Assembly: GCA_001553355.1 (NCBI GenBank)
Contig: KQ960828.1
Span: 67,668-131,667 of the forward strand
Direction of reading: 5' to 3'
Source of the DNA: Veillonellaceae bacterium DNF00626
Lineage (GTDB): Bacteria; Bacillota; Negativicutes; Veillonellales; Dialisteraceae
DNA: 64,000 nucleotides
The notes beneath the pieces are model-generated. The model ran no database searches and was not told the origin of the DNA. It was given only the letters and a program-made list of their open reading frames with translations. Below, in pieces: positions 1-64,000 of this stretch. A program made the position numbers and the translations under genes. How positions within the stretch are numbered: the stretch's first letter is position 1; every line of letters starts with the position of its first letter.

Positions 1-25
1 TATTTTAACAGAAAAGAGGTAATAT

Positions 26-2062
26 ATGTCGTATTTTAATACGTCAGGAAATTGGAGCGATAATTCTCTTTCGTCTCTTCGCTCGTCTGATGGAAAGGTA
101 CTTGGACGGGTGCGGATGGAGGTCAAGGGATCTACACCGCAAGCAGGGATGAAGGATTATCGTTTTTTTGTCGATCCGGTGTCTTCACTTCCACCATATT
201 TTTCAGAAAGTTTAAAGTATGGATTTACCGGGTTCATGAGTCGTATAGGGCTTGGTTTTAATGCTTTTGATAATGATGAAGAAGCATTACGTTATTTACA
301 AAATGAATGGGGAGATTTTTTTGTTACATTCACGCCGGCTATGAGAAATAATAAGTTTTTTGTTTTGGATGATTTGCAAAAAGAAAGTCCGGTGTCTTAT
401 CCGGAACAAAATGCAGCTTATCTTCCTTTGCCTGCTTTCGGGCAAGTGGGTGCGCCGGTATTTGGTGGTGATATCAATAAGTTTTGTCGTCATATTCTTA
501 CAGGGAAACCGATCCCCGGTTTGTCAAAGAAGTATTGGAATAGCATGTTTACGCCTCATGCAGTAATTGCATATACGGATAATTTTGATGGTCGTTTAGG
601 GGATGCAATATTATTTGCACCTTTGGAGGGCAATGCTTTTGATAAAGAAGTAATAAGCGAAGGAGGAGCCTATTTTTCAACAGAAAATAGCGGCCGTATC
701 GGATATAAAGTGCTTCATTTTTCTGATGATTCCTTAGAGAGTCATGTTGTTCGTTGCCGTCATTCTCCGCTGTGGTTTGTATCTGAGGATAGTTTAGGAG
801 ATTTGATTTCTGATATTCAGGAATTACCAAATGATGGAGATGTTTTGAGTCTTTATGGCATTAAGTTTGATGAATCAGTTGTGATAGATAATATAGGTCA
901 TACGGAATCTGATGAAGACAAGGAAAATCTCGAAGGAGTATCTGATGTCTTGGATGATACGCCGGTATTTGAATCATTTGATAATGCAGAAAATATTTTT
1001 CTGGATCGATTGTCTTTGTTGGCAAAAGCAAAGGGGCTTTTATATCATGAAAGGGATTTGTTGAATTTCCATATTTCTGTAAAATCTGCGCGGCTTACTA
1101 TTTTGGCAGGTTTATCGGGGATGGGGAAATCACAGTTAGTTCGTCTGTATGGCGAAGCATTGGGGCTTCCGCCTGAACGAGTGCTTATGGTGCCGGTTCG
1201 TCCTTCCTGGATGGATGACAGTGATATTTTAGGATATGCTGATACGACGCAAATGGTTTATCGTGCCGCTGACACGGGGATTTCAGAGCTCCTTTTGGAT
1301 GCCGAAAAGCATCAAGATAAACTTTACATGATTTGTTTTGATGAAATGAATTTAGCACGGGCAGAGCATTATTTTGCTCAGTTTATTTCTGTCTTGGAAA
1401 AGGAAGGGACGCCACGAATACGCCTGTATAATCCTACCTTGCAAGGGCGTCTTTATAATGGACAAGTTTATCCGGCGGAAATTTCCATAGGGAAAAATGT
1501 GATTTTTGTCGGTACAGTAAATGTTGATGAATCAACATATCATTTTTCTGATAAAATTTTAGATCGTGCTAATGTACTCACTCTTCATCGGGAACGTTTT
1601 TCAGAGTGGAGATGCGGAGAAATTGATAAAGTGCCGGAGATAGAAGAAATATCAGCCTCTGTTTTCGATACTTTCCGTGTATATGGTAATTTAGAGTTGA
1701 CTGATAGAGAACTGGCGTTTTTGGATGATTTGAATCGGGCATTTGAGGAAAGTCATATTCAATGTGGTATCGGTTTCCGCGTAGCAAGGCAGATTGATGC
1801 TTATTTGAAAAATATACCCACAGATTACGATTTTGATCGCGAAGAGGGACTTGATTGTCAGATGGTACAGCGTATACTTACAAAGCTTAGGGGTTCTTCT
1901 CAGCAGTTGCATGCACTTATTCATGTATCAGATCAGGGAGAGGCTGAAGGGAGTTTGTTGCAGGTCTTTGACCGGTATAAGGACTTGTCGGATTTTATAG
2001 AGTCACGGAAACTTTTATCTCTAAAGGCACAGGAATTGAAGCTTTATGATTACACGATATAA
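26..2062 (+). CDS. McrB-like AAA+ ATPase/GTPase of a type IV restriction-like system
   Basis: 678 aa. The N-terminal half (about 1-330) matches nothing I recognise and may be a target-sensing domain. The C-terminal half is an AAA+ module of the McrB/AAA_5 type: Walker A GLSGMGKS at residues 362-369, Walker B with FDEMN near residue 437, then TVNVDEST, which resembles the McrB signature MNxxD. An AGAGGT site precedes the ATG. The next gene starts inside the last 17 bases of this one, so the two are translationally coupled. Its partner is a DUF2357/PD-(D/E)XK protein, the usual McrC role, so this is probably the motor that drives that nuclease. GTP versus ATP use cannot be told from the sequence. 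Confidence 0.8.
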   Translation: MSYFNTSGNWSDNSLSSLRSSDGKVLGRVRMEVKGSTPQAGMKDYRFFVDPVSSLPPYFSESLKYGFTGFMSRIGLGFNAFDNDEEALRYLQNEWGDFFVTFTPAMRNNKFFVLDDLQKESPVSYPEQNAAYLPLPAFGQVGAPVFGGDINKFCRHILTGKPIPGLSKKYWNSMFTPHAVIAYTDNFDGRLGDAILFAPLEGNAFDKEVISEGGAYFSTENSGRIGYKVLHFSDDSLESHVVRCRHSPLWFVSEDSLGDLISDIQELPNDGDVLSLYGIKFDESVVIDNIGHTESDEDKENLEGVSDVLDDTPVFESFDNAENIFLDRLSLLAKAKGLLYHERDLLNFHISVKSARLTILAGLSGMGKSQLVRLYGEALGLPPERVLMVPVRPSWMDDSDILGYADTTQMVYRAADTGISELLLDAEKHQDKLYMICFDEMNLARAEHYFAQFISVLEKEGTPRIRLYNPTLQGRLYNGQVYPAEISIGKNVIFVGTVNVDESTYHFSDKILDRANVLTLHRERFSEWRCGEIDKVPEIEEISASVFDTFRVYGNLELTDRELAFLDDLNRAFEESHIQCGIGFRVARQIDAYLKNIPTDYDFDREEGLDCQMVQRILTKLRGSSQQLHALIHVSDQGEAEGSLLQVFDRYKDLSDFIESRKLLSLKAQELKLYDYTI

Positions 2063-3878
2063 AAAGAAACAGGGGAATGAGCCGGAACCTTTAATTTTAT
2101 CGCAGGCGGTAATTCGACATAATGAAGTTAGGAATAGAGGGAAAAAACGTCCGTTTTCTTTATATTTTATTACCAGAAGTGATGGCGGAAAAACTCATTC
2201 TTTTAATCAATTTACTGAGAATGAGACAGAAGTGTTTGAGGGGATGCTACCGGGAATTAGTACACCGGAAAATCAAGATATTGCCGTGTATTTTGATGCG
2301 CCGGCAGATTTTCGTTTTACTATGGACGGGTTAGATGTAATTTCCCTCCCAAAAATAGAAAAAATAGAAGGTGAATCTTATATTAAGCCTATGGGACGGT
2401 CGCATGCTCCGCTTCTTCTTTTTGAAGGAAAGGATTTTCCTTTGGTGCCGGGATATTATGTTATTACAGTTTCAGGTGGCGGTAAGACATGGTATGGCAT
2501 CTTTGAAATTACTCCTAAATTTATGGGAAAACAAAGTTGGCAAGATATGCGAGATGAATTGGTAGAGGAAATAAGGCATATTTCGTTTGATTTTATGAAA
2601 ACAAATATTCATATTTCTAAATCCATGGAAAATATTTTAGGTCTTGAGTCAGATATGCTTCTTCGGTTTTATACGATTAATAACGAATCGGAGCGAGTAC
2701 TGAAGGTTCTTTCAGAGTTATCTCATACGGCAAATGCTCGGCTTATTTTATCGCAAGAACGGATTTTGTCTGATAGAAATAGGGACACACAGATTTTGCA
2801 TGGCGGCGTACGAGTAGAAAAAAGTGGGGCTCCTTATCAGTATGTAAATAAAACGAAAATAACGTGGGATGTAGCAGAAAATCGTTTTGCTAAAGCTATT
2901 TTGCAACGATTGGATTGGAATCTGGCCCATTTTGTGAAGAAAATAGATGGTCATGTCGGTCGATTGGAGAAAAAGCGAGAGACAACGAAGCTTTATGGTA
3001 GATCTCCGGAGTTTTGTCGGGAAGAAAAGGCTCTGATACATTTAGAAAATTATCGGAAACGTGCAATGGTTCTTCGAGGAGCGATTCGTATGGTGGCGGA
3101 TGCTCCATGGTTTCAGGAAACAAAAGGAATAATGCCGCAAACCATTCCTATGATAGTTTTTAGAGATCCGCGTTATGCTGTTATTTATCGTCTATATCGT
3201 AATTTAAAACATCCGAAAGATAGTTTATCTATTTCATCTTTTTATCAATTTCAATGGAAAAGAACAGATAAATTATATGAGCTTTGGTGTTTTTTGCAAT
3301 TTATTAAAGCCTTGTATGCGAAAGATTGGGAATTTAAGCAAGGACCTGCAGTGATTGAAGAAAATGGTCGGTATCGCCTTTCGGGATTAGATGTTGGAAC
3401 AGAAATTATTCTTTGTCGAAAAGGAGAGCATATTCGCTTGGTATATGACGGATTAGTGCCTGCAAGTTCGTCTGAAACATCACGGGAAAAGGAGCCACTG
3501 TATACAAATAATACCCATCGTAGGCCGGATTTTCGTATGGATTATTATAAAGGAAATGAATATTATGGCTCGTTGGTGGCAGATTTTAAATATCGAGATA
3601 TTTATTTCCTTTGGCGAGATAGTGAAAGAAGTGCAGGTATCCGGGCACAATTTAATTCATATCGAGATATGAATACGAAATATTATCAAGGAATGGATGA
3701 AAATACCTCGCTTAGAAATAGTCGGCCTGTGAAAGAAGTATGGGCCATTTTTCCAAAAGAAATACCTGATGGCGGTGATGAGGATTTCAATTTGAAATTT
3801 ATTTCGTTAGCACCCGGGCTTTCATCTAATGAAAAGCTTCAAGATATGTTGGAGAATTATATTCAATCGTTAGGGTAG
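2046..3878 (+). CDS. McrC-like DUF2357 protein with PD-(D/E)XK nuclease domain
   Basis: 610 aa. The N-terminal and middle parts look like the DUF2357 family that pairs with McrB-type AAA+ proteins. The C-terminal part has a PD-(D/E)XK nuclease core: RRPDF with Asp495, then VADFKYRD giving Asp513-x-Lys515. These would be the metal-binding and catalytic residues. The start overlaps the McrB-like gene by 17 bases. By analogy with McrBC, the AAA+ ring would translocate DNA and this subunit would cut it. The substrate (modified DNA or another phage signal) is unknown. Confidence 0.78.
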   Translation: MITRYKKKQGNEPEPLILSQAVIRHNEVRNRGKKRPFSLYFITRSDGGKTHSFNQFTENETEVFEGMLPGISTPENQDIAVYFDAPADFRFTMDGLDVISLPKIEKIEGESYIKPMGRSHAPLLLFEGKDFPLVPGYYVITVSGGGKTWYGIFEITPKFMGKQSWQDMRDELVEEIRHISFDFMKTNIHISKSMENILGLESDMLLRFYTINNESERVLKVLSELSHTANARLILSQERILSDRNRDTQILHGGVRVEKSGAPYQYVNKTKITWDVAENRFAKAILQRLDWNLAHFVKKIDGHVGRLEKKRETTKLYGRSPEFCREEKALIHLENYRKRAMVLRGAIRMVADAPWFQETKGIMPQTIPMIVFRDPRYAVIYRLYRNLKHPKDSLSISSFYQFQWKRTDKLYELWCFLQFIKALYAKDWEFKQGPAVIEENGRYRLSGLDVGTEIILCRKGEHIRLVYDGLVPASSSETSREKEPLYTNNTHRRPDFRMDYYKGNEYYGSLVADFKYRDIYFLWRDSERSAGIRAQFNSYRDMNTKYYQGMDENTSLRNSRPVKEVWAIFPKEIPDGGDEDFNLKFISLAPGLSSNEKLQDMLENYIQSLG

Positions 3879-4069
3879 GGAGTATCGTTATAAATCCTTT
3901 TATCTCTCCTTTTCCTTGATTGTGATAGTATTTTGTCGTTGTAAATAATGAGGCAGCGGTGGGAAATAGTTTGTAAAATGGAATGTATTTTTGAATATGC
4001 AATCATTATAAACAAGAGAAATTATATTTTTTATTAATTGTTTGGGTATGTAAGAAGATAGGTGAAATT

Positions 4070-5689
4070 ATGTATATCTCAGAAGTAAGAATAAAAAATT
4101 ATCGCACCTTTGAAGATGTTACTTTTCATTTCGATAGTTGCAGTAATTATTTAGTGGGAGATAACAATATCGGGAAATCTAATTTTCTTGCGTTTCTGAA
4201 GACTATTACTCACGGATATGGTTTTCGGGAGGATGATTTTTTGAATCCTCGTGAACCTATTTCTGTTTTTCTTACATTAGCAGCAGAAGATATCGGTATT
4301 CAGGAAACGGTGGGTATTGAATTGCGGCAAAGTATTCATGAAGTGGTACCTACATTGCTTCATTCTGCTACGAATGAAGTTTTACCCTTGGAATACATGC
4401 GAACTCTCTTTTATTTGGAATACAGTATTGAAGAAATTCCGAGAAACTTGGTAACTGCTGATGAATTGGAAAAAGCACGAGAAATATATAAATCCTATTT
4501 TTCTGAGGAAGAGCATGTAAAAAATATTAGGAATCTTTTGGCGGAAAGGAAAATTTCAGTCCACATTCCTGATGATCCGGAAGTGGCGGCTGATATGCTT
4601 GTGTCCTTAATTTTTGGACGTTCCGATAAACCGCCGATATTTGGAAGTACGATGCAATTGCTATTTGCCATAGCTTCTCATTTATTGGTGAGACTTTCAG
4701 AAAAAAAGAAAAGTCGAGCAGTTTCTTTTGATGATATTGTGGTTGTGAATAAAGAAGGCAAGAAATATTTCCCTCTAATCATTAGTATTGATGAGCCGGA
4801 GCTTCATTTGCATCCGTATTTACAAAGGGCTGTTTTGGCATTTTTACAATCAGTATTAAATAATCGCGAGCCTGTTTTTTGCCAAATGATTCAATATATT
4901 TTAGGCGTAGATGGTCTTGATGGTCAGCTTTTTGTGGTAACACATTCTACAGATGCATTGGTTAATGATTATAGACAAATTGTTCGACTATATAGAAACA
5001 AAGAGGGAAAAGTACAGGTAGCTTGCGGAGCGGATTTTCATTTTGGTAATGAAATAGAAAAACATCTAATTATGCATTTTCCCGAAATGAAAGAGGCATT
5101 CTATTCCCGTTGTGCTATTTTGGTAGAAGGAGAAACTGAATATGGCTCTTTCCCTTATTTTGCACGTACTATCGGTGTTAATTTTGATTATCATGGTATT
5201 TGCCTTATTAATGCTCGGGGTGAGAGTTCCATTATTAAAATAGCGCAGTTAATTCGTTGTTTTCATATTCCGGTGGTATGTCTTTATGACAGAGACGTCA
5301 TGGAAGAAAATCATACTGAATATATTTTCTACACAGACTATATTTGTTTTGAAATGGACGTAGTGAAAGCTTGTTTATCAAATGGGCATGTGAAGTATTT
5401 GAGAGATGCTATTTTGGCTACCGGAGCTACTTCAGATTTTGTAAATTCATCATTAGTGAAAAAGGCAGCACAAAAGTTAGATTTGGATAAGCGACTGTAT
5501 TCATCAAGAAAATTAGATAATATTTCCGCACGAGATAAAAAGGCACTGACATTTTATTATTTTGCATGGCTTTATGGAAACAAAGGAGTCATTACCGGTA
5601 GAGCTCTGGGTGAGGGGTTATTAAAATCAGATATTCCATCAGCATTCAAAAAGGTAATAGAAACGGCAGTATCCTATGTAGAAGGATAG
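4070..5689 (+). CDS. OLD-family ATPase with TOPRIM nuclease domain
   Basis: 539 aa. An ABC/SMC-like ATPase half has Walker A GDNNIGKS (residues 30-37), a Walker B region with DEPELHLHP (Asp241/Glu242) and a switch-like VVTHSTDAL. A TOPRIM domain follows, with VEGETE (Glu353) and LYDRDV (Asp407 and Asp409), which are the acidic metal ligands of OLD nucleases. An AGGTGA ribosome site precedes the ATG. It lies 191 bases after the McrC-like gene on the same strand and is followed by a strong terminator. OLD nucleases act in phage defence, alone (P2 Old) or with partners (GajA of Gabija), but no UvrD-like GajB is here. Whether it works with the McrBC-like pair is open. Confidence 0.8.
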   Translation: MYISEVRIKNYRTFEDVTFHFDSCSNYLVGDNNIGKSNFLAFLKTITHGYGFREDDFLNPREPISVFLTLAAEDIGIQETVGIELRQSIHEVVPTLLHSATNEVLPLEYMRTLFYLEYSIEEIPRNLVTADELEKAREIYKSYFSEEEHVKNIRNLLAERKISVHIPDDPEVAADMLVSLIFGRSDKPPIFGSTMQLLFAIASHLLVRLSEKKKSRAVSFDDIVVVNKEGKKYFPLIISIDEPELHLHPYLQRAVLAFLQSVLNNREPVFCQMIQYILGVDGLDGQLFVVTHSTDALVNDYRQIVRLYRNKEGKVQVACGADFHFGNEIEKHLIMHFPEMKEAFYSRCAILVEGETEYGSFPYFARTIGVNFDYHGICLINARGESSIIKIAQLIRCFHIPVVCLYDRDVMEENHTEYIFYTDYICFEMDVVKACLSNGHVKYLRDAILATGATSDFVNSSLVKKAAQKLDLDKRLYSSRKLDNISARDKKALTFYYFAWLYGNKGVITGRALGEGLLKSDIPSAFKKVIETAVSYVEG

Positions 5690-5703
5690 ACGGGGAGGAG
5701 AAG

Positions 5704-5739
5704 GATTCATAAATGTGGAGGCATTTGTGAATCTTTTTT
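5704..5739 (+). terminator. Rho-independent terminator after the OLD-like gene
   Basis: Inverted repeat GATTCATAAATG / CATTTGTGAATC with a 6-nt loop and one G-T pair, followed by a T-run. It closes the defence-like block and separates it from fabH. Confidence 0.8.
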
Positions 5740-5750
5740 ATATGGTAATC

Positions 5751-5796
5751 TTGACAGTTATTTAATGTCTTTTGTATACTCAAGTTACAAATGTAA
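5751..5796 (+). promoter_or_regulatory. fabH promoter with overlapping inverted repeats
   Basis: TTGACA (5751-5756), 18-nt spacer, TATACT (5775-5780). Two inverted repeats overlap the -10 and start-site region: TTTGTA-N9-TACAAA (5771-5791) and TTACA-AA-TGTAA (5785-5796). The position suits a repressor operator, possibly for a fatty-acid regulator. The regulator is not identified and the site does not match the FapR consensus that I know. Confidence 0.6.
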
Positions 5797-5839
5797 ATAA
5801 AAGAGTAATACCGTGGTTAACAATAAGGGCGATGATAAT

Positions 5840-6826
5840 ATGATTCAAGTAGGTATTTTGGGAACCGGAAGTTATGTACCCAAAAAAGTAATGACAAATG
5901 ATGATATAGCACAAATAGTGGATACTAATAATGAATGGATTTTGAGTCGTACCGGTATTAGTGAACGTCATGTGGCAGAGAATGAAGATACATCCGATAT
6001 GGCAGTAGCTGCGGCTGAAAAAGCATTAGACATGGCAGGAATGGAGAAAAGTGATATTGATTTTATATTAGTGGCGACAGGGACGCCTGATTATCCCATT
6101 CCTTGTACTGCGTGTCGTGTACAGAGCAAAATGAATTTGCCGATGATAGGATCTATGGATATTTCTTGCGGATGCGCCGGATTTATTTATGGATTATCTA
6201 TTGCTGAAGGTTTTGTCAAATCCGGAATGTATCGCCATGTTTTAGTAATTTCCTCGGAAATATTGACAAAGCATATTGATTGGTCAAATCGGGCAACGTG
6301 TATTCTTTTTGGTGATGGCGCATGTGCTGCGGTAGTAGGAGAGGTTTCTAAGGGATATGGATTTTGTGCCGGTGACTTTGGCACGGATGGTCATGCTTGG
6401 GATGCTATTCATATTCCGGCCGGTGGGGTAGATTATCCTTTAAACGATGAGGCACTGCATAATGGAGATATTTATCTTCATATGGATGGTAAAAAAGTAT
6501 TTATATCTGCTGTAAAAAATATGGAACATACGGTTTTGAATTCATTGGCTAAAGCCGGGTTGCAAAAGGAAGATATATCGTATTATTTATTTCATCAAGC
6601 CAATATGCGTATTTTGTTAAATTTATCGGAGCGTATGGATCTTCCGCTTGATAAAATACCGAAAAATTTAGATAGGTTAGGAAATACCGGACCGGCATCT
6701 ATCGGTATTGCATTAGATGAATTAGTGCGAAGTCACAAAGTGAATGACGGAGATTATTTGATGTTAGCCGGATTTGGTGCCGGATTTATCTGGGGAAGTC
6801 AAATTATACGGTGGAAATCTTTATGA
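5840..6826 (+). CDS. fabH: 3-oxoacyl-[ACP] synthase III (beta-ketoacyl-ACP synthase III)
   Basis: 328 aa from the ATG at 5840. An in-frame GTG at 5813 exists, but the AAGGGCG site and the family's usual N-terminus (IxGTGSYVP) favour 5840. FabH starts type II fatty acid synthesis by condensing an acyl-CoA with malonyl-ACP. The catalytic triad is visible: Cys112 in SCGCAGF, His251 in FHQAN, Asn281 in GNTGPASI. It stands alone, with its own promoter and terminator and no acpP, fabD or fabF nearby. This differs from the usual fab cluster and suggests separate control of the initiation step. Confidence 0.93.
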   Translation: MIQVGILGTGSYVPKKVMTNDDIAQIVDTNNEWILSRTGISERHVAENEDTSDMAVAAAEKALDMAGMEKSDIDFILVATGTPDYPIPCTACRVQSKMNLPMIGSMDISCGCAGFIYGLSIAEGFVKSGMYRHVLVISSEILTKHIDWSNRATCILFGDGACAAVVGEVSKGYGFCAGDFGTDGHAWDAIHIPAGGVDYPLNDEALHNGDIYLHMDGKKVFISAVKNMEHTVLNSLAKAGLQKEDISYYLFHQANMRILLNLSERMDLPLDKIPKNLDRLGNTGPASIGIALDELVRSHKVNDGDYLMLAGFGAGFIWGSQIIRWKSL

Positions 6827-6851
6827 TGAAATAATAAGGAGCAATATTGAG

Positions 6852-6876
6852 AGCGGAATGCTGTTCCGCTTTTTTA
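6852..6876 (+). terminator. Rho-independent terminator after fabH
   Basis: AGCGGAA, 5-nt loop, TTCCGCT, then a T-run. Perfect 7-bp stem. Confidence 0.85.
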
Positions 6877-6952
6877 TTTAGTTATGTGAAATTTTATTTG
6901 GACGTAATGAGTCTCAGAAGTAAAATGTCATAGAAATCTAATATTTCTTAAT

Positions 6953-6981
6953 TTGAAAAAAAGAGGGCAATGAATTAAAAT
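6953..6981 (+). promoter_or_regulatory. Promoter of the pyrimidine operon
   Basis: TTGAAA (6953-6958), 17-nt spacer, TAAAAT (6976-6981), about 40 bases before pyrB. I see no PyrR-type anti-antiterminator or terminator hairpin between it and pyrB. Confidence 0.6.
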
Positions 6982-7022
6982 AGCAAAGATGGCTAATTGA
7001 TGTAGTCTAAAAGGAGGTCGGG

Positions 7023-7988
7023 ATGGCACATATTTCTTTACAGGGCCGCTCGATTTTGGGGCTGGAAAATATGACAGCAGCCGAAATCAATCGAGTCCTT
7101 GATGTGGCAGGTCAGATGAAACGGATTATTTTATCGGGCCAAAAGAAACGAAATTATTTAAAAGGGAAATCTATTGTTACTGTATTTTCTGAGGCATCTA
7201 CAAGAACGCGAAGCTCTTTTGAGTTGGCGGGGAAGTACTTGGGAGCTGATGTAATTAATATTTCAAAGAGCGGTAGCTCAATGACGAAAGGTGAAAGCCT
7301 ACGTGATACGTTGCTTACTGTTTCTGCTATGGGAACAGATGCTGTTGTTATTCGTGATTCGTCAGAGGGTGCCGCTCTTTTTGCAGATCAAGTAAAAAGT
7401 CCTATGGTGAAAACACCGGTGATATGCAATGCCGGTGATGGAGCACATGCTCATCCGTCACAGACTTTGCTTGAGCTTTTTAGTGTACGTGAGGCAGGTA
7501 AAAATATTAAAGGAATGAAATATGTCATCATAGGGGATATTCTTCATTCTCGTGTGGCACGAAGTGATATTTATGGATTTACAAAATTAGGGGCAGAAGT
7601 GCATTTGGCGGGACCGCGTACATTAGTACCTAAAAATTTGGAAAAATTGGGTGCTATTGTTCAGGATCATTTAGAAGATGCTTTGCGTGATGCTGATGCG
7701 GTGAATGTATTGCGTATTCAATTAGAACGTGCAGCAGCAGGATTTTTCCCAACCACAAGAGAGTATGCTCGCTTGTGGGGAATGAACAAAAAAAGATTGG
7801 AATTATGCAAGCCGGATGTGGTTCTATTACATCCCGGTCCTATGAATCGAGGGATCGAGATTTCTCATGATGTGGCTTATGATGAAAAGGCTTGGATACA
7901 GGAAGAAGTAAGAAATGGTGTGGCGGTGCGCATGGCATTGTTGTATTTAACTTTGACGGAGGGCAAAGACATTGAAGCTGATTATTAA
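7023..7988 (+). CDS. pyrB: Aspartate carbamoyltransferase catalytic chain
   Basis: 321 aa, near the usual ~310. It joins carbamoyl phosphate and aspartate, the committed step of pyrimidine synthesis. The carbamoyl-phosphate loop STRTR is at 59-63, followed by HPSQ and the HPGPMNRG motif near the C-terminus. A strong AAAAGGAGG site precedes the ATG. First gene of a six-gene operon; pyrC starts within its last codons. No pyrI regulatory subunit is present, as is typical outside enterobacteria and archaea. Confidence 0.96.
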   Translation: MAHISLQGRSILGLENMTAAEINRVLDVAGQMKRIILSGQKKRNYLKGKSIVTVFSEASTRTRSSFELAGKYLGADVINISKSGSSMTKGESLRDTLLTVSAMGTDAVVIRDSSEGAALFADQVKSPMVKTPVICNAGDGAHAHPSQTLLELFSVREAGKNIKGMKYVIIGDILHSRVARSDIYGFTKLGAEVHLAGPRTLVPKNLEKLGAIVQDHLEDALRDADAVNVLRIQLERAAAGFFPTTREYARLWGMNKKRLELCKPDVVLLHPGPMNRGIEISHDVAYDEKAWIQEEVRNGVAVRMALLYLTLTEGKDIEADY

Positions 7989-9261
7989 GAATGGGATCAT
8001 TGTAAATCCGGTGAAGAATCAACATGAAAAAGGAGATGTAGTCATTGAGAACGGAAAAATTACTTCTTTAGGTGGCGTGGCTAAAGATTGTGATGGAGAT
8101 ATATTTGATGCCGAGGGCATGTTTGTGACCCCGGGATTGATTGATATGCATGTGCATTTGCGTGAACCCGGACAAGAAGCAAAAGAAGATATATCTACCG
8201 GAACAAGAGCTGCAGCGGCAGGTGGTATGACACAGGTGGCAACAATGGCAAATACTTGTCCAATCATTGACAAAGCTTCTATTCTTAGGGATGTTTTATA
8301 TCGTGTAAAAGAAGATGGTGTTGTAAAAGTTCATGTCATTGGCGCCGTTTCTGAAAAATTAGAGGGGAAGCGTTTATCTGAAATGGGAGATATGGCACTC
8401 GCCGGAGCGGTGGCATTTTCTGATGATGGTCACTATGTGGATAATGCTAATTTTATGCGTCGCGCTATGGAATATGCCGGGCAATTGGGAAAAATGATTA
8501 TCGATCACGCTGAAGATATAACTATGTGCGAGCAAGGTTTTATGAATGAAGGAGATATTTCTTATGCGCTTGGAGTAACCGGACGACCGGCAGTAGGAGA
8601 AAATATAGCAGTCGCACGAGATTTACTTTTAAGTGAGATGACCGGTTGTCATATTCACATTGCACATATTAGTTCAGCAAAATCGGTGGATATGGTAAGA
8701 GAAGCTAAGAGAAAAGGTATTTCTTGTACGGCAGAAGTGACCGCTCAACATTTATATTTTACTGATGAGTATTTGAAAAATTATGATTCTGCTTTTAAGA
8801 TGGCACCGCCATTGCGTACGGAAGAAGATCGGAAAGCCTTAATAGAAGGTCTTAAGGATGGAACCATTGATGCTATTATGACGGATCATGCGCCACATGC
8901 AAATGAAGAAAAAGATGTTCCGTTTACTTGTGCACCTAACGGTATTGCAGGATTGGAAACATCTTTGGCGTCCACTTTAACTGTTTTATATCATACCGGA
9001 GAAATGACTATGGACCGTATTGTGGAGGTTATGTCCGTCAATCCGGCTAAACTTTTGGGGATTTCCGGTGGAGTATTGGAAGAAGGTGGCATAGCCGACG
9101 TGACGGTGATTGATCCTAATAAAGAATGGGTGGTTCACGGAAAGGATTTGTATACGAAAGCTATTTTTACGCCTTATGAAAACATTTCTTTACGTGGAAA
9201 GGCGATGCTTACGGTAGTGGATGGACAAGTGGTAATGAGAGAAGGTCGGGTGCTTGTATGA
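7972..9261 (+). CDS. pyrC: Dihydroorotase
   Basis: 429 aa, class I type. It cyclises carbamoyl aspartate to dihydroorotate. Metal site motifs: HVHLREPG (His60, His62), then MTDHAPH further on. The start is TTG at 7972, chosen because GGAGGG sits 8 bases upstream and the protein then begins MKLIIKNG as in the family. It overlaps the end of pyrB by 17 bases and carA by 4 bases, so translation is coupled. Confidence 0.96.
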   Translation: MKLIIKNGIIVNPVKNQHEKGDVVIENGKITSLGGVAKDCDGDIFDAEGMFVTPGLIDMHVHLREPGQEAKEDISTGTRAAAAGGMTQVATMANTCPIIDKASILRDVLYRVKEDGVVKVHVIGAVSEKLEGKRLSEMGDMALAGAVAFSDDGHYVDNANFMRRAMEYAGQLGKMIIDHAEDITMCEQGFMNEGDISYALGVTGRPAVGENIAVARDLLLSEMTGCHIHIAHISSAKSVDMVREAKRKGISCTAEVTAQHLYFTDEYLKNYDSAFKMAPPLRTEEDRKALIEGLKDGTIDAIMTDHAPHANEEKDVPFTCAPNGIAGLETSLASTLTVLYHTGEMTMDRIVEVMSVNPAKLLGISGGVLEEGGIADVTVIDPNKEWVVHGKDLYTKAIFTPYENISLRGKAMLTVVDGQVVMREGRVLV

Positions 9262-10319
9262 AGGGGTTGTTAGTTTTAGAAAATGGAGCTCGCTTTAAAG
9301 GAGAATTATTAGGCGAGGCAGAAGGCATTGGCGAATTAGTATTTAATACCGGTATGACAGGGTATCAGGAATGTTTTACAGATCCATCTTATGAAGGTCA
9401 AATTTTAACTCTTACGTATCCACTTATTGGCAATTATGGGGCGAATGACGATTTTATGCAAAATAAAAAACCTGTTGCTGCCGGTTATGTAGTGGATCAA
9501 ATTGCTAAGCATCCAAGTAATTGGGAATGTAAAGAATCTATTAGTGACTTTATTCTTCGTTATCAAATTCCTTGTTTATATCATGTGGATACTCGCGCAG
9601 TGACAAGAATGGTGCGGAGTCAAGGGGTTATGAAAGCAATCATTGTAAAAGCCGATACATCAGATGATGATATCAAGAAAGCTTTAGGACAGGTTTTACA
9701 TAAAAATCATGTGGAACGAGTTACTACAAATAAGCCTTATGTTTACGGAGACGGTAAATATAAAGTGGCGCTTTTGGATTGTGGGCTGAAAAGAAATATT
9801 TTGGAGAGTTTAGTAAAAAATGATTGTACTATTCATGTATTTCCCGCTCATACATCAGCTGAGGAAATGCTTTCTTGCTGTCCGGATGGAATTTTCTTAA
9901 GTCCCGGACCCGGGGATCCGGAAGATGTGCCATATGTAATCGAAACAGTAAAAAAACTTATTGGGGAAAAACCGATTTTCGGTATTTGTTTAGGAATACA
10001 AATGTTAGCATTGGCATTGGGTGCACATATTCTTAAATTACCTTTTGGACATCGCGGGGCTAATCATCCGGTGAAAGATTTAAAGACCGGTAGAGTATAT
10101 ATTACCAGTCAAAATCATGGGTATGCTATTTCTGATGAGAATTTACCGGAATGTATGGAAATTACACATCGGAGTGTGAATGATGGTACTATTGAAGGAT
10201 TTAGGCATAAAACATTACCAATAGCAGCAGTGCAATATCATCCGGAAGCCGCTCCGGGGCCGAAAGATAATTTCTATTTATTTAATGAATTTATAGAAGC
10301 GATGGAGGCAGGGAAATGA
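9258..10319 (+). CDS. carA: Carbamoyl-phosphate synthase small (glutaminase) subunit
   Basis: 353 aa. It hydrolyses glutamine and channels ammonia to CarB. The class I amidotransferase core is clear: [16 protein letters not shown] with the nucleophilic Cys, and a C-terminal [10 protein letters not shown] with the catalytic His/Glu. It overlaps pyrC and carB by 4 bases each. Placed in the pyr operon, it probably supplies pyrimidine synthesis first. Confidence 0.96.
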
Positions 10320-13300
10320 TAAGAAAAGAAATAAGAAAAGTATTAGTTATCGGTTCCGGGCCTATCGTTATTGGGCAAGCAGCTGAATTTGACTATGCCG
10401 GTACACAAGCTTGTCGTTCTCTTCGAGAAGAAGGAATTGAAGTTGTTTTAGTGAATAGTAATCCGTCCACTATCATGACAGATGTGGATATCGCTGATAG
10501 AGTTTATATCGAGCCTATTACACTTCCTTTTGTTACGGAAGTAATAAAAAAAGAACGTCCGGATGCTCTTTTGGCTACATTAGGCGGTCAAGTGGGATTA
10601 AATATGGCGGTAAAATTATCCGATGCCGGGGTGCTTGATAAATATAATGTACAGATTTTAGGATCTTCTTTGCATGCTATAAAACATGCAGAAGATAGGG
10701 AACTTTTTAAAAAAGCTATGGAAGACATTTCACAACCGGTAGCAGAAAGTGAAATTTTTGAAGAATTGGAACCTGCTATGGAATTTGCCGAAAAAATTGG
10801 TTATCCGGTAATTATTCGCCCGGCGTATACCTTAGGTGGAACCGGTGGCGGCATTGCTTGTGATCGTTATGAAATGGAAGAAATTGCTAATCGAGGGTTG
10901 AAATTATCTCCTATTAATCAAATTTTGGTAGAACGAAGTGTAGCAGGATGGAAAGAAATAGAATTTGAAGTGATGCGTGATGGTGCAGATAATTGCATTA
11001 TTGTCTGTGCGATGGAAAATATTGATCCTGTTGGCGTTCATACGGGAGATTCTATTGTTGTAGCACCGACACAGACGTTAACAGATACACAATTTCAAAT
11101 GCTTCGTACAGCATCTCTTGATATTATTCGTTATCTAAAAATTGAAGGCGGTTGCAATGTACAATATGCATTGGACACTCGTACAAATCAATATTACGTC
11201 ATTGAAGTTAATCCTCGTGTAAGTCGTTCATCAGCGTTGGCATCGAAAGCAACCGGTTATCCTATTGCGAAAGTAGCAGCAAAAATTGCATTAGGCATGA
11301 ATTTAGATGAAATCACTAATGCTATTACAAAGAATACAAAAGCTTGTTTCGAACCTACCATAGATTATGTAGTGGTAAAATTTCCGCGTTGGCCTTTTGA
11401 AAAATTTACCTTAGCAGATCGTGCTATTGGTACACAAATGAAAGCTACCGGGGAAGTGATGGCTCTCGATCGAACTTTGGAAGGAGCACTTTTAAAAGCA
11501 CTTCGTTCTTTAGAAGTGGGCGAAGGATATTTACATCTCAAAAAATTGGATAGCCAATCGCTATATGATATTAAATGTCTTTTAAATCGTATTGATAATG
11601 AGCGTATTTTTGTGGTAGCTGAAGCTTTAAGACGTGGGGTTGAACCGGAAGAAATTAATCGAATTACGAAAATTGATATTTTCTTTATCTACAAATTACA
11701 AAATATCATTGCTATGGAAAGACGCCTTATTAAGGAGGGCTTGACGAAAGAATCTTTTAAAGCGGCTAAAAGGTTACAAATGCCTGATGCAGTGATTGCA
11801 CATTTTGCGGAAGTGAGTGTTAAAGAAATAGAAGCCTTTAAGAAAGGGATGGAATTTCAAACCAAGTATAAGATGGTAGATACTTGTAGTGCAGAATTTG
11901 AAGCACAGACGCCTTATTATTATTCAACATATGGTATTGAAGATGAAGTGAAACCGCAAGGAGAAAATTCCGTTATTGTCTTTGGCTCAGGGCCTATCCG
12001 AATTGGGCAAGGAATTGAATTTGATTATTGCTCTGTCCATGCATCGTGGGCTTTAAGAAAAAATGGAAAAAAATCTATAGTCATTAATAACAATCCGGAA
12101 ACCGTATCTACCGATTTTGATACATCTGATTCTCTTTATTTTGAACCTCTTACAGAAGAAGATGTATGGAAAATTATTGAAAAAGAAAAACCTGAAGGGG
12201 TAATTTGTCAATTTGGCGGTCAGACAGCCATCAATTTAGCAACGCCAATGGCCAAACGAGGTGTTAAAATTATCGGAACATCTAATGAAGGTATTGATAT
12301 GGCAGAAGATCGTGAACGGTTTGATACACTTATGGGACAATTAGGGATTGCCAGACCGCGTGGATGTTTAGTAGAAAGTATTGAAGAAGCCATGGCTAAA
12401 ACTATGGATTTGGAATATCCGCTGATTGTTCGACCCAGTTATGTATTAGGTGGTCGAGCTATGCAAATAGTTTATGATCAAGCAGAACTTCGTCAATATT
12501 TAAAAGAAGCGGTAGTAGCATCTCATGAACATCCGGTGCTTATTGATCAATATATGGTAGGACGAGAAGTTGAAGTTGATGCGATTTCTGATGGTATTGA
12601 TATTTGCATACCGGGAATTATGGAACAAATTGAACGATCCGGTGTTCACTCCGGTGATTCTATCGCAGTGTATCCACCCCAACACTTATCACAAGAAATT
12701 ATAGAAACTATTACTGACTACACTCATAAAATTGCCACAGCTATGCATGTGAAAGGTTTGATTAATATTCAGTTTATTGTAGTAGGCGGTAAAGTTTATG
12801 TAATCGAAGTGAATCCGCGTGCCAGTCGAACAGTGCCTTTTATGAGTAAAGTAACAGGTATTGAAATGGTAGAACATGCAGTTAGGATTTCTTTGGGAGA
12901 ATCTCTTAAAGAGCAAGGAGTTCCTTTGGGACTTGCATCAAATAAAAACTATGTAGCAATTAAAGCTCCTGTATTTTCTTTTTCTAAATTAGGTCTGGTA
13001 GAAATAAAATTGGGGCCGGAGATGAAATCTACCGGTGAAGTTATGGGTATTGGACGAACTTATGAAGAAGCATTATATAAGGCAGTAGTTGCCGCCCATT
13101 TAATGATTCCGTCAAAAGGAAATATTCTTATTACAGTCAGCGATAGAGATAAAAAGGAAACGGCAGAATTAGCTAAAGGATTTGTGAAATTAGGATATCA
13201 TCTGATTAGTACGGTGGGGACCGGAGCTTATTTTGCAAATTTGGGTATTCCTGTAGAAATTATTAAAAAGATACATGAAAAAGGCGAAAATTGCGAAAAA

Positions 13301-13522
13301 TATTTGAAGTCCGGTAAGGTAGATATGGTATTGAATACTATTTCTTATGGCACGCAAATCGAGCAAGAAGGGTATGATTTGCGGCGTATTGCAGTGGAGT
13401 TAGCTATTCCTTGTTTAACTTCATTGGATACAGCGCGGGAAGTTCTTCACGTGATGGCAGAATCAGGAAATAATGGAAATATTCATGTGGAAGCTATTCA
13501 AGATTACATCAAGGAGAAATAG
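10316..13522 (+). CDS. carB: Carbamoyl-phosphate synthase large subunit
   Basis: 1068 aa, full length for the family. It makes carbamoyl phosphate from bicarbonate, ATP and ammonia. Two homologous ATP-grasp halves are visible, each starting with a GSGPIxIGQ motif (about residues 12 and 557), followed by a C-terminal MGS-like allosteric domain (STVGTGAYF region). In this operon it feeds PyrB. The gene is intact with no frameshift. Confidence 0.97.
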
Positions 13523-13523
13523 T

Positions 13524-14288
13524 ATGGCAGGAATTATTGAAAATGGAGTGGTGCGACGGAATGAATTAGTAGGACCATCTATTTATCTAATGCAAATTGA
13601 ATTACCTGAAACTGCAAGAAAGGCTAAGCCCGGGCAATTTATTCACATTAAGATAAATGATGGTACTCATCTTTTGCGCCGTCCTATTTCTATCGCCGGA
13701 GCAGATATAAAAAAAGGAGAAATAGAAATTATTTATCGCGTGGTGGGTATTGGAACGAAGAGGATGTCTATGTTGAAAGAAGGAGATATCGTTGATAGCT
13801 TAGGACCGCTGGGCACATCTTTTACCATGGATAAGAAGCATATTGTCGGTGTCGGAGGTGGAGTTGGTATTGCGCCGATTTTATTTATGGCACGACGTGC
13901 TAAAGAAGGACAGATGACGGTCGTTATTGGTGGAAGAAATAAAGAAGAAGTATTTTGGAAAGATTTATTTCCTTCCACGGTGAAAAAGCTTATCGTTACT
14001 ACCGATGATGGATCCTGTGGACGAAAAGGATTTTCTATTTCTGTATTACCGGAATTATTTCAAAAAGATAAAGTCGATGAATTATGTGTGTGCGGGCCCG
14101 GGGTTATGATGAGAAATGCTGCACAAATGGCAAAAGATGCTCTTGTTTATTGTGAAGTGTCTATGGAAAGACGAATGGGATGTGGCATTGGGACATGTTT
14201 GGCTTGTGTTTGCCAAGAAACAAAAGGAGGCCATAAAAAAGTGTGTCTTGATGGTCCTGTATTTCCTTCTACGGCGGTGATTTTATGA
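13524..14288 (+). CDS. pyrK: Dihydroorotate dehydrogenase electron transfer subunit
   Basis: 254 aa from the ATG at 13524, which has AAGGAG 7 bases upstream. An in-frame extension upstream lies within carB and is rejected. PyrK carries FAD and a [2Fe-2S] cluster and passes electrons from PyrD to NAD+. It has LLRRPISIA (FAD), VGGGVGIAP (nucleotide) and a C-terminal cysteine set CGIGTCLACVC...C for the cluster. It overlaps pyrD by 4 bases. The pair implies an NAD-dependent class 1B enzyme, which suits an anaerobe. Confidence 0.95.
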   Translation: MAGIIENGVVRRNELVGPSIYLMQIELPETARKAKPGQFIHIKINDGTHLLRRPISIAGADIKKGEIEIIYRVVGIGTKRMSMLKEGDIVDSLGPLGTSFTMDKKHIVGVGGGVGIAPILFMARRAKEGQMTVVIGGRNKEEVFWKDLFPSTVKKLIVTTDDGSCGRKGFSISVLPELFQKDKVDELCVCGPGVMMRNAAQMAKDALVYCEVSMERRMGCGIGTCLACVCQETKGGHKKVCLDGPVFPSTAVIL

Positions 14289-15190
14289 GCATTCGTGTAA
14301 ATTTTTTGGGTATAGATATGAAAAGTCCGATTATTGCAGCATCAGGAACTTTTGGTTTTGGTATCGAATGTAAAGATTATCTTGATCTCAATAAAGTAGG
14401 AGCTATTTCTTGTAAGGGACTTGCCATTACTCCGTGGAGTGGTAATGATGGCGTGCGTATTGCTGAAACTCCATCAGGGATCTTAAATTCTATTGGATTG
14501 GAAAATCCCGGTGTTGATGTATTTAAAGAAAAATATTTGCCGGAATTAAAGCGATATAATTTGCCAATTATTTGTAATATCGTTGGTAAGGATATAGAGG
14601 AATATGGGAAGGTCGCAAGAGCATTATCGGTAGAGGGAGTTCATGCGTTAGAAGTAAATATTTCCTGTCCAAATGTAAAAAATGGGGGTATTTCTTTTGG
14701 TACCGATCCAAAAATGGCGGCGGAAGTCACACGAGAAGTAAAACGAAATACACATCTTCCGGTAATGATGAAATTGTCTCCTAATGTGACGGATATTGTA
14801 ACAATTGCTAAGGCTGTGGAAGATAGTGGGGCAGATGCTATTTCCCTGATTAATACATTATTGGGAATGGCGATTGATATTCATACGCGAAAACCGATTT
14901 TAGGAAATATTACCGGTGGTCTTTCAGGTCCGGCTATCAAACCTATTGCACTCCGTATGGTTTGGCAAGTCAGTCAAGCTGTGCATATTCCTGTGTGCGG
15001 TATGGGCGGTATTATGACCGGTGAAGATGTGGTAGAATTTATGTTGGTCGGAGCGAAAACTGTACAAGTAGGGACGGCATCGCTTATAACACCGACGGCA
15101 ATTACAAATATTACTGAAGAATTCAATTGTTGGTGTCAAGAAAACAGGGTAGATGATATTACTCAATTAGTAGGGGCATTACAGATATAA
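14285..15190 (+). CDS. pyrD: Dihydroorotate dehydrogenase, class 1B catalytic subunit
   Basis: 301 aa. It oxidises dihydroorotate to orotate using FMN. The active-site Cys lies in NISCPNVKNGG, and the C-terminal GMGGI and VGTAS motifs bind FMN phosphate. It pairs with the upstream PyrK. It is the last gene of the operon: pyrE and pyrF, often next, are not in the window, so orotate conversion to UMP must be encoded elsewhere. Confidence 0.95.
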   Translation: MSIRVNFLGIDMKSPIIAASGTFGFGIECKDYLDLNKVGAISCKGLAITPWSGNDGVRIAETPSGILNSIGLENPGVDVFKEKYLPELKRYNLPIICNIVGKDIEEYGKVARALSVEGVHALEVNISCPNVKNGGISFGTDPKMAAEVTREVKRNTHLPVMMKLSPNVTDIVTIAKAVEDSGADAISLINTLLGMAIDIHTRKPILGNITGGLSGPAIKPIALRMVWQVSQAVHIPVCGMGGIMTGEDVVEFMLVGAKTVQVGTASLITPTAITNITEEFNCWCQENRVDDITQLVGALQI

Positions 15191-15304
15191 TAGGAAAATG
15201 GTAAATGAAATTAAATGTGTTTTTTGTGATTGAAAGTTTCCTTTTTTATATTATTAAAGACAATGACCGTCAAGGTATAATAGTCTATTATCATTAAAGA
15301 AAAG

Positions 15305-15342
15305 ATAAGAGTTTTCTTGAAATAGGGGGAACTCTTATTTTT
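15305..15342 (+). terminator. Hairpin with T-run upstream of tgt (terminator or leader attenuator)
   Basis: ATAAGAGTT (15305-15313), 16-nt loop, AACTCTTAT (15330-15338), then TTTTT. A TATAAT lies just upstream at 15276-15281, so the hairpin may be within a short tgt leader transcript instead of ending the pyr operon. The -35 element is weak. Confidence 0.5.
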
Positions 15343-15359
15343 GTGTCGTTTTTGTTTGA

Positions 15360-16544
<1,185 letters not shown>

Positions 16545-16632
16545 TTTTGTAGAGTATTTTTCTTTTATTTATTACAGACAAGAGGCGAGGGCTGTGGTAA
16601 AATAGTAAGAAATGATGCATGGAGGTGAAAAA

Positions 16633-17085
16633 ATGGAAGATATTATGAATATGCTCGGTATGTTTTGGCCCTTTTTGGTGTTAATAGCAGTGTTTTATTT
16701 CTTTATGTACCGTCCACAAAAAAAATTACAGCTTGAACGAGGCCGTTTTCTTCTTTCTTTACGTAAAGGAGATCGCGTTGTAACGTCAGGTGGAGTTCAT
16801 GGAGTGATTAAGGTTTTACGTGATAAGTATGTGGAACTTGAAATTGCACCGAAAGTGGTTATTAAAGTAGAAAAGGCCGCTATTCATCATGGTGATGTAA
16901 AGCTTGTGGATGAAAAAATTGCGAAGGAAGAAGCAGCTAAAGCAAAGCATCAAGAAAATATGGAAACACAGGTAACTGAAGAAGTTATCGAAGTGAATGA
17001 TCCTAAAGAGGCCGGCACAGAAGTTATTGAAGAAGTGATTGAAGTGGATGAAAACGGTAAGCCGATTAAAGAGGATAAGAAATGA
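16633..17085 (+). CDS. yajC: Preprotein translocase accessory subunit YajC
   Basis: 150 aa from the ATG at 16633, chosen because GGAGGTG lies 5 bases upstream. One N-terminal membrane segment (about residues 8-26, LGMFWPFLVLIAVFYFF) is followed by the family motif RPQKK and a small domain with GDRVVTSGG. The last ~60 residues are an acidic tail rich in Glu, Lys and Val (repeats of EVIEVN/EVIEVDE) and longer than usual. It works with SecDF at the SecYEG channel. It overlaps the next gene by 4 bases. Confidence 0.9.
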   Translation: MEDIMNMLGMFWPFLVLIAVFYFFMYRPQKKLQLERGRFLLSLRKGDRVVTSGGVHGVIKVLRDKYVELEIAPKVVIKVEKAAIHHGDVKLVDEKIAKEEAAKAKHQENMETQVTEEVIEVNDPKEAGTEVIEEVIEVDENGKPIKEDKK

Positions 17086-17681
17086 GTAAGGAAGCTCTTT
17101 TTCTTGCAAAAGAGAAGAGCGGACTTCGAAGACGGATGCTCGCTTTACGGCGGGCTCTTTCTTCTGATGAAAGTTCTTATTTGATTAAATCGCTTTTTGG
17201 AAATTTGGTTTCGCTTCCTGAATATCAGAATGCTCGCTCAATTATGGCGTATTTAGCGATGCCGGATGAGGCAAATTTAGATTTGTTTATTCAATATTCA
17301 CTTGAGCGTGGAAAAATCGTTTGTGTTCCTGTTTGTTTAGATGAAGGAAATATGGAAGCCGGGCGATTAGTAAGTATGTCATGTTTTGAAAAGGGACCGT
17401 TTGGTTTGCGAAATATTCCGTCCGGTTATGAAATTATTTCGCCAAAAGAGATTGATATGGTATTACTCCCGGCGGTGGCCTATGATTTGGATGGTAATCG
17501 TTTGGGTATGGGGAAAGGATACTATGATCGTTTTTTGGAAATGATTCCTTTCAAAAAAAGAATCGGCGTGGCGTGGAATTTTCAGATAGTGCCTAAGGTA
17601 CCGACAGATGTTCATGATAAAAAGGTTTGTAAAATAGTGACAGAGGAAAGAATAATTACGGTAAAGGGGATGATGTCTTGA
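17082..17681 (+). CDS. 5-formyltetrahydrofolate cyclo-ligase
   Basis: 199 aa. It converts 5-formyl-THF to 5,10-methenyl-THF using ATP. The basic N-terminal region (KSGLRRRMLALRR) and the C-terminal signature DLDGNRLGMGKGYYDRFL, which includes the ATP/Mg loop, are clear. It is coupled by 4-base overlaps to yajC and secD. There is no functional link to protein export, so this is probably just operon sharing. Confidence 0.92.
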   Translation: MSKEALFLAKEKSGLRRRMLALRRALSSDESSYLIKSLFGNLVSLPEYQNARSIMAYLAMPDEANLDLFIQYSLERGKIVCVPVCLDEGNMEAGRLVSMSCFEKGPFGLRNIPSGYEIISPKEIDMVLLPAVAYDLDGNRLGMGKGYYDRFLEMIPFKKRIGVAWNFQIVPKVPTDVHDKKVCKIVTEERIITVKGMMS

Positions 17682-18931
17682 GAAAGGGCAGAGCAAACTC
17701 ATTGAAAAAAGGATCATTAGTTCGCTTTTTTGTGGTAGTAATAGCTATTATAGCGGTCTTTTGTTCCACAGTAGGATGGTTGGCAGGACATATTCGCCAA
17801 GGTCTTGATTTGCAAGGCGGTACGCATATCGTTATGCAAGCAGAGGATACGGAACAGAATAAAGTGACACCGGAAGCTATCGTGCAGGTAATCAATATCA
17901 TGCAGAAGCGTGTCAATGAAATGGGACTTACAGAGCCAATTATTCAACGTGAAGGCGCACGTCGTATTATTATTGAGCTTCCCGGTGAAAAGGATCCGAA
18001 AAAAGCTATTGAAACTATCGGGAAAACGGCTGTGTTAGAGTTCAAAGATGAAGAAGGAAATGTAAAACTTAACGGCGAGGATTTGAAAGATGCAAAGGAA
18101 CAATTAGGACAGAATAAGCAGCCGGTGGTATCTCTTCAATTTAGTAGCGAAGGGGGAGAAAAATTTGCTCGATTGACTTCTGCTAATATTGGTCGTCATA
18201 TTGGTATTTATTTAGATGGTGAACTTTTAACCAATCCGGTAGTAAACGAAGCTATTACCGGTGGCGCAGCAGTGATTACCGGACAGCGTACTTTGGAAGA
18301 GGCAAAAGATTTAGCTATTCTTCTTCGTAGTGGTGCTCTTCCTGTCAAAGTATCCACTTTGGAAGTACGTACAGTGGGTCCATCTTTAGGACAGGATTCT
18401 AAGGATAAATCTATGGTAGCATTTACTATAGGTTTGACACTTGTAGTTCTGTTTATGCTTGCAATTTATAGAATATCCGGGTTTGTGGCAGATACAGCGC
18501 TTTTAGTATATGTATTAATTTTGCTTAGTATTTTGTATTTGCTTCATGCTACTTTGACACTACCGAGTATTGCCGGAATTATTCTTTCCATAGGTATGGC
18601 AGTGGATGCCAACGTTCTTATTTTCGAACGGTTTAAGGAGGAAATTGCAGAAGGAAAAATATTAAAATTGGCAGTGCAAGCCGGTTTTAAGAGGGCTTTT
18701 GTTACCATTTTTGATGCAAATATGACAGTTATAATTACTTCATGTATTTTGTTCTTCTTAGGAAGTGCTACGGTTAAAGGATTTGCATTTACGTTAGGCT
18801 TAGGCGTAGCCGTTTCTATGTTTACGGCTATTACAGTGAGTCGTACACTTTTGATGTTCCTTATTGACGCAAATTGGATACATAATCCTTGGTGGTTTGG
18901 CGGGAAAAAAGGAGATGGTGAACATGTTTAA
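17678..18931 (+). CDS. secD: Protein translocase subunit SecD
   Basis: 417 aa, short-form SecD. TTG start at 17678, 8 bases after a GGGG site and overlapping the previous stop. An N-terminal membrane segment is followed by GLDLQGGTHIVMQ, the periplasmic P1 region, then five membrane segments in the C-terminal half with GMAVDANVLIFERFKEE, the RND-like proton relay motif. SecDF uses the proton or sodium gradient to help pull proteins through SecYEG. secF starts inside the end of this gene. Confidence 0.95.
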   Translation: MRKGRANSLKKGSLVRFFVVVIAIIAVFCSTVGWLAGHIRQGLDLQGGTHIVMQAEDTEQNKVTPEAIVQVINIMQKRVNEMGLTEPIIQREGARRIIIELPGEKDPKKAIETIGKTAVLEFKDEEGNVKLNGEDLKDAKEQLGQNKQPVVSLQFSSEGGEKFARLTSANIGRHIGIYLDGELLTNPVVNEAITGGAAVITGQRTLEEAKDLAILLRSGALPVKVSTLEVRTVGPSLGQDSKDKSMVAFTIGLTLVVLFMLAIYRISGFVADTALLVYVLILLSILYLLHATLTLPSIAGIILSIGMAVDANVLIFERFKEEIAEGKILKLAVQAGFKRAFVTIFDANMTVIITSCILFFLGSATVKGFAFTLGLGVAVSMFTAITVSRTLLMFLIDANWIHNPWWFGGKKGDGEHV

Positions 18932-19850
18932 AAGTTTTGATGTTATTGCAAAAAAGAAAATATGGTTTGCTTTCTCCGGATTCATGATAGCATTTGCCAT
19001 TTTTGCTCTTGTTGTGTTTCCTTTTAATTGGGGGATTGATTTTACCGGTGGTACAATTTTGGAATTAGGTTTTAATCAAAATGTATCGGTGGAACAAGTT
19101 CGTAACGGTCTTCGTGCAGATGGTTTGGAAACGGCAACTATCCAACTTTCCGGGGATATAGAAAATGAAGCAGGAAAAGATGTAATTATACGTACAAGAA
19201 ATTTGAGCGCAGATGAAGCGCAAACAGTAGTTAATCATGTTAATGAAAAAGTAGGATCTGCCGAGGTAAAACGAATTGAGACAGTAGGAGCTGTTATCGG
19301 TTCAGAAGTAACAGAGAATACACTTCTTAATGTACTTATTTCATTCGCGGCGATGATTCTTTATATGACTATTCGATTTGAACATAAAATAGCGATTTCT
19401 GCTATTGTCGCGATTTCCCATGATATTTTGATGGTGCTTGGGATGTTTGCGCTGTTTCATTTAGAAATCGATGCGTCATTCTTAGCAGCGATTCTGACAG
19501 TGTTAGGTTATTCGATGAATGAATCGGTTGTTATTTTTGACCGTATTCGTGAAGCTATTCATACGCATAAGCGCACGGATAGTTTTGCAACACTTGCAAA
19601 TGATTCTATTCATCAGACTATTCGACGTTCGATGTACACCTTAATTACTACACTTTTCTGTGTCACGTCTTTGTATGTTTTTGGCGGTGATACAACGAAA
19701 AATTTTGCTTTAGTCATGTTAATCGGTTTCGTTTCCGGTGCATATTCATCCATTTGTGTAGCTACATCTATTTGGGTCACTTGGCATGAACATGAACGTA
19801 GTGAGAGAAACGAGCGTAGAAGAGAAACAGCGGAAATTGCTGAAGCATAA
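18924..19850 (+). CDS. secF: Protein translocase subunit SecF
   Basis: 308 aa from the ATG at 18924, preceded by GGAGATGG. It starts 8 bases before the secD stop. N-terminal membrane segment (about 15-34), then WGIDFTGGT (the SecF counterpart of the SecD GG motif), and a C-terminal five-helix block with GYSMNESVVIFDRIRE. It ends in an Arg/Glu-rich tail. It forms the SecDF complex with the preceding gene product. Confidence 0.95.
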   Translation: MFKSFDVIAKKKIWFAFSGFMIAFAIFALVVFPFNWGIDFTGGTILELGFNQNVSVEQVRNGLRADGLETATIQLSGDIENEAGKDVIIRTRNLSADEAQTVVNHVNEKVGSAEVKRIETVGAVIGSEVTENTLLNVLISFAAMILYMTIRFEHKIAISAIVAISHDILMVLGMFALFHLEIDASFLAAILTVLGYSMNESVVIFDRIREAIHTHKRTDSFATLANDSIHQTIRRSMYTLITTLFCVTSLYVFGGDTTKNFALVMLIGFVSGAYSSICVATSIWVTWHEHERSERNERRRETAEIAEA

Positions 19851-19861
19851 ATCTAATTAAT

Positions 19862-19905
19862 AAAAGCAACTTGTCTTTTATAAGAGTGCAAGTTGCTTTT
19901 TATTT
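19862..19905 (+). terminator. Rho-independent terminator after secF
   Basis: AAAAGCAACTTG (19862-19873) pairs perfectly with CAAGTTGCTTTT (19889-19900), followed by further Ts. It isolates the sec operon from the nitrogenase-like operon. Confidence 0.88.
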
Positions 19906-19934
19906 GTGTTGAATATGTTTTTATTTACTATTTT

Positions 19935-19995
19935 ACAAAATAATAATCGAAATTTGTCTATGTGCCTATTTTTTTCACTCCATTTTTTATATAAT
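19935..19995 (+). promoter_or_regulatory. Putative promoter and operator of the nitrogenase-like/chelatase operon
   Basis: TATAAT at 19990-19995 lies about 27 bases before the first start codon. The -35 is not consensus (T-rich). Just upstream is an imperfect inverted repeat, ACAAAAT-N9-AATTTGT (19935-19957), with an AT-rich centre. It could be a metal-regulator or other activator/repressor site. No cobalamin or other riboswitch is visible in this 116-base gap. Confidence 0.4.
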
Positions 19996-20021
19996 GATGT
20001 TAGTGGAAGGAGTAGGTATGT

Positions 20022-20840
20022 ATGAAAAAAATTGCATTTTATGGAAAGGGTGGAATTGGAAAGTCGACTACAGCTTCTAATGTGTCAGCAGCATTAAGTC
20101 TGTTGGGGAAAAAAGTTTGTCAAATTGGTTGCGATCCGAAAAATGATTCGACGCGGTTACTTTTGGGACATATTTGTAAGGAAACTGTGTTAGATAAAGT
20201 GCGAACAAAGGAAATAGATGAGATTGAAGTGGGAGATGTAGTGCATCAGGGCTTTAATGGCACTATTTGTGTAGAAGCCGGTGGGCCGGAACCGGGCGTT
20301 GGTTGTGCAGGTCGTGGTATTATTGTAGCGCTTCAGTTGTTGGATCGCCTTCATGCCGTGACTGATGTGGATTTGACATTGTACGATGTTTTGGGTGATG
20401 TCGTATGTGGAGGCTTTGCTATGCCGATTAGGGAAGGATATGCGACAGATATTTATGTAGTGTCGTCCGGTGAATTGATGTCTTTATATGCTGCAAATAA
20501 TATAGCGAAAGGGATACGTCGTTTTGCTGTACGTGGGAATGTGCGATTAGCAGGAATTATAGGAAATAGTAGAAATACACCGGGGGAGAAAGAATTACTT
20601 TTGGAATTTGCTTCAAAACTTAATACGCATTTAATTGCGTTTGTTCCTCGGAATAAAATTGTAAATATTGCGGAAAATCAGAAACAAACGGTACTTCAAT
20701 ATGCTCCGGACTCAGATCAGGCGAAGGTGTATTTTAAATTGGCGGAAGATATATGGAATAATGAAAATTTAACTGTACCTACGCCGATTGCTTTTGAAGA
20801 GTTGGAAAAGTTGGTAGAGGATTATGGAACCGAAAACTAA
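20022..20840 (+). CDS. NifH/BchL/CfbC-like ATP-dependent iron-sulfur reductase
   Basis: 272 aa. Homodimeric reductases of this family bind one [4Fe-4S] cluster between subunits and pass electrons to a NifDK-like partner with ATP hydrolysis. Visible: Walker A GKGGIGKS (8-15), IGCDPK (Asp38), Cys95 in GVGCAGRG, and Cys129 in [16 protein letters not shown]; the two cysteines are the cluster ligands. The match to NifH is strong through this region. A GGAAGGAG site is 9 bases upstream. First gene of the operon and followed by two NifDK-like subunits. With no nifE, nifN or nifB, true N2 fixation is unlikely. Confidence 0.9.
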
Positions 20841-22119
20841 ATGGCTGATATCGAAAAACCGATCATGCAGTTGTACCATGACCGGAGTGTGGCGGGCGGT
20901 AGCATTTTGTGAAGGATGCGCAGTTATCTTTCATAGTCCGTTAGGCTGTGTTCACGTGGCAGATAAATTGGAATTAGGATCTTATTATCGCATTGTGGCA
21001 GAAGGCGGTAGAGAGCGTTTTGATTTGGTACCTTTGGTTTCTTCAAATATGCGTGAAAAGGATACGATTTTTGGGGCAGTTAATAGGTTGCATCAGTGTA
21101 TTTCTTTTGTAATGGAGAATTATAAGCCGAAATGTCTTTTAATTGCGACATCTTGTGTAGCAGGGGTTATTGGTGATGATGTGGAATCGGAAGCAGAAGA
21201 AGCAGAAATGAACTACGGGATTCCTGTCTTGTGCATGCCTTTTGGTGGATTTTTGGGTGGAGAATATTCTGATGGGTATTATAAAACGATTGATATGATT
21301 ATTCATCGGTTTTTTAAGGTGCAAAAAAAGGTGAAGGGGACGGTACTTCTTTTAGGAGATCAGATGGGACCGGAAGGTCAGTATGCTAAAGAGGTGAGAC
21401 GTATATTGTCACTTTTTGGTTTAACCGTGAAATGGCAATTTCCTGCTTATGTACCTTTTGATGAATGGAGTACATTGCCATCAGCAGAGCTTATGGTTCT
21501 TTTGGGACGGTCCGGCGAGTCGGAAGGACTTATACGTACAGCAGAAATGCTGGAGGAAGAATATCATATTCATAATTTAGGATTTATATATCCTATTGGT
21601 TGGGAAAATACTTGTGCATGGATACGGAAAATTGCAGAATGGCAAGGAAATTTACCATTAGGTGAAAAAATTATTGATGAAGAGGAGAAAAGACTGACTG
21701 AATATGTAAAAACGATTTTACATGTAACGGAAGGGAAAATAGCATCTATTGGCATTGGTAGGGGACCTATATGGTATGATCCCGGAGATACTATTCGCTC
21801 AGTGAGTCGACTTCATATGAAGTTACAATGTGTAATTTTATATGATAATTTAAGTGATAAAGAAAAAGAAATTTATCGTGAAAGAATTCGGAAATATACA
21901 GATGTACCTATTCTTGATGGAAAAGATAGTCAAATGATGATGGATAATTCAGATTTGCTTTTAACTACCAATGAAATAGTAAATACTAAAGCGAAACAAT
22001 TTTTTATTCCTATGGTGCCATTAGCAGGAACAACCGGGGAAATAGTAACGTTGCGTACGTTGTATCGCCTACTTTGTCGCTATGGAAATAAAGGGGGTAT
22101 TGCTTATGCCACAGTATGA
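20824..22119 (+). CDS. Nitrogenase component 1-like subunit (NifD/BchN-like)
   Basis: 431 aa. A NifD-superfamily fold is suggested by three cysteines in the P-cluster/NB-cluster pattern: Cys17 (CTMTG), Cys42 (HSPLGC) and Cys111 ([14 protein letters not shown]). Extra Cys15, Cys29 and Cys32 lie nearby. I see no equivalents of the NifD Cys275 and His442 that hold FeMo-co, so the active site probably binds an organic substrate or another cofactor. It starts 17 bases before the previous stop. It pairs with the next gene to make the catalytic component; the substrate is unknown. Confidence 0.82.
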
Positions 22120-23383
22120 ATGGGGAGCAGCTTGCCATTTTTCCGGCACATGTGCGTTAACAGGTTCAGCCACCTTTTTTGTATCTATTCCGGGTAGTTA
22201 TGTAATGGTGAATGGGCCTTTATGGTGTTATTTTTATGCTATGCGACATGTGGAAAGTGTCATACCCGGTGCAGCATCGAGATTTTATTGTACGCAGCCA
22301 TCACAAACGTCTTTAATTTATGGTACGGAGCAAGATTTGAATGAGGGATTTGAGTATTTAAAAAAGAACGTTTCACCTGAGCGTTTATTTATACAAAATA
22401 ATTGCAGTATTAGTATGGTAGGGGATGATTTAAAGGGAATTGCTGCAAAAGCAAAGCTTCCTTATCCGGTATACACTATGGACAGTGGTGGATTAAGTGG
22501 TAGTTTTGAAGGCGGATATAGTAAAGCTCTGGTACTTGTCGTTAATGAAATGAAAGCACAAAAGACGGTGGATAATTCAGTGAATATATTGGGATTATCT
22601 AATACAATGTTTCGAGGAATGGCTAACGGTAAAGAAATCACACGGATTCTTGAAGAAAGTGGAATTTCTGTTATATCGACGCCGGGTTTAGGTGATAAAT
22701 GGGAACAAATCATGGAAGCGCCTAAAGCAGCACTAAATGTTGTAGTGCGTGATGAATTGGGGCTTAGTGCAGCAGAAAAAATGAAAGAAATTTTTGGTAT
22801 TCCCTACATCTCTATTGGACTACCTTTTGGCATTGATGGAACGATAGATTGGCTTTCACAAGTGAAGAAAGCTTTACCGGGGTTGGAATTATCAAAAGTT
22901 GAATGTGAGGCTAAGGAGAAAAAAGAAAAATTAAAGCATATTGGAAGTAATAATGAATCTATGTGGGGCCCGTTGTGGTTTGATCGTATTTTAGTTTCTG
23001 CACCACCATCGGAAGCTATGGGAATTGCTGATGCCATACGAAATGAGTGGGTCGATACGGAAAAATTGATAATCCATTTTTTAGTACCTTGTGATTTGAA
23101 TCCACGATCAGCAGATATCATTCGTAATGTAGGAAAAGATGATCAGGGAATCAAGGAAGATTATGATGCATGGGTGGATGGTTTAGTATTGGGGAGTTCT
23201 CATGAAGCAGCAAGGCTTATCCGTTTACAAAAAAAGTTTATGAGTATTAACATTACACGACCTTCATATAATGAAGTAGCAGTGGATGATTTGCCTATTT
23301 GTGGATTAAGAGGAGCAGAGTATCTTTTTGGTCGGTTATGGAACGTGAAATTATTTAGGAGAATGGAAGAACAAAAGACATGA
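22106..23383 (+). CDS. Nitrogenase component 1-like subunit (NifK/BchB-like)
   Basis: 425 aa from the ATG at 22106, preceded by AAGGGGG; it overlaps the NifD-like gene by 14 bases. NifK-like hallmarks: Cys10/Cys16, VNGPLWC (Cys41), the FYCTQPSQTSLIYGTEQDL segment (like NifK's CxYGGTEKL), and NNCSISMVGDDL (Cys100). It would form a heterotetramer with the preceding subunit and receive electrons from the NifH-like protein. Having two distinct subunits resembles DPOR/COR or the NflDK enzymes more than CfbD, which is a single-subunit type. Confidence 0.82.
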   Translation: MPQYEWGAACHFSGTCALTGSATFFVSIPGSYVMVNGPLWCYFYAMRHVESVIPGAASRFYCTQPSQTSLIYGTEQDLNEGFEYLKKNVSPERLFIQNNCSISMVGDDLKGIAAKAKLPYPVYTMDSGGLSGSFEGGYSKALVLVVNEMKAQKTVDNSVNILGLSNTMFRGMANGKEITRILEESGISVISTPGLGDKWEQIMEAPKAALNVVVRDELGLSAAEKMKEIFGIPYISIGLPFGIDGTIDWLSQVKKALPGLELSKVECEAKEKKEKLKHIGSNNESMWGPLWFDRILVSAPPSEAMGIADAIRNEWVDTEKLIIHFLVPCDLNPRSADIIRNVGKDDQGIKEDYDAWVDGLVLGSSHEAARLIRLQKKFMSINITRPSYNEVAVDDLPICGLRGAEYLFGRLWNVKLFRRMEEQKT

Positions 23384-24345
23384 AAAAATTTTTTCTTTTT
23401 TTGATATTATTTATAGTATCCTTTACCACGGCTTGTAATTTTACAGGAAATTCCGGGTTTTCATCATCCGGTTCAGCGTATGAAGTAACCGATGATGAAA
23501 ATCGTATTGTTCGATTACCTCATAAACCGATAAGAATAGTATCTCTTACTTATGGTACAGATGAAATCTTGCTTGGATTAGTAGATATTGAACGAATAAA
23601 AGGTTTATCAAAGTATGCAGGAAATCCGGATATTTCTTTTGTTTCAGAAAAAGAGAAGGAAATGGTTGGTGTATCGGTAGAGCTTAATGCGGAACAAATT
23701 GCATCACTTACACCCGATTTGGTATTGGCGTCACCGGCTATTTCTAAAGCATTAATTCATACATTAGAAGAAATGAAAATTCCGGTTTATATTGCTGCAT
23801 CTCCTAATAATTGGGAGGAAATGGAAAAGCGTATACGTGGTATTTCGAGAGCGGTAGATGAAATTAAGCGTGGGGATGATATGATTGCAGAGATGAATGA
23901 AAAGAAAAAAGTATTGGATGAAAAATTATCTATTATCACTCCGGGGAAAGAACGAGTTGTTTTGGGATTATATTTTAGAGGAATTTTAGGGAAAAAAGGG
24001 ACACTTTTTTGCGAAGTTTTGCGTATGGCTCATGTAAGAGATGGAGCAGAGGATATTGAAATACCTAGGGGATCTAACGCATATTTGTCTAATGAAATGA
24101 TTCCACGCATTAATCCTGACGTATTGCTTATGCCGGTGTGGAGAGTAAAAGATGGGGATAATCCGGATGAATTTGCCAATGAGATGATGACGAATCCGGC
24201 TTATCAAAATGTGAAAGCTGTAAAAAATCATCGATTAGTTCCTTTGCAGGAAAAATATAAATATGTTATGTCGCAGCATTTGGTTGATGCGATAGAAGCG
24301 ACAGCAAAAGCGGTGTATCCTGAATTGTGGGAAGATTGTGAATAG
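23380..24345 (+). CDS. Periplasmic-binding lipoprotein of the BtuF/FepB type
   Basis: 321 aa. Signal peptide with lipobox FTTAC (lipidated Cys19), then a class III binding-protein fold typical of receptors for corrinoids, haem and Fe(III)-siderophores (RIVSLTYGTDEILLGLVD, LVLASPAI, NPDVLLMP). It overlaps the NifK-like gene by 4 bases and is followed at once by the CobN-like gene. No permease or ATPase of the BtuCD kind is in the window. It may bind the pathway's tetrapyrrole substrate or metal outside the membrane and borrow a transporter encoded elsewhere. The ligand is inference. Confidence 0.8.
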   Translation: MKKFFLFLILFIVSFTTACNFTGNSGFSSSGSAYEVTDDENRIVRLPHKPIRIVSLTYGTDEILLGLVDIERIKGLSKYAGNPDISFVSEKEKEMVGVSVELNAEQIASLTPDLVLASPAISKALIHTLEEMKIPVYIAASPNNWEEMEKRIRGISRAVDEIKRGDDMIAEMNEKKKVLDEKLSIITPGKERVVLGLYFRGILGKKGTLFCEVLRMAHVRDGAEDIEIPRGSNAYLSNEMIPRINPDVLLMPVWRVKDGDNPDEFANEMMTNPAYQNVKAVKNHRLVPLQEKYKYVMSQHLVDAIEATAKAVYPELWEDCE

Positions 24346-24354
24346 GTGATAACA

Positions 24355-27300
24355 ATGGAAGGGAAAGTTTTATATATAACGAATATTGATCGTCGATTTT
24401 CCATGATGAGAAAAGCTTGCGATATACTTCATGAGGATAATTTGATTCCATCAGATTATGAAGTGTTGAAAATTGATGCGATGACGGCGTTTACCGATGT
24501 GTGGGAACGTAAATTAGTTCATAGTGATTTAGTGATTATCCGCTTTATGGGAAATACGATCCGCACGCTTTTCTGGGATAAATGCCTTCATTTTTTGCGT
24601 ACTCAAAAAATTCCCTTTTACATGGATGCATCGGGATCGGCAGAAGGGGAATTTGGCGATGGAATTTCTGATGACGTAGCTGATTTAATAAAAAAATATA
24701 GCACTTATGGCGGAATTGAAAATTATAAAAATCTCTGGTATTATTTGGCTTCTCTTTTTAATCCTGAGATACAAAATGTACCTTTGCCTGAGTCTTATTG
24801 TTGGGCAGGTATATTTCATCCGGATTTGCCGAAAACTTATACAACTGATGTAAAAAATTATGTAAATAAATATATAGATCCACAAAGACCTACGATCGGT
24901 TTTGTTTTTTATCGTGATGAATGGATATGGGGGGATTTGGCGTATCAAACGGCATTTATACGAGAGGCAGAAAAGCAAGGTGTAAATGTTATTTCGGTAT
25001 TTACAAATGGAATGCCTGATGCATCAGCAGGAATGCCTTCTATTAAAGAAGTATTCCAAAAATATTTTACTTGTAACGGGAATACAATTATAGATGTGAT
25101 GGTGAATGTAATGAAATTTTCATTTACTACATCGGGTTCTATATCGGTAGAAGATTTAAAAGTTTTAGGAGTTCCTATTTTACAAGCGTATTCCCTTATT
25201 ATGCCTAAAAAAGAATGGGAAGAGTCATCAGAAGGTATGAACCCCATGGAAATTTCCATTAGTATTTCTATTCCGGAGTTTGATGGAATCATTCATGGGG
25301 TACCTATAGCATATAAGCATTTTACGAAGAATGATGAAGTGGAATATTTACCTATGGAAGAACGGATGGCACGAATGGTCTCAAAAGCAAAAAAATGGGC
25401 CATGCTCCACCGAAAGGCAAATAAAGATAAGAAAATAGCAATTATATTTCATAATTATCCTCCCACTAATTCGTCTATTGGAAGTGCTCTCGGGTTAGAT
25501 AGTATAGAAAGTATTCGTAAGCTTCTTGAACGAATGAAGCAAGAAGAGTATGCGGTAGATTTTATCCCTGAAAATACAGAATCTTTTATGGACATATTAA
25601 CATCCCATGCGACTAATGATATGACGATGATGACAGAAAAACGTCTTGAAATGTGTCAAAAGGTATCAAAAGAAACGTATAAGAATTTTTATCAAACGTT
25701 TGAAAATTCTGTGAAGAAACAGATGGAAAAAGATTGGGGAGAAGCACCGGGAAAAATTATGTTTCATAATGATGGCTTGCTTGTACCGGGAACAATGGAT
25801 GGAAATGTGTTTATTACGGTACAAGCACCTCGAGGATATGGGATGGATCCGGACAAGGTCTATCATGATCCTCTTGTAGCTCCTACGCATCAATATATTG
25901 CTTTTTATGAGTGGATCCGTGATGTATGGAAGGCAGATGCAGTTATTCATGTAGGTACACATGGAAATTTGGAATGGCTTCCGGGTAAAGGGGCAGGTTT
26001 GGATAGAGCCAGTTATCCGGATTTGGCATTGGGAGATTTGCCGGATCTTTATATCTATCATATGACGATTACCGGAGAAGGTATTCAAGCGAAACGACGT
26101 GGGGCCGCTTGTTTGATTGACCATTTGCCGGCACCATTAGCGGAAGCCGGTACTTATGATGAACTTACTGAATTAGATAAAACATTAGAAGAATATGCAC
26201 ATTTTAGGCAAACAGAACCGGGAAATGTGACGGCTTTAGAACCGCTTATTCGTGAGTTAGCAGTAAAAGCCAATTTAGATGGAGAGGTTCCATTGCATGA
26301 TGGAGAGGATTTTTCTCATTATGCCGAAGAGTTACATGAGTATGTGGAAGAATTAAAAAATAGCGAAGTACATATCGGGCTGCATATATTGGGGAAAGAA
26401 CCTGAAGGAGAAATTTTGATTGAAGATATTATTCAGTTGTTACGACTCCCTAATGGAGATATACCGTCTATTTATGCATTGTGGGCAGAGAAATATCAAG
26501 TGGAATATGATGCACTCATTGAGTCCCCCAGTGAATTTTATGAGCCTCTTCAGATAACTTATAGTCGACTTTTTGAAAAAATAAAAGAAGAAATTAAAGT
26601 GATGGTATCGTTTTTAGTGGCCCATGGATTTATGAAAGAAATACAAAAAGAAGCTCTTGCGTTGCCTTATATTTCAATCGGTGATGAAGAGTGGAAAGAA
26701 CATGTGCATATGATGATTTCCTATATATGTGATACTCTTATTCCCTTATTATCTAAGACGCATGAAGAATTAGATCACTTAATGGATGGGCTTGCAGGTA
26801 AGTATGTATTACCCGGGCCATCAGGTTCACCCCATACCGGTGGTGTTTCATTACTTCCTTCAGGAAGAAATTTCTTTGGTATCGATCCACGTATTTTGCC
26901 TACAAAAGCAGCGTGGAGTTTGGGACAAAAATTAGGAAATCAAATGATTGAAGAATATGTAGCGGCTGAAGGAAAATATCCGGAAAATGTGGGGATTGTT
27001 TTCTGGGCCGGTTCTAATATGCGAAGCCGAGGACAATGCATTGCGGAATATTTATATCTTTTAGGAGTGAAGCCTATATGGGAAAAAGGAAATTTATATG
27101 TCAAAAGATTGGAAGTTATCCCCTTGGAAGAGTTGAAGCGGCCACGTATTGATGTGATGGGACGTATTAGCGGACTCTTCCGAGATACAATGCCGCAAGT
27201 AGTAAAGCTTGTTGATAAAGCCGTGCTTATGGTGGCTGATTTAGATGAACCTAAGGAATTAAATTATGTTAAAAAGCATGTAATAGATGATAGTCAGGAA

Positions 27301-28080
27301 ATGATGGCATCCGGCGTATCGAAAGAAGAGGCATGGAGACGAGCGGCATATCGTATTTTTGGTGATGCACCGGGAACGTATGGCGCCGGTGTTTCCAAAG
27401 TTCTTGATGCAAAGAATTGGCAAACGATTGATGATTTAGCGGATGTTTATGTACGATGGGGCGGTCATGCTTATGGCGGAGATGCTCATGGAATGTATTC
27501 ACCGGAACTTTTTAGGAAACGTTTATCCGTCACTGATGTAACCATTAAGAATGAAAATAATCACGAAACGAATGTACTTAGTTCTGATGATTATAATGCT
27601 TATCATGGCGGAATGATTGTTGCGGTGAAAAGCATTAGCGGAAAAGCGCCTCGTTCCTACGTAGGGGATACTACCGATCAATCGAAACCACGGACTACAT
27701 CGTTACAAGCAGAAGTAAAGCGTATTTTTAGAACAGAATCTATTAATCCTAAATATATCGAAGGATTGATGAAACATGGATATAAAGGAGCTTCAGATTT
27801 AGCCAAAATGCTATCAGTTAGTTATCAATGGGATGCTACATCGGATGTGATGGATGATTGGATGTATGATAAATATGCAGAGAAATATGTATTTGATAAA
27901 GATGTACAAAATTGGATGCGACAAGTAAATCCTTGGGCATTGCAAAATATGGCAGAAACTTTATTAGAAGCACAAAAACGCGGAATGTGGAATACTTCGG
28001 AAGAAATGGTAAAAAAACTTCAAGCATTATATTTATCAGTAGAAGGTGATTTAGAAGAAACCGGTGATGATGATGGATGA
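24355..28080 (+). CDS. CobN/BchH-like chelatase large subunit
   Basis: 1241 aa from the ATG at 24355; a GTG at 24346 is also in frame, but AGGTGAT fits 24355 better. CobN and BchH/ChlH bind the tetrapyrrole and receive the metal ion. Family hallmarks: HVGTHGNLEWLPGKG from residue 532 and RPRIDVMGRISGLFRD from residue 929; the length matches the family. It follows the binding-protein gene directly and shares the operon with BchI-like and BchD-like ATPases, giving a complete three-subunit chelatase. The metal (Mg, Co, Ni or other) and the macrocycle cannot be told from the sequence. Confidence 0.9.
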   Translation: MEGKVLYITNIDRRFSMMRKACDILHEDNLIPSDYEVLKIDAMTAFTDVWERKLVHSDLVIIRFMGNTIRTLFWDKCLHFLRTQKIPFYMDASGSAEGEFGDGISDDVADLIKKYSTYGGIENYKNLWYYLASLFNPEIQNVPLPESYCWAGIFHPDLPKTYTTDVKNYVNKYIDPQRPTIGFVFYRDEWIWGDLAYQTAFIREAEKQGVNVISVFTNGMPDASAGMPSIKEVFQKYFTCNGNTIIDVMVNVMKFSFTTSGSISVEDLKVLGVPILQAYSLIMPKKEWEESSEGMNPMEISISISIPEFDGIIHGVPIAYKHFTKNDEVEYLPMEERMARMVSKAKKWAMLHRKANKDKKIAIIFHNYPPTNSSIGSALGLDSIESIRKLLERMKQEEYAVDFIPENTESFMDILTSHATNDMTMMTEKRLEMCQKVSKETYKNFYQTFENSVKKQMEKDWGEAPGKIMFHNDGLLVPGTMDGNVFITVQAPRGYGMDPDKVYHDPLVAPTHQYIAFYEWIRDVWKADAVIHVGTHGNLEWLPGKGAGLDRASYPDLALGDLPDLYIYHMTITGEGIQAKRRGAACLIDHLPAPLAEAGTYDELTELDKTLEEYAHFRQTEPGNVTALEPLIRELAVKANLDGEVPLHDGEDFSHYAEELHEYVEELKNSEVHIGLHILGKEPEGEILIEDIIQLLRLPNGDIPSIYALWAEKYQVEYDALIESPSEFYEPLQITYSRLFEKIKEEIKVMVSFLVAHGFMKEIQKEALALPYISIGDEEWKEHVHMMISYICDTLIPLLSKTHEELDHLMDGLAGKYVLPGPSGSPHTGGVSLLPSGRNFFGIDPRILPTKAAWSLGQKLGNQMIEEYVAAEGKYPENVGIVFWAGSNMRSRGQCIAEYLYLLGVKPIWEKGNLYVKRLEVIPLEELKRPRIDVMGRISGLFRDTMPQVVKLVDKAVLMVADLDEPKELNYVKKHVIDDSQEMMASGVSKEEAWRRAAYRIFGDAPGTYGAGVSKVLDAKNWQTIDDLADVYVRWGGHAYGGDAHGMYSPELFRKRLSVTDVTIKNENNHETNVLSSDDYNAYHGGMIVAVKSISGKAPRSYVGDTTDQSKPRTTSLQAEVKRIFRTESINPKYIEGLMKHGYKGASDLAKMLSVSYQWDATSDVMDDWMYDKYAEKYVFDKDVQNWMRQVNPWALQNMAETLLEAQKRGMWNTSEEMVKKLQALYLSVEGDLEETGDDDG

Positions 28081-29137
28081 TAAATCGTTACCACCTATTC
28101 GGATGTTGGTACTGACACTTACAGGTCGTTGTAATTTTACTTGTCAATATTGTTATGCTTCGGAGCAAGAACAAATTGATATGGATGAAAAAACAGCGTT
28201 GTCTGCTGTAACGATGGCAGGTTTATCAGGGAAACGGTTTTTATTACAGTTTTCCGGCGGTGAGCCATTATTACAGTTTCCGTTAATTCGCAAGGTTGTT
28301 CATTTGGTAGAGCAAAATAATTGGAACGCACAAATGCAAATTCAAACCAATGGATCGTTATTAACTAAGGAAATAGGTAAATGGCTTTATGATCATCGTG
28401 TGGGAATTGGTATTTCTTGCGATGGTAGACCAAAAGTGATGAATCGTACACGGCAATTAAAGGATGGTAGACCGTCATCATCGGTGGTGGGATATGCCTT
28501 TCAAAATCTTGTGAAAAATGGAATTGAAACAGGAGTGACTTGTGTCGTAACTGATGATATGGTGAAGGAACTTGACGGTATTGTTGATATGGCATATTTT
28601 TATGGTAATGTTCATCAAATTGGTTTTGACATACTTCGTGAACAAGGTCGTGGTATGAGATTGCAAGCACCGACGGGACAACAAATGACCGAAGCATTAG
28701 AGAAAACTGCACGAAAAGTAGATGAGTTTACGAAATTAACAGGGCGGGAAGTGCATTTTACACAAGAGGACAAGGTGGCAATGCTTAAGCGGACAGGGAA
28801 ATATGATTTTCCGCATTGCTTTGCTATGAATGGAGAGGCCGCTTTTGTTGATGTGAAAGGTGGAATTTATGCTTGCTCATCTTTAATGGGGCAAGAAAAA
28901 TATTGTATTGGTACGGTAGCGGATGGTCGAGATGTAAAAAAAGTAAGAGCAGTGGCGTATTTTATTGAAAAAGCAATGAAACCTTGCCGAGAGTGTGAAT
29001 ATTTCTTTTTATGCGGCGGTGGTTGTTTTTCAAGATGGCTAGATAAGAATGGCGAAATACATATTTCAGAGGCTGAATGTGCTATGAAAAAATTTTTTAT
29101 TCAGAGATATTTGAGGAGACATGGGGAGGCATTATGA
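28067..29137 (+). CDS. Radical SAM enzyme with SPASM domain
   Basis: About 356 aa. The start is uncertain: GTG 28064 and ATGs at 28067, 28070 and 28073 are all in frame and no Shine-Dalgarno decides. Radical SAM motif CNFTCQYC (Cys22, 26, 29 from the 28067 start), then FSGGEPL for SAM binding. The C-terminal SPASM part has cysteines in [22 protein letters not shown] and [14 protein letters not shown], for auxiliary [4Fe-4S] clusters. SPASM/twitch enzymes NirJ, AhbC and AhbD edit tetrapyrrole side chains; others modify peptides. No precursor peptide gene is visible, so tetrapyrrole editing is favoured here. Confidence 0.82.
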
Positions 29138-30162
29138 AAAGACAAGAAACATTTCCATTTACAGCAATTATTGGTCAAGATGATATGAAATTAGCACTCA
29201 TTTTAAATGTAGTGAATCCAAAGTTAGGTGGTGTATTAATTCAAGGCGAAAAGGGAACCGCCAAGTCTACGGCTGTTCGTGCTATTACTGATTTAATGCC
29301 CCTTCGTAGATGTATTGTCGGTAGTCGTTATCATGATGATCCGGATGATCCTGCTATATGGAGTGATGAAAGTCATAAATTATATGATGGGAAAGAACCG
29401 CCGGTAGAGTTATTGCCTATGAAAGTGGTGGAACTTCCTGTGAGTGCCACAGAAGATAGAGTTGTGGGCACATTAGATATTGAAGTGGCGATCCATGAAG
29501 GGAAACGATCTTTTGAGCCGGGCATATTGGCAGATGCCAATAGAAACATTCTTTATGTAGACGAAATTAATTTGCTTGATGACCATGTAGTTGATGTATT
29601 ACTTGATTCAGCAGCTATGGGCGTCAATACCGTAGAAAGAGAAGGCATTTCCTATTCGCATCCGGCTCATTTTTCTTTAGTGGGGACAATGAATCCCGAA
29701 GAGGGAGACATTCGTCCGCAACTTTTAGATCGATTTGCGTTATCAGTAAAAGTGGTGGGAGAACAAAATCCGGAGAAACGAGCAGAAATCATTAAACGGC
29801 GATTAGCTTATGAAAGTGATCCTGAAAAATTTCTTCTATCATGGAAAACAGAACAAGAAAAGGAAACGAAGCATATCGAAGAAGCCATGACATTATTACC
29901 TAAGGTTACTACATCGGATGAGATATTACTTTTAGCAGCTAAAATAGCTATTTCTCTTGGGGTAGACGGACATCGTTCGGATATTACTTTAATAAAAACG
30001 GCAGAGACCATAGCTGCAGTAGAAGGACATAGTAAAACAACAAAAGAAGACGTACGGAAAGCTTCACGATTAGTCCTTCCTCATCGTATGAGACGCCGAC
30101 CATTTGAAGAGCAAGTAGTTGATTGGTCAGTAGTGGATAAGGTTATTGATGATGAAGAATAA
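29134..30162 (+). CDS. BchI/ChlI-like chelatase AAA+ subunit
   Basis: 342 aa from the ATG at 29134 (GGGGAGG just upstream; 4-base overlap with the radical SAM gene). Mg-chelatase I subunits form AAA+ rings that power metal insertion. Walker A GEKGTAKS (38-45), Walker [13 protein letters not shown], sensor [19 protein letters not shown], and [12 protein letters not shown] in the helical lid. The TMNPEEG and RPQLLDRF motifs are typical of the ChlI family. It partners with the next, paralogous gene. Confidence 0.9.
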
Positions 30163-32107
30163 TTATTTTCCCTTTGTGGCTCTTTATGGAATGGAGAAGG
30201 TAAAAGAAGCTATTCTTTTAGCACTTATCAATCCTTGTTCCGGTGGTATCTTGATATCAGGTCGTAAAGGGACCGGGAAGTCTACGGTTATGCGTGCTGC
30301 ACGTGAATTAGTAGATGGACCATGGGCAGATGTACCTATTAGTGTCACAGAAGATCGACTTTTTGGGACCATTGATATGGAGAAAGCTCTTAGTAATGGT
30401 AAACGAGAGTTATTGCCCGGTTTAATTCATAATGTACATGGTGGAATCATGTATATCGATGATGTGAATCTTTTTCGTGAAGATTTATTGGCGACTTTAT
30501 TGGAAATAAAAGATCAGCATTTATATTTTTTGGAAAGAGACGGTATTTCAATCCAAAGTTATGTGGATTTCTCTCTTATGGCAGTCATGAATCCGGAAGA
30601 AGGAACACTTTCTAATACGGTGTTGGATCATTTTGGGTTGTTTGTAGAAGTTGAAGATGATTATGATGAAGTTGGGCGTACAGAAATTATTAAACGATCA
30701 CTTGCGTTTGAAAAAGATGGAATTGCTTTTGCCAAAAAGTATGAAAAAGAAACCGTTGAATTGAAAAATAAAATTTGTCATGCCAAAGAAATATTATCCG
30801 GTATGGAAGTTTCCTCTGCGATGATTCAATTAGCAGCGGTATATGCCTTGAAAGCTCATGTATCCGGACATCGGGCAGATATTTATTTAATTGAAACAGC
30901 CAAAGCTGTCGCTGCATGGAATGGTCGATCTTATGTACTGCCTGAAGATATAGAAAAAGCGGCAGAATTTGTTTTACCGCACCGTATGAGAAAAAATAAT
31001 GAACCTAATAATTCTTCTGATTATCAAGAGAATGAGTCTGTGGATAATAATCAAAACCATTCTGATGATAAAGCACCTAAAGATATGAATGAAAATTCAG
31101 GAGATTCAGGAAAAGATCAAGAAGAAAATTCTCAGCAATCTTTTGCGGACAATCAAAATAATCAAGATAAAAAAGATAATACATCAGGTAATGATGCTGA
31201 TACCAATTCAGACTTAGAGAATAGAGAAGAATCAAATGGCACATCTACTTCGAAAGATAAAGTGGAGATGCCTGATTGGCATGTAAAAATTCCGCCTATA
31301 TGGATTGATCCCGGTGAAAATCATAGAGTAAAACGGGGTACAGGGAAACGAAGTTTGACACGTACATCTCTTAAAACAGGAAGATATGTTCGCGTGCAAA
31401 TTCCCAAAGAAAAAACATCGGATATTGCTTTTGATGCTACATTGCGAGCTGCCGCCCCATATCAGAAATTGCGGAAACATGGAAATTGTACTGTGATGAT
31501 TGAAAAAGAAGATATACGTAGCAAAGTGAGAGAAAAGCGTATTGGAAATATTCTGCTCTTAGTGGTAGATTCAAGTGGATCTATGGGAGTCGCAGAAAGA
31601 ATGAAAACCGTGAAAGGCGTTATCTATAAAATTCTTATGGAGGCTTATCAGAAGCGTGATCGAGTGGGGCTTATTGCTTTTAGAAAAAATGAAGCGGAGG
31701 TATTACTTCCTGTAACACGAAGTGTGGACTTTGCAAAACAAAAACTTGAGAAATTGCCGGTGGGCGGAAAAACGCCTTTAGCCAAAGGGCTGATGAAAGC
31801 AGAAGATGTGTTAGATATGCTTTATCGGCAGGATAATACGCAAGAACCGGTGGTCATACTTATCACTGATGGACGTGCAACAAGTGCAGTAGAAAAGAAT
31901 GGAAATCCTGTTGAAGAAGCCTTACAAGAAGCGGGAAGAATTGGACGGAGAAAATTGCCTACGGCGGTGATTGATACGGAATCCGGTTTTATTAAATTGG
32001 GATTGGCTAAAGATATAGCGAAAAAAATGGGGGCATCTTATTTTCATATGGATAAACTTACAGAAGAGGAGATTCTTCGCATATGGAAAAGCACAGTGGT
32101 TTCATGA
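30149..32107 (+). CDS. BchD/ChlD-like chelatase subunit (AAA+ plus VWA)
   Basis: About 652 aa; the ATG at 30149 or 30152 is the likely start, inside the end of the I-like gene. N-terminal AAA+ with Walker A GRKGTGKS (38-45), parallel to the previous gene, and Walker [11 protein letters not shown]. Residues about 285-365 are a low-complexity linker rich in Asn, Asp, Ser, Glu and Gln. A C-terminal VWA domain has a MIDAS motif DSSGSMG starting at residue 474 and TDGRATS. D subunits bridge the I ring to the H/CobN subunit. Last gene of the operon. Confidence 0.9.
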
Positions 32108-32120
32108 AAATAATAAATAT

Positions 32121-32172
32121 GACGATTTTAATATGAACAAATAAAAATTTATGTGGATTAAAATCGTCATTT
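32121..32172 (+). terminator. Long inverted repeat after the chelatase operon
   Basis: GACGATTTTAAT (32121-32132) and ATTAAAATCGTC (32157-32168), a perfect 12-bp stem with a 24-nt loop. The T-run is weak (ATTTG), so it may be a partial terminator or an RNA-stabilising hairpin. Confidence 0.5.
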
Positions 32173-32301
32173 GCCGAAATATTTATTCTCTCGTGATAAC
32201 GTGGTAAAATTAAAGTTAATATTATTCGTTGAACTTTTTACATGAAATTATGGATATTGAAGGCAGTTTTAGACTCGAAATTGAATAGACAGGAGAATAA
32301 G

Positions 32302-34041
32302 ATGATTAAACAATTTATGTACTACTATAAACCATATATGTCATATCTTATTGGGGTTATTTTAGGTACTTTTATCATGGCTATTTTGGATCTCATATTT
32401 CCTGTGGTTGTTCGTGACTTGATGAATCACGTATTGCCGGATAAAGATATGGTCGCATTATGGAAAGGTGCTATTCTTCTTTTGGTTTTGTATATGATAA
32501 GTTTTGCTATTTCTTATGCTGTTCAATACTATGGGCATGTTATGAGTGCATCCATAGAAAATGACATGAGAAGTGATTTATTTAGTCATATAGAAAAGCA
32601 ATCTTTTCGTTATTTTGATAATGAAAAAACCGGACATTTACTCTCACGTATTACCGGGGATATTTCTGAAATAAGTGAGTTGGCATTTCGCGGACCAAAT
32701 GATGTATTGCTTTGCGGTATTATCATGTCCGGGACTATTGTCGCTATGTTTATTATGAATTGGAAATTAGCGATTTTAATTGGAGCGCTTTTGGTTGCGA
32801 AATCTCTTCATACAGTGAAATTTAATACGAAAATGAAATATGCTTTTCGCGCGAATCGAGTGAAAGCCGGGGAATTGAGTGCAGTGACAGAAGAAAGTTT
32901 ATCAGGCATTCGATTAGTAAAAGCATTTGCAATGGAGGATTTTGAACATAAAAAATTTGTCAAAAAAAGCGAAGAATTACGTAATAAAAAATTTCAATCT
33001 TACAAATTAGTTGCCTATTTTTCCGGAAGCATCAATTTTTTTACTAATTTTATTAACGTTGTAGTTCTTTTAGCCGGCGGATATATGATTGCAGTTGATA
33101 TGTTGGCATTATCCGATTTTGTGGCATTTCTACTATACGTAAATATTTTCATGAAACCTGTATTCCGATTGACAATTTTGACAGAAGTATATCAACGTGG
33201 ATTAGCAGGATTTGCACGATTTGAGGAAATTATGCATACAAAACCTTTAATTACTGATGTAAAGCATCCAAAAGAAATAAAAAATCTTCATGGAGATATT
33301 GCATTCAAAGATATGTCTTTTGCTTATGCGGATGACCGATATATTCTGAAACATCTGAATTTTCATATTCCTGCCGGTCAAACAGTGGCATTTGTAGGCG
33401 AGACAGGAGCAGGGAAAAGTACATTAGTTAATTTGTTACTTCGCTTTTATGATGTTACAAAAGGGGCTCTTTTCTTGGACGGTGTGAATATTAAAGAATA
33501 TCGTCAACGTGATTTACGTAAAAATATAGGTATTGTTCAGCAAGATGTATTTCTTTTTGGCAATACAATTAGGGAAAATATCGGTTATGGAGACCCTCAA
33601 GCTTCTTTGGAGGAAATTAAAAGAGCGGCACAAATGGCGGCAGCTCATGACTTCATTATGGAACTTCCGGAAGGTTACGACACGAAAGTGGGAGAAAGAG
33701 GAATAAATTTATCCGGAGGGCAAAAGCAACGTATTGCTATGGCACGTGTATTTTTGAAAAATCCACCGGTGGTTATTTTAGATGAAGCCACTTCTTCTTT
33801 AGATACTGAAACGGAAAAAACAATTCAAGATACTTTAGATTTATTAGCTAAAGACAGGACAACACTTATTATTGCCCATCGTTTATCAACTGTGCGAAAT
33901 GCCGATCGAATTATGGTGTTGGATAAAGGTGAAGTTATTGAAGAAGGCACACATGATGAATTAATGGAAAGACGAGGGAAATATTTTAGTCTTTATGAAG
34001 CTCAAAAAAAGAAAGATAAATGGAATGAAGATGATGATTGA
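32302..34041 (+). CDS. ABC exporter half-transporter (MsbA-like, fused membrane and ATPase domains)
   Basis: 579 aa from the ATG at 32302, preceded by AGGAG; the longer in-frame start at 32242 lacks this. Six membrane segments in the first ~300 residues, then an ATPase domain: Walker A GETGAGKS (366-373), Q-loop QQDVFLFG, signature LSGGQKQ (470-476), Walker B VILDEATSS and His switch IAHRLS. Such proteins dimerise to export lipids, drugs or peptides. It lies downstream of the chelatase operon on the same strand, after an inverted repeat. A role in exporting the operon's product is possible but not shown. Confidence 0.88.
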   Translation: MIKQFMYYYKPYMSYLIGVILGTFIMAILDLIFPVVVRDLMNHVLPDKDMVALWKGAILLLVLYMISFAISYAVQYYGHVMSASIENDMRSDLFSHIEKQSFRYFDNEKTGHLLSRITGDISEISELAFRGPNDVLLCGIIMSGTIVAMFIMNWKLAILIGALLVAKSLHTVKFNTKMKYAFRANRVKAGELSAVTEESLSGIRLVKAFAMEDFEHKKFVKKSEELRNKKFQSYKLVAYFSGSINFFTNFINVVVLLAGGYMIAVDMLALSDFVAFLLYVNIFMKPVFRLTILTEVYQRGLAGFARFEEIMHTKPLITDVKHPKEIKNLHGDIAFKDMSFAYADDRYILKHLNFHIPAGQTVAFVGETGAGKSTLVNLLLRFYDVTKGALFLDGVNIKEYRQRDLRKNIGIVQQDVFLFGNTIRENIGYGDPQASLEEIKRAAQMAAAHDFIMELPEGYDTKVGERGINLSGGQKQRIAMARVFLKNPPVVILDEATSSLDTETEKTIQDTLDLLAKDRTTLIIAHRLSTVRNADRIMVLDKGEVIEEGTHDELMERRGKYFSLYEAQKKKDKWNEDDD

Positions 34042-34132
34042 AATAAATAGAATTCTTAATTTATACTTACGTTGATGGTTAAAAGTGTTATAATAAGTAC
34101 GAACAACATCAAGTAAACGATGGAGGCATATA

Positions 34133-35098
34133 ATGGATAGACAATTATCATTAGAAGTAGTACGTATTACTGAACAAGCAGCACTTCGCAGTGCGCATTT
34201 GGTAGGTTTAGGAGATAAAGAAGGAGCAGATCAAGCAGCAGTAGATGGTATGCATGCACAATTTCGACGTACATCTGTATCAGGTACAGTGGTTATTGGA
34301 GAAGGTGAAATTGATGAAGCACCTATGCTGTATATTGGAGAAAAAGTAGGAAAAGGTGGAGAAGAAGTAGATATTGCTGTGGATCCTGTGGAAGGAACAA
34401 ACTTGGTAGCAAAAGGACAAAATGGTGCTATTGCCGTAATTGCCATTGCGCCAAAGGGATGTTTGCTTCATGCACCGGATATGTATATGCAAAAAATTTG
34501 TGTAGGACCTCGAGCTAAAGGGTGTATTGATATTGATGCATCAGTGACAGAGAATTTGAAAAACGTGGCAAAAGCATTAGATCGTGATGTTTCAGATGTG
34601 GTTATGGTTACATTGGATAGAGAAAGACATCAAGATATAATACGTGAAGCACGAGCAGCAGGTGCACAAATCAGATTAATTACTGATGGAGATGTAGTAC
34701 CGTCTGTTGATGCTGCAATTCAAGGAAGCGGTATTCATATGGTGATTGGGTCCGGTGGTGCGCCGGAAGGTGTGTTGGCAGCCGTGGGATTAAAATGTCT
34801 AGGCGGAGATATGCAAGCACGTTTATTACCTCATACTGAAGAAGAAATTAGAAGATTGCATGCTATGGGCATAGAAGATGTAAATAAAGTACTCACCTTA
34901 GATGATTTGGTATCAGGGGATGATTGCATATTTGCAGAAACAGCTATTACAGATTGTTCATTGCTTCGTGGAGTACGTTTCTTCGGTGGTGGAGCCAGAA
35001 CCAGTACATTGGTTTTACGATATAAAACAGGTACAGTTAGATTTATTGATACCATTCATCGTTTTGGAGAGAAACGTCCTAATGTAAGAATGTTTTAA
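34133..35098 (+). CDS. glpX: Fructose-1,6-bisphosphatase class II
   Basis: 321 aa. It dephosphorylates fructose 1,6-bisphosphate in gluconeogenesis. Typical GlpX features: SVSGTVVIGEGEIDEAPMLYIGE, VDIAVDPVEGTN (Li-sensitive phosphatase metal motif DPxxGT-like) and GSGGAPEGVLAA. The start has a GGAGG site 7 bases upstream. TATAAT at 34089-34094 suggests its own promoter. A strong terminator follows, so it is monocistronic. Confidence 0.95.
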   Translation: MDRQLSLEVVRITEQAALRSAHLVGLGDKEGADQAAVDGMHAQFRRTSVSGTVVIGEGEIDEAPMLYIGEKVGKGGEEVDIAVDPVEGTNLVAKGQNGAIAVIAIAPKGCLLHAPDMYMQKICVGPRAKGCIDIDASVTENLKNVAKALDRDVSDVVMVTLDRERHQDIIREARAAGAQIRLITDGDVVPSVDAAIQGSGIHMVIGSGGAPEGVLAAVGLKCLGGDMQARLLPHTEEEIRRLHAMGIEDVNKVLTLDDLVSGDDCIFAETAITDCSLLRGVRFFGGGARTSTLVLRYKTGTVRFIDTIHRFGEKRPNVRMF

Positions 35099-35114
35099 TT
35101 TCGTCTATGAAAAG

Positions 35115-35157
35115 ACCGACAGTTGATCGGGATATCCGAAAGCTGTCGGTTTATTTT
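35115..35157 (+). terminator. Rho-independent terminator after glpX
   Basis: ACCGACAG (35115-35122) pairs with CTGTCGGT (35143-35150), with a T-rich tail (TTATTTT). Confidence 0.75.
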
Positions 35158-35217
35158 AAGTAGAAATTTTATTGAATTTCAAGTAAAATAAAAACATTAA
35201 GATCAAAGGAGATTATG

Positions 35218-35772
35218 ATGCAAGAATTTTTTGATTGGATATATTCTATTGTTGTTGCTTTGTTTTTAGCGATGCTAATTCATATATTTTTATTTGTTCC
35301 GACTAAAGTGTCCGGATTGTCTATGTATCCCACATTAAATAATGGACAATATTTAGTTGTATCAAAAATAGGGCATGTACTAAGACAAACACCGGATTAT
35401 GGGGAGATAGTAATTATTGATAGTCGGACACGCCGTGAAAGATCGTGGTTGGATGATTTTATCGAGCCGGCAATGAATTATATTTCTTTATTTAAAAAAG
35501 GTAATCCGGATCATACTATTTGGGTAAAGCGTGTTATAGGTAAAGCCGGAGATACTTTGGAATTTCATGATCATGCTGTATATAGAAATGGAATTAAATT
35601 GGAAGAACCTTATGTAAATGGGGAAATGGAATTTTCTATCCCCGGTTCTTATACCGTACCCGAAGGTACTGTATTTGTTATGGGCGATAATAGAAATCAT
35701 AGTTCGGATAGTCGTTTCATTGGTCCGGTACCTGTTGATCATGTTTTGGGAACAGTAGTAGTTCAGTTATAA
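35218..35772 (+). CDS. lepB: Signal peptidase I
   Basis: 184 aa from the second of two adjacent ATGs (35218, 6 bases after AGGAG; 35215 is too close). One N-terminal membrane anchor (about 9-27). The catalytic dyad is Ser35 in SGLSMYPTL and Lys104 in WVKRVIGKAGD. The box VFVMGDNRNHSSDSRFIGPV is intact. It cleaves signal peptides from exported proteins on the outer face of the membrane. It stands alone between glpX and rpsU. Confidence 0.94.
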   Translation: MQEFFDWIYSIVVALFLAMLIHIFLFVPTKVSGLSMYPTLNNGQYLVVSKIGHVLRQTPDYGEIVIIDSRTRRERSWLDDFIEPAMNYISLFKKGNPDHTIWVKRVIGKAGDTLEFHDHAVYRNGIKLEEPYVNGEMEFSIPGSYTVPEGTVFVMGDNRNHSSDSRFIGPVPVDHVLGTVVVQL

Positions 35773-35868
35773 TACGGGAATCAACTGATTTAGAAACTGC
35801 TTCATGTGCGTTTATAAAAAATAGTAATAAAGAAAGCATAAAAGTAGAGAGAATTTCACAACTATTCA

Positions 35869-35897
35869 TTGACAGGTAGTGGACAATAAATTATAAT
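35869..35897 (+). promoter_or_regulatory. Consensus promoter of rpsU-yqeY
   Basis: TTGACA (35869-35874), 17-nt spacer, TATAAT (35892-35897): a perfect match, as expected for a ribosomal protein gene. The leader is about 45 nt and carries a GGGAGGGAGGG ribosome site. Confidence 0.88.
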
Positions 35898-35949
35898 TTA
35901 ATTGTGTGCAATAGCACCCCATCAGTCTTATTGGGAGGGAGGGATATAG

Positions 35950-36126
35950 ATGTCTGAAATTAAAGTTCAAAAGGGTGAATCTTTAGATAGCGCCCTTCGC
36001 AGATTTAAACGTTCCTGCCAAAAAGCCGGGGTTCTTTCTGAAGTAAGAAAACGTGAACATTATGAAAAGCCCAGCGTTAGACGCAAACTGAAATCTGAAG
36101 CTGCAAGAAAGCGTAAGTTTAAGTAG
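35950..36126 (+). CDS. rpsU: 30S ribosomal protein S21
   Basis: 58 aa (reads [10 protein letters not shown]...AARKRKFK). S21 is a small basic protein of the 30S subunit. The sequence has the family's N-terminal [17 protein letters not shown] and a Lys/Arg-rich end. It has a very strong ribosome site and promoter. yqeY follows within a few bases, the common Firmicutes pair. Confidence 0.96.
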
Positions 36127-36138
36127 AAGGTGATGGTT

Positions 36139-36588
36139 TTGTCAATTAAAGAACAGCTTATGGCGGATATGAAAGAAGCCATGAAAGCAAAAGATGACGG
36201 GAAACTGGCTCTAAACGTGATTCGCATGGCAAGAGCCCATATCAAACAGGCTGAAATTGACAGCGGACACGCAGACTTTGATGATGATCAGGTTCTTGCC
36301 ATTCTCCGGAAAGAAATGAAGCAACGAAAAGAAACGTTAGCAGAAATAGAAAATTCCGGCAGAGATGACCTGGTTGCGGAAACCAAGGCTGAAATGTCAG
36401 TGTTAGAAAAGTATTTACCACCGGAAATGAGCGAAGATGATATTCGTGCTGTGGTAAAAGATGTAATTCAGTCGTTGGGAGCGGAGCAGAAAAATATGGG
36501 CTCTGCAATGAAAGCCGTAATGGCAAAGTTAAAAGGGCAAGCCGATGGAAAAGTAATTAATCAAATTGTAAGAGAATTACTTTCTTAA
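36139..36588 (+). CDS. yqeY: GatB/YqeY domain protein
   Basis: 149 aa if it starts at TTG 36139, giving MSIKEQLMADMKEAMKAKD, the usual family N-terminus, 6 bases after AAGGTG; an ATG at 36133 is an alternative. YqeY resembles the tail domain of GatB that contacts tRNA in the amidotransferase, but its role as a free protein is not settled. It is co-transcribed with rpsU. Confidence 0.9.
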   Translation: MSIKEQLMADMKEAMKAKDDGKLALNVIRMARAHIKQAEIDSGHADFDDDQVLAILRKEMKQRKETLAEIENSGRDDLVAETKAEMSVLEKYLPPEMSEDDIRAVVKDVIQSLGAEQKNMGSAMKAVMAKLKGQADGKVINQIVRELLS

Positions 36589-36593
36589 TTGCC

Positions 36594-36683
36594 TTGACAA
36601 TGCAATGTACTTAGTGTATTGTTATGAACAAGTAAATATTGCGTCAATGATGACTCATTCCGAAAGGGATGGGTCATTTTCTT
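36594..36683 (+). promoter_or_regulatory. Promoter plus hairpin leader of the glutamine synthetase gene
   Basis: TTGACA (36594-36599), 17-nt spacer, TATTGT (36617-36622). About 20 bases after the expected start is a perfect or near-perfect 12-bp hairpin with a GAAA loop (36650-36677) and a TTTT tail. Either it ends the rpsU-yqeY transcript and overlaps this promoter region, or it is an attenuator that controls glnA. Confidence 0.6.
36650..36683 (+). terminator. Rho-independent terminator with GAAA tetraloop before glnA
   Basis: ATGACTCATTCC, GAAA, GGGATGGGTCAT, then TTTTCTTT. Two G-T/T-G pairs in a 12-bp stem. Confidence 0.75.
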
Positions 36684-36732
36684 TGCAAGCAAATTTAATG
36701 AAATGAATATGTTTTATATGGAGGAGGACATC

Positions 36733-38628
36733 ATGAAAAAAGAACTATTATATTGTATTCCTGCAGGACGATATGGAAAAGAAGGCGTGCTGTCTCTTTT
36801 AGCACAACACCCGGAAATTCGATTCGTGTCACTTATAGGTATTGATTTAGCGGGAAATGACACAGATGAGCGTATTCCTATTGAAGTTTTTAAAGAAGAA
36901 TACGATGATTTTTTTGCCGGGAAAGCTGTGCAAACGGATGGATCCTCTGTGGTATTTATGAATATTGCTACACTAAACGATGCCAGAGTTGATTATGTCG
37001 CAGATAGTACCGTAAATTGGTATATTGACTATAACGATGAAAATATAGATGAAGCAACAGGACTTCCCGTTGGTACATTGCGCATACCCAGTTTCCTTAT
37101 TCATAATGGAGATTTTATTGATTCGCGTTCCATTTTAAAAAAATCTTGTGAGTACGTAGCCGATGAACTTATGAAATTATTAGTGGGGAAGAAAATAAAA
37201 GGGATGGAATATGTACCATTTAATGATATACAAGATATTGTTTTCACTACCGGAACAGAATTAGAGTTTTGGGTAAAAACTCCGAGTGAGAAAGAAACTG
37301 TTCGTCATTTATCTACATCACAAAGGCTGAAAGAACAATATTGGCAGCGCATGCGTGGTAATGTGCGTACAGCTATGGAACAAGTTATTGAAGAATTGGA
37401 TGCTCGTGGTATGCATGTAGAAATGGGACATAAAGAAGTGGGGGGTATCAAACCGAAATTGGATGATACCGGTCATATTTTTGATGTATGTGAACAATTG
37501 GAATTAGATTGGCTTTTTTCAACGAATCCCTTGCAAGCAGCCGATAATGAATTGGAAGCCCGTATTATTGTTCGCGAAGTATTTCGTCGTAATGGCTTAG
37601 ACGTTTCATTTAAAGCTAAGCCTATTTTAGGTGTTGCCGGTAGTGGTGAACATACTCACGTAGGGTTTGCTGCTAGGTTAAAAAATGGAAAATTAATTAA
37701 TTTATTAGCGCCGGAAAATTTGGAAGCGGATTATCTTTCTGTTGTTGGTTATGGATTTATTATGGGTATACTGAAAAACTATGAAGTCATAAATCCTTTT
37801 ATCACTTCTACCACAGATGCATTCAATCGATTAAAGCCGGGATTTGAAGCACCGGTATGCATTGTTACATCGCTGGGTCATAAACCGGAATTACCTTCTC
37901 GTAACCGCAGTATACTCATTGGACTTGTTCGTGATTTAGGAAGTCCAAAAGCTACACGATTCGAGTTGCGTGCTCCAAATCCTTTTACTAATACTTATTT
38001 AGCTGTATCTTGTCTTTACTTAACTGCATTAGATGGAATTAGATATGCAGTAGAAGGCGATAAAACAGCAGAAGAGCTTCTAAAAGAATTATCTAAAAAA
38101 GCAGGGGAAGAAAGTGAATATTTAGAAAAGGAAAGAGAATATCGTTGTGAACAGAATGTATTTGAAGATTTTACACAAGAAGAACGCGATGCTCTTTTTG
38201 GGAAACCGCCGGCTACTGTATGGGAAAATGTAAAAATTATGCAATCAGAATCGGAAAAAATAAAAACACTCACACAAAGTGGCGCAATTACTGATGATAT
38301 AGTAAACTCTTTTGTGGCAAGCATCTTGTATCGTTGGGAAAATGAACTTATGGATCGTTTGATTCCTGCTACAAAAGCAGCTATTAAGCAATATAAAAAA
38401 TTGACGCATGAAAATACTATTGATGATGAACGCTGGGAAAAAGTTAATAAAAAACGAATAGAATTGGGAAAAGATACTCAAAGAGAAAAAAGTATTTGTA
38501 CTCAATTGAAGGAAGCGTTAGAGAATGGGGATTATGATAGAGCTTCTGATTTACAAATAGAAATGGCAAGAAAAGTAGAGAGTTTAGAAGACGCATATAG
38601 AGTGTATGCAGAAAACATAATAGGTTAG
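36733..38628 (+). CDS. glnA: Glutamine synthetase, long form
   Basis: 631 aa from the ATG at 36733 (GAGGAGGA just upstream; the in-frame 36703 start adds ten unlikely residues). It makes glutamine from glutamate and ammonia. Visible: ELEFWVK (metal Glu), GSGEHTHVGFAA (the HxH-type ammonia/metal motif) and FELRAPNPFTN (Arg and Glu of the glutamate site). It is longer than type I enzymes (~450 aa), with an extra C-terminal helical, Lys/Glu-rich region of about 150 residues. It resembles the long glutamine synthetases seen in some anaerobic Firmicutes. Its leader may attenuate transcription. Confidence 0.88.
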   Translation: MKKELLYCIPAGRYGKEGVLSLLAQHPEIRFVSLIGIDLAGNDTDERIPIEVFKEEYDDFFAGKAVQTDGSSVVFMNIATLNDARVDYVADSTVNWYIDYNDENIDEATGLPVGTLRIPSFLIHNGDFIDSRSILKKSCEYVADELMKLLVGKKIKGMEYVPFNDIQDIVFTTGTELEFWVKTPSEKETVRHLSTSQRLKEQYWQRMRGNVRTAMEQVIEELDARGMHVEMGHKEVGGIKPKLDDTGHIFDVCEQLELDWLFSTNPLQAADNELEARIIVREVFRRNGLDVSFKAKPILGVAGSGEHTHVGFAARLKNGKLINLLAPENLEADYLSVVGYGFIMGILKNYEVINPFITSTTDAFNRLKPGFEAPVCIVTSLGHKPELPSRNRSILIGLVRDLGSPKATRFELRAPNPFTNTYLAVSCLYLTALDGIRYAVEGDKTAEELLKELSKKAGEESEYLEKEREYRCEQNVFEDFTQEERDALFGKPPATVWENVKIMQSESEKIKTLTQSGAITDDIVNSFVASILYRWENELMDRLIPATKAAIKQYKKLTHENTIDDERWEKVNKKRIELGKDTQREKSICTQLKEALENGDYDRASDLQIEMARKVESLEDAYRVYAENIIG

Positions 38629-38652
38629 TAGAAAAGAGATTTTCAAAATAAA

Positions 38653-38694
38653 AATACCCACTTTATTGAAGATTTGATAAAGTGGGTATTTTTT
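38653..38694 (+). terminator. Rho-independent terminator after glnA
   Basis: AATACCCACTTTAT (38653-38666) pairs perfectly with ATAAAGTGGGTATT (38677-38690), then TTTT. Confidence 0.9.
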
Positions 38695-38764
38695 AGTAGT
38701 GCATTTCAATTAAAAAAGTATTGTAGGATGTGGTTATAAACAAAAAAGTGGATGATATTTCAAT

Positions 38765-38795
38765 AATATTTTCACCGGTGAAGGCTGAAAATATT
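38765..38795. repeat. Nested inverted repeats upstream of the tRNA promoter
   Basis: A perfect 12-base palindrome TTCACCGGTGAA (38771-38782) lies inside a wider inverted repeat AATATTTTC...GAAAATATT (38765-38795). It sits about 20 bases before the -35 of the tRNA operon. Function unknown. Confidence 0.4.
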
Positions 38796-38814
38796 ATATT
38801 TATAGAGAAAAACC

Positions 38815-38843
38815 TTGACAAAGGGGGAAGTGGTAGATATACT
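38815..38843 (+). promoter_or_regulatory. Promoter of the tRNA cluster
   Basis: TTGACA (38815-38820), 17-nt spacer, TATACT (38838-38843), 15 bases before the first tRNA. Confidence 0.85.
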
Positions 38844-38858
38844 TATAAAGTAACTTGC

Positions 38859-38935
38859 GGCCCGGTGGTGTAGTGGTCTAACATGCCGCCCTGTCACGGC
38901 GGAGATCGTCAGTTCAAATCTGATCCGGGTCGCCA
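38859..38935 (+). tRNA. tRNA-Asp (GTC)
   Basis: Acceptor GGCCCGG pairs with CCGGGTC; discriminator G; encoded CCA at 38933-38935. Anticodon loop CTGTCAC between CCGCC and GGCGG, anticodon GTC at 38893-38895. T-loop TTCAAAT is present. Confidence 0.96.
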
Positions 38936-38937
38936 TT

Positions 38938-39012
38938 GCGGAAGTAGCTCAGTGGTAGAGCACAACCTTGCCAAGGTTGGGGTCGCGGGTTCGAGTCCCG
39001 TTTTCCGCTCCA
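38938..39012 (+). tRNA. tRNA-Gly (GCC)
   Basis: Acceptor GCGGAAG pairs with TTTCCGC; discriminator T; encoded CCA. Anticodon loop TTGCCAA in stem CAACC/GGTTG, anticodon GCC at 38970-38972. Only two bases separate it from tRNA-Asp. Confidence 0.96.
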
Positions 39013-39015
39013 AGC

Positions 39016-39089
<74 letters not shown>

Positions 39090-39112
39090 CAATTTTCAGT
39101 TACTTTTCTCAT

Positions 39113-39201
39113 GCCGGGGTGGCGGAACTGGCAGACGCAAGGGACTTAAAATCCCTCGAATCGTGAGATTCGTACCGGTTCGATTCCGGTCCTCGGCACC
39201 A
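39113..39201 (+). tRNA. tRNA-Leu (TAA)
   Basis: Acceptor GCCGGGG pairs with CCTCGGC; discriminator A; encoded CCA. Anticodon loop CTTAAAA in stem GGGA/TCCC, anticodon TAA at 39147-39149. The long variable arm (CGAATCGTGAGATTCG) marks a class II tRNA. Confidence 0.96.
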
Positions 39202-39206
39202 AAATA

Positions 39207-39241
39207 AAAACTGCTTTCATGATGAGAGCAGTTTTTATTTT
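39207..39241. terminator. Bidirectional terminator between the tRNA cluster and ybaK
   Basis: AAAACTGCT (39207-39215) pairs with AGCAGTTTT (39227-39235), with T-rich flanks on both strands. It serves the tRNA operon (+) and ybaK (-), which converge here. Confidence 0.8.
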
Positions 39242-39251
39242 GCTTTATTTG

Positions 39252-39737
39252 TTATTGCTTTTTTGTAAAATCAGCCACATGAGCATTTATAAGTGTAATT
39301 AAATCTTTGGGAGCAAGGAGGACTTGTTTTCCTCGCAGTCCGGCGCTAATACTTATTTCTTCATGATCTTGGCAGTGAATGTCAATATAGGTGGGAAATT
39401 CTTTTTTCATTCCTATGGGGGAACATCCTCCGCGAAGATAGCCGGTAAGTGGAAGTAAGTCTTTGACGTGAATCATATCTATTCGTTTATTTCCACTTAT
39501 TCGTGCAGCAGCTTTTAAGTCTAATTCCCGTTCAGATGGTAGGCAAAAGACTATGGGGCCGGTTTTATCCCCTTGAGTCACAATGGTTTTGAATACGCTA
39601 TCGGTATCATATCCTAATTCAATTGCAGCGTGAATTCCGGATAAATGATTTTCATCGTAATCATAAGATTTTGCGGTATACGATATGTTTGCCTTGTCTA
39701 AAATACGCATGACATTAGTTTTCTTTTCTTTTTTCAT
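39252..39737 (-). CDS. ybaK: Cys-tRNA(Pro)/Cys-tRNA(Cys) deacylase, YbaK/EbsC family
   Basis: 161 aa. It clears Cys mischarged on tRNA-Pro by prolyl-tRNA synthetase. Family features: KTIVTQG, the conserved Lys in ELDLKAAARISG, and GYLRGGCSPIGMKK. A reverse-strand AAGGAGG site precedes the ATG. One of only two genes on this strand. It lies next to a cluster containing tRNA-Cys; that may be chance. Confidence 0.93.
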   Translation of the reverse strand: MKKEKKTNVMRILDKANISYTAKSYDYDENHLSGIHAAIELGYDTDSVFKTIVTQGDKTGPIVFCLPSERELDLKAAARISGNKRIDMIHVKDLLPLTGYLRGGCSPIGMKKEFPTYIDIHCQDHEEISISAGLRGKQVLLAPKDLITLINAHVADFTKKQ

Positions 39738-39754
39738 GATGCCTCCTTGTGATA

Positions 39755-39783
39755 ACGATACAAAGACAAATTCTTCTTGTCAA
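39755..39783 (-). promoter_or_regulatory. ybaK promoter
   Basis: On the reverse strand: TTGACA (39783-39778), 17-nt spacer, TATCGT (39760-39755), about 18 bases before the start codon. Confidence 0.65.
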
Positions 39784-39914
39784 GAAAACGATAATAAAAA
39801 ATTAGGTGGCATTTTAAGAGAGTTCAATATTTCTCGTGGTAGAGGGATTTTTGAGACTCTTCCTTTTTCCTTTTTTGTAAGCGTGTTATGATAGAAATAA
39901 AAGGAAGGTATTAT

Positions 39915-40790
39915 ATGCGTCTTGTGTTTGAAGTGCCACGCGAATGGGTGGGACATAAGTTAAAAAATTTTATTCGCAGTCGGGGCTTATCTGCTAAAAT
40001 GTGGAAACGAATTAAATGGCAGGGGGTTGTTATGTTGAATGGAGAAGCAATACATAATGCTAATGAAATTTTACCGATTGGGAGTCAAGTGATTTGTGAA
40101 TGGGAAGAATCTTTGGATATTGTACCGGCGGATATTCCTTTGTCTATCATTTATGAGGATGATTATTTATTGGCCGTGAATAAGTATGATCATATGTTAA
40201 TTCATCCGACACAAATTGGGGTGTATGATACTTTAGTAAATGCTTTGGCAGGATATTATGAAAAAAATCATATTCATGGTGGAATTCATCCTGTGTATCG
40301 TTTAGATAGAAATACAACCGGTATCGTGCTGATAGCTAAAGCGGCATGGGTAAAGTATGCATTAGCCAAGCGTCATGATTTGATTTTTAGGGAATACATA
40401 GCTGTTGTATCCGGGCATTTAGATGTGACACAGGGATGTATTAATGAACCTATCGGACGTAAGGATGGTAGTATAGTAGAGCATGTGGTTAGGGCTGATG
40501 GGAAATCGGCAGAAACAGAATTTAGTGTAATTGGATACGGGAATAATTATACAGTGGTACGACTGCATCTTTTGACGGGAAGAACACATCAAATTCGTGT
40601 ACACATGGCGTATTTAGGTCATCCTCTTTTGGGAGATACATTGTATGGCGGAAATGACAAGATAATAAAAAGGCAAGCACTTCACGCTGAATCGGCGAGT
40701 TTTATTCATCCGGTTAGCGGAAAGGACTTTTCTTTTACAGCACCTATCCCGGATGATATGAAATATTTCATGGAAGGACTTAAAAAATGA
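39915..40790 (+). CDS. RluA-family pseudouridine synthase
   Basis: 291 aa from the ATG at 39915 (AAGGAAGG upstream). Pseudouridine synthases isomerise specific uridines in rRNA or tRNA. The catalytic motif is YRLDRNTTG (Asp); GRTHQIRVHMAYLGHPLLGD is intact. An N-terminal S4-like RNA-binding region is suggested by the first ~60 residues. It overlaps the next gene by 4 bases. The target site cannot be told from the sequence, so no symbol is given. Confidence 0.9.
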   Translation: MRLVFEVPREWVGHKLKNFIRSRGLSAKMWKRIKWQGVVMLNGEAIHNANEILPIGSQVICEWEESLDIVPADIPLSIIYEDDYLLAVNKYDHMLIHPTQIGVYDTLVNALAGYYEKNHIHGGIHPVYRLDRNTTGIVLIAKAAWVKYALAKRHDLIFREYIAVVSGHLDVTQGCINEPIGRKDGSIVEHVVRADGKSAETEFSVIGYGNNYTVVRLHLLTGRTHQIRVHMAYLGHPLLGDTLYGGNDKIIKRQALHAESASFIHPVSGKDFSFTAPIPDDMKYFMEGLKK

Positions 40791-41599
40791 ATATAATAAA
40801 AAAAGAACAAATGGCATTTGTTGATTTTGATATATTTTGCCGGCAACCAATGATAGGAGTCGTATCTTGTCGTACAGGAGGAGTGAGTGAAAATAGCTTT
40901 TCTTCGCTTAATATGAAATATTTACCCGGGGAGTCAGATTGTTGTGTACAAGAAAATCGGCGTAGATTTCTTTCATTATTTGATATTCCGTTAGAGTCGG
41001 TGGTGGCATGTGAACAAGTTCATGGTTCTCGTGTAGTCTGTGTAACAAAAGAAGATTGTGGTAAGGGTGCTATGACGGGAGATACGGCTATTCCTAATTG
41101 TGATGGACTTTGTACGAATGTATCTGATGTACCGCTTGTTATGTTTTTTGCGGATTGTACGCCATTATTATTTTATGATCCTGTGGTTAAAGCCGTGGGG
41201 ATAGCACATGGAGGTTGGCGTGGAACTGTAAGAAATATAGCATCTGTTATGGTGGAATCTTTTAAGAAGCACTTTGGCAGTCGAGTAGAGGATATTCGAG
41301 TGGGGATTGGGCCTACTATCGGTTTCGATGATTTTGAAGTAGGTAGAGATGTGTTAGATGCATTTGCAAATCTCTTTACGACAGAGGAAATGCATGAATT
41401 GGTTAAGAAAAATAAGATGGGAAAATATTTCTTTCATTTACCTAAAGCCAATAGATTTCTTTTAGAACGGAGTGGAATAAAATCTTTAAATATAGAAGAT
41501 TGTCATATTTCAACTTATAGTCGGACGGATTTATTTTATTCCTACCGGAAAGAAAAAGGTAAAACCGGAAGGCATATGGCAGTAATGATGCTTTGCTAA
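40787..41599 (+). CDS. YlmD/YfiH-type protein (polyphenol oxidase/laccase-domain family)
   Basis: 270 aa. Family hallmarks: CEQVHGSRV, FADCTPLLFYD and GIAHGGWRGTV, with the Cys and two His that bind zinc or copper. Members have been described as purine nucleoside phosphorylase/adenosine deaminase-like enzymes (FAMIN relatives) and as peptidoglycan editing factor (PgeF). Which activity applies here is not decidable. It is coupled by a 4-base overlap to the pseudouridine synthase. Confidence 0.88.
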   Translation: MNIIKKEQMAFVDFDIFCRQPMIGVVSCRTGGVSENSFSSLNMKYLPGESDCCVQENRRRFLSLFDIPLESVVACEQVHGSRVVCVTKEDCGKGAMTGDTAIPNCDGLCTNVSDVPLVMFFADCTPLLFYDPVVKAVGIAHGGWRGTVRNIASVMVESFKKHFGSRVEDIRVGIGPTIGFDDFEVGRDVLDAFANLFTTEEMHELVKKNKMGKYFFHLPKANRFLLERSGIKSLNIEDCHISTYSRTDLFYSYRKEKGKTGRHMAVMMLC

Positions 41600-41640
41600 A
41601 GTTTTGAAATTATAAAATATTTCTTATGTGGGGTGTTTTT

Positions 41641-42339
41641 ATGAATCCTGTATTTCAACGTACGGCACGTATTATTGGGGAAGACGGCGTAAATCAATTA
41701 GCAGTAAAAACGGTGGCAGTTTTTGGATTAGGTGGAGTGGGTTCCTATGCGGCAGAAGCACTTGTTCGTGCCGGTATAGGGCATTTAATTTTTATAGATA
41801 AAGATGTGGTAGATTTTTCAAATATTAATCGTCAATTGGTAGCAGACCAAACAACAGTGGGACAATTGAAGGTTGATGTTATGATGGCGCGGGCAAAGCG
41901 AGTAAATAAAGATGTGGACATAAAGGCATTTCCGATATTTTTTCGCCCGGAAGATATAGAGCTTTTAAAGGGGCTTAATGCAGATTATATTATTGATGCT
42001 ATTGATGATGTGCCGGCTAAAATTGCGTTGGCTTGTCATTGCGAATTGTTGGGGATTCCTTTAATTTCTTCCATGGGAACGGGGAATAGATTACATCCGG
42101 AGAAACTTCATATTGCTGACATTTATCAGACATCAGTATGCCATTTGGCAAGAAAAATGAGAAAAGCATTGAAAGCACGAGGCGTGCGACATTTGAAGGT
42201 GGTGTATTCGACAGAGGAAGCAAAAAAAATACAAGGAGAAGGAAGTACACCGGGATCTATTTCTTTTGTGCCGCCGGTATCAGGTATGATGATGGCAGGA
42301 TATGTAGTACGTGCACTCTTGGGGGTGAAGGAAATATGA
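41641..42339 (+). CDS. tcdA: tRNA threonylcarbamoyladenosine dehydratase-like E1 enzyme (TcdA/CsdL)
   Basis: 232 aa from the ATG at 41641 (GGGGTG upstream; the 41626 ATG lacks a site). TcdA uses ATP to cyclise t6A37 of tRNA to ct6A. It has the E1/ThiF fold: nucleotide loop GLGGVGSYAAEALVRAGIG, DFSNINRQ, and YIIDAIDDVPAK. No catalytic-Cys domain of the MoeB type is present. The next gene starts with an ATGA overlap. Other ThiF-family roles are possible, but the N-terminus and length fit TcdA. Confidence 0.85.
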   Translation: MNPVFQRTARIIGEDGVNQLAVKTVAVFGLGGVGSYAAEALVRAGIGHLIFIDKDVVDFSNINRQLVADQTTVGQLKVDVMMARAKRVNKDVDIKAFPIFFRPEDIELLKGLNADYIIDAIDDVPAKIALACHCELLGIPLISSMGTGNRLHPEKLHIADIYQTSVCHLARKMRKALKARGVRHLKVVYSTEEAKKIQGEGSTPGSISFVPPVSGMMMAGYVVRALLGVKEI

Positions 42340-42947
42340 TTGGAATATCTCATCCGGAATGGCTTACAGTGACGAAGGAAGAAAAGCCATTTTTGGGGTA
42401 TTCGCAAGAGTGGTATCATACTAAGCATCAGCGTCGGGCAGGTTGCGGACCTACTGTGGGAGCTATGATAATTGCTTATGAAGAAATGAAACTTAAAGGA
42501 TGTAATATTTCTACATGTAAAGATGCGGTAAATTTGATGGATCAAATTTGGCACTATATTATGCCACGTATAGGTGGTTTATATAAGACAAAATGGATGG
42601 AAGAAGGATTGAATAGATATTTTAGTGATTATCATCGGCGAATGAAAGCCGAAAAATTATCTGTCCCGATATGTCGTTTTTCTCGGCCATCATTTTGCGA
42701 TGTGAAATGTTTTATTAAAGAAGGACTTCTTCAGGACTTTCCGATAGCATTTTTAAATCTTCATCGTGGTGGAGAGTGTATTCCTTATAATTGGCATTGG
42801 ATGCCTATCGTGGCAATGGAAGAAAAGCAGGGGCAGACAATAATAACACTTTGGGATGAGGGCGCAGAATGGTATTTTTCATTAGAAAAATGGCTGGAAA
42901 AGACTTTTTGGGGAGGCGGTTTTGTTCGTATCTCTCCGATGAAATAA
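42336..42947 (+). CDS. Papain-fold C39-like protein, function unknown
   Basis: 203 aa from the ATG at 42336, preceded by GGGGGTGAAGG and overlapping the tcdA stop. A cysteine-peptidase triad pattern is visible: Cys37 in RRAGCGPTVGAM, His154 in NWHWMPIVAM and Asp174 in LWDEG. This resembles the C39-like/Peptidase_C39_2 group. There is no signal peptide or membrane segment, so it should be cytoplasmic. It might process a protein or act as an amidohydrolase; the substrate is unknown. Its coupling to tcdA is notable. Confidence 0.65.
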   Translation: MIGISHPEWLTVTKEEKPFLGYSQEWYHTKHQRRAGCGPTVGAMIIAYEEMKLKGCNISTCKDAVNLMDQIWHYIMPRIGGLYKTKWMEEGLNRYFSDYHRRMKAEKLSVPICRFSRPSFCDVKCFIKEGLLQDFPIAFLNLHRGGECIPYNWHWMPIVAMEEKQGQTIITLWDEGAEWYFSLEKWLEKTFWGGGFVRISPMK

Positions 42948-42979
42948 GTGATTTGTAAGACAATAAGAATTCATTATTT

Positions 42980-43019
42980 AAAAGAGCAGAAGAGAATAGA
43001 GTGAACTCTGTTCTTTTTA
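42980..43019 (+). terminator. Rho-independent terminator after the C39-like gene
   Basis: AAAAGAGCAGA (42980-42990) pairs with TCTGTTCTTTT (43007-43017) with one G-T pair, ending in Ts. Confidence 0.75.
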
Positions 43020-43072
43020 TTTCTTTTAGTTCTATGATATGATAGGAGAAATTTTAGAAATAGGAGTCCATA

Positions 43073-43972
43073 ATGAAGGAATTTGTTATAGGAAAATGTC
43101 ATGCAGGCAAGCGTCTTGATTATTTTATGACACACGAAGTGCGATGGCCCAAAAGTTTGGTAATGAAAGCTTGGCGAACAAAAAAGCTCAAAGTAAATGG
43201 AAAACGGGAACCTCTTTCTTATGAACTTTGTGTAGATGATCACGTCGTGTCTTATATTTTAGAGAAAAAGAGATTTCATTTTTCAGTAGTGTATGAAGAT
43301 GATAATTTGATTGTGGTAGACAAAGAAGCAGGGATTCTTTGCATGGATAGTACCGGAGAAACACAGCATACTCTTTTTGACGAAGTTAATGAATATCTTC
43401 GTGAAAAAGGCGAAAATAATGGGTATATGGTCCATCGTATTGATTTTCATACGGCAGGATTGATGGTTATAGGGAAAACGCTGAAAGTGAAAGAAGAATT
43501 GGATAAAATCATTAAACATAGAGAAATGGAAAAGATTTATCACGCAGTTGTATTAGGGCATTTTTCTAAAAATGAAGGTACTTTACATCATTATTTATTT
43601 AAGGATGCTAAAGCAAATAGAGTTTTTTTATCAGAGAATTTTGTTAAGGGAAGTAAAGAAGCAACTACGGATTATAAGGTGCTTAGATATAGTGACGGTT
43701 TATCTCTTGTGGAATGTACACTTCATACCGGGCGTACACATCAAATTAGGAGTCAATTAGCTTTTGTAGGGCATCCTCTTTTGGGTGATGATAAATATGG
43801 AAATAAAGAAATAAATAGAAAGTATAAAAAACGGGGTCAGTTATTGATGGCATATCGTATTTCTTTTCATGTGGCACAAGCGTCTATACTTGCTTATTTA
43901 AATGATAAAGAGTTTATTTCTACAAGAATGCCTTTTAGTAATACATATTTTTCTAATAGAAAAAATATATGA
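43073..43972 (+). CDS. RluA-family pseudouridine synthase, divergent
   Basis: 299 aa. A second RluA-type enzyme within 4 kb. The catalytic loop reads HRIDFHTAG: the Asp is kept, but the usual Arg after it (HRLDRxTSG) is Phe. GRTHQIRSQLAFVGHPLLGD is intact and the N-terminus looks S4-like. The altered loop suggests a different substrate or weaker activity. It is monocistronic, with a terminator before it and a new promoter region after it. Confidence 0.85.
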   Translation: MKEFVIGKCHAGKRLDYFMTHEVRWPKSLVMKAWRTKKLKVNGKREPLSYELCVDDHVVSYILEKKRFHFSVVYEDDNLIVVDKEAGILCMDSTGETQHTLFDEVNEYLREKGENNGYMVHRIDFHTAGLMVIGKTLKVKEELDKIIKHREMEKIYHAVVLGHFSKNEGTLHHYLFKDAKANRVFLSENFVKGSKEATTDYKVLRYSDGLSLVECTLHTGRTHQIRSQLAFVGHPLLGDDKYGNKEINRKYKKRGQLLMAYRISFHVAQASILAYLNDKEFISTRMPFSNTYFSNRKNI

Positions 43973-43977
43973 AAAGT

Positions 43978-44013
43978 ATTGTCAGATTTTATAACATGTA
44001 GTAACATGACAAT
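43978..44013 (+). promoter_or_regulatory. Inverted repeat upstream of the first NSS symporter
   Basis: ATTGTCA (43978-43984) and TGACAAT (44007-44013), a perfect 7-bp inverted repeat with a 22-base centre that includes direct repeats of TAACATG. A possible operator; the promoter itself is not clear. Confidence 0.35.
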
Positions 44014-44041
44014 AATTATATTTTTATAAAGGAGAGATAGT

Positions 44042-45397
44042 ATGGGAAATAGGGCTGTTTTCGGATCAAGGTTGGGATTTCTTTTAGTCAGTGCCGGTTG
44101 TGCTATCGGTATAGGGAATGTGTGGAAGTTTCCTTATGTAGCAGGGCAATACGGTGGGGCTGTTTTTGTGCTCTTTTATCTAGCCTTTTTGATTCTTATG
44201 GGTATTCCTGTAATGACTATGGAATTAGCAGTAGGTAGAGCTAGTCGGAAAAGTGCAGTAGAAGCTTATAAAGCACTTGAACCAAAAGGCTCTTTCTGGC
44301 ATATGCATGGTTGGTTTTGTATATTAGGCTGTGCCATGCTTATGATGTATTACACCACTGTGTCAGGTTGGATGTTGGCATATTTTTGGAAATTTGTCAG
44401 TGGTACTTTTTCTCAAGTGATGCATGGAGAAACGGCGGCTGTTTTTGGAGCCATGTTGGGTAACCCTTTGGAAATGGGATTATTTATGGCAATTACGGTG
44501 TTTCTTGGATTTGCTGTTTGCGGTTTCGGGTTACAAAGTGGTGTGGAACGAGTAACAAAAACAATGATGATGGCTCTTTTAGTACTTATTGTCGTGTTAG
44601 CCATAAACAGTATGTTGCTTCCCGGTGGTAATGAGGGACTTAAGTTTTATTTGCTTCCGGACTGGGATAGAGCAGCGAATGCAGGACTTTTTAATGTAGC
44701 AGCTGCTGCGATGAATCAGGCTTTTTTTACTTTATCTTTAGGTGTAGCAGCATTAGAAATATTTGGTAGCTACATGTCTGATGAGTTTACTCTTGCCGGT
44801 GAAGCTATCCGTATCACAGCTTTAGATACTTTTGTAGCATTTTTATCAGGCCTTATTATTTTTCCGGCGTGCTTTGCTTATGATGTAAAACCTGATCAAG
44901 GACCATCATTGATTTTTATCACTTTACCGGAGATATTTCTTAATATGCCTATAGGAGCTTTATGGGGTTCACTTTTCTTTATCTTCATGACTTTTGCTAG
45001 TTTTTCTACCGTGACAGCAGTATTTGAAAATCTTATTGCTTGTTCGATGGATAATTTTGGATGGACAAGAAAGAAAGCAGTTTTAGCGAATTTAGCATTT
45101 ATATTTGTGTTTAGTATTCCTTGCGTTTTAGGGTATAACATACTCAAAGATGTTCATTTTATCGGGGCAAGAGATGTACTTGATAGTGAAGATTTTATCG
45201 TGAGCAACTTACTTCTGCCTTTAGGGTCTTTGATATATTTACTCTTTTGCGTAAGTAAGTGGGGTTGGGGTTTTGACAACTATTTAGCAGAAGTTAATAA
45301 AGGAACAGGTACTAAAATGCCCGGTTGGTTGAAATCCTATTTCCGCTATATTTTGCCTTTGTTAATTCTTTTTATTTTCATTAAGGGGTTGTTTTAA
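44042..45397 (+). CDS. Na+-dependent transporter of the NSS/SNF family (copy 1)
   Basis: 451 aa, 11-12 membrane segments. LeuT-like bacterial transporters import amino acids with Na+. It opens with the family signature GCAIGIGNVWKFPYVAGQYGG and ends with ILPLLILFIFIKG. It has GGAGAG upstream. A close paralogue of identical length follows 111 bases later, and I judge the two well over half identical. The substrate is unknown; tryptophan, tyrosine, leucine or other amino acids are all possible. Confidence 0.92.
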   Translation: MGNRAVFGSRLGFLLVSAGCAIGIGNVWKFPYVAGQYGGAVFVLFYLAFLILMGIPVMTMELAVGRASRKSAVEAYKALEPKGSFWHMHGWFCILGCAMLMMYYTTVSGWMLAYFWKFVSGTFSQVMHGETAAVFGAMLGNPLEMGLFMAITVFLGFAVCGFGLQSGVERVTKTMMMALLVLIVVLAINSMLLPGGNEGLKFYLLPDWDRAANAGLFNVAAAAMNQAFFTLSLGVAALEIFGSYMSDEFTLAGEAIRITALDTFVAFLSGLIIFPACFAYDVKPDQGPSLIFITLPEIFLNMPIGALWGSLFFIFMTFASFSTVTAVFENLIACSMDNFGWTRKKAVLANLAFIFVFSIPCVLGYNILKDVHFIGARDVLDSEDFIVSNLLLPLGSLIYLLFCVSKWGWGFDNYLAEVNKGTGTKMPGWLKSYFRYILPLLILFIFIKGLF

Positions 45398-45428
45398 TGG
45401 ATAAAAAAGGGTAAAATAGCAAATATAC

Positions 45429-45484
45429 TTCGTTCCTATATAAAAGAAGTGGTAGTAGCGTAGAAAAGTAGAAAGAGGAACGAA
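45429..45484. repeat. Inverted repeat between the two NSS genes
   Basis: TTCGTTCCT (45429-45437) and AGGAACGAA (45476-45484), a perfect 9-bp stem with a 38-nt loop, just before the ribosome site of copy 2. It may be an RNA processing or regulatory stem. No T-run follows on the + strand. Confidence 0.35.
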
Positions 45485-45508
45485 AAAAATGATTTGGAGG
45501 AGAGTAGC

Positions 45509-46864
45509 ATGGAAGCAAGAGAGAGTTTTAAATCAAGATTAGGTTTTATATTAGTCAGCGCAGGCTGTGCCATCGGTATAGGGAATGTGTGGAAATTTCC
45601 CTATATGGCCGGTGAGTACGGCGGTGCTGTTTTTGTTTTGTTTTATTTAGCCTTTCTCATTCTGTTGGGTATTCCGGTAGTGACAATGGAATTAGCTATC
45701 GGTAGAGGAAGTTACAAAAGCGTACTTCGAGGATTAGAAAAAATTGAACCAACGGGGACAAAATGGCATTTGCATGGGTGGGTATGTCTGATAGGTAGCT
45801 ATATCCTTATGGTATATTACACTACTATTTCCGGATGGATGGTTGATTATTTTTGGAAATTTATCAATGGATCTTTTCAAAATGCAACGCAAGAGAAAGT
45901 GGGACAAGCTTTTACTTCGATGATTGCTAATCCTTGGGAATTGACCTTCTTTATGGCTCTTACGGTCGCTGTAGGATTTTTTGTTTGTGTTGGCGGCGTA
46001 CAGGGCAGATTAGAAAAAGTTACAAAATTCATGATGCTTGGCCTTTTGGGGTTAATTATTATTTTAGCAGTTAATAGTTGCCTTATTCCCGGGGGTGAAA
46101 AAGGATTAGAATTTTATTTGATGCCCGACTGGGACAGAGCTATGAATGCAGGTATTCTTAATGTGGCAGCTGCTGCAATGAATCAAGCTTTCTTTACTTT
46201 ATCTGTAGGGCAAGGATCTATGGAGATATTTGCCAGTTATATGAATAAGGAAAATACGTTAGGAGGAGAAGCCGTTCGTATTACAGTATTAGATACATTT
46301 GTAGCACTTATGGCAGGATTTATTATTTTCCCGGCATGTTTTGCTTTTGGTGTTGATCCCGATCAAGGACCTTCTTTGATATTTGTCACTTTGCCACATA
46401 TTTTTATTAATATGCCTTTTGGCGAACTCTGGGGTGCACTTTTCTTTATATTCATGACTTTTGCCAGCTTTTCTACGGTAACAGCAGTTTTTGAATCACT
46501 TATTGCTACCTGTATGGACAATTTTAATTGGAGCCGAAAAAAATCCGTATATATATTGTTATTCGCAGTTTTCTTTGGAAGTCTTCCTTGCGTTTTAGGT
46601 TTTAATTATTGGCAAAATGTAGAACTTATTAACGGTCGTGGTATTTTAGATAGTGAAGATTTTATTGTAAGTAATTTAATATTGCCGTTTGGCTCGCTGC
46701 TTTTTGCTTTATTCTGTACGACAAAATATGGATGGGGCTTTGATAATTATATTAATGAAGTCAATACCGGAAGAGGAATAAAAATTCCTCACTGTTTGAA
46801 ACCTTATTTTCAATATATTTTGCCATTGTTAATTCTTTTCATTGCAGTAAGCGGACTTATATAA
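45509..46864 (+). CDS. Na+-dependent transporter of the NSS/SNF family (copy 2)
   Basis: 451 aa from the ATG at 45509 (GGAGG upstream; the in-frame TTG at 45494 is unlikely). Same architecture as copy 1, with GCAIGIGNVWKFPYMAGEYGG, ALFFIFMTFASFSTVTAVFE and the same C-terminus. The two probably arose by tandem duplication and may differ in substrate: copy 2 differs in the extracellular loop around residues 120-150. A strong terminator follows. Confidence 0.92.
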   Translation: MEARESFKSRLGFILVSAGCAIGIGNVWKFPYMAGEYGGAVFVLFYLAFLILLGIPVVTMELAIGRGSYKSVLRGLEKIEPTGTKWHLHGWVCLIGSYILMVYYTTISGWMVDYFWKFINGSFQNATQEKVGQAFTSMIANPWELTFFMALTVAVGFFVCVGGVQGRLEKVTKFMMLGLLGLIIILAVNSCLIPGGEKGLEFYLMPDWDRAMNAGILNVAAAAMNQAFFTLSVGQGSMEIFASYMNKENTLGGEAVRITVLDTFVALMAGFIIFPACFAFGVDPDQGPSLIFVTLPHIFINMPFGELWGALFFIFMTFASFSTVTAVFESLIATCMDNFNWSRKKSVYILLFAVFFGSLPCVLGFNYWQNVELINGRGILDSEDFIVSNLILPFGSLLFALFCTTKYGWGFDNYINEVNTGRGIKIPHCLKPYFQYILPLLILFIAVSGLI

Positions 46865-46880
46865 GTATTTTAAAAATGAA

Positions 46881-46907
46881 AAACGTAGTGTAAAGCTACG
46901 TTTTTTT
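46881..46907 (+). terminator. Rho-independent terminator after NSS copy 2
   Basis: AAACGTAG (46881-46888), 7-nt loop, CTACGTTT (46896-46903), then TTTT. Confidence 0.88.
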
Positions 46908-47051
46908 ATTGAATAAAGATGTCACTTTTGGTCATAACAAGAAATAAAAGCAATATAAATAACTCATGCAATAATAATTTAAGTGCAATTTATGTTGCTA
47001 AGTGGTATATTTAATATAGATTTACAAATATTATTTTATAGAGGTGATCAA

Positions 47052-48308
47052 ATGGCTACATACAATCCGTATGAAAACATGTTGCATATTTTGGATAAAG
47101 CAGCAGAAGTATTGGGGTATGAAAAAAAAGACTATGAATTTGTGAGATATCCGGAAAGAGAACTCACGGTATCTATACCTATTGTGATGGATAATGGAGA
47201 TATACAAGTATTTTCCGGTTATCGTGTACATCACAATACAGCACGCGGCGCAGCGAAAGGTGGTATTCGTTTCCATCCGGAATCTGATGAAAATGAAGTT
47301 AAAGCATTAGCTGCTTGGATGACCATAAAAAATGCCATAGGAAATATTCCTTATGGCGGAGCTAAAGGCGGGATAAAAGTTGATCCAAGGAAATTATCTG
47401 AAAGAGAATTGCAACGCCTTACACGTGCTTATGTGCGTAGAATATTTCCAATTATCGGAGTTGATCAAGATGTACCGGCACCTGACGTAAATACTAATGG
47501 TCAAATTATGGCGTGGATTGCTGATGAATATGCAGCGCTTTCCGGTACATGGCAGCCCGGTATTGTTACCGGAAAACCACTTTCAATTGGTGGTTCATTG
47601 GGAAGAAATGAAGCCACCGGTAGAGGGCTTACTTATACATTGGAAACCTGGTGTGAAAAAAATAATTTAAAAATCAACGAATTGACGATGCTTGTACAGG
47701 GATTTGGTAATGTCGGTTCTGTAGGGGCACTTCTTATGCATAGAAAAGGTGTGAAAATTACGACTATTGGAGATATTAATGGCACATGGCAAAATCCAAA
47801 TGGCCTTGATATTGAAGCAATGTATATTTATGCTAATTCTCATGGTCGTTCATTAAAAGGGTATACCGAAGAAGGGGCTACTATGATTCCCGATAGTGAA
47901 TTATTTGCGCAGAAAGTGGATGTCATTTTTGCGGCAGCTATGGAAAATCAAATCAATGAAAATACCATGAAAAAAGTACAAGCTCGGTTAATTTTAGAAG
48001 GTGCAAATGGTCCTACTACAGAGGAAGCAGATAATTATTTCGAAGAAAAAGGAATTGAAGTGCTTCCGGATGTTATGTCTAATGTAGGTGGTGTTGTAGG
48101 TTCTTATTTTGAATGGGTACAAAATCGTACCGGTTATTATTGGACTGAAGAAGAATATAACGAAAAATTGAAAAAGAAAATGAATCAAGGCTATGAAGAC
48201 GTATGGGCCATGAAAGAAAAATATCATGTTACTTATCGTTTAGCATGCTATATGTTGGCTTTGCAACGAGTTGTTGAAGCACAAAAAACAAGAGGTTTCT
48301 TGGGTTAA
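47052..48308 (+). CDS. Glutamate dehydrogenase (Glu/Leu/Phe/Val dehydrogenase family)
   Basis: 418 aa from the ATG at 47052 (GAGGTGATC upstream); the longer start at 46983 is rejected. It interconverts glutamate and 2-oxoglutarate plus ammonia. Catalytic Lys in YGGAKGGI, PAPDVNTN with the conserved Asp, and a nucleotide-binding fold GFGNVGSVGA. It fits nitrogen metabolism with glnA and the two amino-acid symporters nearby. Coenzyme (NAD or NADP) cannot be told; gdhA versus gudB/rocG naming is left open. Confidence 0.92.
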   Translation: MATYNPYENMLHILDKAAEVLGYEKKDYEFVRYPERELTVSIPIVMDNGDIQVFSGYRVHHNTARGAAKGGIRFHPESDENEVKALAAWMTIKNAIGNIPYGGAKGGIKVDPRKLSERELQRLTRAYVRRIFPIIGVDQDVPAPDVNTNGQIMAWIADEYAALSGTWQPGIVTGKPLSIGGSLGRNEATGRGLTYTLETWCEKNNLKINELTMLVQGFGNVGSVGALLMHRKGVKITTIGDINGTWQNPNGLDIEAMYIYANSHGRSLKGYTEEGATMIPDSELFAQKVDVIFAAAMENQINENTMKKVQARLILEGANGPTTEEADNYFEEKGIEVLPDVMSNVGGVVGSYFEWVQNRTGYYWTEEEYNEKLKKKMNQGYEDVWAMKEKYHVTYRLACYMLALQRVVEAQKTRGFLG

Positions 48309-48330
48309 TATTTTTAGCGGTAATTCAGAA

Positions 48331-48362
48331 AATGCAGTCATCTATTGGTGGCTGTATTTTTT
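48331..48362 (+). terminator. Rho-independent terminator after glutamate dehydrogenase
   Basis: AATGCAGTCA (48331-48340) pairs with TGGCTGTATT (48349-48358) with two G-T pairs, then a T-run. Confidence 0.75.
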
Positions 48363-48475
48363 GTGAGTCAAAATTAATATATGTGGGTAATAGAAAATTT
48401 TATGAAGAATTTCTTTATTTGCATATTCTATTTTTGGTAAAATAAAAACATGTAGTAGTAGAAAAGAGGATAGAT

Positions 48476-49183
48476 ATGAAAATTACAGTAGCAGATGAAA
48501 TATTTAGAAAAATTAATGATATTTGCATAGGTATTATTGCGGCAAAGGGAATCAATAATCACGGTTGTAATAAAGAAGTGGAAGCTTTTCGCCGGAGATG
48601 TTCTACGGAAGTAAATTTATTTCTGAAAATGCAAAAAGATATAGCCGTGAAAGAAAGAGCTTTTTATCAATTGTTAGGCAAAAAATTAGGAATAGAAGCA
48701 AGACATAATTTATTAGATTTGGTTTGTCGTGAGTATAAGGATGCTTTAGCACAGTATGGAATAAAGTCAGAAGCAAATGAATTAAACCGAGTTAGTCTGG
48801 ATGAATTGATGGCATCCGATGTACTTCCTTCTAAAAATTCTTTGCTTGATTTGGTTCGTAGCGGTATGTTAAAATTTCATGTTCCTATAGATATATATGA
48901 TGCAAAAGATAAAAAGGAAGAATTTTGTATTGTATATGAGAAATATCCTATTGTTAAGAGAGGAACGGAAATGATTGCAGTTCCTTGGTGTATTGATTCT
49001 GAAGCAGAAATCATTGAAGAAACAAAAAATGTATGGATAGTAATTGTTGGAACGTCAGATAATCGTAAAGTGGTAGCAGCGACACGAAACGAATTGGCAC
49101 GACGGATAAAATCCGCCTTTAATTGTGATGTGGAAACCGGTTGGCTTGAAGGTTCAGTGACTGTATTTGATACGAGCATATGA
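48476..49183 (+). CDS. B3/B4 tRNA-binding domain protein
   Basis: 235 aa. The central part (LPSKNSLLDLVRSGMLKFHVPIDIYD, then RGTEMIAVPWCIDSEAEIIEETKNVW) matches the B3/B4 domain of phenylalanyl-tRNA synthetase beta, which as a free protein may edit or bind aminoacyl-tRNA. The N-terminal ~110 residues are helical and charged. GAGGAT lies upstream. The 3' end is 9 bases from the next gene, so they are probably co-transcribed. The substrate is unknown. Confidence 0.75.
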   Translation: MKITVADEIFRKINDICIGIIAAKGINNHGCNKEVEAFRRRCSTEVNLFLKMQKDIAVKERAFYQLLGKKLGIEARHNLLDLVCREYKDALAQYGIKSEANELNRVSLDELMASDVLPSKNSLLDLVRSGMLKFHVPIDIYDAKDKKEEFCIVYEKYPIVKRGTEMIAVPWCIDSEAEIIEETKNVWIVIVGTSDNRKVVAATRNELARRIKSAFNCDVETGWLEGSVTVFDTSI

Positions 49184-49192
49184 GGTATTATA

Positions 49193-49774
49193 GTGAATTA
49201 TGTGACAATTGATTTTGAAACGGCTTATTTAGGAAAAGGAAGTGCTTGTGCATTAGCTATTTCTACCAGCAATGGCGAGACGATTATTGATGAGTGGTAT
49301 CATTTTATAAAGCCGTATTCGATGAGATTTGATTTGAATAATGTCCGTATTAATGGAATTTATCCTGATATGGTAGAAAATGAGCCAACTTTTCCTTATT
49401 ATTTTGTCGATATTTATAAGCGTTTAGAAGGGCAGATTGTTTTTGCTCATAATGCTCGTTTTGATATGAGTGTTTTAGCAGATGCTTTGGCACTTTATGA
49501 TTTACCGGAAATTCCTTTTTTCTATGGCGATACAGTAGCTATAGCGAGAAAATTATGGAAAAATCTATCAAATCATAAATTAAATACGGTAGCGGCATAT
49601 CTTCATTTTAATTTTACCCATCATCAAGCAATGGAAGATGCTTATGCATGTGAATGGATTGTTCGTCAAGCGTTAAAAGAAACCGGAACCATTACAGTGG
49701 AAGACATGATGAATGAATTAAATCTTCCGCTAAAAGCTTTTTCGATAAAAAAGTTTTCATTATCAAAGAACTAG
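49193..49774 (+). CDS. DnaQ-like 3'-5' exonuclease
   Basis: 193 aa. GTG start at 49193 with GAGG 7 bases upstream. DEDDh exonuclease pattern: DFETA (Asp7/Glu9), FAHNARFDMSVL (second Asp box) and HHQAMEDAYACEW (His and final Asp). The free-standing size suits an epsilon-like or RNase T-like repair/processing enzyme. The last ~30 residues are a basic tail. It follows the B3/B4 gene on the same transcript. Confidence 0.88.
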   Translation: MNYVTIDFETAYLGKGSACALAISTSNGETIIDEWYHFIKPYSMRFDLNNVRINGIYPDMVENEPTFPYYFVDIYKRLEGQIVFAHNARFDMSVLADALALYDLPEIPFFYGDTVAIARKLWKNLSNHKLNTVAAYLHFNFTHHQAMEDAYACEWIVRQALKETGTITVEDMMNELNLPLKAFSIKKFSLSKN

Positions 49775-49825
49775 AGCAAAGACAATAAAGTATATAAAGT
49801 GAAATTAATTTGGAGTTTTTATAGT

Positions 49826-49954
49826 ATGGATGCTATCCGATATTTTATATATGGCATCCATTTTGTTTTGTTTGTTATTGTAATAGTGCCTATGGCACTT
49901 TATTTTTTGCGGATGTTAGGAAATCTTTATATGAATTACAATTATCGCACATAA
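49826..49954 (+). CDS. Small membrane protein, 42 aa, unknown
   Basis: ORF of 42 residues: MDAIRYFIYGIHFVLF start, one hydrophobic helix (about residues 8-28), then RMLGNLYMNYNYRT. GGAG lies 11 bases upstream, which is a little far. A terminator follows closely. No family recognised. The coding call rests on the start site, one clean membrane helix and the intergenic position. Confidence 0.4.
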   Translation: MDAIRYFIYGIHFVLFVIVIVPMALYFLRMLGNLYMNYNYRT

Positions 49955-49956
49955 TA

Positions 49957-49998
49957 AAATACCCTTTTTATCGGTTTGCCGGATAAAAGGGTATTTAT
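49957..49998. terminator. Bidirectional terminator between the small ORF and tyrS
   Basis: AAATACCCTTTT (49957-49968) pairs with AAAAGGGTATTT (49985-49996); inner bases extend the stem with a small internal loop. T-rich tails on both strands. Confidence 0.8.
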
Positions 49999-50018
49999 TA
50001 ATTCGCTGTTTGTTTGAA

Positions 50019-51272
50019 TTATTTTTTTATTTCAATGGAAAAATAATTCTTTTTACCTTTTCGGATGATAATGAATTGTCCATTGGTGTTGGGGTGAGCA
50101 TCAATAGTTGCATCAAGATCTTTTATTTGATTTCCGTTGACTCTTATCGCACCATTAAGAACATCTTCTCGGGCTTGTCGTTTAGATGTTTCTACACCAC
50201 TTTCTACTAAAGCATCAATAATATTTAGAGGAGCTTTGAGAACGGTACCACCTTTCGTGTTTTTAAAGGTACCGGCGATTTCATCACCCGTTAAATCTTG
50301 AATTTGACCGGAAAAAAGTGCTTCAGTAACTTTTTGTGCTTCTTTAAGACCTGCTTCTCCATGAACGAAGGAAGTAATTTCTTCTGCCAATCGTCGTTGT
50401 GCTGTACGATGTTCCGGATGAGCAGTTACTTCGTCGCTAAGGGATGTGATTTCTTCTTTTGAAAGGAAAGTGAAATATTTTAAGTATTTTACTACATCGC
50501 GATCATCTTGATTGAACCAGAATTGGTAAAATTCGTAAGGGGAAGTTTTTTTAGGATTAAGCCATACAGCGCCTCCTGCGGTTTTGCCGAATTTTGTGCC
50601 ATCAGCTTTTAGCATGAGAGGAATGGTAAGACCGTAAGCTTCCGGATTTTCCGTAGTTTTTCGAATAAGGTCAATGCCGTTAGTAATATTTCCCCATTGA
50701 TCTGCGCCACCAATTTGAAGTTGTACATGATGTTTGTCATAAAGCATTTTAAAGTCAATAGATTGGAGAATCTGATAGGAAAATTCCGTAAAGGAAATAC
50801 CGGTTTCTAAGCGTGAGGCAACTACATCTTTTGCCAACATGGTATTGATGTTAAATAATTTTCCATAATCACGAAGAAAATCAAGAAGGCTTATTTTTGA
50901 TAACCAATCATAATTATTAACAAAAGAAAAATCTCCATCGTCACCAAATAATTTTTTCATTTGTGCCATGAGACATTGTGCGTTGTGTTCTACTTGTTCC
51001 ATAGATTGAAGAACACGTTCCGATGTGCGTCCGCTGGGGTCTCCAATAGAGCCGGTGGCACCACCGATAAGAATAATAGGATGATGGCCGGCTAATTGGA
51101 AACGTTTTAAAATCATAAAAGGAATGAGATGACCTATATGCATACTATCGCCGGTAGGGTCAATACCGCAGTAAAGAGAAATATGTTTTTTCTCGGTTAA
51201 TTCGTATAATCCTTTTTCATCTGTTTGTTGGTTGATGGCATCGCGCCAAGTTAGTTCATCAATAATATTCAT
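50019..51272 (-). CDS. tyrS: Tyrosyl-tRNA synthetase
   Basis: 417 aa from the ATG at 51272 (reverse strand AAAGGTGGAG upstream; the 51293 start adds seven residues and has no site). Class I synthetase: CGIDPTGDSMHIGHL (HIGH box) and KFGKTAGG (KMSKS-type loop), with a C-terminal S4 domain (TSKRQAREDVLNGAIRVNG). Unlike many Firmicutes tyrS genes, its short upstream gap holds no T-box. It is divergent from the HAD phosphatase gene. Confidence 0.96.
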   Translation of the reverse strand: MNIIDELTWRDAINQQTDEKGLYELTEKKHISLYCGIDPTGDSMHIGHLIPFMILKRFQLAGHHPIILIGGATGSIGDPSGRTSERVLQSMEQVEHNAQCLMAQMKKLFGDDGDFSFVNNYDWLSKISLLDFLRDYGKLFNINTMLAKDVVASRLETGISFTEFSYQILQSIDFKMLYDKHHVQLQIGGADQWGNITNGIDLIRKTTENPEAYGLTIPLMLKADGTKFGKTAGGAVWLNPKKTSPYEFYQFWFNQDDRDVVKYLKYFTFLSKEEITSLSDEVTAHPEHRTAQRRLAEEITSFVHGEAGLKEAQKVTEALFSGQIQDLTGDEIAGTFKNTKGGTVLKAPLNIIDALVESGVETSKRQAREDVLNGAIRVNGNQIKDLDATIDAHPNTNGQFIIIRKGKKNYFSIEIKK

Positions 51273-51439
51273 CAAACTCCACCTTTCTGTCATATTACTC
51301 TTATCATAGTATCATAAATAAACGATACGTAACATAGGGAACATACTTTCTTATCGGTTTTCATATTACAAAAATAGCAAAAATAAAAAGTAGCTTGTCA
51401 GATGCGTCTTTATTTCGTACTATACATATAGGAGGATAT

Positions 51440-52201
51440 ATGAGGAAATATTTCTTTTTTGATATTGATGGAACATTGACGACGCCACTTACTGCAGATT
51501 ATCCGAAGAGTGCACAAGAAACGATACGAAAGCTGAAAGAACAAGGACATTTGGTGGCTATTGCTACAGGTCGCATGCAAGCGGATGCTGCAGAAGTAGC
51601 AGAAAAATTAGGGATAGATACTATTGTATCTGATGGTGGCAATGCAGTAACAGAAAACGGGAAGATATATTTTCACAAAAGCTTACCCATAAATAGTTGT
51701 TTTTCTTTGTTGGATGATTTGGATATAAAAAAGCATCCGTGGGCAGTAGCACCGATGAATAAAAAATATAGAAAAACGCGGTGTATTAATTATTTGCAAA
51801 AAGTTGTTGATCGCTATTATGAAACAGAAGTTGATCCCAATTATGATTATCATAGTGAGGATACTTTATATAAAATATTTATTTCTTGTAAAAAAGATGA
51901 AGTGAATGATATTTTCCTTCACGGATTGCCTTATGTATGGTTTAGTACAGATACGATGATTATTGAATCGACCAGTAAAGAGAGAGGCATTGAATATCTT
52001 CAGCAGAAATATAATGCTTCCGATGACCAAATCATAGTTTTTGGTGATGGGCTTAATGATAGGAGCATGTTTAAGCCGGAGTGGATGAGCATTGCCATGG
52101 GAAATGGTAAAGATGAATTAAAGAAAAAAGCCAAGTATGTTACAGATAATGCGGAAAATGATGGGATCTATAAAGCGTGTAAGCATTTTGGCTGGATATG
52201 A
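51440..52201 (+). CDS. HAD-superfamily phosphatase, Cof type
   Basis: 253 aa from the ATG at 51440, preceded by AGGAGG; the in-frame 51395 start is rejected. Motif I FDIDGTLTT (nucleophile and acid Asp), motif II ATGR, motif III Lys, motif IV FGDGLNDRSMF. The C2 cap is the Cof/IIB kind, acting on sugar phosphates or flavin/pyridoxal phosphates. The substrate cannot be assigned. Confidence 0.9.
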   Translation: MRKYFFFDIDGTLTTPLTADYPKSAQETIRKLKEQGHLVAIATGRMQADAAEVAEKLGIDTIVSDGGNAVTENGKIYFHKSLPINSCFSLLDDLDIKKHPWAVAPMNKKYRKTRCINYLQKVVDRYYETEVDPNYDYHSEDTLYKIFISCKKDEVNDIFLHGLPYVWFSTDTMIIESTSKERGIEYLQQKYNASDDQIIVFGDGLNDRSMFKPEWMSIAMGNGKDELKKKAKYVTDNAENDGIYKACKHFGWI

Positions 52202-52403
52202 AGAGAAAATTATGAAATTTAATAATTGGGAAAAGGATATTATGACGAAAAAAGTGGGGGAAATATTATGAAAAAGAGTATCTGCTTCTAATTTCCTATA
52301 AATCGGTTGATGAAGAAGGTTTTGAATAAAAATGAGTTTTTTAAATAAAAAGTAGGAATTTATTTCAATATTTTTGATATAACTTTACGAGGAGGGAACA
52401 ATT

Positions 52404-52922
52404 ATGGAATTTGATGAAGTTCTTCGTATGCGGAAATCATCTCGCAGATATACTGATGAAACAGTTTCCGTAGAAGATGAAAAGGAAATATTAAAAGCTA
52501 TTATGGCATCGTCAGTAGGCAAACATAATGATGCCGGGTATATGATAGCTGTGGTGAGAAATAAGGAAATATTAAATACTATCACAAGAGAAGATATGGA
52601 AAAAACAGGTGGCGGAGATCCATTGTATGGAGCGCCATTACTTTTTGTGATTTGTACAACTAAAGAAACTATTGATTATTTAGAACGATTTGATTCCGGT
52701 ATTATAGCAGAACACATTCAACTTAAAGCGGCGGAATTAGGGCTAGGATCAGTAATTTTATTTGGGTTTGTTCGTCATTTGGGACATGATGCTGAATATA
52801 TTAAGAAAATGGATTTGCCTGAAGGAGTTTTCCCGATTTTGGCGGTGGCAGTGGGACATGCTCCGGGCGCAGAAAAAGAACGAAAAGGTGATAGGAAATT
52901 TCAAGTAATTCATTTAGACTAA
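52404..52922 (+). CDS. Nitroreductase-family flavoprotein
   Basis: 172 aa, a short member. FMN-binding Arg residues in RKSSRRYTDE, substrate/FMN loop SSVGKHNDAGYM, and LGLGSVILFGF near the end. These enzymes reduce nitroaromatics, quinones or flavins using NAD(P)H. GAGGAGGG lies upstream. The 200 bases before it hold only tiny ORFs. Confidence 0.88.
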   Translation: MEFDEVLRMRKSSRRYTDETVSVEDEKEILKAIMASSVGKHNDAGYMIAVVRNKEILNTITREDMEKTGGGDPLYGAPLLFVICTTKETIDYLERFDSGIIAEHIQLKAAELGLGSVILFGFVRHLGHDAEYIKKMDLPEGVFPILAVAVGHAPGAEKERKGDRKFQVIHLD

Positions 52923-53006
52923 AAACAGTATTGTCTGTTTCGTGTCGAACTTAAAAAGTATAAATGATAGTTCCTCTTCGGATTCCCCATAAAAGGATGT
53001 GACGAT

Positions 53007-53756
53007 ATGACAGATTTCGATTATTTTTGTGAGATGCTTCGTACACATAATAGAATAGTTTTCTTTGGCGGAGCCGGTGTATCAACGGAATCTGATATTC
53101 CTGATTTTCGTGGCACGGATGGGTTGTATACCAAGAAGACAAATTTACCTTGGACACCGGAAGAAATGCTTTCTCATCATTTTTATGTAGAACATCCGGT
53201 AGAATTTTTTACCTTATATAAAGAACGCGAAGGGATTATGCTTAAGGCAAAACCTAATCGTGCACATTATGCATTAGTAGAATTAGAAAAACAGGGAAAA
53301 CTTTCAGCTATTGTTACTCAAAATATTGATGGTCTACATCAAAAAGCGGGAAGTCGAAATGTATTTGAACTTCACGGATCTATTTTAAGAAATATTTGTC
53401 AAATTTGTGGTCATATCGTGGGAATGGAAGAATTTATTTCCTTATCAAATCCAATTCCGTATTGTCCATTTTGTCATAAAGGGATATTAAAGCCGGATGT
53501 AGTGCTTTACGAAGAAGCACTTAATACGGCGGTTATTGATGGAGCGGTAGATGCTATTCGTAGGGCAGATATGTTGATAGTAGGTGGTACGAGTTTGGTG
53601 GTATATCCGGCCGCCGGATTTATTCGATATTTTCGTGGAGATGCATCAGTGATTATTAACAAAGATGTAACACCGCAAGATGATTTTTGTGATTTGGTTT
53701 TTCGTAATAGCATAGGAGCAATCTTAGAAGAAGGCGTAAAACGAATTTCACAATGA
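53007..53756 (+). CDS. Sir2-family NAD-dependent protein deacylase
   Basis: 249 aa. NAD-binding motif GGAGVSTESDIPDFRG, catalytic His in QNIDGLHQKAGS...ELHGS, and a Cys4 zinc site CQICGH...CPFCHKG. It removes acyl groups from lysines, with NAD as co-substrate. The residues that would mark a desuccinylase (Ala-Tyr-Arg set) were not identified, so deacetylase is the default. Monocistronic. Confidence 0.92.
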   Translation: MTDFDYFCEMLRTHNRIVFFGGAGVSTESDIPDFRGTDGLYTKKTNLPWTPEEMLSHHFYVEHPVEFFTLYKEREGIMLKAKPNRAHYALVELEKQGKLSAIVTQNIDGLHQKAGSRNVFELHGSILRNICQICGHIVGMEEFISLSNPIPYCPFCHKGILKPDVVLYEEALNTAVIDGAVDAIRRADMLIVGGTSLVVYPAAGFIRYFRGDASVIINKDVTPQDDFCDLVFRNSIGAILEEGVKRISQ

Positions 53757-53807
53757 CGGAAATATGTGTAATTTTATTTCTCCATGTTTTTGTTATAATT
53801 TTTGATA

Positions 53808-53836
53808 TTGACGCAAGTGTTAGAAATATTTATAAT
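53808..53836 (+). promoter_or_regulatory. Consensus promoter of the structured RNA upstream of cysS
   Basis: TTGACG (53808-53813), 17-nt spacer, TATAAT (53831-53836). The expected start, about 53843, is exactly where the RNA's closing stem begins. Confidence 0.85.
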
Positions 53837-53842
53837 CAGGAT

Positions 53843-54053
53843 AAATGTGAACAGGTCTGTGGTTGAAAGTCGAAGCCAGTCGCAGGCAAAACGATCCACG
53901 TAAGGTATACAAAGGTGTACTGAGCATGGTGCGGCTTAGAAGTAAGTCCTGCCGAGAAAATCGAGAGAGTGAGTTGTGAGAGGTAAATACCGGGTAGCTA
54001 AAATTCCAGCAGGCGAGTGTGGGGTCAAAAACCAGGTCAGCTGTTTATATTTT
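53843..54053 (+). ncRNA. Structured non-coding RNA, ~210 nt (candidate raiA-motif RNA)
   Basis: A 12-bp closing stem is visible: AAATGTGAACAG (53843-53854) with CTGTTTATATTT (54041-54052), allowing G-T pairs. Inside is a hairpin GTATAC-AAAG-GTGTAC (about 53909-53924), and AAGCC/GGCTT and GCAGG/CCTGC pairings that cross each other, as in a pseudoknot. There is no ORF. Segments such as GTTGAAAGTCGAAGCCAGTC and GATCCACGTAAGG look like conserved core sequence and remind me of the raiA motif, but that identity is from memory. It precedes the cysS T-box; whether the transcript is shared is unknown. Confidence 0.6.
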
Positions 54054-54084
54054 CCATAATGAAATAAAAGCTATGATCAAAAAG

Positions 54085-54274
54085 AGTAGATAGTTAGGAT
54101 TTCTTCAGAGAGATCGGGACAGTGGAAACCGATTGAAATGTAATTATTGAAGTGCGTTTGTGAGCTAAAGTGGTGAAAAAATAGTAGCTTCTTTCGTGAA
54201 TCTGCGTTAATGAATCGGCTTTATAGCTGCAGAGTGGATTGCGGACCACCGTCTCTGTGAGGCGGCGGTTTTTT
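54085..54274 (+). promoter_or_regulatory. T-box leader of cysS (Cys specifier TGC)
   Basis: An AGAGA element (54107-54111) is followed by the stem ATCGG/CCGAT (about 54113-54133) and the specifier region GAAGTGCG with TGC at 54153-54155, matching tRNA-Cys(GCA). The T-box itself is divergent: AGAGTGGATTGCGG (54231-54244), where TGGA would pair with the UCCA end of tRNA-Cys. The terminator stem is ACCACCGTCTC/GAGGCGGCGGT (54245-54269) with a T-run. Uncharged tRNA-Cys would favour read-through into cysS. Confidence 0.8.
54245..54274 (+). terminator. T-box terminator hairpin before cysS
   Basis: 11-bp stem with one A-C mismatch and a TGT loop, then TTTTTT. It ends 17 bases before the cysS start. 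Confidence 0.82.
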
Positions 54275-54291
54275 GTATATAGGAGGGGTTT

Positions 54292-55737
54292 ATGGAGAAG
54301 ATTAAAGTATATGATACACTTTCAAAAGAAAAGTCATTGTTTGTGCCGGTGACACCTGGTGAGGTGAAGATTTATGTATGTGGCGTGACGCCATATAATC
54401 ATCCACATATTGGAAATGCTCGTCCGGCTGTGACATGGGATGTTATACGACGCTATCTTATTCATGTAGGTTATAAAGTGCAGTTTATACAAAATTTCAC
54501 TGATGTAGATGATAAAATTATTAATAAAGCTCAAGGTGAAGAAACTGACTGGAAAACTATTTCTGATAGATATATTGAAGCATATTTTAAGGTGATGGAT
54601 GCACTTCATGTACGTCATGCTGATGTATATCCACGAGTGTCTGATCATATGAAAGATATTATTCAAATGATATCCAAACTTATAGAAAAAGGGCATGCGT
54701 ATATTTTAGATAATGATGTATATTATGATATTTCAACTTTTAAAGCTTATGGAGCATTATCAGGAAGAAAAATAGAAGATATGTTGGCAGGAGCACGGGT
54801 AGAAGTGAATGAAGGAAAGAAAAATCCCGGAGATTTTGCCTTGTGGAAAGGAGCTAAACCCGGTGAACCATCATGGGAAAGTCCTTGGGGACCGGGACGG
54901 CCCGGCTGGCATATCGAGTGCTCTGCTATGTCGATTCATTATTTAGGAAATAATTTTGACTTTCATGGGGGTGGTAGTGACTTGATATTTCCTCATCATG
55001 AAAACGAAATAGCGCAAACAGAAGGAACAACAGGCACTAAATTTGTAAATTACTGGTTGCATAATGGATTTATTACTATCAATTCGGAAAAAATGAGTAA
55101 ATCATTGAATAATTTTTTCTTAGTAAAAGATGCATTAGAATCTTATTCCGGTGATGCACTCAGATATTTCCTTTTATCCGTTCATTATCGGAATCCCCTT
55201 GATTATTCTACTGAACGTTTGGACGAGGCGGAAAAAAATATGGAACGATTGAAGGAAGTAATTCATCGTATCCGTGAATTGGCTATTTTATCAGGAAATA
55301 TGGAGACGGAAGAATCTCGTGCATTGGCTGAGGCATCTGATGAAGCATTAAAGGGCTTTCATGAAGCAATGAACGATGATTTTAATACAGGTTTAGCTAC
55401 AGGGGCATTGTTTGATTTAGCACGAGCTATCAATACGTATAGTGCAATTATAGATACCGGCGTAACAGTAGATGCAGTGGCCGTAAATAAAGCTTATGAA
55501 GCTCTAAAAATAATTACTGATGTATTGGGGATTTTGGAAAAAGAATGGAATGATGATAACACTGCGTCTGATGGAGATTATCAAGCATTGATGGATGTGA
55601 TTTTATCAGTGCGCCAAGAAGCACGGAAAAATAAATTTTATCAGGTGTCAGATAGTATTCGAGATAAATTAGGTGCTATCGGTATTATTATCGAAGATAC
55701 ACCGACAGGAGTTAGGTGGAAAAAACGTGGAATTTAA
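54292..55737 (+). CDS. cysS: Cysteinyl-tRNA synthetase
   Basis: 481 aa. Class I synthetase: CGVTPYNHPHIGNARPA (HIGH-type box and zinc Cys), GRPGWHIECSAM (zinc Cys), HHENEIAQTEG (zinc His) and KMSKSLNN. An AGGAGGGG site precedes the ATG. It is controlled by the T-box leader above. Only GTG-started mrnC overlaps its end. Start of the cysS-mrnC-rlmB-yacP cluster typical of Firmicutes. Confidence 0.97.
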   Translation: MEKIKVYDTLSKEKSLFVPVTPGEVKIYVCGVTPYNHPHIGNARPAVTWDVIRRYLIHVGYKVQFIQNFTDVDDKIINKAQGEETDWKTISDRYIEAYFKVMDALHVRHADVYPRVSDHMKDIIQMISKLIEKGHAYILDNDVYYDISTFKAYGALSGRKIEDMLAGARVEVNEGKKNPGDFALWKGAKPGEPSWESPWGPGRPGWHIECSAMSIHYLGNNFDFHGGGSDLIFPHHENEIAQTEGTTGTKFVNYWLHNGFITINSEKMSKSLNNFFLVKDALESYSGDALRYFLLSVHYRNPLDYSTERLDEAEKNMERLKEVIHRIRELAILSGNMETEESRALAEASDEALKGFHEAMNDDFNTGLATGALFDLARAINTYSAIIDTGVTVDAVAVNKAYEALKIITDVLGILEKEWNDDNTASDGDYQALMDVILSVRQEARKNKFYQVSDSIRDKLGAIGIIIEDTPTGVRWKKRGI

Positions 55738-56197
55738 GAGAGTGCTATTTTTAAAAAAACAAATGGTAGAGAAAATAAGTACGCAATGTCGCAATATGTC
55801 AGAAGAAGAAATATTTGCATTAGATTCACTTACTTTGGCATATATGGGCGATGTGTGTTGGTCTTTCTTTATTCGTCGTCGACTGATAGAAACAGGTATT
55901 TGTCATGTGCAAATTTTACATAATTTGGCGGCAGAAATTGTTTCAGCTAAAATACAAAGTCAGATTTTCTTTGATTTGAAGGATATGTTATCAGAAAGAG
56001 AATTTAAGCTTTGTAAACGGGTCAGAAATGCGCATTCTACAGTACCAAAAAGTGCTACGGTTGAAGAATATCGAGAAGCTACTGCATTTGAAGGACTCTT
56101 AGGATATTTATATCTTTCGGGACAAGAAGAACGATTGCAATTTTTTATGAAAAAGGCATTAATGGTAGTCATCAAAGAACTTAAGACTGATAAATAA
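55727..56197 (+). CDS. mrnC: Mini-ribonuclease III
   Basis: 156 aa from the GTG at 55727, 6 bases after AGGTGGA and overlapping the cysS stop; the longer upstream frame lies in cysS. RNase III catalytic domain without the dsRNA-binding domain: LTLAYMGDVCWSFFIRRRL and EATAFEGLLGYLYLSG with the metal-binding Asp and Glu. It trims 23S rRNA precursor ends in B. subtilis. The position next to rlmB supports a role in ribosome maturation. Confidence 0.93.
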   Translation: MEFKRVLFLKKQMVEKISTQCRNMSEEEIFALDSLTLAYMGDVCWSFFIRRRLIETGICHVQILHNLAAEIVSAKIQSQIFFDLKDMLSEREFKLCKRVRNAHSTVPKSATVEEYREATAFEGLLGYLYLSGQEERLQFFMKKALMVVIKELKTDK

Positions 56198-56225
56198 ATA
56201 TAAACATAGAAAGGGTATACACATA

Positions 56226-56957
56226 ATGCGTAAAACAAATGATACCTTGTATATCGGAGGAAGGAATCCGGTACGAGAAGCTCTTATGGCAGGACAAATA
56301 GAAGCGCTTTTTGTTAAAATGGGAGAAACGGATAAAAAATTAAATGAATTGATAAGAGAGGCAGAAAAAAGAGATATTCCTGTAATAAATATAAAAGAGC
56401 AGCTATTATTCGCACTTTGCGATAATATTAATCATCAGGGCGTGGTAGCTCAATTGCCGTCATATGAATATGCATCTCTTGAAGATATATTAGATAATGC
56501 CGAGCCTGATCCTATTTTAGTTCTTCTTGATGGGGTAGAAGATGTACGAAATTTAGGAGCTATCGTCCGAACGGCTGAATGTGCCGGAATAACTGCCGTA
56601 CTTATTCCAAAACATAAAAGCGCAAAAATTACAGCTGCTGCTATAAAAACGGCAGCCGGGGCCTTTTCTTATTTTCCGGTTTGTCAAATAGGAAATATCC
56701 GTCAAACATTGGTAAATCTGAAAGAAAAGGGCTTCTGGGTCGTAGGGGCAGATATGGATGGTGATTCTATTTACGAAACAGATCTTAAAGGGCCTCTTGT
56801 CATTGTTATGGGTGGAGAAGGGAAAGGAATTAAACCTTTAACGAAAAAAATGTGTGATTTTATGGCAGCTATTCCGATGAAAGGAAAGGTATCCTCACTT
56901 AATGTATCCGTAGCTGCAGCACTTTTTATCTACGAAGCTATTCGACAAAGGAAATAA
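56226..56957 (+). CDS. rlmB: 23S rRNA 2'-O-methyltransferase, TrmH/RlmB family
   Basis: 243 aa. SPOUT fold: an N-terminal substrate-binding domain (GRNPVREAL), NLGAIVRTAEC (motif 1), VMGGEGKGIKP (motif 2) and SLNVSVAAALFIYEA (motif 3). RlmB methylates G2251 of 23S rRNA; this family's Firmicutes members are usually annotated that way. GAAAGGG lies upstream. Confidence 0.93.
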   Translation: MRKTNDTLYIGGRNPVREALMAGQIEALFVKMGETDKKLNELIREAEKRDIPVINIKEQLLFALCDNINHQGVVAQLPSYEYASLEDILDNAEPDPILVLLDGVEDVRNLGAIVRTAECAGITAVLIPKHKSAKITAAAIKTAAGAFSYFPVCQIGNIRQTLVNLKEKGFWVVGADMDGDSIYETDLKGPLVIVMGGEGKGIKPLTKKMCDFMAAIPMKGKVSSLNVSVAAALFIYEAIRQRK

Positions 56958-56958
56958 T

Positions 56959-57477
56959 ATGAAAGATTTATATTTAATTGATGGATATAATGTAATTTTT
57001 TGCTTGCCGGAAATTTTTGATTCTGATGATTTAGAGGCAGAACGAAAAAGATTAATTGATTTAATGGAAGATTTTGGTGCACATAATGATTTAGAAGTAA
57101 TAGTAGTTTTTGATGGAAAGGGAAAATATCTTAAGTCCGATGTGCAAAATATTTCACAAGAATTTCAAGTTGTATATACTCCGGCAAAAATGACAGCTGA
57201 TAGTTATATTGAAAAAGAATCTTATTATCGACGAAAAGAATATAGATCAATTTATGTTGTTACTTCTGATGGGGCAGAACAAAACCAAATTTTAGGAAAT
57301 GGCGCTTATCGCATGGCAGTAAGTGAATTATTTCGTATGTGGAAAGAAGATAAAGAAGTACAAAGTAAGTTTATCAAACAGCATAATTTAGCTAATAAGC
57401 GAAATGAAATCGGTAAAAATGTACCTGAATATGTGAGAGATAAACTTAATCAGTTGCGTAAGAGGGAAAAAAGATAA
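56959..57477 (+). CDS. yacP: NYN-domain ribonuclease YacP/Rae1-like
   Basis: 172 aa. PIN-like NYN fold: LIDGYNVIF (first Asp), VVFDGKGKYL (second Asp) and VVTSDGAEQNQI (third Asp). Rae1 of B. subtilis cuts mRNA in the ribosomal A site. It starts one base after the rlmB stop. The C-terminal ~40 residues are basic. Conserved neighbour of rlmB and mrnC. Confidence 0.92.
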   Translation: MKDLYLIDGYNVIFCLPEIFDSDDLEAERKRLIDLMEDFGAHNDLEVIVVFDGKGKYLKSDVQNISQEFQVVYTPAKMTADSYIEKESYYRRKEYRSIYVVTSDGAEQNQILGNGAYRMAVSELFRMWKEDKEVQSKFIKQHNLANKRNEIGKNVPEYVRDKLNQLRKREKR

Positions 57478-57558
57478 TTTTTTTGAGAACAATCGAATTT
57501 TGACGTATATATGAAGTGCGTCTTATTTTCCTGCGGTTACTAACAAAATAAAGAGGAT

Positions 57559-57587
57559 TTGACAAGTAAAATCAAGTTGTATATGAT
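57559..57587 (+). promoter_or_regulatory. serS promoter
   Basis: TTGACA (57559-57564), 17-nt spacer, TATGAT (57582-57587), just before the T-box. Confidence 0.8.
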
Positions 57588-57593
57588 AGAAAA

Positions 57594-57798
57594 CGTAAAC
57601 ACAAGGATTGAGATAGTATTTTTGCTTTGCTTTACAGAGAAAAGGTGGTTGGTGCAAACCTAAGCAAATAAAAATATGTCCCCTCAGGAGTGGTCGGTGA
57701 TGAATCGGACGGCAAGTAACCGTTATTACATTGAGTTGGCTTATGCAATTTGGGTGGCACCGCGATGACTTCGTCCCATGAGGAAGAGGTCTTTTTTT
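57594..57798 (+). promoter_or_regulatory. T-box leader of serS (Ser specifier TCC)
   Basis: GA element ACAGAGAAAAGGTGG, then GGTGCAAACC, then the specifier TCC at 57679-57681 (Ser). Canonical T-box TGGGTGGCACCGCG at 57751-57764; TGGC pairs with the GCCA end of tRNA-Ser. The terminator is GACTTCGTCC (57767-57776) with GGAAGAGGTC (57782-57791) and seven Ts. Seryl-tRNA shortage would switch on serS. Confidence 0.92.
57767..57798 (+). terminator. T-box terminator hairpin before serS
   Basis: 10-bp stem with one G-A mismatch, a CATGA loop and a run of Ts. Confidence 0.85.
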
Positions 57799-57833
57799 AT
57801 TATCATTATAGTGAGTGGAAAAGGAGTGGTTGT

Positions 57834-59135
57834 ATGTTAGATATGAAATTTATCCGAGATCATATTGACGATGTTAAGAAAAATTTGGAGAATCGTCACA
57901 ATTCTTTTGATTTGAATGAAGTCCTTTCTTTAGATCAAAAACGGAGAGAACTTTTACAAGAAACGGAAGCATTAAAAAGTAAACGAAATGCAGAAAGCAA
58001 AAAAATAGCGGTAGCAAAGAAAAATGGTGAAGATGCATCTTCTGCTATTGAGGCTATGAGAGTTGTAGGAGATCAAATTGCGACTATCGATAAGGAATTA
58101 AATGAAACACAAGAAGCTTTGACAAATTTATTGCTTCATTTGCCAAATATGGCAGATTCCTCTGTGCCAATAGGAAAAGATGATACAGAAAATCCGGAAG
58201 TGCGTAAATGGGGAGAAATTCGCAAGTTCGATTTCCCTGTAAAAGAGCATTATGAATTAGGTGATGAATTAGGAATTTTAGATTCTGAACGAGCAGGGAA
58301 AGTAGCAGGAGCACGTTTTTATTTTTATTTAGGAATGGCTGCACGTTTGGAACGAGCTGTTTATAATTTCATGCTTGATGTACATACAAAAACAAGTGAT
58401 TTTACTGAAGTAATACCGCCTTATATTATTAATGGGAATGCTATGCAAGGAACAGGACAACTTCCAAAATTTGCGGATGACATGTATAAAGTGGAAGGCG
58501 AAAATATGTATATGACGCCGACGGCAGAAGTGCCGCTGACTAATTATTTTGCCGGAGAAATTATTGATGGTGATTTACTTCCTGTGCACCTAACGGCATT
58601 AACTCCCTGTTTCCGTAAAGAAGCCGGGTCAGCAGGAAAAGATACTCGAGGATTGATTCGTCAGCATCAATTCCAAAAAGTAGAAATGGTGAAGTATTGT
58701 AAACCTGAGGACAGTTGGGCTGAATTAGAAAGTTTGACCGCTGAAGCAGAAAAGATACTCCAACTTTTGAATTTACCATATCATGTAGTTTGTCTTTGCA
58801 CCGGTGATATAGGATTTTCTTCAGCAAAAACTTATGATATTGAAGTTTGGATGCCGGGGCAGCAAAAATATAGAGAAATTTCTTCATGCTCTAATTGTCT
58901 TGATTTTCAGGCACGTCGTGCAAATATTCGCTTCCGTCGAAATAAAGGGGATAAACCGGAGTTTGTTCATACGTTAAATGGTTCAGGTTTAGCGGTAGGG
59001 CGAACGGTGGCTGCGATTATGGAAAATTATCAGCAAGCTGATGGAAGTATTGTAATCCCTGAAAAATTACGGCCATATATGGATGGTTTGGAAGTAATCA
59101 CTAAAAGAGAGGGATTTGTAAGTTCGAAAAAATGA
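57834..59135 (+). CDS. serS: Seryl-tRNA synthetase
   Basis: 433 aa from the ATG at 57834 (AAGGAG 7 bases upstream; the earlier in-frame start lies in the T-box leader). An N-terminal coiled-coil arm (about 25-105) binds the long variable arm of tRNA-Ser. Class II motifs: motif 2 with TPCFRKEAGSAGKDTRGLIRQHQFQKVEMV, and motif 3 with LNGSGLAVGRTVAAIMENYQ. It is controlled by the Ser T-box. Confidence 0.97.
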   Translation: MLDMKFIRDHIDDVKKNLENRHNSFDLNEVLSLDQKRRELLQETEALKSKRNAESKKIAVAKKNGEDASSAIEAMRVVGDQIATIDKELNETQEALTNLLLHLPNMADSSVPIGKDDTENPEVRKWGEIRKFDFPVKEHYELGDELGILDSERAGKVAGARFYFYLGMAARLERAVYNFMLDVHTKTSDFTEVIPPYIINGNAMQGTGQLPKFADDMYKVEGENMYMTPTAEVPLTNYFAGEIIDGDLLPVHLTALTPCFRKEAGSAGKDTRGLIRQHQFQKVEMVKYCKPEDSWAELESLTAEAEKILQLLNLPYHVVCLCTGDIGFSSAKTYDIEVWMPGQQKYREISSCSNCLDFQARRANIRFRRNKGDKPEFVHTLNGSGLAVGRTVAAIMENYQQADGSIVIPEKLRPYMDGLEVITKREGFVSSKK

Positions 59136-59252
59136 TATGAAATAATTCTTATGCGAATAGAATATATTTCCTTATTATTCTGGAACTCAGTAAAATATTG
59201 TATAATGGAAAAAGATGATAGATCCTACCGGATATGATGAAAGGAGGTATTC

Positions 59253-59972
59253 ATGATTCGACTTTTATATCGGGCATTCTTGGGATGGATAGGGTTTTTA
59301 TGTATACCGACTATCGCTTTTGCCTCAAATGAAAATTATGTGGTTGAATGGATTCGTTATCCTGTTGTAGAAGCCGTTTTGGCAGCTATTATTTTTATTT
59401 CTATATTGGCAGAAATAAAAACAGCAGGATTCTCCGGGGGCGGATTAATCGCTGTAGTAGCAGGTGGTATGCTATTAGGGGTTAATTGGTATATCGGAGT
59501 AGTAGATTGGTATGAATTTCTATTATATTTCGGGGGATTAGCTCTTATACTTTTTGATTTATTTATTTTAGTATCAGGATTTGGTGTGGCTGTCGGCATA
59601 TTGTTTATGCTCACCGGACTTTATTTTACTTTTGGTGGAAACGTAACAGCTCTTTGGGTACTGACGTTGGCTATTATATTAGCTATTGCCGGGATGTATT
59701 TCATTGCAGATCATTTGCCTGAAAGCTATTTATGGAAAAAAATAGCACTTCATTCTACCTTGACTTCGTCGAAAGGCTTTGTATCTTCCACAAGAAATTT
59801 ATCTACTTATGAAGGAAAAGAAGGTGTAGCAGTTACCGTTCTTCGACCTTCAGGGAAAGTGAAAATTGATGGAGTTATATTAGATGCCGTTACAGATGGA
59901 GATTTTATTAATCAAGGAATACCAATTAAAGTATTACGTATTGAAGGAAATCGTTTAATTGTAGGACAGTAA
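59253..59972 (+). CDS. NfeD-like membrane protein
   Basis: 239 aa. A signal-like first helix, then four to five membrane segments (about 40-165), and a C-terminal soluble OB-fold (about 175-239; [20 protein letters not shown]). NfeD proteins partner with SPFH/flotillin proteins in membrane microdomains. floA follows within 10 bases. The short form lacks the serine protease domain of long NfeD. Confidence 0.9.
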
Positions 59973-59982
59973 AGGAGACACT

Positions 59983-60960
59983 ATGGAAACATTATTGATT
60001 GCACCTATTCTTACTATTGTAGTAGTTATTTTTGCTTTATTGATATTATTGCATTTTGTGCCTGTCGGACTTTGGGTATCGGCATTAGCTGCCGGTGTTA
60101 GTATTTCGTTATTTAATTTGGTTGGTATGAGAATTCGTCGTGTTGAACCACGAATGATCGTATTACCCTTGATTAAGGGTACAAAAGCAGGTTTAGGACT
60201 TAATGTCAATCAATTAGAAGCCCATTATTTGGCAGGTGGTAATGTAGATAATGTGGTAGATGCTTTGATTGCGGCGCATAGAGCGCAAATTGATTTGACT
60301 TTTGAGCAAGCCGCAGCTATTGATTTGGCAGGACGTAATGTGTTGGAAGCTGTACAGATGAGCGTTAATCCTAAAGTTATAGAAACACCTACTATATCAG
60401 CAGTGGCCAAAAATGGTATTGAACTTAAAGTTAGAGCACGTGTAACCGTTCGCGCCAATATTGATAGATTGGTAGGGGGTGCCGGAGAAGCGACTATTAT
60501 TGCTCGTGTAGGAGAAGGTATTGTTACAACAGTAGGTTCTTCAGAAAAACATACCGATGTGTTGGAAAACCCGGATCACATTTCTCGTACAGTATTAGGG
60601 AAAGGACTTGATTCCGGTACAGCATTTGAAATATTATCCATAGATATTGCGGATGTAGATGTAGGAAGAAATATTGGTGCACAATTGCAGACTGACCAAG
60701 CAGAAGCAGATAAAGAAATAGCTCAGGCGCGTGCAGAAGAGAGAAGAGCAATGGCAGTAGCACAGGAACAAGAAATGAGAGCTTTCACGCAAGAAATGCA
60801 GGCAAAAGTGGTAGAAGCGCAGGCCGAAGTTCCGAAAGCATTAGCCGATGCACTTCGAAATGGAAATTTAGGCGTTATGGATTATTATAATATGAAAAAT
60901 ATTGCTGCTGACACGGAAATGAGAGAAAATATTGCAGGTCATTCGGATGCAAAGAAGTGA
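59983..60960 (+). CDS. floA: Flotillin-like protein FloA
   Basis: 325 aa. One N-terminal membrane hairpin (about 5-47), an SPFH/band 7 domain (about 50-190), then a long Ala/Glu/Gln-rich coiled coil (about 225-290). FloA scaffolds membrane microdomains in Firmicutes and affects membrane fluidity and signalling. GGAG lies upstream. It pairs with the preceding nfeD-like gene. Confidence 0.95.
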
Positions 60961-60966
60961 TAAATC

Positions 60967-61467
60967 ATGGATATGGATTTTAAAAACATCATATTTCTTT
61001 TGATTTGGGGATATGTGATATTTCGAGCAGTAAATTTCAAATTAGAGGCAGATAGGAAGAAAAAAGAACCGGAAGATGAACCGCAACCTATAGAAATTCC
61101 GGAAGAAAATAATTCTACTGCAAAAGAAACGCAATCTGACTATGATTTTGCGGCACTTCGTAAAAGGATACAAGATTCTTGGCAGACTAAAGAAGTACAG
61201 GAAAGTGTTCTGTCGGATATAACACAAGAAGTTTATGAAGAAAAAGAAACATCGAAAGAGGAAGAAAATCCTTATCAAGCCTATTTAGAACATTCAGGAG
61301 AAAGAAAGAAAAAGACGACCGTTCCGACGGCGGCTATTGATACTCCGGTTGTTGCATTTTTCGAAAATAAAATTTGGACCGAAAATGATGTGCGCACTTG
61401 GGTGAAGTACAATGCAATATTTGGTGAACCAAGAAGTAAAAAGAAATGGGTACCTTTTGAAATGTAA
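60967..61467 (+). CDS. Hypothetical membrane-anchored charged protein
   Basis: 166 aa. One N-terminal membrane helix (about 5-22, IIFLLIWGYVIFRAV) then a hydrophilic domain rich in Glu and Lys, with a Pro/Glu patch (about 37-50). The C-terminal end (ENDVRTWVKYNAIFGEPRSKKKW) looks folded. It starts 6 bases after floA, so it is probably part of the same operon and could work at FloA domains. No known family recognised. Confidence 0.7.
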   Translation: MDMDFKNIIFLLIWGYVIFRAVNFKLEADRKKKEPEDEPQPIEIPEENNSTAKETQSDYDFAALRKRIQDSWQTKEVQESVLSDITQEVYEEKETSKEEENPYQAYLEHSGERKKKTTVPTAAIDTPVVAFFENKIWTENDVRTWVKYNAIFGEPRSKKKWVPFEM

Positions 61468-61483
61468 AAGGGAGACAATACAG

Positions 61484-61957
61484 ATGGAAACGTATAACAA
61501 AGATATACATGGAGAAGTTTTGCATGCTTATACTTATTCACAGTTTTATATGCGATCCGTTTCTTTGTTTTACGTTTTGATCTCTGTGTTTGCTATTGTT
61601 TTGCCGGAATATATTGATATTTGTGATTATTTCTTTACCGGTAGTATCATTCTATTTTCTTTGTGGCGCATATATCGGGTACATCGAAATATAGTAATTG
61701 CTTGTGAAAAGAAAATATTATTTAATGTGCCTATGGGAGTGCCGGGTTGGAAAAATATGGCATTTTTTCAGAGTATGTATATGAGTTTTGATTATGATGA
61801 AATTGTAGGAGTATCAGATGACTGGGCATACTTATTTTTAGGAGAACGAGTAGATGGTGGAATTGTAGAGGCACCTATACAAATAAAATTTGTGAGTAAA
61901 GAAAATAAAAGAAGCATACAGGAATGGATACAAAAAAAGAAAAGGGAAAACGAATGA
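61484..61957 (+). CDS. Hypothetical two-helix membrane protein
   Basis: 157 aa from the ATG at 61484 (GGGAG upstream); the longer start at 61412 overlaps the previous gene without a site. Two membrane helices (about 21-65) and a soluble C-terminal half (about 70-157) with YDEIVGVSDDWAYLFLGERVDGG. It resembles the YcxB-like layout (membrane pair plus PH-like C-terminus), but this is only a guess. Likely in the floA operon. Confidence 0.65.
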   Translation: METYNKDIHGEVLHAYTYSQFYMRSVSLFYVLISVFAIVLPEYIDICDYFFTGSIILFSLWRIYRVHRNIVIACEKKILFNVPMGVPGWKNMAFFQSMYMSFDYDEIVGVSDDWAYLFLGERVDGGIVEAPIQIKFVSKENKRSIQEWIQKKKRENE

Positions 61958-62086
61958 TATTATGATACATTCTTACAATAAACAGATTTCATATAAATTT
62001 ATTTTTTGATAAAAATAGTATCTTTTATGATCCGACTGAGTGTCTGAACTCAAATTTAAGCAAAAATAGAAAAGAAAGGGAAGCTA

Positions 62087-63202
62087 ATGTCTGAACATAA
62101 ATCACGTAGATTTTTTATTTTGACAGCTAGCATAGGAACCGGGCATAGTCAAGCTGCACGTGCCATTGCAGAAGCGCTGAAAGATGAACATCCTGAAGAC
62201 TCTGTTCGAGTTCTTGATTTTGTATCGCGTGATGCATTGTCAGTAGATCAAATCATTAAAAAAACTTACTTGCAACTAATCAAAATATTGCCGGAAATTT
62301 ATGATATTTTGTATAATAATTCGCAAAACAGTAGTTTTGGAAAAACATCACAAACGTTACTTTCTTTGAGCTTTCGTCGACGGATGAAACGATTAATTCA
62401 AGTATTAAAACCGGATGCATTGATTTTTACACATCCTTTTCCGGCAGGGGCTGCAGATTTATTAAAAAAACGTAGAGATATTTCTACACCCCTTTTAGGT
62501 GTCGTGACAGATTTCGATATTCATCAATTATGGATTGATAGACATCTTGATGGGTATTGTGTCGCTACGCCTGAATTGGTAAACTCTCTTGTTGGATATG
62601 GTATTTCACAGGATATCATTCATGCTACTGGGATACCGGTAAGAAAATCTTTTTACACCGAGAATATAGCGAAAACATCTGTGGAAAAAGGAACTGTTTT
62701 GATAATGGGTGGCGGCTTAGGACTCGGAAGAATTATTGATGATATTAAAATACTTGATCAAGTAGAAGAAATATCAAAATTCATTGTAGTAACCGGGCAA
62801 AATATAAGACTTTATGAAGAAGTAGCTGCTTTAGCTGATCAGTTGGCACATCCTGTAGAACTTCATAGTTACACGAATAAAGTGGCGACACTTATGGGAC
62901 GCTCTGAATTATTAGTAACCAAACCCGGAGCTTTAACCTGTACAGAAGCTATGCTCATGAAATTACCCATGGTGTTGGTAAATACACTTCCGGGTCAAGA
63001 AAGAGCTAATGCAGCATACCTTATGGGATTAGGTTGCGCTGACGAAGCGAAGCCTGAAGAGTTGGCGGAAAAAGTAAAATTTATTCTTCATGATAAATCG
63101 AAAAGGGAAGTTATGAAAGATGCATGTCGATTGGTGTCTCCTTATAGTGCTAAAGCAGTAGTAAAGGTACTTTATGACATGGTGAAAACCGGGGACCAGT
63201 GA
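62087..63202 (+). CDS. MGDG-synthase/UgtP-type glycosyltransferase
   Basis: 371 aa. GT28-like fold: N-terminal acceptor-binding half (LTASIGTGHSQAARAIAEAL, the MGDG synthase signature) and C-terminal UDP-sugar half (LIMGGGLGLGRI, LVTKPGALTCTEAM, VNTLPGQERANAAYL). These enzymes add glucose or galactose to diacylglycerol, making membrane glycolipids. GAAAGGG is upstream of the ATG. The lipid link suits the membrane-organisation genes before it. Confidence 0.9.
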   Translation: MSEHKSRRFFILTASIGTGHSQAARAIAEALKDEHPEDSVRVLDFVSRDALSVDQIIKKTYLQLIKILPEIYDILYNNSQNSSFGKTSQTLLSLSFRRRMKRLIQVLKPDALIFTHPFPAGAADLLKKRRDISTPLLGVVTDFDIHQLWIDRHLDGYCVATPELVNSLVGYGISQDIIHATGIPVRKSFYTENIAKTSVEKGTVLIMGGGLGLGRIIDDIKILDQVEEISKFIVVTGQNIRLYEEVAALADQLAHPVELHSYTNKVATLMGRSELLVTKPGALTCTEAMLMKLPMVLVNTLPGQERANAAYLMGLGCADEAKPEELAEKVKFILHDKSKREVMKDACRLVSPYSAKAVVKVLYDMVKTGDQ

Positions 63203-63257
63203 TGTATAAATATACTTTATGTTTTTATTGAACAAAAATGAATAGTATGAAAAATCA

Positions 63258-63290
63258 AGCATCTACCGATGAGGTGGGTGCTATTTTTTT
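63258..63290 (+). terminator. Rho-independent terminator after the glycosyltransferase
   Basis: AGCATCTACC (63258-63267), GATGA, GGTGGGTGCT (63273-63282), then a T-run. Confidence 0.85.
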
Positions 63291-63310
63291 ATAATTTTTC
63301 GTATAATCAT

Positions 63311-63339
63311 TTGACACTCATGCATATTTATGCTAATAT
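63311..63339 (+). promoter_or_regulatory. Promoter of the amino-acid ABC transporter with a palindrome in the spacer
   Basis: TTGACA (63311-63316), 17-nt spacer, TAATAT (63334-63339). The spacer contains GCATA-TT-TATGC (63322-63333), a perfect short inverted repeat and a plausible operator. Confidence 0.65.
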
Positions 63340-63367
63340 TTGTATATTATAACAGGAGGGACGTATA

Positions 63368-64000
63368 ATGAGTGAAGTGATATATGAAATCAAGCATATA
63401 AAGAAAAGTTATGGTACAACGATGGTATTAAAGGATATCAATCTATGTATAAAAAAAGGAGAAGTAGTAACAATAATTGGTCCGTCAGGATCCGGGAAAA
63501 GTACATTTCTTCGTTGCTTAAATTGTTTAGAAATTCCTGATGAAGGAGATTTAATTTTTAACGGAGAAAAAATTAATAGAAAGAGTGATATGCAAAAATT
63601 ACGAAAGCAAGTTGGCATGGTATTTCAAGCATTCCATTTATTTCCTATGTGGACTGCAGTAGAAAATGTTATGTATGCGCCAATTCATGTGAATCATTTA
63701 GATAAAAAAGAAGCGAAGGAAGAAGCTTTATATCAACTTCAGCAAGTAGGTCTTCTTGATCGAGCTGATTATTATCCTTCTCAATTATCCGGAGGACAGC
63801 AGCAGCGTGTGGCTATTGCAAGGGCATTAGCAATGAAGCCTGAAATGCTTCTTTTTGATGAACCTACTTCAGCTTTGGATCCGGAATTAGTAGGAGATGT
63901 ACTTAAAGTGATGAAGCAGGTGGCAAAAAATGGTATGACCATGGTTGTAGTAACGCATGAAATGACTTTTGCGCGAGAGGTATCTGATAGGGTGGTATTT
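63368..64000 (+). CDS. Polar amino-acid ABC transporter ATP-binding protein (partial)
   Basis: Starts at ATG 63368 after AGGAGGG and runs off the window edge, so the 3' end is missing (211 codons visible, of about 240-250). Walker [11 protein letters not shown]-loop FQAFHLFP, signature LSGGQQQR, Walker [13 protein letters not shown] and His switch VVVTHEM. The order and wording match GlnQ/HisP-type ATPases for amino-acid uptake. The substrate depends on the genes beyond the edge. Confidence 0.9.

Follow-up and report, generated by a model that had tools for sequence, protein, structure and literature searches.

The operon at positions 20022-32107 of the 64,000-nucleotide stretch that was analysed (the window), from a bacterium of the Dialister family, joins a nitrogenase-like reductase to a metal chelatase, which raises the question of what such a reductase would reduce. 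Reductases of this type have been described for chlorophyll, bacteriochlorophyll, F430 and some carbon-sulfur reductions; to our knowledge, there is none for B12. An earlier note on this DNA had described an operon of eight genes and named their families. Both points were borne out by the ORFs, which lie on the plus strand and mostly overlap, and by their domain matches. The features of the region are:

19851..20021, no strand: gap of 171 bases 5' of H, without a cobalamin riboswitch, unlike several relatives
20022..20840, + strand: H, NifH-like Fe protein of 272 aa (PF00142, E 1.5e-109), with a 10-residue Walker motif and the 4Fe-4S cysteines C95 and C129
20824..22119, + strand: D, NifD-like subunit of 431 aa (PF00148, E 5.5e-49), with the P-cluster cysteines C17, C42 and C111
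22082..23383, + strand: K, NifK-like subunit of 433 aa (PF00148, E 8.7e-42), with the P-cluster cysteines C24, C49 and C108
23380..24345, + strand: periplasmic binding lipoprotein of the BtuF/FepB/IsdE type (PF01497, E 6.9e-24; lipobox FTTAC)
24346..28080, + strand: CobN, class I metal chelatase large subunit (PF02514, 1256 bits; HVGTHG at 535)
28064..29137, + strand: radical SAM/SPASM enzyme (PF04055; CxxxCxxC at 23, SPASM cysteines at 308-321)
29077..30162, + strand: BchI/CobS-like AAA ATPase (TIGR02030, 400 bits; TIGR02442, 475 bits; 10-residue Walker motif)
30146..32107, + strand: BchD/CobT-like AAA and VWA protein (TIGR02442, 600 bits; TIGR02031, 416 bits; MIDAS DSSGS)
32242..34041, + strand: MsbA-like ABC exporter (PF00664 and PF00005), 134 bases after the operon

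From H through the BchD-like gene, the gaps between neighbours are -17, -38, -4, 0, -17, -61 and -17 bases. Because all of them fall between -61 and 0 bases, the eight genes are very likely translationally coupled. The true start of the BchI-like gene is probably an ATG about 57 bases past 29077. The cysteines of the radical SAM/SPASM enzyme were invariant across 21 homologues. The exporter probably does not belong to the module; loci L030 and L031, in two relatives, have an MsbA-like exporter directly 3' of K. Within the source genome, no other full-length NifH passed the cut-off, and no component 1 proteins besides those of the operon were found.

H scored 382 bits against nifH (cut-off 394) and 366 bits against CfbC (cut-off 402), in both cases below the cut-off, and fell far under the cut-offs for BchL (226 bits) and BchX (187 bits). 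Its cysteines were kept in 47/47 (C95) and 48/48 (C129) homologues, and the P-cluster cysteines of D and K in 58-59 of 59, those of K in all 59. In a tree that covered nitrogenase, MarD/Nfl-D and Bch sequences, D and K formed two clades, each with support of 100/100, outside NifDK, MarD, BchNB and BchYZ; the Bch branches in this tree are long and their deeper placement is unsure. The idea of a separate nitrogenase-like lineage was upheld by this placement. AlphaFold models of D (pLDDT 85) and K (pLDDT 90), both monomers without ligands, gave Foldseek matches to NifD/MarD and to AnfK/NifK/BchB, respectively.

Among solved structures the best sequence match of D was MarD (143 bits), as would be expected if HDK belonged with nitrogenase or methylthio-alkane reductase and reduced a sulfur, carbon or nitrogen compound. 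However, MarD joined the other Nfl-D proteins at 99/98 and above, apart from the D clade, which also lies apart from NifD/E. Moreover, the column of the cofactor ligand Cys275, a residue retained by every NifD, NifE, MarD and Nfl-D compared, holds Gly in 13 and Ser in 2 of the 15 D proteins compared. For His442, another FeMo-co ligand of Mo nitrogenase, the observation was limited to the C-terminal half of D, where no His reached 95% conservation in the homologue alignment. NifB had no match in 9 of the 18 HDK genomes tested, including the source genome, whose assembly is 99% complete; the reported absence of nif maturation genes is therefore right for this genome. The tree, the lost ligand cysteine and the missing NifB led us to reject HDK as a nitrogenase or methylthio-alkane reductase, and any reductase of this general kind is highly improbable.

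Homologues of D were found at 60 loci, all in Negativicutes apart from one Pelotomaculum. The related bacteria with HDK come from gut, mouth and sediment. Many of the loci also hold genes for uptake (TonB receptors, transporters of the FecCD/BtuCD type) or for CbiZ, CbiK, a protein resembling CbiR or the adenosyltransferase CobA. At 32 of 58 HDK loci there was a B12-specific neighbour (CbiZ at 20, CbiR-like at 17, a riboswitch at 15, CbiK at 8 and CobA at 6); the calls of CbiZ, CbiK and CobA were confirmed by Pfam. CbiR is the cobamide-remodelling clade of the AP endonuclease 2 superfamily, and the CbiR-like neighbour (u11), which matches PF01261 in a B12 neighbourhood, is a candidate CbiR by family and context. 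A cobalamin riboswitch (RF00174, 95-118 bits) lies directly 5' of H in Sporomusa ovata, Anaerospora, Phascolarctobacterium faecium and a Veillonellaceae MAG, and one heads the cluster in Schwartzia, Pelosinus and Sporomusa acidovorans. The riboswitch pattern gave 0 matches in 1.7 Mb of shuffled sequence.

The cluster and cbi genes share a contig region in two genomes. In G424 the gene run is riboswitch-H-D-K-CobN-permease-ATPase-rSAM-I-D-CobN-CbiR-like-ExbB/D-TonB; behind it come a tetrapyrrole methylase (CbiL by position), CbiA and CobA, and cbiG/H/J/C lie some 15 kb ahead of the run. In Phascolarctobacterium faecium, one contig carries HDK, CobN, CbiZ, TonB receptors and the genes from cbiD onward. 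The source genome itself holds an anaerobic cobamide operon on the same contig, about 70 kb upstream (CbiD by Pfam, CbiJ and CbiC by search), which corrects the statement that the module stands without the rest of either tetrapyrrole pathway. A second CobN lies elsewhere in this genome, together with genes for a TonB receptor and an ABC transporter.

Because HDK in relatives sits behind B12 riboswitches among genes for B12 uptake and remodelling, the HDK family probably reduces a B12-type molecule, not nitrogen; from these neighbourhoods we infer a corrinoid as its substrate class. The operon would then be a module for salvage and processing of corrinoids (B12-type molecules), with HDK as an unnamed clade of nitrogenase-like reductases acting on the corrinoid, an account that we consider slightly better than an even chance. 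Counted against it are several observations. No cobalamin riboswitch was found in the window at gathering or permissive thresholds or by pattern search, and it is likewise absent from the HDK operon of Dialister succinatiphilus. Succiniclasticum and some Dialister relatives have HDK without any B12 neighbour, CobA adjoins HDK in few genera only, and some cobamide producers lack HDK. The lipoprotein scored slightly higher with heme and siderophore binders than with BtuF, all far below the cut-offs.

As to the readings offered in the earlier note, a function on tetrapyrroles is supported, and the harvesting and reworking of host tetrapyrroles holds in the form of corrinoid salvage (TonB/ABC uptake, CbiZ, CbiR-like protein, CobA and the cobalamin riboswitches of relatives). 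A pathway like that of bacteriochlorophyll or F430, and the need for an undescribed metallo-tetrapyrrole, found no support. In the collection of papers searched, nothing relevant was found that ties nitrogenase-like genes to CobN, to chelatases or to riboswitches.

CobN scored 923 bits with TIGR02257 (cobalto_cobN; cut-off 822). Its nearest solved structures were CobN (671 and 612 bits), ChlH (532 bits) and HmuS (384 bits), and a motif search did not find the body/domain V motif of HmuS, LSLDHxxEFMGG, in the CobN of the window. The note took placement of the proteins in known cobaltochelatase or methylthio-alkane reductase clades as a refutation of its reading; half of this clause applies, since CobN falls within the cobaltochelatase family, while D and K lie outside the MarD clade. 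CobN is present at 34 of 58 HDK loci, whereas at 16 of 58 HDK has none of the partner genes. It is missing from 4 of 21 HDK-bearing genomes (G009, G010, Pelosinus propionicus and Veillonella ratti); G003, G005 and some Dialister have CobN without HDK. By these scores and distributions CobN is an ordinary member of the cobaltochelatase family, separable from HDK. The modules occur apart across relatives, and an obligate pathway of all eight genes was therefore rejected.

The similarity of CobN to HmuS bears on two other explanations. HmuS, a homologue of CobN, de-chelates heme in a reaction that needs NADH and is independent of ATP (PMC12583661). HDK could lower the oxidation state of cobalt or another metal while CobN and the I and D ATPases remove or insert the metal of an imported tetrapyrrole, as a cobalt counterpart of HmuS. 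HDK does lie near CobN in many genera, and in the cbi pathway with CbiK cobalt already goes in at an early step, which leaves CobN in need of another role. However, such metal exchange is unlikely in view of the HDK genomes that lack CobN, the CobN genes without HDK in G003 and G005, the ATPase partners that CobN has here, unlike HmuS, and the missing domain V motif. The receptor, lipoprotein and CobN could also take iron from host heme or another porphyrin in the manner of HmuS, with HDK giving the electrons. The TonB receptors and binding proteins gave similar scores for heme, siderophore and B12 families, and a gut or oral host would suit such harvesting, but the cobalamin riboswitches, CbiZ, CobA and cbi genes nearby, and a CobN closest to CobN and not HmuS, make it very unlikely. 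CobN as an HmuS was itself disfavoured, being about 290 bits closer to CobN and lacking the motif.

Alternatively, HDK might reduce the ring of a cobalt isobacteriochlorin in anaerobic B12 synthesis, in parallel to CfbCD, which acts on Ni-sirohydrochlorin a,c-diamide. In Schwartzia and Pelosinus, CbiK lies immediately 5' of HDK with one riboswitch over both, and H scores almost as well with CfbC as with NifH. In addition, HDK is confined to genomes with CbiC, which was found in 20 of 21, the exception being a 75% complete assembly. On the other hand, G003, G005 and G008 have CbiC and CbiJ without HDK, and HDK mostly has genes for uptake and remodelling as neighbours; we regard a ring reductase as quite unlikely. 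HDK as a replacement of CbiJ was rejected since only one of the HDK genomes tested, a 75% complete assembly, lacked CbiJ. Judged by gene content, HDK is not essential for making cobamides, because some cobamide producers lack it.

For the corrinoid module, the following mechanism is proposed. H would hydrolyse ATP and feed low-potential electrons one at a time into a P-cluster-like Fe-S cluster, which the six conserved cysteines would hold at the D-K interface; from there the electrons would go to a substrate in the cavity that FeMo-co occupies in nitrogenase. Since D lacks the cofactor ligand, a tetrapyrrole may have room in this cavity, as it does in DPOR, COR and CfbCD. These nitrogenase-like reductants of tetrapyrroles (PMC12552129) and the ATP-driven nickel reduction in F430 (PMC12176620) are precedents for such an activity. 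The likeliest single reaction would be reduction of the corrinoid cobalt to Co(I), or a closely linked step that makes the imported corrinoid usable. Taken alone, reduction to Co(I) for adenosylation is rather doubtful, and which reaction takes place, whether Co(I) formation, ring reduction or assistance with metal exchange, is a guess. The lipoprotein would capture the imported corrinoid, CobN with its I and D ATPases would insert, or perhaps remove, cobalt, and the radical SAM enzyme may have an editing or maturation role.

B12 might thereby join chlorophylls and F430 as a further tetrapyrrole with an ATP-driven enzyme of the nitrogenase superfamily, in which a P-cluster-type relay and an empty cofactor cavity reduce a corrinoid, possibly with a CobN chelatase that strips or exchanges cobalt; we hold this tentatively, at a little less than an even chance. 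With its ties to B12 riboswitches, such a clade would give the superfamily a branch that has a P-cluster-type relay but lacks the active-site cluster, which could help in asking if tetrapyrrole reductases were the ancestors of nitrogenase. If true, it would also mean a new corrinoid-processing step for succinate and propionate fermenters of gut and mouth. Some H proteins of the HDK clade pass the NCBI nifH cut-off, and gut nifH counts may therefore include B12 genes.

Compared with known systems, the operon shares with NifHDK the three P-cluster cysteines per subunit, and differs from Mo nitrogenase in the Gly or Ser at Cys275 and in a source genome without NifB. MarHDK and group IV Nfl also have P-cluster cysteines, and MarD is nearest to D by sequence among solved structures; unlike them, D forms a separate clade without the cofactor-ligating Cys, again in a genome without NifB. 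CobNST and CobN-ChlID resemble the chelatase part, with CobN over the NCBIfam cut-off and adjoining I and D ATPases, but here the genome already has an early cobalt-insertion route (CbiK/cbi) and one operon holds HDK and a radical SAM enzyme as well. HmuS, the heme de-chelatase of Bacteroidota, is likewise a CobN-like protein linked to TonB uptake genes, yet it differs in the I/D ATPases, present here, and the domain V motif, missing here. DPOR (BchLNB) and COR (BchXYZ) share the H2 plus (DK)2 architecture and an open tetrapyrrole cavity, and BchB is among the best structural matches of K. Unlike in DPOR and COR, all six P-cluster cysteines are retained, whereas BchB and BchZ lack two of three on their side; H lies below their family cut-offs, and D and K are placed outside BchN/B/Y/Z. 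CfbCD, finally, also combines a NifH-like protein (366 bits between H and CfbC) with a nitrogenase-like subunit without FeMo-co, on a metal-loaded tetrapyrrole. CfbD is a homodimer (PMC12552129), whereas D is distinct from K here; D reaches 38 bits with CfbD, for which the cut-off is 268, and the context is that of cobalt and B12, in bacteria.

The eight operon genes all lie on the + strand at 20022-32107 of the window, and neighbouring genes overlap by 4 to 61 bases, with one pair abutting exactly; the earlier note had described eight overlapping genes at this place. Pfam and NCBIfam assignments agree with the identities given there: NifH-, NifD- and NifK-like proteins (H, D and K; together HDK), a BtuF/FepB-type lipoprotein, CobN, a SPASM radical SAM enzyme, and BchI- and BchD-like ATPases (I/D). 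The surrounding assembly is 1.59 Mb in size and 99% complete. Its nameable relatives are Dialister and other Negativicutes, which places the host within the Dialister family. The window also contains a raiA RNA (53846-54049, 199.7 bits) and a T-box leader (57595-57781) just 5' of a seryl-tRNA synthetase-like gene.

H is a NifH-type Fe protein, scoring 382 bits against an NCBIfam nifH cut-off of 394 and also falling below the CfbC cut-off; D and K belong to nitrogenase component 1 and score far below every named NCBIfam subfamily cut-off. A maximum-likelihood tree was built from 63 proteins, including 15 D and 15 K homologues; it put the D set and the K set each into a single clade (100/100, long branches), outside NifD/NifE and the MarD/Nfl clade and separate from BchN, B, Y and Z. 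D groups with NifD/E plus the D-side of Mar/Nfl at 100/99, the deeper branching order being unsure because CfbD and group VI sequences were left out, the MarD entry is partial and the Bch branches are long. The H of Phascolarctobacterium faecium (L086:9196-10017; L-numbers denote HDK-related loci in relatives) reaches 400 bits to NCBIfam nifH (cut-off 394) and would thus be annotated as a nitrogenase iron protein; proteins of this kind could make nifH counts from gut surveys too high.

All six P-cluster cysteines (D C17, C42 and C111; K C24, C49 and C108) are kept in 58-59 of 59 homologues. Each NifD, NifE, MarD and Nfl-D in the comparison has the cysteine that ligates FeMo-co or the Fe8S9C cluster; every D homologue in it has Gly or Ser at that position. 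NifB had no match in the window genome and eight others of the 18 genomes tested; its cut-off was passed in only four, in Sporomusa, Pelosinus and Anaerospora. AlphaFold models (pLDDT 85 for D, 90 for K) matched the folds of NifD/MarD and NifK/AnfK/BchB, respectively. On the simplest reading, HDK is a reductase driven by ATP, with a P-cluster-like relay, the cluster type being inferred, and a cavity without metal cofactor.

Searching about 85,000 species genomes with the D alignment turned up 60 loci. Apart from Pelotomaculum, every one belongs to the Negativicutes (Dialister, Succiniclasticum, Phascolarctobacterium, Selenomonas, Mitsuokella, Schwartzia, Sporomusa, Pelosinus, Anaerospora and Veillonella). 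Dialister succinatiphilus shares the window order, H-D-K..CobN-radical SAM-I-D, as do Phascolarctobacterium and a Veillonellaceae MAG, both with added transport genes. The same gene set stands in a different order in Selenomonas. Two relatives from a different genus (L030, L031) have HDK flanked by secF and an ABC exporter, precisely the window arrangement, and lack the five genes downstream of HDK, which indicates that the CobN part was gained or lost as a block. Two Pelosinus loci (L078:10671-12029, L079:14748-16112) have a second K-like gene 3' of CobA; the L078 copy nests within the K clade, so the duplication involved K and not D. The Sporomusa termitida plasmid pSPTER (L118:5086-9173 and 14171-16261) carries a different NifH-D-K-like trio, outside the HDK clade of the window, adjoining an iron-type ABC transporter, with a TonB receptor nearby; its subunit at 7944-9173 retains none of the three P-cluster cysteines. 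A Phascolarctobacterium MAG (L059:3-6058) has, next to its main cluster, another and divergent one made up of CobN, a pair of nitrogenase-like proteins and a radical SAM protein. A small His-rich protein of 107-112 aa with an internal repeat (L057:7016-7339, L051:8529-8867, L120:1901-2233) recurs near HDK in Phascolarctobacterium and matched no Pfam family above cut-off.

Rfam scanning of 14 neighbourhoods found 21 cobalamin riboswitches, four of them directly 5' of H:

Cobalamin riboswitches directly upstream of H (locus coordinates)
8843-9026, Sporomusa ovata, H at 9187
8853-9034, Anaerospora, H at 9160
8903-9079, Phascolarctobacterium faecium, H at 9196
8953-9116, Veillonellaceae MAG (L082), H at 9127

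The riboswitches of Schwartzia and Pelosinus are followed by CbiK and then HDK, and in Sporomusa acidovorans one short gene separates it from the HDK cluster. A strict pattern built from these riboswitches had no match in 1.7 Mb of shuffled sequence. The window genome has cobalamin riboswitches elsewhere, but none 5' of the window operon. A divergent MerR-family regulator precedes HDK or a receptor gene at L120:4546-5394 and other Phascolarctobacterium loci, a placement that recurs at many loci where no riboswitch was detected.

HDK neighbours include CbiZ (Pfam, E 1e-54), CbiK (2e-97) and CobA (2e-67), and an AP endonuclease 2 family protein (Pfam) that may be CbiR, an enzyme described in PMC7733943. 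At least one B12-specific marker was present at 32 of 58 HDK loci; 16 had none of the partner genes, several of these being short contigs. In one HDK-bearing relative (G424) a tetrapyrrole methylase, CbiA and CobA come after the HDK-CobN cluster, and there are cbi genes about 15 kb 5' of the cluster. A single P. faecium contig holds HDK, CobN, the radical SAM enzyme, CbiZ, TonB receptors, I/D, a cbi operon and several riboswitches. The window genome itself has an anaerobic cbi operon. CbiK-type chelatases near cbi operons (L094:14563-15552, L122:8847-9884) have an apparent signal peptide and are probably periplasmic.

With 923 bits against a CobN cut-off of 822, the window CobN is, by sequence, a cobaltochelatase-family protein; its nearest solved structures are CobN (671 and 612 bits), then ChlH (532) and HmuS (384), and the HmuS-specific motif is absent. 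One main rival explanation holds that HDK aids metal removal or exchange by CobN; CobN is separable from HDK, and the radical SAM enzyme occurs at 20/58 HDK loci. In two Sporomusa species the CobN beside HDK is broken into pieces (L062:6544-8349, L080:1857-4877), and the same genomes carry intact copies elsewhere.

A cobamide pathway was present in 20 of 21 HDK genomes, the exception being 75% complete; since some cobamide makers lack HDK, HDK is accessory. A role as CbiJ replacement was rejected. From regulation and neighbours in relatives, rather than from the window alone, we infer that the substrate class is corrinoid. Neighbours for uptake (TonB receptor, binding protein, FecCD-type permease, ATPase), remodelling (CbiZ, CbiR-like) and adenosylation (CobA) point to a module that renders imported or recycled corrinoids usable. 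Tetrapyrrole harvesting and reworking, as proposed earlier, was right in kind, given the B12 uptake and remodelling neighbours and the riboswitches in relatives; an F430- or bacteriochlorophyll-like route to an undescribed pigment is not needed. The other main rival to corrinoid salvage is ring reduction by HDK, as in DPOR, COR and CfbCD. We found no paper on a B12-linked nitrogenase-like clade in the literature searched, which left out most subscription papers. Set against the nitrogenase, Mar/Nfl and Bch families compared here, the new element is a nitrogenase-like clade tied to the B12 regulon.

Follow-up and report, generated by a model that had tools for sequence, protein, structure and literature searches.

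The structured RNA described here, about 210 nt long, is a strong and ordinary member of the known raiA (ModT) class, and its genomic setting is new: in the family of its host, the RNA has lost its own terminator and is fused to a T-box-cysS leader. It was found in a stretch of 64,000 nt from Veillonellaceae bacterium DNF00626, referred to below as the window. A raiA RNA joined to a cysteinyl-tRNA synthetase gene was not encountered in the literature searched; the synteny study by Soares et al. 2024 lay outside that search. Families are labelled f1, f2 and so on as handles for comparison, f1 being the family of the window. The features are compiled in Table 1.

Table 1. Features of the raiA-T-box-cysS locus in window coordinates, and positions of the HD-GYP-like protein gene in genome and locus coordinates
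Feature	Position	Strand	Remarks
SigA-type (sigma70) promoter TTGACG-17-TATAAT	53808..53836	+	-35 at 53808-53813, -10 at 53831-53836; 11/12 consensus
raiA (ModT) RNA, predicted mature extent	53843..54052	+	covariance-model match 53846-54049
Closing stem P1, 5' strand	53843..53854	+	pairs with 54041-54052; 53843-53845 form 3 pairs outside the Rfam model
P3 hairpin	53875..53887	+	stem 53875-53877/53885-53887; loop 53878-53884 forms pseudoknot pk-1 with 53930-53936
pk-loop half of pk-1, UGCGGCU	53930..53936	+	pairs with P3 loop 53878-53884
Closing stem P1, 3' strand	54041..54052	+	
Cys T-box leader	54064..54259	+	RF00230, 92.3 bits; begins 11 nt past P1
T-box specifier codon UGC (Cys)	54153..54155	+	UGC in 15/15 f1 and f3 leaders
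T-box bulge UGGA	54235..54238	+	complementary to the UCCA 3' end of tRNA-Cys
T-box intrinsic terminator, first terminator 3' of the raiA RNA	54249..54275	+	
cysS, cysteinyl-tRNA synthetase, 481 aa	54292..55737	+	PF01406, E 7e-134
HD-GYP-like protein	G000:C9:22429-23025 (L187:2903-3541); L188:2237-2926		

The initial annotation had guessed at the raiA class and proposed a search with covariance models, including that of raiA. This search matched Rfam family RF03072 (raiA RNA) over its full length (model positions 1-209 of 209) with 199.7 bits and E=2.5e-51, against a gathering score of 101.3 bits. Compensatory changes, named there as possible support for the stems, were found in an alignment of 54 of the order's raiA RNA copies. 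Across the whole structure 26 pairs had changes on both sides, the covariation score was 0.306 compared to 0.134 after shuffling, and 86.6% of cells were paired under the Rfam structure versus 33-44% in registers slid by moving the 3' partners by 1-3 columns. The closing stem P1 consists of 12 contiguous pairs. An internal hairpin with crossing pairings had been suspected as well and corresponds to P3 and pk-1, which are kept and covary in the 54 relatives: the 7 bp of pk-1 were paired in about 96-97% of cells, and both-side changes occurred at one pk-1 pair and at one P3 pair (C-G to U-A and to G-C). The cryo-EM structure in PMC11751092 also has a pk-1 of seven pairs, formed by the pk-loop with the P3 loop.

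No ORF of at least 60 aa overlaps the raiA RNA. The RNA is single-copy in the genome of the window, and exactly one match, each above the cut-off, was found in 60 of the 61 sampled genomes of the order, the remaining one being 75% complete. RNase P, tmRNA, SRP RNA and 6S RNA, as had been anticipated, and other Rfam classes gave no match at the site; only raiA and the T-box did, and the 6S RNA of this genome is located elsewhere. That the fold is a chance structure without a functional RNA is practically ruled out. The minimum free energy of the stretch (-58.5 kcal/mol) gives by itself a modest z of -2.3 against dinucleotide shuffles, but the covariance-model match refutes such an origin, and the covariation and the near-universal presence in the order oppose it too.

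The promoter upstream of the raiA RNA had been called perfect; it is real, and with 11 of 12 consensus positions the wording was a slight overstatement. Since its -10 element stops at 53836, the start is predicted 7 nt on, at 53843, which coincides with the first base of the 12-bp closing stem as first described. The 3' end of the extent given then, 53843-54053, was one base too far because the stem stops at 54052. Promoters matching at least 10/12 positions precede the raiA RNA in all 11 f1 loci. No own terminator was detected within 75 nt of the raiA RNA in any of these 11 loci, and the transcript ends considered below are predictions from sequence. The missing terminator does not exclude the raiA class, because some orthologues without a predicted terminator near the 3' end were reported (PMC11706538). 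An own intrinsic terminator is a frequent and not a defining feature of raiA RNAs, and the same holds for a neighbouring comFC or raiA/HPF gene. Neither gene lies beside the raiA RNA in the genome of the window, where HPF is found on contig C62 and comFC on C9.

A Cys T-box leader and cysS follow directly 3' of the raiA RNA, with no terminator in between, an arrangement absent from the initial annotation. At 0.7 bits below the RF00230 gathering score (93), the T-box goes unreported in a default scan, and with it the raiA-T-box tandem. Despite the sub-threshold score, we assign the element to this class, as predicted from its UGC specifier and UGGA bulge, which agree with cysS and tRNA-Cys. In counting the specifier among the 15 leaders of f1 and f3, a shifted motif in two of them was read by eye; AGAGTGGA was present at the bulge in 15/15. 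The tRNA-Cys(GCA) gene at window positions 39016-39089 ends in UCCA. It belongs to an Asp-Gly-Cys-Leu tRNA cluster at 38859-39201, its CCA is encoded, and its U discriminator matches the T-box bulge. Past cysS, genes with RNase III, SpoU methylase and YacP domains follow. A second T-box (window 57595-57781, 94.1 bits) is situated upstream of serS, a few genes past the raiA RNA. In two other loci (L113 and L115 of genomes G002 and G005), runs of short CTAG-containing repeats (ACTAGTGTACTAG...) are inserted in the cysS leader between the T-box terminator and the gene.

The order raiA RNA, T-box, cysS is conserved in 11/11 f1 loci, while the genes upstream were swapped repeatedly. A search for the closely spaced fusion identified 9 of 12 f1 genomes and none of the 289 other genomes of the class; two further f1 loci have the fusion with slightly wider spacing, judged by eye. 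The raiA RNA as such is present in 182 of 301 class genomes, about 171 of them outside f1. In a strict scan, a terminator directly 3' of the raiA RNA was detected in 28/28 f2 loci, 13/17 f4 loci, 0/11 f1 loci and 0/4 f3 loci; the remaining 4 f4 loci show imperfect hairpins followed by T-runs when inspected by eye. All four f3 loci carry a TTGACA promoter with a 17-nt spacer (10-11/12) right after the raiA RNA, followed by the T-box, cysE and cysS. In the SerS tree, f1 groups with f3 (88/82). The simplest history is that the raiA RNA and the Cys T-box operon adjoined before the split of f1 and f3, with later loss of the promoter between them in f1. In genus g2 (G009, G006), the RNase P RNA is encoded about 100 nt upstream of the raiA RNA on the same strand (L014:1055-1708, L116:2040-2674), so that two genes for housekeeping RNAs stand in tandem.

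We consider it probable that the locus produces a trans-acting raiA/ModT RNA of about 210 nt from a housekeeping promoter, that in f1 the cysS transcript begins with this RNA, and that the RNA serves the timing of the transition from growth to stationary phase. RNA polymerase would first make the raiA RNA and then the T-box sensing tRNA-Cys. T-box mechanisms are well established. With charged tRNA-Cys, the T-box terminator would end the transcript after about 430 nt, and with uncharged tRNA-Cys read-through into cysS would result. Because it lies upstream of the T-box decision, the raiA RNA would be made at any charging state. The expression of cysS would track the raiA promoter, and only the 3' fate, a ~430-nt RNA or the cysS mRNA, would depend on charging. 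Cleavage beside the closing stem probably releases the raiA RNA. The outward extension of P1 fits a 3' end that is processed at the stem and not set by a terminator: on average, 4.5 contiguous pairs lie beyond the Rfam model in f1 and f3, against 0.3-0.4 in f2 and f4. The longer stem is found in most and not all f1 members: in genera g3 and g4 there are just 1-2 extra pairs, and a different signal would be required for processing in these genera.

Alternatively, the raiA RNA and the T-box might be independent neighbours, with a T-box promoter and a factor-dependent raiA terminator that both escaped detection, and their proximity would have no consequence. A separate promoter of just that kind exists in the sister family f3, weak 9/12 sites occur between raiA and the T-box in 2 of the 11 f1 loci, and the T-box could have its own start at a weak or atypical promoter within the 3' end of the raiA RNA. 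We regard this as unlikely, since no site of at least 8/12 was found between the two elements in the other 9 f1 loci, the spacing is too short for a terminator in most f1 loci and none was found in any, and the arrangement outlived the changes of the upstream genes.

It is more doubtful still that the raiA RNA acts in cis on cysS, as a riboswitch or leader, and forms a two-input control of the synthetase together with the T-box. Rfam classes raiA as 'Cis-reg; riboswitch', the RNA is always found in the cysS leader within f1, and tandem riboswitches exist (PMC12452182). Against this stand the genes downstream of the raiA RNA, which vary by family (cysS, cysE-cysS, an amino-acid ABC binding protein, a thioesterase), the terminators of f2 and f4 directly past P1, with the gene located beyond, and trans complementation, which excludes cis action in Clostridioides difficile (PMC11706538). 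On these grounds a cysS riboswitch was rejected as the main reading.

The raiA RNA of the window, proposed to be co-transcribed with cysS and trans-acting, can be compared with three known systems. With the raiA motif/ModT (RF03072) it shares the full-length match, the plan of P3 and pk-1, the SigA-type promoter, the intergenic location and the single copy per genome. It differs in having no own terminator, a closing stem lengthened up to the predicted start, the fusion to the T-box-cysS leader, a position away from comFC and raiA (HPF) and a host without Spo0A and GGDEF. Like ModT(L), the long isoform of C. difficile (PMC11706538), it would consist of a raiA core with a 3' extension arising from transcription past the core. 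The C. difficile extension, however, ends at a second intrinsic terminator ~45 nt on (PMC11706538), whereas that in the window would be a complete T-box riboswitch of ~220 nt. The T-box portion resembles cysES/cysS leaders (RF00230) in its UGC specifier, UGGA bulge, attenuator terminator and downstream cysS, but is preceded by a raiA RNA with which it apparently has a common promoter.

The initial annotation had described the function of the class as largely open. This is fair but dated, as disruption of the raiA RNA was studied in two clostridia (PMC11706538 and a study cited there) and cryo-EM structures exist (PMC11751092, PMC12286853). ModT was described as trans-acting, with a role in growth-phase transition; its loss in clostridia raised c-di-GMP, leading to less sporulation (PMC11706538). 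The cellular role is proposed by analogy. Acting as RNA or as ribonucleoprotein, the raiA RNA of the window most likely governs, like clostridial ModT, when growth gives way to stationary phase, by a route that would need neither sporulation nor c-di-GMP. None of the 61 genomes sampled from the order has Spo0A_C, and 48 of them have no GGDEF, among these the genome of the window, which is 99% complete. Because these domains are missing from raiA-bearing genomes, neither sporulation nor home-made c-di-GMP is the universal target of raiA RNA. Sporulation as a universal role had already been argued against from non-spore-formers (PMC11706538); the absence of GGDEF bears on the question, raised by the same work, of whether ModT generally acts through c-di-GMP. 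A gene for a ribosome hibernation factor was present in 59/61 genomes of the order, and 6S RNA likewise in 59/61; as 6S RNA is also nearly universal, the raiA RNA is not a substitute for it.

The raiA RNA co-occurs with a protein, c0, that has a single HD-GYP-like domain (PF13487, E 2e-36) and contains the motifs HD and HHEKWDGSGYP. The c0 gene is the divergent neighbour of the RNA in f2, f3 and f18, and outside the order 36/36 near pairs are divergent with gaps of 83-441 nt. A further 33 genomes have the two on one contig in the same relative orientation but at a greater distance, mostly 10-55 kb. In the genome of the window, the c0 gene is found together with comFC and recD on a contig other than that of the raiA RNA. 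Among 301 Negativicutes genomes, 166 have both, 3 only the protein, 16 only the RNA and 116 neither, hence 3 of 169 strong hits occur without a raiA RNA; in one of these three genomes (G201) the contig ends 120 nt from the gene, at the expected position of the RNA. A Fisher test value for this co-occurrence overstates the evidence because the genomes are related. The raiA-negative genomes form four lineages in the SerS tree, in which well-supported branches force at least 3 changes; all four are without a strong HD-GYP-like hit, and two (f11 and f22) consist of incomplete assemblies. comFC, the other old neighbour, was rejected as a partner since its occurrence does not follow that of the RNA: f16 and nearly all genomes of f14 retain comFC, both being without raiA RNA. 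The association with the HD-GYP-like protein is therefore not merely one of shared location. The family f14 (e.g. G070, G088, G104) is large, includes many complete genomes, and has neither a raiA RNA nor a strong HD-GYP-like hit; keeping comFC, it is a natural loss lineage for the RNA. From these co-occurrence patterns it is conceivable, as a tentative and rather unlikely proposal, that the raiA RNA works together with c0, perhaps as its regulator or RNA partner. As most genomes of the order are without GGDEF, the substrate of c0 would be something other than home-made c-di-GMP.

In the clostridia studied, few RNAs reach the abundance of the raiA RNA, and its structures were solved. Its persistence in small, non-sporing genomes without c-di-GMP synthases points to a core role separate from both known phenotypes. 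The T-box fusion is a naturally occurring long form, with a 3' end expected to vary with the charging of tRNA-Cys, the HD-GYP-like protein is a concrete candidate for a partner, and the Negativicutes families that lost both the RNA and this protein are natural controls. Together, the setting and the co-occurrence make the open function of the raiA class testable in new ways.
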